In this document: positions 1-64,000 of the stretch, piece after piece
How the letters are laid out: each line of letters begins with the position of its first letter
How positions within the stretch are numbered: position 1 is the first letter of the stretch
Source: Henricia sp. BOLD:AAB3569
Lineage: Eukaryota; Echinodermata; Asteroidea; Spinulosida; Echinasteridae
Assembly: GCA_037783545.1 (NCBI GenBank)
Contig: JBBELK010000384.1
Coordinates: 744,001 to 808,000, forward strand
Length of the DNA stretch: 64,000 nt
Direction: 5' to 3'
Made by a program: the position numbers and the translations under genes
Notes under the pieces: generated by a model
Told to the model about the DNA's origin: nothing
Database searches by the model: none
Seen by the model: only the letters and a program-made list of their open reading frames with translations

Positions 1-984
1 ATCTATTTTTTGCGCTTCTTTTGCGCGTTTTCTGCTTTTAGTTGGTATAAGGGCTGTCATATCAAGTTGGTGATGTGTCTGTTGTGTATACAGTTAAGTT
101 CAGACACTTTGCTGGCTTGATAAGCCCTGTGCCTTTTGACCACGTCATTGTTGCAGTTAATTGGCCTGGTTTGGCTTTTTATGCGTTGTCGATGCGTCCT
201 GCTCTGCGTGACCTCCCATGGGTTGGTTCCGTTGTCCAATGGGCGTTCGTGTTCAGCAGCTAGGAAAATCCTGACCCAAAAGTGGAAATTGAACATCGGA
301 TTGTGTTTTTATTTTTTGGAAAAGGACCTTTTTCGGGTATTTGCAATCAAAATCGAGTTAATTGCAATGTGTTGTAGTCCTTTATAGTTAGAGTTTTACC
401 GATGTGTTATGTTATTTTGTTTATTTTTTATTTCCACAGTTTATATTTTTGGGATTTTGTGTCATTCGTACACGTTAAATTTAAGAATCCGTTGGGTGGG
501 ATAGCGATTTTTGAGGTATAGTGTTTATTTTGGTAATTTCAATTATTTTTGATAATTTTTGATTTGTATTTTACAGGATCAGTGGCGTTTACAGGATCAG
601 TGGCGTGTTCCACCAGGATTAAATGGAGGTTTCCGTTATTGTATTTGGTGGAGATGGATTTTCCAAATTTGTTTGAGGTTAGGGAGTTGTTTACTCCAAT
701 GGGGTGGATACGAGATGGTCAAGTCAGTGGTGAAAACCCGTGGGTATCTCGGATCTGAGAACGATGCAACCTGAAGATTCGGTATTTCTCGTGCTAAACA
801 CCCGGAATACTCGGGTAACGTTTCGGTTACCACTGACTCACGATATATAATCTTCTGGTGGGCCTTCTGGTGGATGTATTCTGGGTTTTTGAAAGTGTCC
901 GAACATAGCCTCACGTCAGCAAACGGTTAGAACCACAGATATCTATTAACAATGTTAATATATATATGTGGTTAGAACCCTTCT

Positions 985-1095
985 GGATCCGAATTAGTGG
1001 CTTTGGCTGTGGCTATGCTGTTTATAAGGACTGTCATTGTCCGCCCATAGCAACGACATAGCAATAGCCGCAGCCAAAGCCACTAATTCGGATCC
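985..1095. repeat. Foldback (MITE-like) inverted repeat
   Basis: The arm starting GGATCCGAATTAGTGGCTTT at 985 is repeated in inverse at about 1058-1095 with only a few mismatches, around a short loop. A second small hairpin (about 929-978) overlaps the left side. Confidence 0.75.
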
Positions 1096-1307
1096 AGCCT
1101 AACACCCATGACACCCGTGTCGTCCGCTATGTTCTCACGAGGTGCAAATAACTCAAATCCCATTATTTATACAAATTGCACATAAAAGTCTGGAAATCCG
1201 AAAATTTAAATATAATAGGGCACATTTAATAAGAAATACATATATATTTATTAAACAAATATATTCAGCACATTCGGCAGATTGGAATGTTAACGTCTAA
1301 AATTAAC

Positions 1308-1545
1308 CTAGCAGGGGTCCGACTTGGTCATGCATGGGTCCGACATGGTCCGGGTCCGACTTGGTCCAGGTCCGACTTGGTCCAGGTCCGACTTGGTCGT
1401 GGGTCCGAGTTGGTCCGGGTCCGACTTGGTCCGGGTCCGACTTGGTTCGGGTCCGACTTGGTCTGGGTCCGACTTGGTCGTGGGTCCGAGTTGGTCCGGG
1501 TCCGACTTGGTTCGGGTCCGACTTGGTTTGGGTCCGACATGACTC
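1308..1545 (+). repeat. 16-bp-type minisatellite, GGTCCGACTTGGTC core
   Basis: About 15 copies of a unit near GGTCCGACTTGGTCCG, with a higher-order variant in which GTCGTG and GAGTTGG units recur twice. Several frames on both strands are open only because of the repeat, so I do not call a gene. It is related to the GTCGAG-type arrays near 30.4-31.0 kb and 58.8-59.1 kb. Confidence 0.85.
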
Positions 1546-1635
1546 GAAACCGTCTACGCAGTACGCACAAAGCATTGCAAAGCAGTGACTTGAAAAGCCA
1601 GTCTAAATCGAAGACAAAACCTCCCGATCCACTAC

Positions 1636-1766
1636 AGGGGCGTTCGAGATGCTGACACCGGGTAACCCGTGTCTAACCTCGTTCCCATGGTCTACCTGGC
1701 TGATCACACCTCGCACGATCATCCCCAGGTCAGGGCTGCCCCGAGGAAGCATCTCGAACGCCCCTT
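1636..1766. repeat. Foldback (MITE-like) inverted repeat
   Basis: AGGGGCGTTCGAGATGCT at 1636 is matched in inverse by AGCATCTCGAACGCCCCT at about 1749-1766; the interior is less symmetric. Confidence 0.7.
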
Positions 1767-2002
1767 ACGTTCCTATCGCTCCACAACAAATTTATGGACG
1801 TCAGAATATATGAATAATAAACGTATTAAAATGCACGTAATTTATTATTCATACTGTGACGTCCTGACGTTGAACTGTTGTCGTTTTACCTATGCGTAAA
1901 CCAGCTTTGCCGAAGTTCACGTCTCGTCTTTGTACTTTCCTTGATCGTTGTACATGTTGTAGGCCTAAATACAAATTATTTATTGAATCGTATTAAACAA
2001 GA

Positions 2003-9680
<7,678 letters not shown>

Positions 9681-9840
9681 CATCACCGTCTTTACATGCC
9701 AAGTTAGATAGGAAGCGGTCAAAATGTCAATTGCTTGTGGTCTTGTATTTATTAACAGGGCAGTTTAACATTCACATTTTTCCTAAAAGGACTTGATTTC
9801 ATACAGGGTGGGCACGTGTTGCTGTAAAATATAGGAAACT

Positions 9841-9960
9841 GCAGCCGATTTCACGAAACCCTACGCACTGCGTAAGTTGTGCAACAAAATCGCAATAATA
9901 ATATTCAAGCTGTACCATTTTCAAAAGTTGCGCAAGCTACGCACTTTTTGGTCAAAAATA
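9841..9960 (+). repeat. Repeat family copy with GCAGCCGATTTCACGAAA end
   Basis: Matches the more complete copy at 29089-29262, which has both inverted ends. Here the right end is degraded. Confidence 0.6.
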
Positions 9961-10380
9961 CAATTTTGTTTTAAAAGGCAAATGTGATTGGCCAAAAAAT
10001 AAGACTAGGTCAAGCACCACAAATACCAACTTATGAGAGTAATTTCTACATTCATTGTATGAATCATCTCACCAAAAGATCATACATGTACTTTGCCAGA
10101 TTTGCTACACTGACAGGCTATTCAAAACAATGGCCAACCGTGGAAGACAGCGGCAAAGCTGACGTTTTATAACTCATCAACTGCCCGTGACTATACATTG
10201 CCAGAACGTGTTTACACGTCGTCTGGCGTCAAGTGAAGTTTCAGGAAATACAATCGGTTGTAATGTTTGTTGTGCACAGTGCTGTGAGATACTAGAAATA
10301 ATGCCGATACCAAAGAAAAAGATATTGTGATTATATGAGGTTAATATGCACATGAAAGGCAAATGTGCACGCAAAATACT

Positions 10381-10702
10381 TTATATAACGCTCAAGTAGA
10401 TCCCTGTCATTTGATTGGACGATAGCAGGTCACATGGCATTAAATAATTGAACCATTTAATGCTATGTCACCAACCATGCAATTTTGGTTTATACGATAT
10501 ATTACATTGCACGCATTTTTACTGCAAGTGCGTGTTCATACAATGCTAGCTGTAGCCGACGCGTTTGCCTTTCAACGCACGTGTGGTAGATGAGTCGGAT
10601 TCGGTCATTGTGATGCAAGAGACTCAAGTACTTTTTTCATATTCTCAGGCTGTCGGATGTTCTCTAATCAAATGACAATGATCTCTTTGGGCGTTATATA
10701 AA
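10381..10702. repeat. Foldback MITE with TTATATAACGC termini
   Basis: TTATATAACGCTCAAGTAGA at 10381 is inverted at about 10682-10702 (GGGCGTTATATAA), including a matched TCATTTGATT block. Confidence 0.7.
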
Positions 10703-10988
10703 ACTAAAGTGCAGGGAAACAGTTCACTGTAGACCCAGTAACATTGGCAACACACAAAGGGTGACGTTTTCACTTTGGTATTCTATTGGGACCGTTATGG
10801 CAATATGGTTGTCAAACTACATTTGTTCACTAAAGTTTTCACTCGTCTACTTACTCTTAAAAAAAACGAAAGTCATGCATGGAAAATCATTCTTGCCTTG
10901 GCAAAGTGCATAGTTTATGTCCACCTTAAGTTTTACAGATGTTGGGCAGTGGAAATGATTTTGTACATGGACGTTCTTGTCGTGGTCT

Positions 10989-10994
10989 AATAAA
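10989..10994 (+). promoter_or_regulatory. Candidate HDAC3 poly(A) signal
   Basis: AATAAA followed by a GT/T-rich tract, about 1.3 kb after the HDAC3 stop. No transcript evidence. Confidence 0.35.
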
Positions 10995-11092
10995 ACGTTT
11001 TACTGAACATGTCTTTTGGTTTTAATTATTTGTTGGGTACCTCCGAGGATGGATGATAAAGAAGTTATTATTTTAAAAAATAAATCTAATAG

Positions 11093-11425
11093 ACTGGGGT
11101 ACCATGGCCGAGTGGTTTATGTCGTTGACTCATAACATGGGTGAAAACTTGATGTTGCGGGTTTGATACCCGGCCGTGGTACCTGTGCCCTCGACCACAA
11201 CTGCCCCATCCTTCGGAAGGGATGTAAAGCTGTTGGTCCAGTGTGTTGTGTAATGCACTTACAAGAACCCAGAGCACTCTTTCGTGAAGAGTAAGGGGAT
11301 TCCCTGATGTCTCTGCCAAAGGCGCCGCCCGCCTATGTATCTCGATGTTTAGGCATAATAGATGTAAAGTGCTGTGATACCTCGTGTAAGAGTGCTATAT
11401 AAATGCCAAAATTATTAATAATATT
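11093..11425 (+). mobile_element. tRNA-derived SINE, near full length
   Basis: Head ACCATGGCCGAGTGGTTTA and B box GGGTTTGATACCCGG, then the shared body (CTTCGGAAGGGATGTAAAGC, CAGAGCACTCTTTCGTGAAG) and a 3' end GTAAGAGTGCTATATAAATG leading into an ATT-rich tail. Confidence 0.8.
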
Positions 11426-11519
11426 ATAATTATTATTATCAGACTATTCACTAAAAGCAGATAAAAAAATGTATTAAAATTCCTTTTCTCCTGCTCAGAA
11501 AATGCAGAACAATTACAAA

Positions 11520-12600
11520 CTAAAATGTTTCTGCAACACACAATGGACTGTTTTGATGTTCGGACTCAGTAAATTCCACCTCCGGCGTCTCCTCAGCATA
11601 AACGACACATTTCGCAAGCAAATCCTTCTTTTCGAAGCGTTTGTTCTCCACGAATGACTCGGCATATTTCTCAAATACCGATCTCTCCTCGAGTTTGACT
11701 TCAGTATTGACCTGTTCCAGTCTTGACTGCCGGCTCGTGAACTTGGAGTTACGTTTCCAAAGTGCGGAATCTGTTTCAAATTTTTCAAGTTTACTCTTAC
11801 CCTGAAATTGCCGGATCGGGCTTGTCATTACGTCTTCTAGATCATCCATTTCAACATCAGAATCAGAAAAATCTTCTGTCGGTTTCGTCCAGGTGGATTT
11901 TTTCCTTGGAGGAAGTTTGGGCGATTTCTTCGACCGGTCTGTCAGAAATATATCATCAAGGAAGGATAAATTTTCTTGTTGCGCGGCAATGGACGAACCA
12001 GTCGATTCACTTACTTTCCCATCACACGCACACTCAATCCGACCTTGCGCCTTGCAACGTTCGCACGTTTTCGTAGTCTGGTAGTCGTCTCTGAACCGGT
12101 TCTCAGTAGAATTCTTGTTCTGTACTTCAGACTTTGATTTTGCGCAACTTTGCAGGGATTCGTTTTGTGGAACTTCACTCCGAGAACTACTTTTGAATCC
12201 TCTTTTCTTTCGTTGTTTCTCGATTTCATCGCTATGTACGCTTTTACGTTTTTCGTTAGTTGCATTTTCCTCCATCTCATCATCCCCCTGTTTCAATTTA
12301 ACGGTACTCTGATATCGTTTACCAATATTTTGTCTAGTTCTTAAATTCGGCTTTCTCTTTGAGCATTTCACATCTGCAGACTTTGTTCTTTGTTCGGGGT
12401 GTTTTTCAGTAGTCGTATCGTCGAAATCGTCGCTTGGAGGAGGCTGGTAGATTCTTGTCAGGTCCAGCTGTGGATGTTTGTTGGTGTAATAGTCTTGTAG
12501 CAGAGCTGCGTACTGCTCTTGTGGCAAGGACAGAATGTGCTTGGCGAAGTCACTAGCGGAGGGATGCTTCAGTGTTTTTGCCATTGCTTCAAAATGATGT
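11520..12600 (-). CDS. ERCC6L2: ERCC6L2 terminal coding exon (C-terminal tail)
   Basis: This 1081-nt last exon starts after the acceptor CACAG at 12601 and joins exon 24 in phase 2, producing [15 protein letters not shown] across the junction. The first part ([22 protein letters not shown]) matches the conserved C-terminal helix-rich motif of ERCC6L2. The rest is a charged, low-complexity tail rich in Lys, Ser and Glu. It includes a Cys cluster ([14 protein letters not shown]) near the middle whose role I do not know, and SFLDDIFL, similar to the short LDDLF-type motif in vertebrate proteins. The stop TAG is at 11520-11522. A 354-residue frame starting at an internal Met (12584) would be misread as a separate gene. 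Confidence 0.88.
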
Positions 12601-15600
12601 CTGTGTATTGAACAAAAAGTGGGTATGAGTTATAAAATGTAGATGAAGTTTGCGCATTGAAACTAAAATGGCCATTTGTGATTGTCTTATGTGATTGAAA
12701 ATATTCTAGTGAAAAACAGAGCACCCTCCCCCTTTAATTTTAATTTCAAATAAAATTTAACAACTGTTATTTGTTTGGTAGTACATGTAATTATCTTTTA
12801 TATAGACTCTCTTCATGGCAGCCATCTTAGGGGGTAGCCATCTTAGCAAAGGCATGGAGCTGCGTATTTCGTGGCACGATTTTGGCACGCGTGCATTGCT
12901 GACGAGCCTCTGCCTTTAAGTGCTTTTCACACAACACCATCTGTTCATCGCAAATACCCAAAGCAACCGAGCACTACATCTTCACATTGCAAGTTAGCGA
13001 GGGATTTCATAAATCAATTTCACAAACAGTTAATTGATCTTAGGGACTTGTATCATTGTGTATAGAGCCAAGTTGGTATACTGCACCTCCTTATGCCTCT
13101 AGGTGTCTGACCATACAGGATTGTTGTTCCACTCATTTTATGAGTTGACTGCTGAGACTGGGCAATCAATGACTGATGTAAAGGCTGCTTCTGTAGGCTT
13201 GATGATGACGCTTCATCCTCAAAGCTTTCTGGGAAGGACTGCAAGATAAATATAAAATAATATGTTGTGCATCGTGTCAAGTTTGTGTTAAATTTTAGGC
13301 CGTCCCGGTTACGATAGTATATTTTGGAAATTTGTACACAGGGTTTTTAGAAAGGCATGTTGACGTTGTCACACTATTTGTAACCCTTTTTGGGCCCAAG
13401 TTATGTCTTCAGAACAACTGAAACTTATTGTTTTATTTTGCGACCAGACAAATATATTTTCTGGAAAATATGGTCTGTGTTGCCAAAATGCCCCCTTTAC
13501 CGTGGAAAGACTCGGGTACAAACCTCAGATAACATGGGAACATTGTAATTAGCCGGTTGTTGTGAGTTGAGTCCTAACTCATACACGTCCCTCATTGCAA
13601 TGTTGGACACATGGTCCTCCACTCGACTGCCGCCGATGATTTTCATGTTGGAATGAATGAACGAGACGCCACATTCTTCTGCAAGACAAAACGCAATATT
13701 CTATGGTTAGTAATTCATGATCTGGAATATTTCTTTCCGGGAAAGAAATAATTTTTTGTATTCATTATGGGAGAACTCAACAAAGCCCAATTTCAAAAAT
13801 AACATTTTTTTTTCGCTTAAGCAAAAGTTTACTGCATCATGTTACGACAATGGAATTCCATTGAAAAGATTAGAATTAATGTTGCATCGGAATAAAAGCA
13901 AAGTGGTTAAGATGCCTGCCTGGTATGCAGGAGGTCGTGGGTTCGAGTCTCGCCCGAGCACACTATGAGTTTTAGCGTGTCGTCGGGAAACACACTTAGT
14001 ATATAGTAAATATCGTGTCGTGATGGGCACAAAATACTTCCACTTAACAGTAATAATATTACCTGTAATGGGTAAATAGGGAGACATTTCAATAGACTCG
14101 TGTACAAAACTGTAATGTTACCTAACTTAATTTTACCTAACCTAATTTTACTCCTGGTGAAGGGAGGTAACTTATGGCAAAGTGCCTTGCCCAAGGGCAC
14201 ACGCACCTTGGTAGCGGCCGGGAATCGAACCCACAACCATGGATTAAGGAACGGTCTTGGATTAAATGCACCAAACTGCTCGGCCATGGTACTCCATATT
14301 GAAAATACTGAAAGTTACGTAAATACTTCAACACTTACTGAAGATATTATCAACTGTTGTGGCAGATTTCCTACTTCCATCCGTGGCAATGCCGATAGCC
14401 CCTTCTGATCTGTCGCCATCTTGCTTTGTGGTTGTGACCTTTGACCTCTTAGTTTGACCTTTGACACCTTGTCCCTTGGTTGCAAACCTCCCTCGGTTTC
14501 CAGCATGACCTTTGACACGGTGCTTGCGCGATTTGTCTTCGTCTGAACTAGATTCTGACGTTTCCTGTACTAGTTTTCTTCGGTCTACAATTGCTGTGGA
14601 CTAGAAAGCACAACATTCATGTTTCATTTCTTTTCAAAAACAGTGAAACCTGTTATTAAAGAAGCTTGTTCAGATTTTTCCAGAAAATGGATTTTGTTCT
14701 AACCTAACAATCATAAAAAATACCTCCCCAAAATACTATCCATGGGAAGAAAACAGGAAATTTGCAATCTCCAGTTTGGATGTGGAAGCAAAAAGGTTGG
14801 TGAAAATTACTGGGATGACCGGCCACAAATTTGCACGGAGGCTCCAAGGGGAGACTCCGGAAGGCACTTTGTATAACGCGTAAATAACACTGTTTGGGGG
14901 AGACAATCCTTTGGCCTAAATAGATGAATGGAGGTCCCCCTCAAGACACAGCTGTTTACTGGGCCCGCAGTAGGATGACTGATAGCTGCTTTTACGCACA
15001 GCAGCAAAAGAGCCTTAATACTCAAATACCATATGTTTGTACACAAATCAAGGGGCCTGGGCTTGAGGCCAAGATTTCCTAGGGTGGACCTGACTGGTAA
15101 GTGAACTCAACATTAAAGGTGACTACAGAGGCACAGACTAGGGTAATCAGTTGAGGATTACATGAAGTTTGAGTGGAATTGGCCCAAAGATTTTTTTAGT
15201 AATAAAAAAAAATACAAAAACGTGCCTTCCGGAAGCTCCCCTTTGCATCTCTGAGGGTTTAATAATGGAACGAGATAAATTAGTTTACAAAACATCAGTG
15301 GTTTTTTGACGATATACTTGGAAATATTCCGCTTGGGAGCACAAAATTTCAGAATGGTAATGAGAAAAATATGACAGATGATATAGTATCAAAATCTCAA
15401 CACCCATGGAAAAAATGTGGGCGACAAAAATGTGATCTGGACACGCTCTTTTAATAAAATATAAAAAAATGGCAGTTTTCTCCAAATGACAAAAATGCAG
15501 CATTTTGTATCGAACATTTTTATTTCTTACCACGGATTTCCCCTTGACAGTTTGTTCATTCTGTTTTGAACAGCTCGCTGCATCTACAATGGCAATTTTC

Positions 15601-18600
15601 TTTGTCTTGGTGCGTGATGGCCCGGCCGTACTTGAACCCGGCCGATATTTGTCATCTTCATCAGTACTTAGTTCACTATCACTAGTTAGTTGCGATGCTA
15701 CGCCGTGGTCGTCATTTTCGTTATCTTCATGCATGCTGCTGGCAGGACCGACGTCACTGCTGTCGCTATCACCGTCATCTGTAGTCGTGTCGTCAAGGTT
15801 TGATGCCTTCAGAAAAAAACCAACAATAATTTAAGAGTTTCAATGCAAAATGCAGAAACGTGCACAATTCCATAGTGATTATACTTCGGGGCTGTGTTCT
15901 AAACACGCGGACATTGCAAATGTTTGCAACATTCACCAACAACAGGTACCCGGCTTTCCATAGACGAGTGCAAACCAGAAACTAAGAGTCTAACATTTTT
16001 ATTTGTTTGTGACAAGTTCAGGCAACATTTTCTTCATTTTATTTATTGAATCTGTTGATTGGGCGCTTATAAACGCGGTACGGGAAGGTGATAATTCAAA
16101 GAAGATCTTCACAACGTTAAAACCACATTGCCATTCCCTGACTGGTCCCCGGTAGTCCGACCCGCCGCAAGACTTACACGGTCTATTGATCATTTTTAAC
16201 CCTTTCAATATTACGTATACATTACCTTCTCTGCTGTGGGACTGAGTGCAATGTATTTACTCATGATTATCCCCTGTTCAGTCTTAACGTGGCGCTGAAA
16301 TAAAGTGATAAAATGATTATTAGGCCGTGTCTGAATTATTTAGATTACACACGAGTCTATGGAAAGTGATCAAGCCTTTTACCTAGCATCTACTATCGAC
16401 TCGTTTGTAATTTTCAGTTTGTCGTTTAACTCTAAATTCCCTCCAAACTACCTTTTTCGGAAAGCAATGTGCATCAAATTAACACGGGAAAAGGCTGTGT
16501 CAATCCACCCTAATCATATGATTTGGATGCAGTCTCAATCATTCTTTCTGATACTGAAATTACAGATTCCCAAAAAGTACCCATGACACTGTAGCTCATA
16601 AGCCTGAAGAAACGATCAGTTTTAGACGAGGGAGGACAACCCCTACACAATGTAAATTCGGTACCTGCGGACCCGCTTGGACCCTATATATCGCAAGCTA
16701 CGTCCCCATGTTACAAAAACGCTATATAGGGTTGTCCAAGTTAATGGGACTAACACAATGTTGTATTTGGGAAACCCAGGGAATCAAGCAGGGACTGAGA
16801 ACCCAATCCACATACTGAACCAGACGGGATTCGAACCCAGGACCACAGAGGTGGAAGGCAAGGGAAGTACCACTACGGCAACATGATCCAATGCAATCCT
16901 CATGGGATACATCGACTTGTAATGTAAAACACACAGCCTTAGACTAGACTGGCTTGCTTTCCTACCTTTATTAGGCCATAGACTAGAATGGCTTCCTGTC
17001 CTACCTGCATTAGGCCCTGGACTAGACTGGCTTCCTGTCCTACCTGTATTAGGCCCTAGACTAGACTGGCTTGCTGTCCTACCTGAATCAGGTCCTTGGT
17101 TAGGCATGACGTATCGGCCCGTAATGCAAACATGTTATGCAGACCAAACAGTTCGCCTTGTTGTTTTTTGTCCCCAGCGACTGCAGTGAAGTATCGGATG
17201 GGATTGTCCGAAGTGACTGCTGCACTTGCCAATTGCTGCGTGAAAAATCCACAACTAGCTGTTAGACTGTGAGCTGATAGAATGTGTTGTTAACGTCAAA
17301 TTACCATACCTCATTTTCACTGGTCCATTCACCATCATATGTCAATGATTAGTTTTTGCTGTTGACAAGGGCGCTCAATATGCACATGGGTCAAAATTGG
17401 TTAGCAGTCAAAATTGTATGTTAGCAAGAGTAGCAGAACACCAGTCAATTGTAATGCACATTACATATGATTTTGACTGCCGACCCATTTTAACAAGGAA
17501 AATTAATTTTGGATTAAGCAAATTTTTCTGCTAAACAGCTTTATGAAATTGGCCCCTGGTTGCATGGGTATCAGTTCGGCTTCACCTCGGGAACTAGTTT
17601 GTCAATTTATAATACCAAGGGAGCTACATGTAATATTGACTAGCCACCCAAAATAAACCATCTTATAGACGAATCCGGTAGCTAAGAACTCCTTCCCTGC
17701 ATGTCCGCCATAACTGGGGGCCATCCTGTGCCATGAAGTGTGCATTCTGTGTTGTGTTAACATGCGCAATCAACACTCATGTGCTGTGCTTGCACATTTT
17801 ACGTTCTACACAGGGATTTAGTTTGTCGATGACTTCAACTGTAGCCTACAACTTGTGTGGTATGTTACTAAGTGTTTATAAAGTAAGAGAAATAACGTAC
17901 AACATTAAAATCAAAATACAAAGAAAATACACAAATACACATAATAGAAAAAGCATCAACATCTTAACAACATCTCAAGACATGTTAACATTTCACAGTT
18001 CCACTAACCTGCTTATAAATTTGTCTGAGGTACATGTTTTCTTCGATGGAGCCAGTAGAGATCAGCCGATAGACCCTCACGTCTCGATGCTGGCCGATAC
18101 GATAGGCTCTGTCTTGTGCTTGCAGGTCGTAGGATGGGTTCCAATTGGGGTCAAACACCACAACGACATTGGCACCAGTTAGGTTGAGTCCTAGCCCGCC
18201 GGCTCTGCTCGGAATAAATCAAGTGGGTAAAATGTTGTATCTGAGGCCGGGGTGACACAGACAAATTCCTGTAATTACTCGATTGTGATACAATTGTAAT
18301 ATTTGTAACGACAACCGGGGTCACACGACATACTTATTGTAATCGGATTGCAATTGTATAATAAAGTCAAGTTACACTCGTTACAAGGTCGTAATCGACT
18401 TGTGGCACATAACACCTTTATTACCCTCACAGGGTGGAGAGAGAATTTATGCCAAAAAGCTCAACATACAACAATCTTCATCATACATTGTAGGGTACTG
18501 TACACGCACTATGGCAGTGCCTGGATCTGAATCCACAACCTGTTGAATCATACAAGTACGACGCACCAGACTGCTCGGCCACAGTACTCCAATCATAATT

Positions 18601-21600
18601 CATAAATACCTAAGACAGTTTTACTCTTTCCTATTGGTTGAGAACATGTCACATAGGAATTCTTAAACCGCACTTACTTGGTTGATATTAAGAAGAGAAA
18701 AATATCCGGATCCGTGTTGAATTCATGGACGTACTTCTGCCGATCCTGTGGTGGTGTTTTACCGTCGAGACGCCGGTAGACGTAATCGGTCGTCTTAAGG
18801 TACATCTCAATGATGCCAAGGAGTTGTGTGTAATAGGAGAAGAGTAAAACCTTGCATCCTTCTTGCTGGAAGACGCACAGGAGTTTCTCCAGAATCTGAC
18901 GAAAGAAATTAAAACCTGTATACAGGATTTGCCATGTCCCAAAAGCTGGATAAATCATTCGACTGGAAAATCTTACTCAAATGGAACACCGTTCCAACTT
19001 CTTAAATTATCAATTCCGATGCTCACCTGCATTTTTCCACAATACGACGGATCAGACAGTGTACAGAACCGAGCCGCTCGGCTCAACGCGACAAACTGCG
19101 GATGACGTGCGAAGGCAATATCGCAGTACTTCCTGGCCTTCTGTCGTTGTTTGTCGGACATTTTAACGTCTGGCATGAGCAGAGCGACGTGATTGGCTAC
19201 TTTGATCAGCAGACTCATGAAGCTCATCGTTAGCGCTTTCACTTTTTCACCTTCGGAATTGTACTGAGGAAAAAAAAAAATCAATTCATTTATTTTAAGA
19301 TAACTTAAATGGTGCAATTTTATTTTCAAATTAAACAAAGGCTATTTGGCTTAACCTCTGCAGTGTTTTTAAAAAAATGTCAAAATATATTTGGACACAC
19401 AAAAACTGCACATGCCCGAAAGCAAATTTAATGCAGTGTAGTTCACCCGGCGCTCAATGCACGCAATGCATGCAACCGAACAAAAACAACTCAGTGCACA
19501 GCACTTTGAAAAATGCACACAACACATGTAGGAAAATACTCTGCGACATTTATTTTTGAAGAATTTTGGGAGTTTTACCGATTTACTCAAAAAGGTTGGG
19601 CCACTTCAGGTCCCCAAGCAGTATCAAACATACTCTTTAAGATTTGCAAAACACACTTTAATTCCCTTAATAATGTACAAGTTGCACTTGTTTAGCACAA
19701 GATCATTTGTGTCTAGGGCATACTCCTATAACCAACCTTGTAGCAGCATTTGACGCGTGTTAACTGACTCCCACAATCACATATCTCTTTCTGTTTCAGC
19801 ACAAGTTGCATATCGTCAGATTCCAACAATACCTTGTAGATACTCAGCTGCAACTCGGTTAGTTTACAAAATACCACCTTCTCATCTGGTAAAGAATAAA
19901 ACCAAAAACACAGGCATCAGCCAGTGAAATGTTCCCTCAAGCAAAAATGGCCAATAAGTCAAGTTTTTGCGACCATAAGAATAAAAGAGTAAAAAACCAA
20001 AATATTTGTTTTAATTTTAATGGGACAGATAAAGAAACAAAAGAGGAAATCAGCTGATCAGCTGAAAAGTTGCATGTCTGTATAGAGTAATAACCAGTGC
20101 ACATTTGGAGCAAAGTTGGCCGTGGTGCCCCTCCAGTTGGCATTAGTGACCTTTGACCTCCTTGTTTTCATAATGAGGAGGCAACAAAAAACCCATAGGT
20201 CTCAACATATCACCAACCACCATTTTTTTCTTTTGGTTTGGCATGGTTAGGCAACTAGAAGAACACAATACTTGGTGAATGACGGAATGATACTCTGGGA
20301 ACTGCTAGATTTAGCAAAGTTTTAGCCATAAACCCACCTTTGGTCGGTAGTTGATCACTAATAAGTGCCTTGGTGCGCCTTAACATCCAACCATCTCTCA
20401 TCTTGGCAAATTCATGGGATACTAGCAAAAGGACACACAAAATACAAAGATGTTTATAAGATTTTGTTATGGCAAAGTACTCAAGTAATACCGAAGAAAT
20501 TAAAGGAACACAACGGCTCACTGTTTACATAATTTAGTGATGTAGCATCATTGACAAAATGTCTCGTAATTACCTAAAAAAGCTTAAAATTTATATGAAA
20601 ATGGCCAAAAGTGAGCTTATACTCTTTACCAGCTGTTGCAACTATCGTGCAAGCGTCACGACCCGTTGTTCAAGGGACTATCTCCGTTGTTCGAGGGACT
20701 CTAGTCGACTATAGTCGCTTGATTGAAGTTGTTGATCAGCTGATTAAACAACCTCATACTCACTATAATTCCTTCTCATTCGATATCAGTATCGTCCGAA
20801 TCTATTGCCCTGAGTTTGAGGTTGAGCTGCCTGGGAAAATACATATAGACTTGTTCCCATTCCCTACGTAGTCTACAGGATGGCGATCAGTCGAGGGAAT
20901 GTGAGGCGGTGCAGCAATAGAGGGCGCTGCTTAAGCTGCCGCAGGAAAAAAAGGATTGACGAGCATGCTTGAAATCGACACGCGCGCGCGGGACCAGAGA
21001 ACGAACGTATCTTGTTTTTGGCCTAAAAACATGATCTTAATTGAGTGATAAACACCCACCTTTCCTACTTTCGGCCAACTCTCGTTTATTGGCGTGGAAT
21101 TTCTGTCCCTTGGAGATAGCCTCCTCAAAGTGGTTCTTGAAGTCAGGCAAGGAACCTAGACAGTTGGGGTTGGCCCTAAAATGGAGAAAATGATATATCC
21201 TTTGTGAGAAAATGACAATTCAAGATGAAATTATATAAATCTGTACGCACACATTTTGTTTACACGGGTACCTTAATGTGAATGAAACTACGCCCCTGAA
21301 TACTATGGGAAAAATGTCATCCATGTTGGTCAGTTGAGACTCCATACACTAAGCCTGTAAAAATCCTTAGCCTTTACAAAGAAAAACTTGAAATGTTCTC
21401 ACTGTTAAAGGTTAGTTTATATTAAGGCTCGTCTACAAGGACCAACATGAATTTGAAACTTGTTGGGCGGTACATGGATGTGTTCGACCGCGTGAACCAA
21501 CATTTTCCAGCACATCTTGACTGCAGTTGGTTGCTGCCTTCACATGACAGGCGTTCTAATCTGCTATTGGCCCGTTTCTCCAACAAGCTCCAACAACTTG

Positions 21601-24600
21601 TTGGATGATGTTGGGCGTTGTCTGGAGTGGCGTCTACACCATCCAACTTTCGGTCGGCCGACATCGCCAGACAGATGTTGGTCCTTGTTGGCCAACAAAT
21701 GTTGGCTCGTGTAGACGGGCCTTCACACACATCGTCAACCACACATCGAGATAAATACCGTTTGTAAGTTTCCCAATCCTGTGCCAGTGTCTATGTACCA
21801 ATGCTACATAGACACCACTGTGCTCCAGTTTGATGGAATGACCCATTTATAAAAGTACGGTAAAATATCTCCTTTGGGGTTACATACCAATCCAGCACAC
21901 ACCACAGCTCCGAGAGTTTATTCTGCAGCACTGTACCAGTCAAACCGTAGCGACGTTTGGTGTTTATTTCCTTCAGTGCTTGAGTAATCAGCGATCCCGG
22001 TTCCTGACAACAAACAACAGAGTGTTTCAACTGAACCTTGTTGGACTAGAGCAGAGCAAGTTGATGCATTGAAAAACTGCAGTTTCTTCAAACATTTATT
22101 TTAACATTGATTCTTTCAACCATATTGTGTATTAGTGTTGGACAGCTAATAGGTGCCATATCTCAAATTTACAGATATTGCACTCTTCCAGTGCAGGGCA
22201 CAGGAGTAAGGTTATAATTTTGTAACACCCCGCTCTCTCCGCCCCCTTACCCCGCCCCTTACCCCACCCCCTTACCCCACCCCACCCCACCCCACCCCCC
22301 CCCCCCCCTACCCCCCCCCAAAAAATAGGTCATCGCTAGCTGCTGATAACAGATTTCACAGTATTTCACCTTGATTTTGTGCACTTCATCCACGATAACT
22401 CCAGCCCATTTCACCTTCAGCAGAGAATCCTAAAATGATAAAGATTACATCATGCACAACAAATTAATGAGCATTCTACAAATAGGATATATAACAAGGT
22501 TGGCTGGGTCGATGTAAAAGGCTCATGTGGTTATTTCATTTCTACCATGATTAGGTACGATAGAAAACCTCAAGGAGTATACCACTGTGCCTCATAGCTC
22601 AGTTGGGAGAGCATCTGCCCGGTGTGTCAGAGGTCTTGGGGAAACCTGGGGGAGTATACCACTGTGCCTCATAGCTCAGCTGGTAGAGCATCTGCCCGGT
22701 ATGTCAGAGGTCTTGGGGAAACCTGGGGGGAGTATACCACTGTCCGTCATAGTTCAACTGATAGAGCATCTGCCCGGTATGTCAGAGGTCTTGGGGAAAA
22801 CCCGAGGGAGTATACCACTGTGCCTCATAGCTCAGCTGGTAGAGCATCTGCCCGGTGTGTCAGAGGTCTTTGGGAAACCTGAGGGAGTACACCACTGTGC
22901 CTCATATCTGCCATGTGTGTCAGAGGTCTCGGGTTGGAATCCCGACGAGGACCATATTATTTTTCTCTCAAATCAAGTTTGGTTGTTTCATTTCCATGGT
23001 TATTAGACATCATATGGAAACAAAAATTAACCGAATGAACTTAAATGTGAGAAAACATATTAGGCAATAAAATGAATAAAGTTACTAGAAATCCTTACAA
23101 TGTAGATTCTGTACGTTTCATAGCTAGTGATGACTGCATCCAACTTTCCCTTCATTGCTTTCCATAATGTCTCCTGACGCTCACGTCCGTGGTATTTGCT
23201 GTTATAAATGAACAAAACAGGGGCGGTATTCAAACAAAAACTAGTCAAGTGAATCTATGAACTATGGTACACAAAATTACTCAGAAGGTGAAAAAACAAA
23301 CATTCCTTTCTCATTTTGATTGGATTGTAGCACATGTGCTGTGGATAATATGGTGGACGGCTGTTGGTACGTATAGCAACATATGAATGGCAGTATTTTA
23401 TAAAAATAACTACAACCGTGGAGGAAAATATCAATGTTTCAACATACCCCGTGTTCCAACTAACCCCAGTTCCCCCTAACCCATGCTATTTTAATATCTA
23501 CATACCCAACAGTACAGTAGGTCCACGTATCAAACTCATCTAGCCAGTTGTACATGACTGAGGTCGGGCAGATAATGAGAAACACGTCCGATGATTTGCT
23601 ACTTTTTGTCCCCGTTTTCTGTAAAACAGTAAAGTGGAAATTAACGACAGAAACATTATCTAAGAGAGTTTTTAGAGGGTTTTTTTTAGTGAAATGTTGG
23701 ACAATCAAGTACCATATATTTGTCTTTTAAGGCAAAATTTGTCTTGGATAAAACTAAACTCATGTTGTGTTTTTTACCATTGCTATTAAAATGAAGGTTT
23801 TTTTTTTACAAGTCGAAGTGAAATTTTGGGTCATTGCATTAACCGCGATTAAAATGCTAATTTACTCAGTAATTAGTAAGGATATTGGACACCAAGAAAT
23901 CCACAGTACCTTCATGGATGACTAAACACTGTCAGAAATAACTTTTTACTAGATTGAAAGCGAAAAGGCATGATCTAGTGCAAGCAATGAGAACCGCACT
24001 TGAGATTTGCGTTAAAAGAAATGGGGAGAAACCTGGGGTGGATTGCAATAAAGAAAGTTAAGATGTCTTAACTCTTAAGACATCCTAACTAAGACATCAT
24101 AGATTAATTTTGTCTTGCAATAAGATTTTGTGTGTCATAACTTGTATCTTGAAACAGACTTAGGACACCTAAATTCAGTTATGACAGATGATGTCTTAGA
24201 CTTAAGACGGTTATATTGCAATCCACCCCTGAAGGAATATACCACTGTGCCTCATCTCATGTTTGACAATTTTTTTTTTTTTTAATATTCAAGTGGCCGT
24301 AGACCCCTAAACATCCACAAAGCTTCACCTTTTTCAAAAACTCTGGAAGAGATCTCTGGCAGTCTTCTTTTGTTCCAGTTTTTCTGAGCACCGCACACAA
24401 GAAGGCTAGAACCTGGAGATAAAGAAATCAAGATATAAATTACATTTTCTATCAAACTTATATCAAAAGAATGAGCTGACCTCTGGAGCAGCACATCTCA
24501 AAAACAGCCTGAGATGTGCAGGAGCTCAGGGAGGCACTTTAGGCAGAGTGGCACACCCTGCCTCAGTGGCTCTTACGGAGGCTGGTGCAGTCAGCCTTGC

Positions 24601-27600
24601 CACAAGAGGTGGTCATACACGTTATTGACTGATCAAATATATTACATCTGAAAGATGTACCATATTTGATTTTTTTGGTCAAAGTACAATTTGCGTTTTT
24701 TAAAAACCATATACATACCTGGACAGTTTTACCCAATCCCATGTCGTCGCCAAGGATCGCACCTTCTCCCTTCTGATAGTGCCGATACAGGAACCTTACA
24801 CCCTCCCTCTGGTACTCACGCAGATAACGATTAATGGTTGCAGGAACCTTGAAAAAGGAAACAAAAATATGTTGTTTCATTTTATATAATGTGAAATCTT
24901 TTCATAAGAACCTTTTCAACAATTTCCTGCATGCAGTTCACCTCAACTCCCATGATTCTACCGACATGCTTTGTTATGCGATTTTGCAAAGTCGAGAAAA
25001 ACATGACTTTTACCTGGATAACTGAATCAGGCCCATCTTGAGACAGAACCAGAGGCACCTTAGCACTGGCATTAGCAACTGACCTGGATAACTGAATCAG
25101 GCCCATCTTGGGACAGAACCAGAGGCACCTTAGCACTGGCATTAGCAACTGACCTGGATAACTGAATCAGGCCCATCTTGAGACAGAACCAGAGGCACCT
25201 TAGCACTGGCATTAGCAACTGACCTGGATAACTGAATCAGGCCCATCTTGGGACAGAACCAGAGGCACCTTAGCACTGGCATTAGCAACTGACCTGGATA
25301 ACTGAATCAGGCCCATCTTGAGACAGAACCAGAGGCACCTTAGCACTGGCATTAGCAACTGACCTGGATAACTGGATCAGGCCCATCTTGGGACAGAACC
25401 AGAGGCACCTTAGCACTGGCATTAGCAACTGACCTGAATAACTGAATCAGGCCCATCTTGGGACAGAACCAGAGGCACCTTAGCACTGGCATTAGCAACT
25501 GACCTGGATAACTGAATCAGGCCCATCTTGGGACAGAACCAGAGGCACCTTAGCACTGGCATTAGCAACTGACCTGGATAACTGAATCAGGCCCATCTTG
25601 GGACAGAACCAGAGGCACCTTAGCGCTGGCATTAGCAACTGACCTGGATAACTGAATCAGGCCCATCTTGGGACAGAACCAGAGGCACCTTAGCGCTAGC
25701 ATTAGCAACTGACCTGGATAACTGAATCAGGCCCATCTTGGGACAGAACCAGAGGCACCTTAGCGCTGGCATTAGCAACTGACCTGGATAACTGAATCAG
25801 GCCCATCTTGAGACAGAACCAGAGGCACCTTAGCACTGGCATTAGCAACTCCAGGAAAATATGGTTTCTCCATTTCCTCACTGCTAAAACCTGGAAACAA
25901 TACAAAATGTATGATAAGGGTCATTCCACTTTACCCATTAGTGCACAAGGCGGTTGCTGGCGACCGCTAAAAACAACAGAGTTCCAAAACTATCTGTGCA
26001 TCAAAGGGTTACTTATTATAATCGGATTGTAATCGTATTACAATAAAGTGGGGTCAAACGAGCAACACAATCTTGTCATCGTATTGTAATCCATCCCATA
26101 GTCCATTGCGGTGGCTTCCTCCGTGCGTGCTTACTGTCTGCAGTGTGCCGCGCGGGAAAAGTAGGCCAGGTGTGCGGTGAAGCAGAAAGTACGTGCGCGA
26201 GGGGAAGGTTACCGCAGGGGCTTATGGAATGGATTGTAATACATGTACACGTGTGTTTTGCCAATTTATTGTAATACGATTACAATCATATCACAATAGA
26301 ATGATGATAATTCTCATCGTTGACCGATTGTGATACGATTACAATAGATTTGGGGTCACACAGAAATAATCTTGTAATCGTACTATAGTAATACTACAAT
26401 GAATTGGGAAGTCGTAATTCGTCGACCCTGGCCTAATACTAAATTAAAACATTGACTATGCTTACAGCAAGACATGTATCGGTACCTACCTGAATCCAGA
26501 AGGTCAAATGAGTCATTTTCACTTGGAAGTCGGACTGGTAGCTCGGAAGAAACATGTGAAGGAGTCGTTGTGATATGTCTGATGAAATAAAACATTGTAT
26601 GTAAGGGATGATATACTGGCAACATTGCAAAACTGCAAAGAAATGGCATAGCTTAAGATTATAGGGCGCTTTCACAGGGGGTCAAAAGGTCACAGGTCAC
26701 GGGTCACTATTGCTTGTCCTCCAGATTGGGAGAGAATAATAGAGCCACGTGGGGAAATGCACATGGCTGCTAGCAGAAAGGCACGTGGCTCTCTCTCGTG
26801 ATCTGGAGGACAAGCAATAGTGACCCGTAACCTTTTGACCCCCTGCGAAAGCGCCTTATTCTCGTTCTCCAGTTTAAACAAGGCCTTAATTCTAACAGCA
26901 CAAAAAATGTACAAAAATGCTTGCCACAGAAGCAGTTTTCAGTACACGTATATTGTTTGACTTGTTTCACACTAAATTCCCTCCATGCTGCATTTCATTG
27001 AGGCGACGCGCTACATGTTTACTCGCACTTCGTGGCCGTGCTGAAGAACCTCCTAGGTGGCTACGGGGCAACGACTTAATTCCTTTCAAAGATCATACGA
27101 AAGAAGTCCATAGAATTTCTTTACCTCGCGGGATACACTGCATCATTGTTCTCTTTGACTTGTCCCCCGACAGCAACAGGGATTTTCCTCTTTTTTCTTG
27201 TTAGAAACCCGGATGATGCTGATGTTGTAGAGGACGGGGTGTGGTCCATGCGTCTTGACGAGGTCGGAGTGTTGGTGACATCACATTCATCTAGCCAATC
27301 AGAATACTTGGCCCTGTGGCACACACAAACACAAGGCGTATTTAAAGCTCTATTTAATCATTTGCAGTGACCCAACAATTTTACTTTAAGAAAACAGCGA
27401 CAGTGTTGATAACAATGGTAAAAACACCACATGATTGTTTTCCTGTGTAAATTAGTATACATGTGTACTACCTTTGTAGGAGAAACTGCCAACTAAATTT
27501 TTTTTTATTTTATAAATAATTTCTTTACCATTCACTGAACACAAAAACCACACACAGCTAGCAGTTTATACAAATGCGATAGGAAGTGAATGCAAAACAT

Positions 27601-30138
27601 GGCAAAACGACAAGCTAATTTTGGTGAGTTTTACCGATTTACACAAAAAGGTATTTATGAATGGGATTAAAAGTAAGTTTGGCCAGACTTAGACAATCCG
27701 TTTAAAACCGGCTAGGATCCTGGGCACCCAGGACCCTAACCGGCCAGGACCCTAACCGGCTAGGGTCCTGGGTGCCCAGGACTCTAGCCGGTTTCAAACG
27801 TATGTTTAAGACTGCCCAAACTTACTTTTAATCCCTAATTTAAGACTAGCCATGTGACCTGCTAAGGTATTTTTGAATTTGAATTAACAAATTACCTACA
27901 TACCTTAATCTCTCCTCTTCATTGACATATTTCAGTGGACTCGTGTCTGCAGTGCTTGTACTTGCAGATGCAGCACTTCCTGTTTACCAAAACAGAACAT
28001 GAAAATTGTAATTGTCCTGAAAGCGAGAAAGGCTCAAAGAAACTAGCTGACCCTTTGTATGAAAAACAAGTTGGACAAGACAGATAGGTCTCATTTTATA
28101 AAGTTTTTTATCACTTTAATCCATGCTAGGTAATTGTACCGCTTAGTTAATCATCAAAACTAACTTTGAAACCGGCCAGGGCTCGGTCGTTGGTAGGGAG
28201 GACTGTGCTGAAAGGAGCGAACACAGAAGGCCGTGAGAGTACATGTAATTGTGTAAGTAACCCAACCATGCCATGTTTCAATCTGTTCCTGTATTTATTT
28301 TTTTACCAAAGATTGACATGCCAGAAGGGTCCATCTATGAGAGTAGAATTGATCCAAACAAAAAATAAATTTTAGCTAGTTTTTCCACACTGATCTAACT
28401 GCTACAGCACTAGAAAAACAATATAAACATGCCAAACGTGTCTGTGCTTGTCAAACTGGCATTCAGAGACAACATCAAAGAGACTATATCTCTTGCAGGT
28501 AGAGTTACGATCTTGGTTCCGAAGTCTACATGCATCAGCGAAGAGGATGGTGGGCTTGTTTGATGCAAAATAGGAGGATAGAATATCCAGAACGAATGCA
28601 AATATTTGGATTGAGATTTTCGGTTTTTCTCAACCCTATTTTGTGCATACAATATACTATTTACCAGAGCTGAAATCCGAGCATGTGCCAGCCCTATCAC
28701 GATGTGGTCTGACTTGTCGTTTCTTAAGATGCCTAACATCAACGATTTCATCTTCTTCCTCAGTGAATCCGCTGAATCGCACCGACGCCATGAGATGACC
28801 CTCCTTGTTCTTAGTCATGTACTTAATGGAGGCCCTGTAGTACAAGGCATCTCCCGAGTAGGGCGCCATGCACTTATCGCCAACGTTCCAATCTTCTGCA
28901 AACAAAAGTGTGGTCTATAAGTGCACATAAAGCTGGACTCTGAATCGGGGGAGGGGGGAGGGGGAGGATTCAAGACCCACTATGGCCAACTAGTCCGTGT
29001 CCCTAAGCAAGACATTTAATCTCAATTGCCCAAGTGCCTCCCTGAGCTCCTGCACTTCTGAGGCTCTTTGAGAGATGCACATGGCTCAAGCAGCTGATTT
29101 CACGAATCCCTTATGCACTGCGTAAGCCCACTTGCGCAACTTTTTATTGCATAAGCTGAGCATCATTCCTGTGATAATTACATGCAAGCCTATGGAGTAT
29201 GGGGCTTATGCCATTTTCAAAAGTTGCGCAAGCTACGCAATTTTTCGTGAAATTGGCTGCAGAGGTCAGCTCATTCCATCAGGCATCAGGTTGATAACCA
29301 AACGACTTGGTTTTCTGAAGCCCTTAACTGCAGGATTCTCCCAGAAACTGGAAATGTCACTGTGGGAATCACTTTGTTCAAACAGGTCTGGACTTGGAGG
29401 AAATCACTCAAGCAGAGCAGTCTTGAAAGTGATTCTAAAGTGATTGGTCCATCTTTCCCTATTTATCGGCAAGTTCACTGTATTCAATAGACTTCTGTTC
29501 TGATCAAGAATTGATATTTAATAAAAAGTGTAAACTTCTTTCTTTTTATATTTTATATTAAATAAAATAAATATGGTACTGGTAGGCCCTAGCATCCGTA
29601 TAGGACCTATATGAGTATCTTTCCAAAATCCAACATTATTAAAAGGTAGTATATATATACAATATGATTGGTAAACCGTTACAAATAGTCTCACCTCCCT
29701 GTGTGATTGAAGGTATGCATGATTAAAACCAACCTGAGCAAAAATCAGCTTTGTACTTCGTCTAACTTTTGAGAAAACGTCAAAGAATTGTTGGACCACT
29801 TCGCCCTGAACTACGGCCTGTGCACGAAGTTGTTTTGGGGCGAAGTGGCATTTGGGCGAGGTAGTGTTTGAACAAAGTGGTTTCAGGATGAAGTGCCTGC
29901 AGGGCGAAGTGGTCCAGGGCGAAATGAATTGGTCCCAATGAATTTACGCCTCGTGAGACGAAAAATAATTGTTTTGCTCATTTCTCAAAGACTATAGCAC
30001 TTCAGACAAAACCATTTCAGGGGAAGTTTTCTACCGTCATCGTGTTTATATTGTGTAAATCTGTGAACATTTCTGATTCCTCTAGATACCAATCATGTAT
30101 TCTACCTTGAAGTCCAACTCACCATTTTTTCCGTCCAT
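11520..30138 (-). CDS. ERCC6L2: ERCC6L2-like SNF2-family DNA-damage ATPase, complete, 25 coding exons
   Basis: Exons 5' to 3': 30138-30123, 28895-28665, 27979-27904, 27313-27125, 26578-26490, 25890-25784, 24847-24719, 24412-24329, 23618-23506, 23198-23099, 22429-22370, 22003-21888, 21175-21060, 20421-20338, 19885-19737, 19263-19027, 18895-18678, 18204-18009, 17235-17083, 16294-16226, 15806-15531, 14600-14339, 13678-13524, 13238-13087, 12600-11520. They sum to 4458 nt (1485 aa; human about 1550). Exon 2 is the N-terminal Tudor-like domain ([19 protein letters not shown]). Exon 7 has Walker A DDMGLGKT (about 270-277). Exon 11 has the Walker B box, here DEVH rather than DEAH. Exon 12 has GLTGTVLQN, exon 14 GWMLRRTK, exon 17 YRRLDGKT and exon 18 DRAYRIGQ (about 736-743). 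The rest is an acidic, Ser-rich linker and the conserved C-terminal HEBO-like region ([17 protein letters not shown]). Start ATG at 30138 gives MDGKN before a phase-1 donor. The family acts in chromatin at DNA breaks. Exon 6 and exon 19 donors lie in tandem arrays. Confidence 0.94.
13294..13492 (+). repeat. Dispersed GGCCGTCCCGGTTACGA repeat, copy 1
   Basis: About 200 bp from TAGGCCGTCCCGGTTACGA to TTGCCAAAATGCC, in ERCC6L2 intron 23 (between exons 23 and 24). Near-identical copies lie at 38369-38561 (+) and 48258-48457 (-). Confidence 0.8.
13895..13962 (+). repeat. tRNA-like sequence
   Basis: AGTGGTTAAGATGCCTGCC followed by GGGTTCGAGTCTCGCCCGAG resembles a tRNA D-arm and T-arm. There is no convincing full cloverleaf, so I take it as SINE-derived. 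A related piece lies at 48860-48900. Confidence 0.5.
14190..14292 (-). mobile_element. Antisense tRNA-derived SINE head
   Basis: On the minus strand it reads TACCATGGCCGAGCAGTTTG and GGGTTCGATTCCCGGCCG, the head of the same SINE as 11093, interrupted before the body. Confidence 0.65.
16785..16890 (-). repeat. Antisense tRNA-like sequence
   Basis: The minus strand reads GCCGTAGTGGTACTTCC and GGGTTCGAATCCCGTC. A second copy is at 35855-35925. It is tRNA-derived rather than an intact tRNA gene. Confidence 0.5.
16943..17100 (-). repeat. Four 39-40 bp tandem copies spanning the ERCC6L2 exon 19 splice donor
   Basis: The end of exon 19 (CTGATTCAG) and its donor GTAGGACAGCAAGCC are followed by three further copies in which ATACAG/GTAGGACAGG or ATGCAG/GTAGGACAGG recreate donor-like junctions at about 17044 and 17005, and a weaker one near 16965. 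The translated exon frame meets TAG in the first copy after the donor. Confidence 0.8.
18250..18370. repeat. AT-rich repeat with GATTGTAATACAATTG motifs
   Basis: Contains GGGGTGACACAGACAAATTC and GGGGTCACACGACATAC with repeated ATTGTAATCG. Related sequence at 26010-26420 suggests a small palindromic element family. Confidence 0.5.
18505..18592 (-). mobile_element. Antisense SINE head fragment
   Basis: The minus strand reads GTACTGTGGCCGAGCAGTCT and then a degraded B box (GGATTCAGATCC). It is similar to 14190-14292. Confidence 0.5.
21424..21722. repeat. Foldback MITE in ERCC6L2 intron 12
   Basis: Termini AAGGCTCGTCTACAAGGACC and the inverse CGTGTAGACGGGCCTT. The interior is rich in CAACAAGTTGTTGG-type palindromes. 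Confidence 0.75.
22225..22320 (+). repeat. C-rich simple repeat
   Basis: Irregular CCCCTTACCCC/CCCCACCCC units ending in a run of C, between ERCC6L2 exons 11 and 12. Confidence 0.8.
22566..22953 (+). repeat. tRNA-like 78-bp tandem array, five copies plus terminal full unit
   Basis: GAGTATACC blocks at about 22575, 22652, 22730, 22808 and 22885. Only the last unit continues into a B-box-like GGGTTGGAATCCCGACGAGG. It lies in ERCC6L2 intron 10. Confidence 0.85.
24035..24229. repeat. Foldback MITE, GGGGTGGATTGCAAT termini
   Basis: GGGGTGGATTGCAATA at 24035 is inverted at 24229 (TATTGCAATCCACCCC). The interior repeats AAGATGTCTTA-type blocks on both arms. Confidence 0.8.
25014..25852 (-). repeat. 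Twelve 70-bp tandem copies of the end of ERCC6L2 exon 6
   Basis: Units repeat every 70 bp with only a few substitutions. The first copy in the transcribed direction (25852-25784) is the coding end of exon 6, translating as [20 protein letters not shown]-type sequence that aligns with the segment preceding INRYLR in ERCC6L2. At each junction CAG is followed by GTCAGT, a possible donor; after the twelfth copy it is followed by GTAAAAG. Reading from the first copy into the second gives a TAA immediately (GTC AGT TGC TAA), so only splicing after copy one keeps the frame. Confidence 0.9.
26010..26425. repeat. AT-rich element with ATTGTAATCGTATTACAAT motifs
   Basis: Multiple inverted ATTGTAATCGTA/TACGATTACAAT blocks around a GC-rich centre (26100-26210). 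It looks like a foldback element related to 18250-18370. Confidence 0.55.
26663..26855. repeat. Foldback MITE, AGGGCGCTTTCACAGGGGGTC family, copy 1
   Basis: Arms of about 85 bp are nearly complementary (GACCCGTGACCT, TATTGCTTGTCCTCCAGAT). Copy 2 is at 56547-56737 with the same central hairpin GCTGCTAGCAG. Confidence 0.85.
27663..27835. repeat. Foldback MITE with CCGGCTAGGATCCTGGG centre
   Basis: GGGATTAAAAGTAAGTTTGG at 27663 is inverted at 27816-27835. The centre has CCCAGGACC/GGTCCTGGG units. Confidence 0.8.
29089..29262. repeat. Foldback repeat, GCAGCTGATTTCACGAA family
   Basis: Left GCAGCTGATTTCACGAATC, right inverse TTCGTGAAATTGGCTGC. A partial copy is at 9841. Confidence 0.7.
29791..29916. 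repeat. GCGAAGTGG short-repeat hairpin
   Basis: TTGGACCACTTCGCCCTGAA at 29791 pairs with AGGGCGAAGTGGTCCA at about 29901; GCGAAGTGG variants repeat between. Confidence 0.65.
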
Positions 30139-30437
30139 AGCTCATCAGCGTACAATGACATATGTTCCGAGTGCATGTGACAATCGATTCATAGTAAATG
30201 TACACACAAGGTGATTTTCCTGTTGCATAAGGTAGTATTATGAAAACAGCTTCATGTCGTGTCATGACTCAAAGCCATTCTGCTGAGAAAAAAAATAAAA
30301 AATTGAAAACAGATTGGCCTAAAAACGACATTTCTTTAACTGCATATCTTTTTCACAAGTCCTGCATAATTACTATTCCCTCTGCAAAGCCCCTATGTAG
30401 TATGTACGCACACACCGCCAACACGGTTTACAGTCAA

Positions 30438-30532
30438 TGCGACCGTTTGCTAACTCGACCGTTTGCTAACTCAACCGTTCTACCAGCTCGACCGTCCTAC
30501 CAGCTCGACCGTTCACCAGCTGGTGCGTTCAC
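30438..30532 (-). repeat. GTCGAGCTGGTAG minisatellite, inverse orientation
   Basis: On the minus strand the unit is 17 bp, ACGGTCGAGCTGGTAGG, with GTCGAGTTAGCAAAC variants. The same 17-mer type recurs at 58823-58960. Confidence 0.8.
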
Positions 30533-30700
30533 TTGGTACAACTTCTCTGCAAATTTGTGGCACGAAAATTTCACAGTTTTGTGCTCTGCTAGCGTGGCGC
30601 GCGTGCTGTCAACGTGTCGCCTTTAGCCAATGACATCGGTTTGTGCATGTGCCGGGCCGCGCGCAACCTACGAACGCGATTCAGCCCATCGTCTACCTGG

Positions 30701-30708
30701 TATAAATA
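30701..30708 (+). promoter_or_regulatory. TATA-like box
   Basis: TATAAATA between the two minisatellite arms, pointing toward EIF2B2 but 1.1 kb from its ATG, so an untranslated exon would be required. Weak. Confidence 0.25.
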
Positions 30709-30854
30709 CAACATCGTAACCCGTATAACGTATAGGCCTACACTACAGCTGGTTACTCATTTTTGCATATGAAAGGAAATACATTTTCTTCCGGTAAATT
30801 TCTGTACAAATCACCGCGGGAAAGTCACAGCAACCAACTCATTACACACGAAAA

Positions 30855-31050
30855 ATGGTCGAGTTGGTTCGGGTCGAGTTGGTTCGAGCATGGTTCGAGT
30901 CGAGTGGTAAACGGTCGAATTGACTCGACTTTGAGCTCGAGTTAGTCAATGGTCGAGTTGGTTCAAGCATGGTACACCGGTCGAGTTTGTACAACGGTCG
31001 AGTTGGTTCGAGTCGAGTTGGCACGGTTGGCAATAGCGCAAACGGTCGAG
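30855..31050 (+). repeat. GTCGAGTTGGTTCGA minisatellite
   Basis: Irregular repeats of GGTCGAGTTGGTTCGAG, GTCGAGTTGGC and AACGGTCGAGTTG followed by four GTAAACATG units and a C run. It is oriented opposite to 30438-30532. Confidence 0.8.
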
Positions 31051-31572
31051 TTGACTGTAGTGTAAACATGGTAAACATGGTAAACATGGTAAACGCCCCC
31101 CCCCCCCCCCCCCCCACCCGCCGATCCGCTCCACCCCCTCCCCTCCCCGGCACCCTCCCCATCATGCCCATGTGCGCGCCCCTCCTGATTCATGTGATTT
31201 AATATTCGCGCACAATTCGCCTCTCAGTCTTATAACCTCCAGTTTAAGTGAAAGTGAAACAGACCCCAGCTATGATCGATGATGTTTATGTTGAAGAATT
31301 GTGAATTTTTAGCAAACGTTTCGGCTCATATTTTCCAACCTAAAACCTCGAACTTTAATACAAACCGTACGCACTCTGAGATGCAGATGCTCGAAAATTT
31401 CACCTGTTGCCGTAAAGCGCGCCCTCTTGCGCTGAATGTACCGTTCTGTCAGCTCCATACACTGTAGGCCCTACTCTGACAAATTCTAAGTTTGTCCATG
31501 GTTTTTCCTAAGTAAAATCATGACATTTTTCCCTCTTAATTTTTTGTTTTTAACGTCAAGCAAACATTTTTA

Positions 31573-31708
31573 GGGAAGACACACAAATCTAACCGCCGAT
31601 ACCTACAGCGCGCGGTACCGCTCGAGAACAGCTCACTTAGCATGCTTAGTGCAGGCGGTCCCGCTAAAAACAGCCGGTACCGGATTTATCATGTTTATGT
31701 GTCTTCCC
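31573..31708. repeat. Foldback MITE with GGGAAGACACA ends
   Basis: GGGAAGACACACAAAT at 31573 pairs with the inverse ATGTGTCTTCCC ending at 31708; the interior has paired GGTACCG blocks. Confidence 0.65.
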
Positions 31709-31843
31709 AAGTTACACGGTTTATACTAGATCATCAAGTGGCAAATCCTGGGTGTCCGTGGCAGTGGATGGACCCCATTTTATGTACAATAATATGCAAC
31801 TGAGTTCAACTTTTTTCCAAATCAGGTGGAGGTAAACTAAAGC

Positions 31844-34800
31844 ATGACAGACCTCAGCGAGAGAATCAACTCTTTCATTTCCGATCTCAAGAAGGGGTAA
31901 GTTTGTATTATCAAACTAAATAGAAAACATTTTCAAAGGAAAAAAAAACAAAACAAATGCAAATTAAATATTCTCACCATAAGATCAAGAAGTCTGAGTG
32001 AGAGATGTAATATTTTATTGGTCAGATATGTTTATATAACCACCTCTTGTGGCAAAGCTAACTGCTCCAGATTTAAAGACTTGAGCCACTGAGGCAGGGT
32101 ACGCCACTCTGCCTGAAGTGCCTCCCTGAACTCCTGCACTTGTAAGGCTACATAGGAGGCATGTGGATACAGTGGTCAGCTCATCCCATACAGGTTGTCA
32201 GACTTGGGCAAGTCTAGGTAAGGCGCAAAAAACGGCCGTATAAAAACGGCATTTTTCACAGGGTTGCCGATGTCTAAAATACAAAGTAGGCCTATGATGT
32301 TTTTTCGTTAAAATAAAGTAAATGCTTAAAAAATGCTTTAACAATATAACTTTAATACGGACTTTAATATACATTTCACTTGTTTATTTGAATAATGTTG
32401 TTCTTTAAATTTAGGAGAGTTCGTGGGTCATATGATGTGGCCTATCAGACGTTATCCCTGTTGCGTAGAGTTGTCGCGCAGACGCGCTGGGCTAATGCCG
32501 CCGAGTTGATGTCACGCATACGACATGAAGGATTACGTATGATGAATGCGCAACCACCGGAGTCGGCCGTCGGAAACATGGTTAGACGAGTTATTAAGAT
32601 CATCCGGGAAGAGTTTGCTGCGTAAGTTGTGTTCTTTATACCCAATTATCACAAACAAGATATTTTACATATATACTGTGATGTAGGGATGGGAGTTTAC
32701 GGTTAATTAAGAAACCGGTTTGCAATTCTTTGAAGTGTCGATTAAAGACGCAGGCTCGTCAATACAACACGAACAAATTGATTGTGCCACGAATTTCACC
32801 GCACTCTATACATTGCCTGAGTAGGGCAGCTGCTCTTACAATCCCAGAGGGTGGAGGCTCATTATTTATGCGAGCTCGCCACAGTGTGTTTATGGGTCAT
32901 TCTATAAATTTGGGGTCCAACGTGTGACATTTTCCTGTCCCTGTTACACCCGACATACTGCCATTTGCCATACAAGTATTATTAAAAATGCCTTCAAAAC
33001 ATATTTTTATGAATTGTACTTTATGTAATCACTCCTTGAAATAGAAAGCATTTAAAGAATATGTCCTGAATTTACAAACTACAACATTTTACAAGATGTC
33101 AGACGTAACAGGGGACAGAAAAATTGGACCCCAAATTTATAGAACGACCCTATGCGTTGCTAGGCTAATCGAATCACGCGAGCGCGCGCTTAGTTGTGTG
33201 TGTTGTATGTCATTTGTACCAATTAAGAGTTCCCATATACGGTCAATTCAACCATCTATATGACACCTTCTTGAAGCAAATGTGACCATATCTGTAATAT
33301 AATGTGAATATGGCTGAAACTAAATGTCATGAATTTACAAAGGGTGTGTTTTCTGTGATAAATATCTGATTTCGAAAAGATACACACCCTATTTGCAGAA
33401 TAGACGAGGCTATTAGCCTGCACCATGGCCCTACACCCTTTGGCACCGTAAGAGCGGCTGCCAGGGCAAGGTATGGAGCGCAGTGAAATTTGTGGCACGA
33501 ATTTGTCTGTTGCGCATTGACGAGCCTGCGTCTTTAAGTCTTTGAAATTGGACATGGTGTTTTCTTTTTCATTTTGGAATTGTTTTCTTTTTGTCATTGA
33601 CCTCTCCAGACTTATCAAAGGTCAGAGTGTGGTTTCAGCAGATCAGCAACAATCTCTTCACGTAAGTTTCTACATGTATAGACAGATGATCTCATGATGT
33701 AGAAGCTAATTGGGTTGTTTACTCACTACACTGTGTTTTGGGTTCGACACTTGGTAGTGGTACCTGTGCCCTTGTGCAAGGCACTTAACCACAATTGGTC
33801 CATCCTTTGGACGGGACGTACATAAAGCGGTTGAATCAGTGTGTTGTGTAACGCACTTAGAAGATCCCAGAGCACTCTTTTGTGAAGAGCAAGGGGATTC
33901 CCAGGTGTCTCTGGCCGTCGGCTGCCAATGGCACCACCCACCTATGTATCTTGACTTTTAGGTGAAAGATACTTGTAAGCTTCATGGAAATCAGCCTACG
34001 GGCTGCAAAATGCAGTTCCATACACCCATTATAATATGCAGCACACGTAAACGTATTCACATAAAATATGCACTATAGAAATGTGATAAATAATAATTAA
34101 TAAATTGTCTTTATTACGATTACTGCGATGTATGTTCTTGTTTTTGTTTACTTTTTATGTATAGAAAATGTTGGTAGCTGAAGGTCAAGTTGAAGATTTT
34201 AGCATGCCAAGTCCCCATCTCAAGGTATCGTAGTATGTAAATGTTCAAAAAGAAATACTGAATGATTGATGCCTGGTCTGCTTTTGGTATTTGTGAAAAT
34301 GAGTGAAAAAGTTGCCAAGTTGCCTTCGCCTTACAGGTTTGAACACTTCCAACCGTAGATGGAGTATAAGGTGCAGGTGTACCCATGTATAAGGCGCCTT
34401 ATAGGCCTACACAGGTTATTACGGTAATGTTGCGAGGTAAATATTAGGCTTGGATGACTTCAGTGACTCTGATTCCAAAAACGAATCGCGATATATAAAG
34501 TGAAAGTCACCCTTTGTGCGTTACTAAGGTTACTGGATCTACACTAAAACCAGTGAACTGTTCCCCTGCACTTTAGCAATGAACTTTTCAGATTACCAGC
34601 GGTTGTTTAGACCCAGTTACTCTGACAACTGATGTTACACTTCAATACCATACAAAAACTGATTATTATAACCTACCCAAAATTATTTCCTAAAATCATC
34701 AATTTCAGAACCTGTTCAAATTACCTTACTTTAATGGAACAATAATTTGTGAGAATGTTACTTAGCATAAAACTTTGGAGTTCACAATTCTGTATTATGG

Positions 34801-37800
34801 TATGGTGTTTATATAGCGTGCATTTGTGATTTATCTCGTAGGCTCGAGTTATTGAAAGCATTAACGAGTTACTGACGGAACTAGAGGGTAGTGCCGATAA
34901 CATCGCTACACAAGCATTAGAACACATCCACTCAAATGAGGTTATAATGACCATGGGAAAATCACGCACAGTCCAAGCATTCTTATTGGTGAGTTGTTCA
35001 CGAATGTACTTTAGCTGGATGTATCCTTTTTGCTGATGAAGCTGGATAGTAGTACTGATAACATTGTTATGCAAGTGCTAAAACACATCCACTGATATGA
35101 GGTTATAATGACTATGGGCATTTGTTTACAAAATGTACTTTTGCTGTATGTGTTATTGTGCACTTTGTTTCTTGGTTATACTTCTCCTTAATTTCCAGAC
35201 TTTGGAGAGTACCAATCAAAAGTAATGCAGATGATGTGGGATTTTAGCTGGTAACCTGTTTTTTTTGGTGCTAAGCACTATTTTCAGCTAAACATTGCCA
35301 TGGAAATTGAGCTACCTGATTTATATAAATAAAATAAAATATATGATTTTTTTTTTAAATTTTAGAATGCAGCTAGAAAGCGTAAATTTCACGTCATCGT
35401 AGCAGAAGGCGCTCCGTCATATCAGGTATTGTTAGTCTCCTGTATTAAAAAATTTCAAACATTTTCTAGTGCAATACGGATAAGACTTTATAAATCTTCA
35501 GTGCAGAAATTGACAGTACCCAATACAATGCAATATTCATATACAATGAAACCTATTAAGACTAGAGCCACTAGTTTACCTTGATAAAGAAGCCACCTGT
35601 TTATAGTGGTCAGTTTTTTTCCTCTTTCTTATGACACCAAGAAATCCAGAGTACCTTAATAGATGACTTAGCACCGATAGTTCAAAGCGACTCTTTTTGA
35701 AATAGCTTTGCTCCAGTTTATACATAGGATTATTGGCTCAGAAAGGATTTTTAAAAAATCACTTTAACAATCCTTTATATAGGGCTCTCATTTGAAACAT
35801 GAATATTTATGATTGAATTGTTTTTTTTTCCAACCTGAAAATCCAAGCTACATATTGACCCGGACAGGATTCGAACCTGGGACACCGAGGTGGTAGGCGA
35901 GGAAAGTACCTCTACATGAATAATGGGAATATTTTAAAAAAAAATAAAATCTTGCACCTTTATCATAGTCACATTCGGCAATTGTGATAGTCACTAACCG
36001 TTAATTTCTGTGTTTTGTTTAGGGTCAAGAGCTAGCGACGCGATTGGCCGAGGAGAAAATCCAAACCACCGTCATAACAGACTCGGCAGTCTTTGCTATC
36101 ATGTCCAGGGTCAATAAGGTTATCATTGGAACTCACACGGTCATGGCGAATGGCGGGTAAGTTGTGTCGTTAAAGCCAGATTACATGATTGGAAAACTTT
36201 TAAAAACAGGATTACATAAACAGAATTACATAAACTAAAGAATAATGTTGATAAATGTAGTGCCTTTGATTAAAGGCACTAAATACACTTGGTAAATTGA
36301 ATGATTTACCTTATCTTTATCTTATCTTTATCTTAGGCTGAAAGCCGTGAGTGGAAGCTATGCCCTTGCACTAGCAGCAAAGCATCATTCAGTTCCTGTG
36401 AGTACTTGAAAAACAAGAAATACGCTCAGAATGTTTTTGCCCAATATTCCAAATGGGATTCTGGAGTAAAGAAAATAGCATAACCAGTATTTTCTTCTTT
36501 ATCAAAAATCACAGAAAATTGAAATGCCGTCTTTAACCCCTTCGTGACGGGGAACTGCATATGCAGTTTTAAGTGCAAATGTCTTGGGGGCGGTTATACA
36601 GAATTAGCCCATGGGTCAGTGCTGGTCTCTCAACTTGCTGGTTTGGGCTCAAGTCAGTTTTTAGTTTTTGACCTGTGACTTAACTCTTGAGATAATGAAT
36701 TGTGACCTGGACTTGGGAAATAAAATTGATTTACGACTTGAAATAAAAACTGGTTATCAAGTCTCCAGCCCCAGAGACATGTACATGTACTAAAACTGCA
36801 AGTGCAGTCTCCCGCTCCAGGGGAATAAATTGAAAAATGGTTAGCCACTGGAAAGGAGTAATAATTTGCATGCATAATAATCAAACGTTTAATTTATTTG
36901 TCTCTGTTTTCACAGCTGATTGTGTGTGCACCAATGTTTAAACTATCACCCCAGCATCTCTGCTCCTACGACCAGGTAAATGTCAGAATTAGGTAACTAA
37001 ATGAGTCGGCTTATTTCCTGAAATTCCAGGACTTAGACTCGAGTCTGCCTCGAGTCACATATTCAGTGATTCGGACTTGCATTCCACAAGGTCAATTTCA
37101 AGGTCATGGCAAACGTCAAAAAGGTTACTGTACCCAACATACTCAAATCTAAAATAATGGCAGATTTGGAATCATTGTCAAATTTCCTTTCCAACAATAC
37201 CCATTGTGTGAAGACTGGCTCAGTACTTCCTGGGATGAGGGTTAAAACATATAGGCAGCCACCCAGCTCCCTTTTCGCAAAAATTATGTGGTGCATATCT
37301 CCAAAACCACTGGTCCAATTGGTCTAAAATTTGAGATTTGGTGCTGTGGGATCCCAATCAACATGTACCAAGTTTCATCAAAATCTGAGATGGTTGGGCT
37401 TAACCTATTAACCCATTGAGTGAGTTGACACGGATTAACCCCTAGCGTTAGGGCAAAATGGCGACACCCAAACCGGTGTGATGTGTTTAAAGTTTGCACT
37501 TTAGTTTTCCATATCTAACTCTATATAAAAAGATATTCATCTTTACTTGTAAACCAGCCCCCAAAACATACACCATATTATAATTTGATTAAAATTAAAT
37601 TTGCTTTTTTTTTTTTGTTATCACAGGATGGTTTTAATAAATTTGAGTCGCCACAGGATGTTATGAAGTTTGCTGAAGGTGATGTTCTCTCTAAGGTTCA
37701 AATTCACAATCCAGTGTTTGACTACGTACCACCAGAACTTGTAACTCTCTATCTATCCAATATGTAAGTATTACTTCTGCTAAAGATATATGCTTAAAAA

Positions 37801-38180
37801 ACAAAACCAGAAATGTAAATTATACACGGACTGAAACATCAAGGAAGCCGAGAGGTGCGACGTATATAATGTATGCACGTGAATGCACAATAAGTCCTAC
37901 ATGCCACGCAGAACGGCTCACGTACAGACTCGGTCACTGTACATGCATACTGCCGACTTGACACGAAGAGCCTTGGTTTCAACGGCTAATGTGAAATTCA
38001 GCTTGTTGACCTACCTTAATACAAATGACGTGTGCTGTACTAGTTTACTTCTTTTTTCTCTCCATTTCTCCTACCAGTGGCGGCAATGCACCATCATATG
38101 TATACAGATTACTGAGTGAACTGTATCATCCCGATGATCACAATCTAAGCTGCACAAAGCCTGAAGCACTTGTCAAGTAG
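31844..38180 (+). CDS. EIF2B2: Translation initiation factor eIF2B subunit beta, complete, 11 exons
   Basis: Regulatory subunit of the cytosolic guanine-nucleotide exchange factor that recycles eIF2-GDP; its family forms the eIF2B alpha/beta/delta core that senses phosphorylated eIF2. Exons: 31844-31896, 32415-32621, 33610-33661, 34165-34224, 34842-34988, 35366-35425, 36023-36156, 36337-36397, 36916-36975, 37627-37763, 38078-38180. The sum is 1074 nt, 357 aa (human 351). The N-terminus is [18 protein letters not shown]. Diagnostic segments are [84 protein letters not shown], and the end [20 protein letters not shown]. After this a short lineage-specific tail ([12 protein letters not shown]) extends past the usual end. 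Intron 2 carries a nested foldback element. The gene is head to head with ERCC6L2. Confidence 0.96.
32742..33537. mobile_element. Foldback element with a second foldback nested inside, EIF2B2 intron 2
   Basis: Outer arms of about 100 bp (TTAAAGACGCAGGCTCGTCA and inverse) are related to the 6560 MITE family. Within it, 32894-33150 has its own inverted ends (GGGTCATTCTATAAATTTGG). Confidence 0.75.
33738..34090 (+). mobile_element. tRNA-derived SINE, 5' part degraded
   Basis: Shares the body (GTGTTGTGTAACGCACTTAG, CCCAGAGCACTCTTTTGTGA) with 8983 and 11093. The tRNA head is eroded to GGGTTCGACACTTGG. Confidence 0.75.
34497..34650. repeat. Repeat family with AAAGTGAAAGTCACCCTTTG end
   Basis: Inverted ends GTTACTGGATCTACACTAAA and TTTAGACCCAGTTACTCTG. 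Related copies: 10701-10782 (reverse) and 52515-52660. Confidence 0.65.
35855..35925 (-). repeat. Antisense tRNA-like sequence
   Basis: The minus strand contains CCAGGTTCGAATCCTGTC and a degraded D arm; copy of 16785-16890. Confidence 0.45.
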
Positions 38181-40746
38181 TTTACTGTCCCAAGATAAGG
38201 TATCATCACGACAGTCGCAGTTGGAAGCCATCTAAAAAGGGAAAAAGAAATTGAATGGAGGCGAAGGTATTCTGCTTGAAACTAGACTTGGGCGATTCCA
38301 ACTTTTTAAAAATGCCTGCGATTCAACTTAGGATTCAAGTCCATTTTCAAAACGGACACTTGTTTTATTTTAGGCCGTCCCGGTAACGAGCATATATTGG
38401 AAATTTGTACACAGGGTTTTTAGAAAGGCATGTTGTCACACTATTTGTAACCCTTTTTGGGCCTAAGTTATCTCTTCAGAACAATTGAAACTTTTATTTT
38501 TTTATTTTGAGACCAGACAAAGGTATTTTCTGGAAAATATGATCTGTGTTGCCAAAATGCCGACGCAGATTTCATGCACTAGCCTATAGATATCATATGA
38601 GTGAACCCCATGTGACTGCTTTTCAGCTAGTCCGGATAAAGAGGCGTGTTATAAATTGACATAGTTTATTAAGGCACTTCCTAATTAACTACAATAGGAA
38701 CATCAGTCACCACCATACAAAATTAGTTTACGATAATGAATTTTACATATAATTTGAGGTACATGTATATAAAAAAGACAGATTATCCATTAACTTTTAC
38801 ATATTACAACCGATAACATACAGGATTTTTCACAGATACATCAGTATGCAAATCTGGGAAATTTCAGTGCATAAGAAACAATGCCTTAATAATAGGCCAA
38901 TTGTTTCATTATATTGTCAATATTTTTGTGAACTATATGTTCATGCTCATAACTGGTGCACAGAAATCTTGCATTCAGTATATTATTAGTGCCATTACAT
39001 ATGTTGAACATATATTTAAAATCGCTTAAAGTACAAAATTTCAATTGTTTTGTGCACTTAAACCCGATTCCAGTTTCATAAATCACGTTTTCTGCTAAAG
39101 CACTTAGCAAGTTAACTCAATTTTTCTCCGTTACCGTACTCAATCAATTTAGGGATGAATTTGTCAAGAAAATAAACCAATCTACGGCAGCCAAGAATTG
39201 TCTGTGGCAGTGATAACCAGACCATAATGGATGCACCACTGATGATTTCTGAAAATATTCACAGAAGATAATCTTGCAAGTGCCCAGCATTAAAACATAA
39301 CCATGTGCCAAGAAATACAGTTAACATGTTGACTGCTGTATACACGATATGGGGCCTTAGGACTCCCTCTCCCCCCTATGACTCAACACACTTTTAACCC
39401 CTAAAAACTGATAGGAATTCCTTTGATGTTTGAGACACAATGGGGGAACAATTTTGTGCTTGAAGTTATGATATTGGGCCTTGGAAATTTAGTTTAACAG
39501 AATTTTACATCAACTTTTATCATTCTACAAAATCACAAAGCATAGGCCTTTTATAAATTAAAAACGATTCGTGTCATTTCTTCCACTAGTCGTGATACAA
39601 ATGTACAAAGATTAGGTACGCATAAAATACCTTGCATAAACCTTAATATCAGAAAAAAAGCAGAAAATCAGATTTTAATTTTCTTAAAATCCTATCCTAA
39701 TCAAGAGCTGCAGTGTACAATTTGCCTCCATAAACTGCCGGGAAGACTTGAAATAACATTAATTTGGTTTTATAATATTGGTCTAAAGTTAAGCATGCTT
39801 TTAGTGATTTACACAAATCTACGATACATGGTAATATTCACTTATGTGTACTTCATACGAAATAAATGAAATTATATGAAACTTTGTAATTGTTCATAAG
39901 ATTTAAACTATGAATATATGCTGAAGAAACTCAAGGTAAAAGTAAAACTGTTTTTAAAATCAATGGCAAAAATTAAATTATGACCATAATAAAAATTATA
40001 CTTGCCAATGTAGTTTGCACAAAATTAAACTGTTTTGAACGACAGTTGAACCATGTTAATAGGAGGTCCTTGGGTTATATGTGGCAAAGGGACTACCCCC
40101 TAACGCCCCTATACCTCAACACACTCTTCCCTTTTGTTAACGCACCAAGCCCCCCTAAAAACTAAAAGGAATTCCTTGGATGTTTGAGACACAATGGTAG
40201 GGGGATACCCTCTGCCACATATCGTGCTGCATACATGTATGTCTGACAGTCCTTAATTCTCACATTAAACAGGAAATGTCACATTTCTTTGCCGCAAGGA
40301 TCCCTGAAGCGGAACAATCTTTAAAGTGATTCTAAAGAGAATGGTCGATCAGTGCCTTGTTATCCACAAGTTTACTGTATTCAACAAACTTCTGTTTTTC
40401 AAGTTAAACGTCATATCTGAAGTACTTCAACGCAACGGGTAAAATTTAAAGAAATGTCCTTTAAAGCCCAGTATTTGTATATATAAAAAAATCAACTCCA
40501 GACTCCCGAACGAATTGAATATTTGGTATGTGCTTTTCCCACTCCAAACCAAATATGTCATTCAGTTAAGAAGAGGTGAAAATCCATTTTCTGTCATCGA
40601 AACAGCCGCTTTGATGTCATGCGTCCAACTATGTGTACAACGCATTCAACACAAGGTCTATAGTTAGAGCTGATGATAATTTTTGCACAAAACTCTTCTG
40701 GAGAGAGACTATTATGCACAAAATACGTGTATAGTTTGAGCTGGGA
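38181..40746. other. EIF2B2 3' flank, no gene seen
   Basis: AT-rich. Contains a copy of the GGCCGTCCCGGT repeat (38369-38561), candidate poly(A) signal AATAAA at 39171, a pair of related blocks at 39350-39450 and 40076-40222 (the latter with TATATGTGGCA inverted ends), and from 40500 a copy of the element at 57055-57840 into which the BEL-containing inverted repeat is inserted. Confidence 0.55.
38369..38561 (+). repeat. Dispersed GGCCGTCCCGGTAACGA repeat, copy 2
   Basis: Same ends and interior as 13294-13492, with a short deletion after GGCATGTTG. Confidence 0.8.
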
Positions 40747-41430
40747 TTAATTTTAGTCCGGCAGCCAAAGGCCAAATTTCCACCTGACCCTAAAATGTCT
40801 GATATAGTTTTTTTCTCTGCTGATTATTCATCTTTGGGGTGTATCTAATGAGATCTAGGGTGGTGTGGACCGGACACCCTTGAGCAATTTTAAATATTCA
40901 AGATGGCGTCCAAGATGGCTCCCGCTAAGGTCTAAATTTGTAAAATTTCCCATATTTCCATGTTTGCTGCAACAGATCAATGTTTTTTTGGCCCAGATAT
41001 ATGTTTTGGGGTACAATAATTTTGATAGAGAGGTTTGGAGAAGTATTGGATGTACCGTTGCTATGGTAAAAAGAAATATGGCAGTAAAAAGTGGTAAAAT
41101 GCGGTAAAAATTGGTAAAAAAAGACAAACTGTAAAAAAATTCTAGGTAAATGTTTATTTGAGCATTGTTGTTCCTTTATGTACTAATGGCCACAATGTAT
41201 TGGATAGCTGTGCAACCCATGAGAATCTGGTGACATATGATCACCTCAAGTGCCTCCCAGTTCCCCATGTAGATGAGAGCGGTGTGACGATCTTAATAGG
41301 CCAAGATGCACCGCAGGCCCTCATGCCACTTGAAGTTCGACGAGGGAAAGAAGGCGAGCCATAAGCCGTAAGAACACCTCTCGAATGGACCATAAATGGC
41401 CCCCTTGGGTGTTCGAGTGATTCAGGTGCG

Positions 41431-42237
41431 GTGTCCAACTTTGTTCGAAGTGGTCTCAAAGCTCAGGTTGAGCGGTTTTGGAAGTTGGACACAGGGATTG
41501 TTCAGGCAACTGATGACTCTCTCAAGATGTCAGCTAATGACAAACGGGTGGTGGACACCTGGAACGAGTCGATCTGTTTGAAGGATGGACACTACCATTT
41601 GCCTGTACCATTCAAGTCTGAACCTCCCGGTCTACCAGACAATAAATCCATGGCGGTCAAGCGACTGCAGTCCCTTGGAAAACGGCTGTCCAAAAATCAT
41701 GACCTGTATATGAGGTACAGCCAAGAAATCAGTAGCCTCCTCGACAAAGGCTATGCTGAGAAGGTCCCTGTAGAGAAACTTGACCACGCCCCTGGTAAAA
41801 CATGGTACGTTCCCCAGCATGGTGTCTGCAATCCCAATAAGCCAGAGAAGCTTAGGGTTGTGTTTAACTGTGCGGCCAAGTTTCACGGTGTGTCACTAAA
41901 TGACAAGGTTCTACAGGGGCCGGACATGACTAATAAGCTGGTTGGTGTTCTCGTGCGTTTTCGTAAAAAGCGCGTTGGCCTGATGGGGGACATTGAACAA
42001 ATGTTCCATCAAGTCCGTGTGACAGAGGAACACCGTGATGCTTTGAGATTCTTGTGGTGGCCCGAGGGAGACCTCGCTAAAGCACATGAAGTGCTACGCA
42101 TGACGGCCCATCTATTTGGGGGCGTGTGGAGCCCAAGCTGTGCAAGCTTTGCTTTGAGACGCACAGCAGATGACAATGCTGCGGATTTTGGCACCAGTAG
42201 TACGGTACAAGCAGTCAAGGAAAACTTCTGTGGATGA
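41431..42237 (+). pseudogene. BEL/Pao reverse transcriptase remnant
   Basis: Open stretch of 268 codons with BEL/Pao hallmarks: the linker region preceding RT, KLRVVFNCAAKF and GLMGDIEQMFHQV (first catalytic Asp region), and LRFLWW. The frame is lost in the active-site neighbourhood close to 42235 and similarity resumes in another frame from about 42236 to 42526. Without an intact catalytic region it cannot encode a working enzyme. It belongs to the decayed element in this interval. Confidence 0.8.
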
Positions 42238-43677
42238 CCTTCTCAAGTCATTCAATTCAGACGACGAAGCCATTGCCATGGTTGACCAGTTGACGAAACT
42301 GCTGGCTAAAGGCGGTTTCCGGGTGACAAAATGGGTGAGCAACAGCAAGAAGGTCTTAGCAGCTATACCACAAGCTGATAAAGCCAAGGTCGTCAAGGAT
42401 CTGGATTTGGATCAGGATCGTCTGCCCATCGAGAGGGCTTTGGGAGTGCACTGGGACATGAATGGGGACTGTCTTGGGATCAAGATAAAAATCGACCCAG
42501 GAGTCACACCAGGAGAGGTCTGTTGAGCGTGATCAGCTCAGTATATGACCCGCTCGGTTTTGTATGCCCATTCATCCTGAAGGCAAAATTGCTCTTTCAA
42601 AATGAGTGCAGGATTGTTGGAAAGGGCTGGGATGACCTCCTGGAGAGTGACACTCAGCAAGAGTGGGTAAGGTGGCTAAAAGACCTTCCACTCTTAGGTA
42701 GATTCTCCCTCAAGAGATGCCTCGTCCCAGATGACTTCGGGGAAATCTGTGAATGCCGCCTGCATCATTTTGCAGACGCTTCACAAGATGGCTATGGTGC
42801 AGTGTCTTACCTGCGCATAGTCAATGCCAAGGGAAACATCCACTGCGCGTTCTTGATGGGCAAGTCGCGTCTTGCACCATTAAAGACAATGACGATCCCA
42901 AGGCTGGAATTGTCGGCCGCAGTTGTGGCTGTGAGAATGGAGGAGACGCTCAAGAGGGAGCTCGGTTTAGAACTGCAGGAGTCAGTGTTCTGGACTGATA
43001 GTACGCTTGTACTTCAGTATATCACAAATCTGGACAAGAGATTCCATACGTTCGTTGCCAATAGAGTGGCAGATATACACAGAGCTTCATCGCCTAACCA
43101 GTGGCGACATGTAAACACTGAAGCTAACCCAGCTGAGACGCCTCACGTGGGCTTTATGCAAACCACATAGTCTCCAGTGATAGGTGGAAGAAAGGCCCTG
43201 ATTTCCCTTTGGAAACAGGGAAGCAGTTGGCCCCCAATGCCTGAAATGCGGAATCTCCTCGATAAAGATCGAGAAGTCAAGCAACAAGCTGTTTCACGGG
43301 CTGTGAATGTTAATGAGAGTCCTGATGTAATTGACAGGCTCATCAATAGATATTCCTCTTGGCTATACCTTACGAAGGCTGTGGCATGGATCATCCGTTT
43401 CAAGAGCTGGCTCAAGAACCACCGACAAGAACAAGGATCAGGTCTGACTGTAGGTGAACTTAAGGCTGCTGTGGCGGCAGTTTTAAAGTATGTGCAGGGA
43501 AGGAGCTTCTGGCAGGAAATCATAGACTTGCGTGGAGGTCGTTCCGTCAGACGACAGAGCTCAGTCAATAGTCCTCATCTTGACGACACCGGCATACTTA
43601 GGATTGGTGGTAGACTTCGGCTTGCACCGATTGGGGATGAGCACGAGTTTTAAGCAATTCTTCCCAAGAATCACCAT

Positions 43678-44351
43678 GTGTCGCTTCTTCTAGTGAGACA
43701 CACTCACCAGACATTGGCTGGGCATAGTGGCAAGGATCATGTTCTGTCCCTCCTGAGAAGGAAGTATTGGATCCCTCAACCACGACCCTTGATCAGTCGG
43801 ATTCTAAAAGGATGTCTTGTTTGCAGAAGGTTGAATGGACGACCACAGTTTCGGCGTATGGCCGATCTCCCTGAAGGAAGAGTTACTCCTGGGACGCCAC
43901 CCTTTACTTACGTTGGTGTGGACTGTTTCGGTCCGTTCTTGGTTAAGCGTGGTCGGAGCAGGGGGAAGAGATACGGCTGCTTATTCACCTGTCTAGCTAC
44001 GAGAGCGATCCACCTCGAGGTGCTTCATTCAATGGAAGCCGACACTTTTCTGAATGGCTTGATGAGGTTTAGTGCACGGCGAGGCACACCAGACATTCTC
44101 TATTCAGACAATGGTACCAACTTTGTGGGTGTGAAAGAGAGATGAGAGATGCTATCTCTGAGTTGCGCAGGAATGACAAAGTCAACGTGTCCCTTCTTGC
44201 CAAGCACATTGACTGGCAGTTCAACCCACCTGCGGCATCCCATATGGGTGGGTGTTGGGAACGCCAGATCAGGACAGTGAGGAAAGTGTTATCTTCACTC
44301 CTCCAAGACCAAGTTCTCGACGATGAGAGACACTGCACACTCTTTTGTTAA
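43678..44351 (+). pseudogene. BEL/Pao integrase remnant
   Basis: Two overlapping frames (43678-44145 and 44142-44351) carry an integrase: an HHCC-type zinc-binding region (HTHQTLAGHSG, then CLVCRR), a core beginning YVGVDCFGPF, YSDNGTNFVG, and in the second frame SHMGGCWERQIR, which should hold the catalytic Glu. A one-step frame change at about 44143 and a stop near 44349 split it. Confidence 0.75.
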
Positions 44352-45408
44352 GTTGAATCTATCGTTAACGACAGGCCCATAACACCTGTATCTGATGACC
44401 CAAGTGATCTTGAAGCCCTGTCTCCAAGTCACTTGTTAAAGTTCAGAACCGGGCACCCAGTGCCTTTGGAAGGGCTGATTGAGAGGGAACGCTTCAGGAA
44501 ACGCTGGAGGCATGTTCAGCTTCTCGCAGAGAAATTCTGGAAGCGCTGGATATCTGAGTACTTACCCAGCTTGCAGCGCAGACAGAAATGGGTTGAGACA
44601 AAAACCAACCTCGGTGTGGGTGACCTGGTGCTTGTGGTGGATGATCAAGCTTCTAGGAACCAATGGCCTTTATCCATCTGCAAAAACCCACTGACCCATT
44701 GTCTCAGAACATTAATTTTGTGACACCACTCCAAACTGAAAGGTGGTTACCATGGCAACAGAAAATCTTACACGAATCCATCCTTTTTTTATCGAATTTG
44801 TCAAGGGCAATAGTATATACAAAGAATGTTCAATTCACATATCTTGGACTTTATGGCAGTTTTGTCATTTTACCACTTTTTACAGTCTTAATGGTTGCCA
44901 TATGGCTGGTTACCATAGCAACGGTACATTTAATACTTCTCAAACCCTTTTTATTAAATCCATCATACCCCAAAACATACATTTTGGTTAAAACATCATT
45001 GCTTTGTGGCAGAAAACGCTGACATAATTGGAATTTTCCTATTTTAGTCCATCGCAACAGCCATCTTGGACGCCATTTTTAATATTTAAAATTGCTCAAG
45101 GGTGAAAGGTCCACACCACCCTAGATCTCATTAGATACACCCCAAAGATGAATAATCAGCAGAGAAAAAAACTATATCAGAGAAAAAAGGGTCACTCTCC
45201 TTGGCTGCCGGACTATTTTTGCAAAAACTGAATGGCGAGATAATTTCACGAAATCGAATATCAAATATTCGATCGAAAATGCACAGGTATAGTACGTTGC
45301 CAAAATGTTGTTTTTGTACGTTGCCCCTTTACTGTTACCATACCAAAAAACATATATAATTTTGCAATTTAATTATATTACACTTTTAATACAACTTTGT
45401 GATACGGG

Positions 45409-48400
45409 TTACCGTGTAACATCATTCTCAATGATGTAGAACACCAGCTCCATTTTGACTGGTCCCCCGTCGTGCATAGATACAGCATTGTGCAGAACTG
45501 GTATGAGTTCATTATCCAACTCGTTCATGTAGACCGGTGGTAGTAATTCACCATTGGACCCCGCCTCGTACCCAACCTATAAAGCAAGAAGAATAATTAT
45601 TACCCCTGGTTATTGGGCTCTCAATAGCATTCCTTAATTTAACCTCGGCTTCCACCGAGCCCAGGCTGCCTGAATAAGTATTAGGTAAGACTTGAGAAAT
45701 TTTTCATTAAAATGACTCATCAAGCACCGGTAAGTGGAGGATTGAGCAGGGTTAGGGTTATTGAACTTCAACTCGCAGCCCATAAACTGAATTGCATGAA
45801 GCTTACAAGTGTGTTCCATCTAAACAAGGTACATAGCCGACGGCCAGAGACGGAAAATAAAATCTGGCACGCCCAACAAAAAAGCGGAAATCTGTTTTTA
45901 AAAGATCAGAGATTTCACACTTACATTGTCCGAATCTACTGTCACCCTAAGAGCAAGTTTTTTCATCCCTGCCTCTCGTAATTCAGCCAACTGCCCCATC
46001 ATTGCAGCGCAGAATGCCGAGGATAGCATTTCAGCCAATCGGCTTAGGTCGACTGGTGCTTCGTTGTTCTCTAAGAAGAAGACTTCCGTCCAGCGCATTG
46101 AGTCGAATCGACCGCGGAAATCGGTGCCATTGTGGATGCGAATACTCTCTACTCCCTCTAGTGAACGGTGATCAATTGGGCTCACGACACTGCGGAATAA
46201 AAATAGAAAATCAAACAAAATATAAATAAATTTGAATACCAAGTGTTCTTAAGTATTTTTATAAAATAAAAAACTTAGCCATTACGAATTTGAATATCGA
46301 TTTTGGCTAAGAATTTTGCTTAAGCCAAAAACTAAGTGAAAGTCTTATATAATTGGATTAAGTATTAAATTAAATACTGCCACTGGAGACTGATAATAGT
46401 ATGGTGTCAAAAAATAGTATACAGTAGCGGCAAAAGCGCATGCGGCTGTTAACACTTAAAAATAAACTTGATTTTTCAACACCAAATGAAGAAAAATCTT
46501 GCGAAAATCTTACAAAATAAAGAGGGTAGGCTTCATTCGGTATACATGTATACATGTATTCTCATATCACTCTCAAAAGCCATCCAATATTACTTTTAAA
46601 TTGGGTTTGGTATTTATTCAGATTGAACTCATAATCAGAAAAATTATTTAAAATGTCAAGCTTTTTAATACAGCTTGTAGAAATATTCTGAAAATATGCC
46701 TCCAGAATTCCACTTCTGCAGCATGACAGTATGCATTATTTAAGGTATTGTCCCAAGTAATAATAATAAAAAAAGAATATACAACATGTTACATGTATAA
46801 TCTTTATCGCACAGCTAGTAATGTGTGTCTCCACTATTTTCCCCATGATACAGAGCAATTAGATTTTTATATCAAACTTTTGGTGGTGTCTGTACAGGGT
46901 CGATAAAAAAACCGAAACCGAGATATTATTGCTAATTGTGACTAAAGTAGGGCACGTATGAATGAAAAGAGATATCCTCTGTTAGGATGGAATCTCCTCT
47001 TTAAAATGACACCCTGATCATGTCATTATGTTTCCAGTTGACCGAGCAGTGATCAATGTTATGCATGATCAGGGTGTCATTTTAAAGAGGGGATTCCACC
47101 CTACCATATATCTCCCTTTGATTTATATGTGCCCTATATTTAGCGATAGAATCTTGGTTTCGTTTTGTGAATCGCCTGAATTACTTCGAATTCGAGAATT
47201 TAGACTAATTTTGAAATTGTTTGGAAAATATACAGCTGTGATCCGACTTGAGACTCGGCGCAGAAAGCGACACGTTCCAACACCAAACCTACCTACAAAC
47301 ATGTCTGCCTTTGCAAACGCGCTATCGACCTGCTGCAACAGGCTAAAACCACTCACCCAACATTAACCGCCTTATCATCCTGCACCCAAGTCACAGTCAC
47401 AATCTCATCTGGCGTTTCGGCCTGCGTACTACCACATTGGATGGGTAAATCCAGCATCTCGCGTAGAGCTTGGCGTAGCGCTGCCATGGTCTCTGGTAGA
47501 ATCTGAATCATTAAGCCGTCCTCGACGATGCTGGATTTAGCTGTTAAGCCTGATGTAGTCTTTAACGCTCCGTTGAAAACAACGAAACTTGCTCCAGTTA
47601 CTGCAAGTAATGAATATTCATTAATACCGACAATTTACGCATTCCTATTGGCGGAGAGCTTGTCACGTGGGTGGTCTTAAGTAAGGAATATTTATTCATC
47701 TTCATATAGCAACCAGACTTGTATAAGGCACCTTAAAATGTATCGTAACTAATCATGGAATTGCCCATTTAATGATATTCTCATTTTGTTGCTAAACACC
47801 TAAAATTGTAGTGTCAAGTGTCAAGTGGGTTTCATTTAATTTAATTTTTTTTTCGGTTAAAGAATTAAAAACAAGAATGCCACTTCACCCATTCTATAAA
47901 AATCTAACAATGCAGATCAGTTACTGGTCACAACTTCTAACCAATTTGTACATGTAAATCACTGCTGTTTTCAATTTCATTTTCTTAATTTTCAACAATA
48001 TTTTGTGAGAAAAGCAAAGTAACATTTGACATATCGCACCTGTTCTCGGTTTGTTCTGTATGCTGATGGCCTGTGTGTGATAAGTGCCTTCATCGTTCTG
48101 GATGCATACGAGGTGCGAATCGGCCTGGGTGCTGAAGTTAGCCGAAATGGCCAGCACGTGCTCATTGGAGTTGTTCACGACTTTCATCACCTGTAGAAGT
48201 AAAAGGGTCAATTTATAAAACCATTTTAACCAGAAAAAACTTCAATCAAATGGAAGATGGGCATTTTGGCAACACAGACCATATTTTCGAGGAAATACCT
48301 TTGTCTGGTCTCAAAATTAAAAGAAATAAGTTTCATTTGTTCCGAAGAGATAACTTAGGCCCAAAAAGGGTTACAAATAATGTGACAACATGCCTGTCTA

Positions 48401-51400
48401 AAAACCCTGTGTACAAATTTCCAATATACGCTTGTAACCGGGACGGCCTAAAATGTAACACAAGTGTCCGTCCCGGTTACGAGCATATATTGGAAATTTG
48501 TACACAGGATTTTTAGAAAGGCATGTCGGGGTATCTTAATGACTCCGTTTGGAAAGGCTTCATACCTCATCATATTACCGGTTATGTTAATGCCCTTCAT
48601 TTTGGGGAAGCTGCATACCCGTTTCGGGGTATCTTAATGACTCCTTTTTCGGAGGCTGCATACATTATACCCGTTTCAAGGGATCTTAATGTCCTTCCTT
48701 TTGGGGATGCAACCTACCTCATCGTATCTGTTTCGAGGGATCTGAATGTGTGTCTCCCGATCCTGCATGTGGATGACTATTCCTGGAATGACTGGAAGTT
48801 TGTACTGATAATTCTTGAAGTCCTACAAAAACAAACCAACATTATTGTAATACATCTGTCTAGTATGCAGGAGGTTGTGGGTCCGAGTCCCACCTGAGCG
48901 ATTAAGTTTAACTCGCGTCGCTTTGAGAATAAGTGGCGCTGAGGGAATTTGGAGTGACACGACACGCTAAAAATCACAAAATCAAAAAGATGAATCTGTG
49001 AGTTTTAGTCCGTCGTTTTAATCAAAATTCCCTCCACGAGCGTCAAATTTACACACGTTAATATGTGAAAAGGCTCACTGTCAATCTAGCCTTACAGATA
49101 ATTCATTTATTGACTTACAGCAAGGAGATTCATAATGGTATGTCCAATTTCTCCAAAAACTGGCTTGCGGAATCGGACGCTCATTAGTGGACATGGGTAG
49201 TCTGTGGTAAGAAAGACAAGAAAAAAACATTTCAACACCAAATTTATGTTTTTGTGACAAGACCTGGAACACAGTTTCATACAGCTGGTTAACAGCTTCT
49301 GTTAACCAAGCATCAGGGTATCTCATAGACTTCATTAACTGTAAGCTATTAAAAATGTGCCTTAACCGTAGATAGTGACGCAACAATAGCCAGTTTCATA
49401 CAGCTGGTTAAGCACAAGCACACAGCGACCATAAAATAGCGCTTAAACCAAGCACGGCTTGTCTGCTAGGCATAGTTATTTTAGATAATGCTAAAGCAGC
49501 TCTATGAAATTGGTCCCTGGGCTCAGTTTTATAGTGTTGCTTACTGTAAGTATTAGCTGAAAAGGCATGCTTACTTTAGCAGATAAGTTGTGCTTAGCTT
49601 AAGCACAAATCTGCTGAACTACTTACATTTCAACTCAGCCCCAAGTCTAAGCAGCAATCGTAGAGGGAAGACTTTAGCCCAAGGAGTTTCCCACTTCTGA
49701 AGCAGAACGGCGAAGAGATAGGGAGGCTCCGGCAGTAAGAGCTTGTTAAGGCATTGGAATGAGGGTCGTAAATAGAGAAATCCACCGTGTTCACGACCAC
49801 CTAGGAAACTCTGACTGAATAGGCTGTGGCCCATGTGGGACACCGTCAAACCTGTACAGAATGGAATAATGGATAATGGCAATATCAAAGTAAAAAAATT
49901 GATTTGTATATTAAGCTTTTGCAGACCACACACACATGCTTTTTCTGTGTTGTTTTGGGAGTCAGATGCAGTAAGCGCATGTTGCACCTTTTCAAAGCAC
50001 CAATTAAATGCCTTAACAAAAAGCCTTGATGGAGTATACCACTGTGCCTCATAGCTCAGCTGGTAGAGCATCTGCCCGGTGTGTTGGTGGTCTTGGGGAA
50101 AACCTGAGGGAGTATACCACTGTGCCTCATAGCTCAGTTGGTAGAGCATCTGCCCGGTGTTTCAGAGGTCTTGGGGGTGGAAACCTGAGGAAGTATACCA
50201 TCGTAGCTCAGTTGGTAGAGCATCTGCCCGGTTTACCAGAGGTCCCGGGTTCGAATCCCAGTGAGAACCGTATGATTTTTCTGCACGTGACCATTACCTC
50301 TAGAAGCCTGTTCATACAGGGACTGTAGATGTTGAAAGATGTCCCTCGGAATCGTCTTTTCATCCGTAAGACACTCTAAGACAATAACGATCTCGTCTTG
50401 AGCAACTGTGGCCATTCCTTTGGTTGAGAAACACCAACACAGTCTATTCACACAGCAGTTTACTGGAAAAAAGAAACATGACACAATGTCTGAAAATCTT
50501 GCATAACATTAAAGAAGCGTGTCCAGATCACATTTTTCAGCACCCCCCCCTCCCCCCATTTTTCCCATGAGTGTTGAGATTTTGATACCATATCATTTGT
50601 CTAATTTTTCTCATCACCATTCTGTAATTTCGCGCTCTCAATCCATATATTTTCAAGGATATCGTCAAAAACCACCAATGTTTTGTAAACTAATTTATCC
50701 ATTCCATAACGCAGTGCAGTGATCAAACCAACATTTTTGCTTTCACATTCAAGTTTGGAGATTGCGGATTTTCTGTTTCCTTCCTGTGGATAATATTTAG
50801 AGAAGGTATTTCGTATGATTGTTAAAATTAGTAGGGCATCTGCACGTTAAGCAGAAGGTCCGCGGTTCGAATCCCGAAGGAGCAACGTTGCTTTTCACTG
50901 CATCCAGAATTACACTTCCATCAAGGATGGTTGAAGAACATGTGTTTAAAATCGAACAACTTGAATACGTGAAGCATTACAAGCCTCAAAGTCTCTAAAA
51001 TGTGGAATTTTCTGGTTTCAGTAACAGAAAGAATTTCAAAGAGTCGGTACTAATCAAGAAGTGACATCAAAATTAAAGGTCGACATTTTTAGGTATTATA
51101 CTTACAATCCAAGATTTTAACTCTGACAATTAGGTTTCTGTTCAAGGCAAAGACCACAGGAGGAGTGCTGGAATCTATAATTAGCATAAAAACAATCATA
51201 ATTAGCGTAAATAGTACATGTACCATCATTTCAAGAACTACCAATCTGATTTATTTGTTCTGTAAAATAAGCATATCTTAAAGGCCCTATAGATGATCTG
51301 TTTTTGAGCGATTCTGGGAATAAAACCATTATAAATCAAAAGAACTCATCCAAAGAAATTTCAGCTCCGTCAAATGTACCACGTCTTCTAAAAACATGAA

Positions 51401-54400
51401 AATCCACATGCATTTTACTGGTCTTGGCGGGGTGTTTCAAATATTCGTTCTCAGTCGGTCGCGTTCTCAGTCGGTCGCGTACTCTGTGGCTAGCGTTATG
51501 CACTCGCTGGCACTGAAAGAGCTAACATGCCCAAAGTGACACTTACTTTTCAAATCTTTCACAAGTTCGTCCTCTACAATATTTTGGCGGAAACTGTATC
51601 CTGTTGGGGGACAAGAATGAACTCAATCAAGTACCACTGTAAACAGCAAATTTATATTTTTGTGGCTATGGTCTCGTAAAAGTATCTTTGATCTGGCAAA
51701 ACTGAGTTACTAGCCCAGTGGTCCAGTCAATTTTTTCCGTAAAGTTTGAGAACCACTAAACTGGTTTATGGGGCGTTTCCCAACAAAATGAAATTTTAAG
51801 TTCATACCCTGTAACAAGCAGCTCAGTAATAACTATCAGTTATGTCACATGTTTCTTGAAATGTCTCGAGTGTTGGGCATTAGCAAGCTCATGTGCAACC
51901 AGAAAATTTCATTCTCGAATGGTTGTTTTAGAGTGTCCCATGCATAACACAAATTTTGCTGATTTGTCACTTTGATATTTATTAATTGAAACAATAAATG
52001 ACACTGCTGAAAAGTACTTTATAACATTGCCACTTCTCAAAGGTACGGTGTACATTGGTTCAAACTCTGTACAGATACGGTTATTTCAAGTCACTTCAAA
52101 TTTGGACCCTCTGGTTGACAGATATTTGTTGTTATTTTGAAACGCTCCTCATACCTCCATTGAATTCAGATGCAATAACAGGTGGCAATCCATGGTCGTT
52201 AGTAGGAACAAGACTTGATGTCGTTCCAATTCCAAGACCTCTGGATCCGATGTCGACCAAGTTAGCAGGGGCAGTAGCGTCAACGGCCGTGGGCACAGAA
52301 GGTCCACTTCCAACTACGGAAACTGGGGCTGTGAGATCCACACCAGGTTTTACACTGTCTGAGAAACGAACTTTTCTTGTCTCTTTAGTTCGTGAACCTT
52401 TAATACAAAATAAACAAATAAACAAATAAACAAATCAAAGAAAATCATCAATTATTTTTGTATGCTAATGACTACAGACGAAAACTGAAATATTTTGCAC
52501 TAGCCAAAAATAGAGTACGGAAATGAAAACGTCACCATTTGTGTGTTGCAAAGATTACTGGGTCTACACTAAAGCTATTTCCCTTTTTGTAGCAGTGTAT
52601 ATTTTAGATTACATGTAGCAATTAATTGTTAGACCCAGTTACCCTGCTATTAGTAGTCTATTGTTGCTCGTTTTATTTTATTAAAAACGCCATCTACATG
52701 ACACACAACAATTTCAAGTTTATTTTAGGTAGTGGTAGTGCAGAACCCATCTTTTCTCTTGGTGTTGCATGGTTGTGCAACTGAGCGAAGTTACGACTGC
52801 CTAATCATTACGGAAATGAAAGTAGAAACATTATATGGTCCTTATACAGTTTCTAGCTAGAGATCTCCGATATACCGGGCAGATGCGTCACCAGCTGAAC
52901 TATGACACACAGTGGTATAATCCCCATGTTGAAAACAATATACCATTGTGCCTCACAGCTGGTAGAGCATCTGCCCGGTGTGTCAGAAGTCTTGGGGGAA
53001 AATTTGAGTGAGTATACCACTGTGCCTCATAGCTCAGCTGGTAGAGCCTCTGCCTGGTGTGTCGGAGGTCTTTGGGGGGAAAACCTGAGGGAGTGTACCA
53101 CTGTGCCTCATAGCTGTGAGGCACAGAGGGAGTGTACCACTGTGCCTCATCTACATGGTGTGTCAGAGGTCTCGGGTTTGAATCTCAATAAGGACCACAT
53201 GATTTTTCTCTCTTCCAATGTTTAGTTATTAATAGTAGGAGTATGATACCTTCAGTACTAGGACGACGAAGCGATGACCTATTATTCGTGAAACCGGCAG
53301 CCATGCTTTCACTAGTGTTGCTGACATTATCCTGTTCTGTAGGGGGTACATTTTCTGGCTGGTTCTCTACTTGGGTCCGCTGCAATGCTTGTCCTGTCAA
53401 TTTAAAATTGGTGTTTTGTGTCATACTGTGTATGTCAAAATGAAATTTTCATAATAGTTTTAAAATAAGATTTTCAAATTTGTGTTTTCTAAGCAAATCT
53501 TTCAGTGAACAAAAATCTTGAAAAGTTGGCGTTTTTGCCCCAATGTGAGCGTGACTCCCTAGTTTGTTGTCACCCTGTAGTCTTCAGGCCATGCTTACCT
53601 CTGAGTATGACATTGAGACAGCTGATACACACTCTGGCCTCTTTACTCTCCATGTATTTCAGCTTTAGTCGCATTGAGCAACACTTTGCACAGAAAACCT
53701 GCAACAGAAGAGACAATTTTTAATACTTTGTCATTGTCACATTGTAACATTTGTCCCTTTAAGACTGTGGACAGTTGAGTACTGCCACATCGTTTAAATT
53801 TAGATTGCTTTTATTTTCCCAACATCTAATAAAATGGGAAAAATCATATCGGCACAGATGCACATTCTGTAGTGGATTGATGGCCTCACAGCCAAAATTA
53901 TGCAGAGGGTTTGTTACATATTTGTGGTATTGTTAAGGCTGCATTAACGATGTTAAAATCACTAGCCTCGGTCAAGCGAGCATTTCGAACCCCAAGCAAT
54001 AGCATGGCAATTGTATAGTGACACTGGTTAGGGTCTGCTGCTAGACTCAAAGGGATTTAAATCATGAAGGAGATTGGGAATGGCATTCGTTTATACTTAC
54101 TTTGCCACATGCCCTGCAATGGTGTCGTCTCTTGCGAAACGTAAACTTCTGCTGGCAATTCATGCAATTCAGAGCTTCCGCATCTGGTACCCAGACTGGT
54201 GCCACAGCTCCGAGCTGCACTGCGCCTTCGGAGTAGTCCATCACCTGCCGACTAAACTCGCCTTCTTCCGAATCCGTTTCATTGGATTGCGTGATCGAGT
54301 CGTTATCCGGGAACGCATTATTCTGAAGCGAAGCATTTGTACCACTTGATGGCGTGACAGGTTGAAGCATGTTTTGATTGTTTACAGGATGAACGTTTAG

Positions 54401-57400
54401 CGAGGGTTGTTGGACCCGTACGTCATGGTTAATGTTTACGAGATTGGCATGCGAGGGATCGGGGAGAGTACTTGGATCAGGAGTTGAAAATGCATCCTCC
54501 CTATTTTGAATGTCTTCGATGATGGGGCTTGGGGGTAATGCCTGAGCGATTTTACGAGGACCTGATTGGTTGAAATCGAGGGTTAGACCTTCCCGCAATC
54601 CTTCTGCTTTCAGGTTTGTATCCTTGCCGAGTGAATTTCTGACGTCTTGATAGCTCGGAGGGTCGGATGGCATAATTGGGATCGGCGTGGCTTTTTGGGT
54701 TAGCATTGGATCCGTAGAAGGCTTAGACTCTGTTGGGACTGGAAATCCGGATAGAAGGGCTGAGCTATTCTGCTGACTTGTGGCGCTGGATTTTTGGATT
54801 GGATCTAGGGAACTTAGATCGAATTGTTGGTGTGGAGTTGACGCTACTTGAGAGCTTGCTTGGGGAGTTGCTTGTAAGGCCATTTGTAATGAAGAATTTG
54901 GGTGATCGCGTTCACTCACTTCAATTTTAGGGAGTGAAATCTGATGATTTGGATCATTTACTTGAGGCGATACATCAAACTGTCCTTGCCTGTTGGGTGA
55001 AGATTGGCTATTTCGGAGCAAATTCTTGGCATTTTTGCTGAGAACGTTATTTGGAAGAATGCCGTCTTTGGTACTCGTTTGTGCTGGATGATCCATCAGT
55101 AATGCTGTTTGGGATGGCTTGGAATGATTCAAGCTCGGCATATCAACGACGTACGTGTTTTTGTGCGTAGACTGCGCCTTCTGTTTTGAATCGACTTCAC
55201 TTTGGGTTAAAAACGGATCTAAACCAGCCAGTTCGTTGCTACGACTCGAGCTAACTTCACGTTCCTGTTGCGATTTTACAAACTCTTCATTGAGGAGTTT
55301 TGAAACGGGACTCACTCGTTCACCCAGCGTGCCTAAATCGTCGACATTAAGATGCTTTTGGTCTACCGGTCGAGGAGCGGCAGGTTGGTTTTTCTCCGAA
55401 GATGGCTTAATGCCAATTTCTTGCTCCAATGCCTCCAAATCGGCATTTGTTACTTTTACGTTAGTTACATTGCTGAAACCAATAGCTGGTTTCGACTGTG
55501 GTGCCACAGTCTTGGTTGGTTTGGCTGTCGTGTCAGGAGTCTTTGCGGGGCTATCCGGGGTTTTTAAGTTTGCGATGATCTTGGGTCTTGCGCCTTGTTT
55601 CACATATTCATGCATGAGTTCAGGTCGTAGCGGGGCCGGTATCATAGATTTGCTTAGTGGTTTCATATCTTGCGTATCGCTATTCTGCGAGACCTGTGGT
55701 CGATTATCCAGTCTCGGTGAAGCGTCTATTTGATCAGATTGTTGCAGGTCAGTGTTTGTTTTGACATTCTCGCTGTTTGGCAAACTGCTTTGAATAGGTG
55801 TTTTAAGAGACCCGGGCCCATCATTGAATGGTTGGTTTGCGAAGTTGACTCCAGTAACATTACTCGACACAGAGTTATCAAAATTATCAGTGGTACTTGG
55901 AACACCTGAATAGTTGGGACCGACATTAACAGAATTGTCCGACTTTGTAGGAGTAGAATAAACTGGTAAAAATTTCTGCATTTCTGTTCCTGAAAACGGA
56001 CCCATTGTTCCTGCATTACTCACAGCAATGTTTTCGATCTTAGTTGTTTGAAAGGACATATCACCAGTCTTATTTGGCACACCTATCGTAACACCATCCG
56101 AAGTCGGCAGATTTTGTTGATGGGTCGCAACATTATGCAAATTGCCACTTGAAATTAGGGGACTTTGTACGGATGTGTTAGCCAAGTTCGGTAGGGGCAG
56201 CAGTTTTGGAGCGGATGGCGCAAAGTCAGCTTCGGATAAATCCAGTAAGAATTCGGCCGTCTTCGTGTCATCCGGATTCGTAATTGGTTCACTGGCTTTG
56301 ATGCCATTCCTGTTGTTATAGTTACTGCTTTCTTGGTTAGCTATTTGTGTGGACTGGGGAGCGTTGTATGACTGCACAGCTGGTGTCTTGCTTGGCTCGG
56401 TGCTTGGTTGTAACAAAACAGTTGCATCTGACACAAAAGAAACATTACAAAGTATTTTTTGGGTAAAACATATGAGTTATTGCCATTAGACATGTTAGAA
56501 TTAACTTGTCCCATACAAAATAGGAGAAACTGATCTTGTCGACAATAGGGCGCTTTCATAGGGGATCAAAAGGTCACGGGTCACTATTGCTTGTCTTCTA
56601 GAACGGGAGAGAATAGAGCCACGTGGGGAAATGCACGAGGCTGCTAGCAGAAAAGCATGTGGCTCTATTATTCTCTCCCGTTCTGGAAGACAAGCAATAG
56701 TGACCCGTGACCTTTCGACCCCCTGTGAAAGCCCCCCCTGTAAAAGCTCCCTATTATGGCATGCAATGGTCTGTAGGAAATCAACGGAGCGTGACGATTC
56801 TTCATAATGCTCATCTGTCCTTTTTGTCATGTGCTACACTTTTCAAACCACCTACAGACGTGTGTAAGGTACGCAATAGTTTATTGGGCAATAGGGATCA
56901 AAAGATCCTAAGAGCCACTCATCAGGATGCCTCGACTGGATAATGTGCCACTCATCAGGATGCCTCGACTGGATAACGTCAGTAGGGAGAGGGCAATTGG
57001 CAATCTCCAGGCCAGCGCAATGCATGCCAATGTTGCACGACACTTCAATGTTGCCAAGGTTACCACAGTATTATGGCTCCATTTTCCGTGTAGTATAGCC
57101 AGAAAACAGCATAAATAGAATGGCGGCTTCACACAATTTCTTGAAAGCATGGACACAGTTTTTCATTGTTTGGCTTATATCTGTTCAATGGTCGCCACTA
57201 TGAGATGCTGTGTGCAGAGTCTAAGTTTTTCAAGGAAATTAGTGAATGTTTGTCAGTCCTAAATTCATTTCCCTTTAAATTATTAACACTTTTTTGGGTT
57301 TACCGAGTCATATTAAGTAAAATTAGTTGCGACCAGTCAAGGCTGAATCGAATGAATCAAATATTCGGTCGTCCATCGAATATTTTCGGTATGTGTTTTT

Positions 57401-57937
57401 ACCACTCCAAACCAAACATGTCTTTCAGCTAGGAAGAAGTAAAAAACCCTTTTCCTTTGCCGAAACGGCTTCTTTTATGTCATATTGTGTCCAACCACAA
57501 GTCTAGTGTACAAGGGCCGACGATAATTTGTGCAAAAACCTCTTTGGGCGAGAGACTGCTATGCAAGTTACAACATGAAGTCTATAATTTGAGCGCAGAT
57601 TATTTTTTGAGGTAGCAAATTCGGCAAAAAAAGGCTGCTGTAATCCTGTGAGCTGTTAGTTCGGATGTGCCAAAATCAATTAATTTCACGGCAAACTTTT
57701 TTGTCAAAATCTTAGGAAAAAAATTCGCGCATCGAATATCGAATATTCAACCAGTAAACATAATTCTTTCTCATTGTTTTATCGGAATGTTGATAAGGTT
57801 CTGAGCTGACTTTATTAGACAGTTGGTTTTTATCAAACCCAAATATTTATGGATAACCGATTTGCAATACCTTCGTTTTGCTCAAATTGATCCAGTATGC
57901 TGTCAAGATCCGACGCTGCTGCCATAAAGGAATCCAT
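45409..57937 (-). CDS. ZFYVE9/ZFYVE16-like: FYVE-domain endosomal adaptor of the SARA/endofin family, complete, 15 coding exons
   Basis: Exons 5' to 3': 57937-57871, 56427-54101, 53698-53599, 53393-53250, 52397-52155, 51600-51547, 51174-51106, 50462-50298, 49851-49627, 49201-49119, 48822-48718, 48190-48040, 47600-47357, 46189-45925, 45576-45409. They sum to 4410 nt, 1469 aa (human SARA about 1425, endofin about 1540). The N-terminus [20 protein letters not shown] is typical. Exon 2 (775 codons) is a long disordered Ser/Asn/Pro/Gln region ending in the FYVE start, [13 protein letters not shown] plus the PI3P-binding [10 protein letters not shown]; exon 3 completes the zinc cluster. Exon 5 has [15 protein letters not shown] at the Smad-binding/RVxF position. 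Exons 7-15 form the conserved C-terminal SARA domain ([59 protein letters not shown]). The family recruits Smad and PP1 at early endosomes. One ancestral gene may correspond to both vertebrate paralogues. Confidence 0.93.
46949..47136. repeat. Foldback MITE, ZFYVE intron 13
   Basis: AGGGCACGTATGAATGAAAA and inverse ending at 47136; the inner arms TCTTTAAAATGACACCCTGA are paired almost perfectly. Confidence 0.8.
48258..48525 (-). repeat. Dispersed GGCCGTCCCGGTTAC repeat, copy 3 with inverted partial copy
   Basis: A full antisense copy (48258-48457) is followed head to head by a partial sense copy (48465-48525), giving a palindrome centred near 48460. Confidence 0.8.
48526..48717 (-). repeat. 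Degenerate tandem copies of the end of ZFYVE exon 11
   Basis: The exon end CAGATCCCTCGAAACAGATA and the following intron sequence GCATCCCCAAAAGGA recur downstream as AAGATCCCTTGAAACGGGTA, AAGATACCCCGAAACGGGTA and AAGATACCCCGACATGCC, with one extra GATGAGGTATGAAG donor-like copy near 48580. Confidence 0.65.
50029..50272 (+). repeat. tRNA-like 78-bp tandem array, three copies, last with B box
   Basis: Units begin near 50033, 50111 and 50193. The last unit is the best tRNA-like sequence in the window: ATCGTAGCTCAGTTGGTAGA and CCCGGGTTCGAATCCCAG. The anticodon arm does not fold well. Confidence 0.8.
50825..50888 (+). repeat. tRNA-like sequence
   Basis: TAGTAGGGCATCTGCACGTT then GCGGTTCGAATCCCGAAGG. 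The 5' acceptor and D arm are incomplete, so it is a fragment. Confidence 0.45.
52515..52665. repeat. Copy of the GTTACTGGATCTACACTAAA repeat family
   Basis: ATTACTGGGTCTACACTAAA and TTAGACCCAGTTACCCTG form paired ends, as at 34497. Confidence 0.6.
52908..53205 (+). repeat. tRNA-like tandem array, irregular
   Basis: Three to four degraded units with GCCTCATAGCTCAGCTGGTA and a terminal GGTCTCGGGTTTGAATCTCA. It sits between ZFYVE exons 4 and 5. Confidence 0.75.
54101..56427 (-). CDS. ZFYVE9/ZFYVE16-like: Large exon 2 of the ZFYVE9/16-like gene
   Basis: Single 2327-nt exon between acceptor CAG at 56430-56428 and donor GTAAGT at 54100. It encodes residues about 23-798. Most of it is predicted disorder, rich in Ser, Asn, Gln, Pro and Asp, with little recognisable similarity outside its ends. 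The last 35 residues open the FYVE zinc finger, with the first CxxC pair and the R(R/K)HHCRACG signature. The exon must splice to 53698 to complete the remaining cysteine pairs. Reading past the donor gives a false stop after only a few residues. Confidence 0.9.
56547..56737. repeat. Foldback MITE, AGGGCGCTTTCA family, copy 2
   Basis: Long near-perfect hairpin with the same ends and GCTGCTAGCAG centre as 26663-26855; located in ZFYVE intron 1. Confidence 0.85.
57055..57840 (+). repeat. Long dispersed repeat (about 0.8 kb)
   Basis: Shares successive blocks with 40505-40745 (ACCACTCCAAACCAAA-type, GGGCGAGAGACT-type), with 45240-45290 (TCGAATATCGAATATTC-type) and with 2975-3190. No coding capacity recognised. 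Confidence 0.55.
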
Positions 57938-58271
57938 TGGTTGCCACTAACAGTTAAACACTACAGCAGAAATGCTGTATTCACTGACTCTGAAGAAAAA
58001 CAAACAAATTGATTGACATTACTGGTAATACTTTGTTTCGTCTTGATTATAGTTAAATAATGTAAATACTCTATGGGGCCGTCCATAAGATTTGGTCGCG
58101 ATCGGACGTTTTGTGCAAACAATTTCATTTGGATGTGCTTTTTTCTTCGTTGTTGACTACCGAGATACGACAGACAAGTAAATAATCCAGCAGGACGATA
58201 AATAGAGTGAGTAGCACGCATTTTAAGAAGAAATAGGCATTCGAACATTTCTAGGTGTGATGTACCATAGC

Positions 58272-58741
58272 TAAGGCCAATGAAATTAGATTACAAGTTT
58301 CTCGTCAACTATTTATCAAGTTTTGGTTAGGTTTTTTTTCTTCATTATTCATTATTTAATCCAGGAAAAATACTACCTTTACACATACACAAACTGACAT
58401 TTAGAAACTGATTATTCAGGCTCTAAACTCGCCCAGAAATGGTTTGGTGCCAGTATCAATTTCATTGAGTTATACCAGGTAGCTTGTGTTTGAACTTGAA
58501 GTTGAGATGACAAAATCATGGGAAATGACAAAAGGAGATGTCTGGTTATGAAACTGAAAGAGCAAACACACAAGCTGCAAAACACAGATAACGATTGTAC
58601 AACTGAAATGGAAACGTTTCGCTTGGGAGTAGTTTGCATCTAATTTTCCCATATTTTGCAAAATAATGAAATTTGGGAATAATGAAATTATTCACATGCG
58701 GGCGCTGACGAGAAACTAGTAATCAAATTTCATTGGCCTAA
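58272..58741. repeat. Element with 35-bp inverted ends
   Basis: TAAGGCCAATGAAATTAGAT at 58272 is inverted at 58722-58741 (ATCAAATTTCATTGGCCTAA-type). Confidence 0.7.
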
Positions 58742-58822
58742 GGTAGGGTTGGACATAAAGAATCTGACAAAGAAGCCAAAAGGTTCTTTTTGGTTGCTTC
58801 ATTGTGGTCAAAACAGTGACAA

Positions 58823-58960
58823 AGCTGGTACGACGGTCGAGCTGGTAAGACGGTCGAGCTGGTACGACGGTCGAGCTGGTACGACGGTCGAGCTGGTACG
58901 ACGGTCGAGCTGGTACGAAGGTCGAGCTAGTACGAGGGTCGAGCTGGTACGAGCGGACCG
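58823..58960 (+). repeat. 17-bp minisatellite, ACGGTCGAGCTGGTACG
   Basis: About eight copies of a 17-bp unit; matches the unit at 30438-30532 and is followed by GTCGAGTTGG units at 59030-59085. Confidence 0.85.
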
Positions 58961-59335
58961 TTACCAATTAAACACACTGACAGTGACACTGGACTGGACC
59001 AACTGCTTTACATCCCATCCGAAGGATGGATCATCGAGTTGGTACAGCGGTCGAGTTGGTTCGAGTCGAGTTGGCAAACAGTCAAGTTTACCTGCACCCG
59101 ATGATCAGTGATCAGATGATGACGGAAACATGGTAAATAAATTGAATAATACTAGGCTAGGGCCTAAACTTGGGATAAAACTAAAAGCTATGTCAATGCA
59201 TGGAGGAGGGTTTGTGCACATGAAAAACCATTAAAAACATTTTATTATTTTCCAAAAAATAAACCACAAATAAAAATGGTAATATAGGCCTACTGAATGA
59301 TATACTGAGTAGGTTAAAACTGAAATAAAACTTAC

Positions 59336-59377
59336 ATACTCATACAACCCGATCATGACACAGCGATCACTGGGTGA
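59336..59377 (-). other. Possible 5' untranslated exon of the ZFYVE gene
   Basis: Bounded by CTTTCCCCAG and GTAAGT on the minus strand, 1.4 kb before the start codon. Splice-like edges are the only evidence. Confidence 0.25.
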
Positions 59378-60134
59378 CTGGGGAAAGAAAGATAACAAAA
59401 GGCAGAATTTACATGTCATAAAATATCGTAGTCGTGTGTGTACGTGTGTGTGCAATGGATCATGTTAACCTCCTTCCCACAGCACTAGAGTGGTGGATGT
59501 TGAAGGCACTGCTAGATAAGTAGAGTACGAGGTTACATCCTGACAGTAGACTGGTTCCCGCTCCACATATTCCACATACAACGACTGAATATGAGGACCG
59601 GCTACCGTGGTGTTTAAAATAGCACTATAAAGCATTACGTCATGAATTTATTTTTAGGAGCGCATAACCGTTAATTTTTAAAGCGCGGCACGAAAAGGGT
59701 TATTCCATATTTGGCCAATACAAATTTAATATATTAACCTTTAAATATTACACATGCTCATTATATAGCATCAAAAATCAAATTCAAACCTTGTCTGCAT
59801 CATCGTAAATAAACACGCGGCGAAACACTGACCACTCGTACCCGACGATTAACGATAACGTCCAGACGTGCATTCGGGTATTAACTTCGAAAACCTTCGG
59901 GAAAAGGAGTAATTCCTCCTGTTTCAATGTGGCGGACTAACATGTATACCGAAGGTTGCGGACCTTAAAAGCACGGGTGGGTTTTGGGCCTACAATAATG
60001 TTCCTGTACCATAGCCCAGTTTTCTTATTTTTCACACATTAACACTCAGAACAAAGACTACAAATTTCTGGCTCTTTCAAGCTTCTAACTACTTTATCTT
60101 TTAAAACAAAATAACTGAACATTGCACGAAATCT

Positions 60135-60212
60135 GTCACAAATGGGAATCGAACCAGGAACATTCATAACAGAAGTCGGTCACTCTAACCACTACACCAA
60201 TCGAACTCGTTG
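60135..60212 (-). repeat. Antisense tRNA-like sequence
   Basis: The minus strand reads TTGGTGTAGTGGTTAGAGTG and CCTGGTTCGATTCCCATT, A-box and B-box like. The acceptor stem does not pair clearly, so a pseudo-tRNA or SINE head is likelier than a working tRNA. Confidence 0.5.
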
Positions 60213-60340
60213 CAGGCTCATAACATTTTAATGAATTCAACCGTAACCCTAACCCCCGACACCTAACCCTTTACTCCTACCCTAGTCTCTTCTCAAGACG
60301 TTCAATTAAAGTCTCATATGGACTGTAATATCAACGAATA

Positions 60341-60670
60341 ATGGTCCAGGATCATAATTGTAGGCTAGAATCTCATACATGCGACCTGCAAATCGGTCGT
60401 GGTCGGGATTTTTTTGTCCCGCCGTGCAGCCAGTCATCAAGCTGCTTCGCTGTCGTCACCGGTGGGCGTTGCCTCTTTAACTACACACTCGCTACGACGA
60501 CTGCAGAGCGCCCTCTACAGTGCTGTATCGCCTGTAACGTCGCCCGAGGCTGCCGATCCTTCAACACGTCATGTGGTCAGTGTCAGCTCAACAACGTCAC
60601 AATATTTGGAGTGGAAAGAGAAGAGTATTTCAGAGAAACCGCCAACTGCATATATTTCGAACTGTAGCTA
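60341..60670 (+). CDS. Orphan PAN/apple-like domain open frame
   Basis: Open frame with stop TAG at 60668-60670. From about residue 30 it reads like one PAN/apple module: SSSCFAVVTGGRCLFNY, then PLQCCIACNVARGCRSFN, CGQCQLNNVTIF and NCIYFEL. The spacing CxxxC, then CxSFN, then CxLNN is typical of this extracellular carbohydrate- or protein-binding fold. A possible splice acceptor (GTGCAG) lies at about 60424-60429, so the domain may be a 3' exon whose upstream exons I could not find; the first 28 codons are probably not coding. No signal peptide is visible. It could also be a gene fragment or retrocopy. Confidence 0.45.
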
Positions 60671-61797
60671 ACAAGACCGTAGGCTAGGGGCTAAGACCTC
60701 TAATTGACTCCTTTGCTGCCGTTATAAACGGCGAACCTTCAACGGAGGGAGCGGGTTTGCGTGACGAACTGCCCCGACCAGTGGAAAGTTGGGTCCAATC
60801 AAAAGCCTCGACTAATGTTGGCCGCGTTCTGATTGGCTGCTCAATGTGGAATAATTATCTATGGTGCGCACACATTACGCAGGTTTCAATGTCCGAATTT
60901 GACGTGCGCGCATTGCTGACGAGCTGAGGCTCCAGCCAGATTATTGCAAATTATACAAAACCTAGAGCAAAACCAATGTATAAGGCGTATAAACATGATA
61001 AACATGTGCAGCTGCATCTCGTGTTTACCATTGTGTCCCAGAATGTCGTCACATGTACGTCATGTGCATATCATGAATGGGTAATGATTTTAAAAACGTG
61101 GAAATTTTGGGAAGCCTGAGCACATTTCTTGGTTGCGTTTTATCAACTTATGAAGGGCAATTGAAACAAATCAAAATGCTGGTTTTTCCATCACTGTTTT
61201 TTTAAAAGCTGTATAAGTAGCGATGATAAACTAATCTTCGATGAACGAAACGATTGCGATCTCTCTGATGTGAACAGGATCATTGAGTTCTGTGACTCCC
61301 ACAGATATATAAACCTTTATATATCTGTGGTGATTCCTGCCAATCTGTGAATACGCCCCCAACGTTCATGGCTTGTCCAGTAGTCTGGCACCAGTATTTA
61401 TGGAGCCGACAGTATGCGATAATCATTGCCAATTTACCTTTTCCACGTCAGGAATTCATACGTGTACACGAATACACATGTGTACGTATTTTTCGTACGG
61501 TTGTACCGTGGAGGAAGGAAACAACATTCAGGACAACAAATAAACGCTCAAACGGCCCAAATCTCGGTTTTTGATTCGGTTGGTGACATATCTACATCAT
61601 TAATTCTGAAATACAAATCCATTTATGCAACAACATACGATTTGTATTACCAACGTTATCTGGACCTCAAATTTCAAAAACAAAACTGAGCCTTTTTCCT
61701 AAGTTTTGGGAAATTTTGGCATTGCCGGCAAATTTTATTAGACAAGAATTTGTTGTTGGAAGTTTTCAGGCCGAGGCCCTCTTTACATGCTTTAGCC
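60671..61797. other. Intergenic region before MPV17L2, no gene seen
   Basis: AT-rich, with a short hairpin CACAGATATATAAA near 61300-61330 and a fragment of the GCGCATTGCTGACGAG repeat at 60905. An MPV17L2 promoter should lie here. Confidence 0.45.
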
Positions 61798-62517
61798 ATG
61801 GTTGCAGTTTTATTCATACGTCATGTAGTGACTTTCACGAAGCACATGTTTTCACCGAAATATTTACTCTTGACGAACACAATATCCAGCGGTGTGCTGC
61901 TATCGCTGGGGGATATTCTGCAGCAGTTAAATGAACGACGAATTGCAAGGAAAAAACTGCTGTTAAAAGTAAATGCTGCATCAACCATAACAACAACATC
62001 ATTGCCATTGGATCACAGGGGAGATGTCCATGAGCGGGACAGTGTGCCAGCATTTAACTGGATAAGAACAGGTAGGCCTACTATCATGATTATAGACCCG
62101 TGAACAGGGCTCCGGAACAGGGCTCTGTTGCCGTTTCCCACCCAAAATCTGTGGCAAACTCATGCAAATGAAATTTGTCCCTTGGGTCTAGTACTCAATA
62201 GGTGGACTCACCCAAACGTTTAAATATTCCGAAGAGTACGCATTGATCTGATGTCTAGATAGAATTTGTGCACAACCTTTCAATTGGCGATGAAAGTTCT
62301 GTTTTGATTTGAAACTATATGTGATTGTAAATCCTCATTTTCCTTTGCCTTTCAGGTAGAATGCTGACGATAGGAATTTTCTTAGGTCCCGTCAATCATT
62401 ACTGGTATCTAGCACTTGACAGATTCCTGCCCGGGGTCAAAGGTCGGACTGTGGCCAAGAAAATCCTCTTAGATGAGCTCATTGCATCCCCCGTCATGAC
62501 GTCTACTTTCTTCGTTG
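61798..62517 (+). CDS. MPV17L2: MPV17L2-like mitochondrial inner-membrane protein, 5' part only (two exons)
   Basis: Exon 1 61798-62071 and exon 2 62356-62517 join in phase 1; the gene runs past the window end. I chose ATG 61798 (MVAVLFIRHVVTFTKHMF), which gives a basic, amphipathic N-terminus suitable for mitochondrial import. An upstream in-frame reading has no ATG. Conserved family segments are YLLLTNTISSGVLLSLGDIL in exon 1 and MLTIGIFLGPVNHYWYLALDR plus KKILLDELIASPVMTSTFF in exon 2. Compared with human MPV17L2 there is an insertion of roughly 30 residues (KKLLLKVNAASTITTTSL region) between the first membrane segment and the conserved core. The known human protein is linked to mitochondrial ribosome assembly. 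The following intron contains a foldback element and an 87-bp minisatellite. Confidence 0.85.
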
Positions 62518-62558
62518 GTAAGATGTAAAGGTTTTGTTGGAGTTTGATGGAGTTGGGA

Positions 62559-63452
62559 TACTTTTAGAAGGCTAAAAGTGTTGTTTTGGACGTTTTATAT
62601 TGGGACGTTATCATTTTCTATATACACTTTTAGCCCCTTAACATTTTAACCACCTTCGATCGTGTGGACCGTTCTTACACGCCCTCAAGAGGCCAGATAC
62701 ACATGTGTAATATCGTACCGTAAATTCCAAATCAGACATTTAAAAACTCACCATCGGGGTCCTTGTAATCTCAAGACTTCTGTACCCTTGTCGTTCACTG
62801 TCCATGATGACTCAAACATCAAAAAAGGATAACAGGGAGCAAAATCTGGAGTAAAATCGACAAATTTGGACAGACGGGAGACTTGACCACGTCATGCATG
62901 TTGAATTCGCTACCCATGTGATCGCGTCAAAGGAAAGTAGTCCCACCAACGCGGATGGATTTTGTTTAGCCTAGATCTGCCCCCTGTCTATGTGCGCTAC
63001 GCTGCTCTCGCTCATATACAACGCGTGGGGAAGTTAGTATGTGGACAGGGGTCCAGTCTAGGCTAAACAAAATCCATCCGCGTTGGTGGGACTACTTTCC
63101 TTTTGACGCGTCTCAGCATGAAGTCTGTGTACCGCACTGCCTGAAATTTTTCGATTTTACTCCAGATTTTGCTCCCTGTTATCCTTTTTTGATGTTTGAG
63201 TCATCATGGACAGTGAACGACAAGGGTACAGAAGTCTTGAGATTACAAGGACCCCGATGGTGAGTTTTTAAATGTCTGATTTGGAATTTACGGTACGATA
63301 TTACACATGTGTATCTGGCCTCTTGAGGGCGTGTAAGAACGGTCCACACGATCGAAGGTGGTTAAAATGTTAAGGGGCTAAAAGTGTATATAGAAAATGA
63401 TAACGTCCCAATATAAAACGTCCAAAACAACACTTTTAGCCTTCTAAAAGTA
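62559..63452. mobile_element. Long foldback element with 9-bp target duplication, MPV17L2 intron 2
   Basis: Arms of over 300 bp (from TACTTTTAGAAGGCTAAAAG at 62559, inverse ending at 63452) look identical by eye as far as about 62860/63150. A second paired block (GGAAAGTAGTCCCACCAACG) flanks the centre. The 9-bp GAGTTGGGA is present at 62550-62558 and 63453-63461. No protein-coding transposase inside. The 9-bp duplication and long arms are typical of Mutator-type (MULE) elements. Confidence 0.85.
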
Positions 63453-64000
63453 GAGTTGGGAAGGTTAGGGTAATAGAGCTCTACTGGACCAAGTCCATCC
63501 AAATCAAGCCAAACCAGGTGTTGTAGTTCGATGAAGTTGGGAAGGTTAGGGTTGAGCCTGTAGAGCTCTACTGGACCAAGTCCATCCAAATCAAGCCAAA
63601 CCAGGTGTTGTAGTTTGATGGAGTTGGGAAGGTTAGGGTTGAGCCTGTAGAGCTCTACTGGACCAAGTCCATCCAAATCAAGCCAAACCAGGTGTTGTAG
63701 TTTGATGGAGTTGGGGAGGTTAGGGTTAAGCCTGTAGAGCTCTACTGGACCAAGTCCATCCAAATCAAGCCAAACCAGGTGTTGTAGTTTGATGGAGTTG
63801 GGGAGGTTAGGGTTAAGCCTGTAGAGCTCTACTGGACCAAGTCCATCCAAATCAAGCCAAACCAGGTGTTGGAGTTTGATGGAGTTGGGAAGGTTATGGT
63901 TAAGCCTGTAGAGCTCTACTGGACAAAGGCCATCCAAATCAAGCCAAACCAGGTGTTGGAGTTTGATGGAGTTGGGAAGGTCAGGGTTAAGCCTGTAGAG
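63453..64000 (-). repeat. 87-bp minisatellite, open in one minus-strand frame, runs off the window
   Basis: At least six units at 87-bp spacing, with the first unit split by the foldback element (its left remnant is at 62533-62558). On the minus strand it encodes repeated 29-residue units (LDGLGPVELYRLNPNLPNS). As 87 is a multiple of three, the open frame may be accidental; it lacks a clear start and known domain. Confidence 0.8.

Follow-up and report, generated by a model that had tools for sequence, protein, structure and literature searches.

A twelve-copy 70-bp minisatellite at the end of a coding exon of a probable ERCC6L2 helicase gene, most likely removed as intron

The window, a whole stretch of 64,000 nucleotides of genomic DNA from the sea star Henricia sp., contains on its minus strand a gene that probably encodes ERCC6L2, a DNA-repair helicase of the ERCC6 group, as judged from its predicted product. 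The gene model includes 14 exons, from exon 5 (partial) to the helicase C-terminal domain at 18009, and the modelled exons were translated without a stop codon, giving matches to the Pfam families SNF2-rel_dom (PF00176, E 2.3e-61) and Helicase_C (PF00271, E 2.6e-24). The best solved relatives of the modelled protein were RAD26 and ERCC-6. What the searches establish is an SNF2 protein of the ERCC6 group; the orthologue name ERCC6L2 is presumed from its fit to the features of that family. ERCC6L2 has an N-terminal Tudor-like domain; an open reading frame upstream (28657-28914), which is not joined to exon 5 in the model, gave a weak match to SMN_Tudor (E 3.2e-4, 21.2 bits against a cut-off of 22.7). 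The start of exon 5 was taken from the third-ranked exon chain, the translated model using 26571-26490, and for one intron the second-ranked donor at 21887 was chosen (total 9.0 vs 9.1) because it retains more conserved peptide. No second copy of the gene was returned by a best-candidate search of the assembly (21 matches): 14 matches fell on the helicase locus itself, the other seven, at 39-54% identity, are presumably other SNF2 genes, and a paralogue or haplotig free of the array described below was not seen among them. Upstream of the helicase, on the plus strand (window 32392-35036), open reading frames resemble exons of an eIF2B-type initiation factor subunit; the one tested by Pfam (34842-35036) matched IF-2B (E 1.1e-7), and the two genes could form a divergent pair.

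Within the helicase gene, twelve head-to-tail units of 70 bp were found at window 25014-25853 (Table 1). Tandem Repeats Finder (TRF) reported a single array at 25012-25850 with period 70, 12.0 copies, 98% matches and score 1608, in agreement with the definition of a minisatellite as head-to-tail units of about 10-100 bp. At a lag of 70 the array was identical at 753 of 767 positions, whereas the highest count among 200 plain letter shuffles was 231, and chance is thereby excluded. The twelve near-identical units given in a preliminary description of this DNA were thus recovered, and the span named there, 25014-25890, proved to be exon 6 plus the array. When the units were cut at the donors on the gene strand, units 1-12 ran from 25853 down to 25014; units 2-12 start with GTCAGTTGC and unit 1 with TGGAGTTGC. 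The first three bases of unit 1 belong to the unique exon, being TGG where units 2-12 have GTC, and copy 1 of the array forms the last 67 nt of the 107-nt coding exon 6. Beyond these first three columns, 5 of the 67 columns vary among the 12 units (16, 19, 43, 59 and 67), with a mean pairwise difference of 1.39 per 67 nt. At column 43, T is found in units 1, 8, 10 and 12, and every other unit has C.

Table 1. Features of the helicase gene around the 70-bp array (window coordinates)
Feature	Position	Strand	Basis
Exon 5 (preceding coding exon); donor CAG/GTAGGT at 26489, phase 1	26490..26578	minus	gene model
Exon 6, 107 nt, ends in array copy 1	25784..25890	minus	acceptor TTGTTTCCAG before 25890
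Array copy 1, coding, 67 nt common to other copies	25784..25850	minus	unit alignment
Copy-1 donor CAG/GTCAGT, sole open-frame donor among 12	25778..25786	minus	frame test
Array copies 2-12, 11 units of 70 bp, 770 bp, predicted intronic	25014..25783	minus	TRF and frames
Donor CAG/GTAAAA after copy 12	25008..25016	minus	junction sequence
Unique remainder of intron 6, 166 nt	24848..25013	minus	gene model
Exon 7, 129 nt, SNF2 domain start	24719..24847	minus	gene model and domain match
Eleven modelled downstream exons, SNF2 and Helicase_C, open and in frame	18009..24412	minus	translation and Pfam

The unit was not returned from elsewhere in the 740.7-Mb assembly by a best-candidate search, in which 12 of the 13 matches were the array locus and one matched the intron part of the query only. 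The array as a dispersed repeat was rejected, since no other copy appeared among these best candidates. In the unique part of intron 6, the stretch 24895-24979 (85 bp) is 88% identical to a segment of another contig (G000:C636:93220-93304), so that part of some repeat may lie in this short intron as well. The copy number of 12 rests on one assembly, and one contig of that assembly (C955, 48,576 bases) carries the mitochondrial COX1 gene three times at 16,221-base intervals, while a 16,221-base contig (C2104) carries it once. The COX1 gene is open over 518 codons under each of the genetic codes 4, 5, 9 and 13 and is interrupted under code 2; code 9, used by echinoderms and flatworms, gives the residues usual for COX1, from which we judge an echinoderm source to be probable. 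C955 has the appearance of a mitochondrial genome concatemer, and artificial repeats are conceivable for this assembly, by which one or two true copies of the unit might have been inflated to 12. The units differ from one another in an ordered way, however, and their distinct variants argue against a simple stutter artefact; eleven other arrays are also present in a 264-kb sample of the contig that carries the helicase gene. We regard an artefact as barely credible.

All 11 internal junctions of the array read CAG/GTCAGT, with the first intron base at 25783 and then at every 70 bases down to 25083, while the twelfth junction, after copy 12, reads CAG/GTAAAA at 25013. These are the junctions that had been given in the preliminary description, and its claim of a new donor at each of them holds as far as sequence is concerned, a donor-like CAG/GT being present throughout. 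The GTAAAA donor is probably the ancestral donor of exon 6, as it adjoins unique intron sequence, and the 166-nt remainder would then probably represent the whole intron before expansion.

For the assay of reading frames, each of the 12 donors was joined to exon 7 (24847-24719) and then to exon 8. Exon 6 opens with two bases that complete the phase-1 codon left by exon 5, which ends at 26490. An open frame was obtained from the copy-1 donor only (1 of 12), which joins exon 7 at 24847 in phase 0; the products of the other 11 donors all stop at one common TAA near the start of copy 2. Read-through from copy 1 adds V S C and then meets a stop in copy 2, the immediate TAA already noticed for two units read in the exon frame, and the array as a protein repeat made by simple read-through was rejected for this reason. 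Skipping of exon 6 was likewise rejected as a rescue, because it gives a frameshift and a stop. For the 11 donors the TAA sits 58-758 nt upstream of the exon 6/7 junction; nonsense-mediated decay follows a distance rule, and decay is therefore expected for these 11 products. The length of exon 6 is 107 nt via the copy-1 donor and 877 nt via the last donor, and the intron removed from the copy-1 donor is 936 nt long, array copies 2-12 included. Since only the splice site of the first copy gives an uninterrupted protein, copies 2-12 most likely behave, by frame, as an extra intron.

The protein alignments bear on the same join. The alignment to ERCC-6 begins with the final five residues of exon 6 (query 59 onward) and continues directly into exon 7, and the RAD26 alignment begins at residue 60 of the modelled protein. 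These alignments across the exon 6/7 boundary support, by a few residues, a join after copy 1. It had been proposed that copy 1 aligns with the family segment; this was seen for its last few residues, but not for the rest, as the Pfam SNF2 match begins downstream of exon 6.

Units 2-12 each span from GT to AG, and the CAG/GT junctions could be read as pairs of acceptor and donor, with removal in 70-nt steps, an exonic intron or in-frame pseudo-exons as the consequence. With the copy-1 donor spliced first and pseudo-exons of up to 300 nt allowed, 39 of the 219 combinations inside the array keep the frame through exon 8, including one of 45 nt. The acceptors required are weak, however: with the acceptor matrix used here the unit-end acceptors score at most 1.3, while the weakest of the 13 modelled acceptors of the gene scores 1.4 and the middle one 5.4, and the acceptor of the 45-nt pseudo-exon, scored in one unit, gave -5.5. 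In-frame pseudo-exons were thus rejected although the frame allows them, and use of the junctions as acceptor-donor pairs is extremely improbable. The preliminary view that survival of the gene depends entirely on splicing after copy one accordingly stands in part: a single donor of the 12 is open and skipping fails, but the 39 pseudo-exon routes, with their weak acceptors, are also open by frame. If the gene works, splicing after copy one is the best reading, as only the copy-1 donor keeps the frame among the 12.

One other possibility is that the gene is crippled on the sequenced haplotype, the expansion being a mildly deleterious or null allele in one individual. The failure of 11 of 12 donors by frame and the finding of one locus copy in the best-candidate search of the assembly agree with such an allele. 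We consider it quite improbable, since no stop interrupts the remaining modelled exons, copy 1 offers an in-frame donor of intermediate strength, and the unit variants suggest an array old enough to have diverged and re-expanded.

The strength of the donors was compared using matrices for donors and acceptors and the sequence of the 5' end of U1. By the donor matrix, CAG/GTCAGT scores 4.5 bits, above 6 of the 12 other modelled donors of the gene, and CAG/GTAAAA scores 3.5, above 5 of the 12, within a range of 1.8 to 6.8 for those 12; since these matrices had also served to choose the donors and acceptors of the gene model, the comparison is partly circular. C at position +3 is unusual in donors. 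The energy of the U1 duplex was -8.3 kcal/mol for the last donor against -7.5 for the array donors, and the predicted unpaired share was 0.51 for the last donor and 0.23-0.34 for the 11 array donors, copy 1 being among the lowest with 0.23. Both predictions, for U1 pairing and for accessibility, put the last donor, GTAAAA, slightly ahead. An RNA structure that hides the later donors is unsupported, the accessibility (0.51 for the last donor vs 0.23 for copy 1) going against copy 1. Because the matrix and the U1 energy with accessibility order the donors oppositely, sequence alone gives no verdict on the donor.

Position in the transcript offers a further guide. Short internal exons are preferred by the splicing machinery, while older work on duplicated donors favoured the intron-proximal donor in some settings. 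In a designed reporter library with tandem 5' splice sites, as far as the excerpted text of PMC6783452 describes it, the first donor was predominantly used when both were consensus, and was favoured when both were of equal strength; the stronger donor dominated when strengths differed, and the earlier evidence is described there as conflicting. As in the array, two equal donors in series compete in that library, but it is a synthetic reporter with two donors within a variable region of 147-162 nt (PMC6783452, in part), while the array has twelve natural donors over 770 nt. By analogy, the first-donor preference fits the use of copy 1. Copy 1 is therefore favoured by the library preference, by the shortness of the resulting exon and by its being the only frame-keeping donor, and the copy-1 donor is probably the main donor in use.

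Taken as a whole, the best explanation, to which we assign a probability of about three in four, is that the end of exon 6 was duplicated, that a donor was thereby placed at the end of copy 1 and that the resulting minisatellite is spliced out within a 936-nt intron. The process would have started when the terminal part of exon 6, running from AGTTGC to about CAGGT, was duplicated once in tandem, which would put a second donor, CAG/GTCAGT, at the end of the first copy. Joining of CAGGT to (C)AGTTGC by one such duplication accounts for the junction GTC if one base was added; alternatively, the duplication may have reached further into the intron, 6 bases being lost afterwards. With the frame unchanged and the new donor lying upstream, the spliceosome could have used it at once, and everything below would have become intron. 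The unit, then free of coding constraint, would have grown by slippage or unequal exchange to 11 extra copies (770 bp), lengthening intron 6 from 166 nt to 936 nt, while products of the other 11 donors would be degraded by nonsense-mediated decay and the array would be close to neutral. At column 43, the T shared by units 1 and 12 probably represents the older base, and the alternation of T and C from unit 8 to unit 12 suggests that units were added two at a time; together with the few unit differences, this alternation points to a recent stepwise expansion. We infer the duplication origin from a single genome.

The same twelve donors, being of similar strength, may compete with one another, and several of them might be used, most transcripts then decaying through the stop in copy 2 and the copy number shifting the productive share. 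That 11 of the 12 products are non-productive by frame would agree with such tuning. The first-donor preference, as reported in the excerpted text of PMC6783452, would however leave added copies nearly silent, and we consider tuning unlikely. In the sequence of one assembly, no features pointing to regulation were found, and the suggestion in the preliminary description that copy number or donor choice could tune the level of productive transcript is not supported. A stronger form, in which minisatellite copy number acts through competition of identical donors as a heritable dial on productive helicase mRNA, is very improbable; if true, a hypervariable minisatellite would set the share of productive mRNA of a DNA-repair gene.

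Among known systems, the closest kind is intron gain or extension by tandem duplication, of which the array is a donor-side variant with many copies. Introns arising by tandem genomic duplication are recognised by several features. A duplicated exonic segment with AG/GT is present here at 11 of 11 internal junctions, and the protein is restored when the added sequence is removed, by frame only, as the copy-1 donor leads openly into exon 7. A new intron position was not found, the array lying at the existing exon 6/intron 6 edge of the gene model with the single acceptor at 24847. In view of this location, and of the further donor below, the case is an extension rather than a gain.

In ATP2A1 (Hellsten et al. 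2011), as described in the excerpted part of PMC4974935, the new donor comes from duplication of a coding segment. As in the array, exon-derived sequence is there partly turned into intron and the protein is unchanged (PMC4974935, in part). The array differs from such a case, as far as the excerpt goes, in that an existing intron was seemingly extended at its 5' end, with no new intron position and the original acceptor kept, and in that 11 extra copies are present. In fission yeast, SPOG_01682 and SOCG_00815 contain introns of 24-nt tandem repeats, according to PMC3629103, with several tandem exon-derived units carrying proto-splice sites inside the intron, as here. From that partial text, the yeast introns are new, have AGGC sites, are built of 24-nt units, a length divisible by 3, and are supported by ESTs, the EST of SPOG_01682 removing more than the annotated intron; the unit of the array, in contrast, is 70 nt long and frame-breaking, spans an existing exon/intron edge and is read from genome sequence. 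In the potato RdRp gene, intron gain took place by a duplication crossing an existing intron-exon boundary, which the array also does, but, as described in PMC4974935, on the acceptor side, by one duplication and with a cryptic exonic donor, while the array is on the donor side and has 12 copies. No minisatellite with the donor of a coding exon in every unit was recognised among the literature matches listed, judged from titles and starts of abstracts and with subscription journals mostly outside. PMC12783039, in its excerpted text, describes minisatellites inside an intron and gives no precedent for an array at an exon end, and PMC8724738 was rejected as a precedent on a similarly partial text.

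The array illustrates clearly how the end of an exon might multiply while the gene stays intact: once a donor has been duplicated, every copy that follows it can become intron in a single step. With twelve donors 70 nt apart, only one of them giving an open frame, it is also a naturally occurring case in which to test whether the first of several equal donors is the one used.

The frequency of minisatellites was estimated in a 264-kb stretch composed of the window and the 200 kb to its left, on one contig of the 740.7-Mb assembly and not chosen at random. After merging of overlapping rows, 12 arrays with a period of at least 30 and at least 4 copies were counted, the helicase array included, covering 5.4% of the stretch. 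By extrapolation, if this density is typical, such arrays would number in the tens of thousands genome-wide, and some of them would be expected at exon edges. Given how frequent minisatellites are in the sampled stretch, it is no great surprise to find one at the end of an exon.

Tandem arrays with units of 78-81 bp are present at window 4017-4501, 22565-22906, 50027-50244 and 52956-53115, and also at G000:C384:596734-597405. Their units carry variants of TAGCTCAGCTGGTAGAGCATCTGCC, which we take to resemble a tRNA A box; tRNA genes behind these repeats were rejected, as ARAGORN reported none in the window. At window 63453-64000, running to the window edge, and at G000:C384:664509-666751, about 140 kb apart, seemingly the same 87-bp tandem unit is found in opposite orientation, on the strength of a visual comparison with the first 40 bases of the second consensus.
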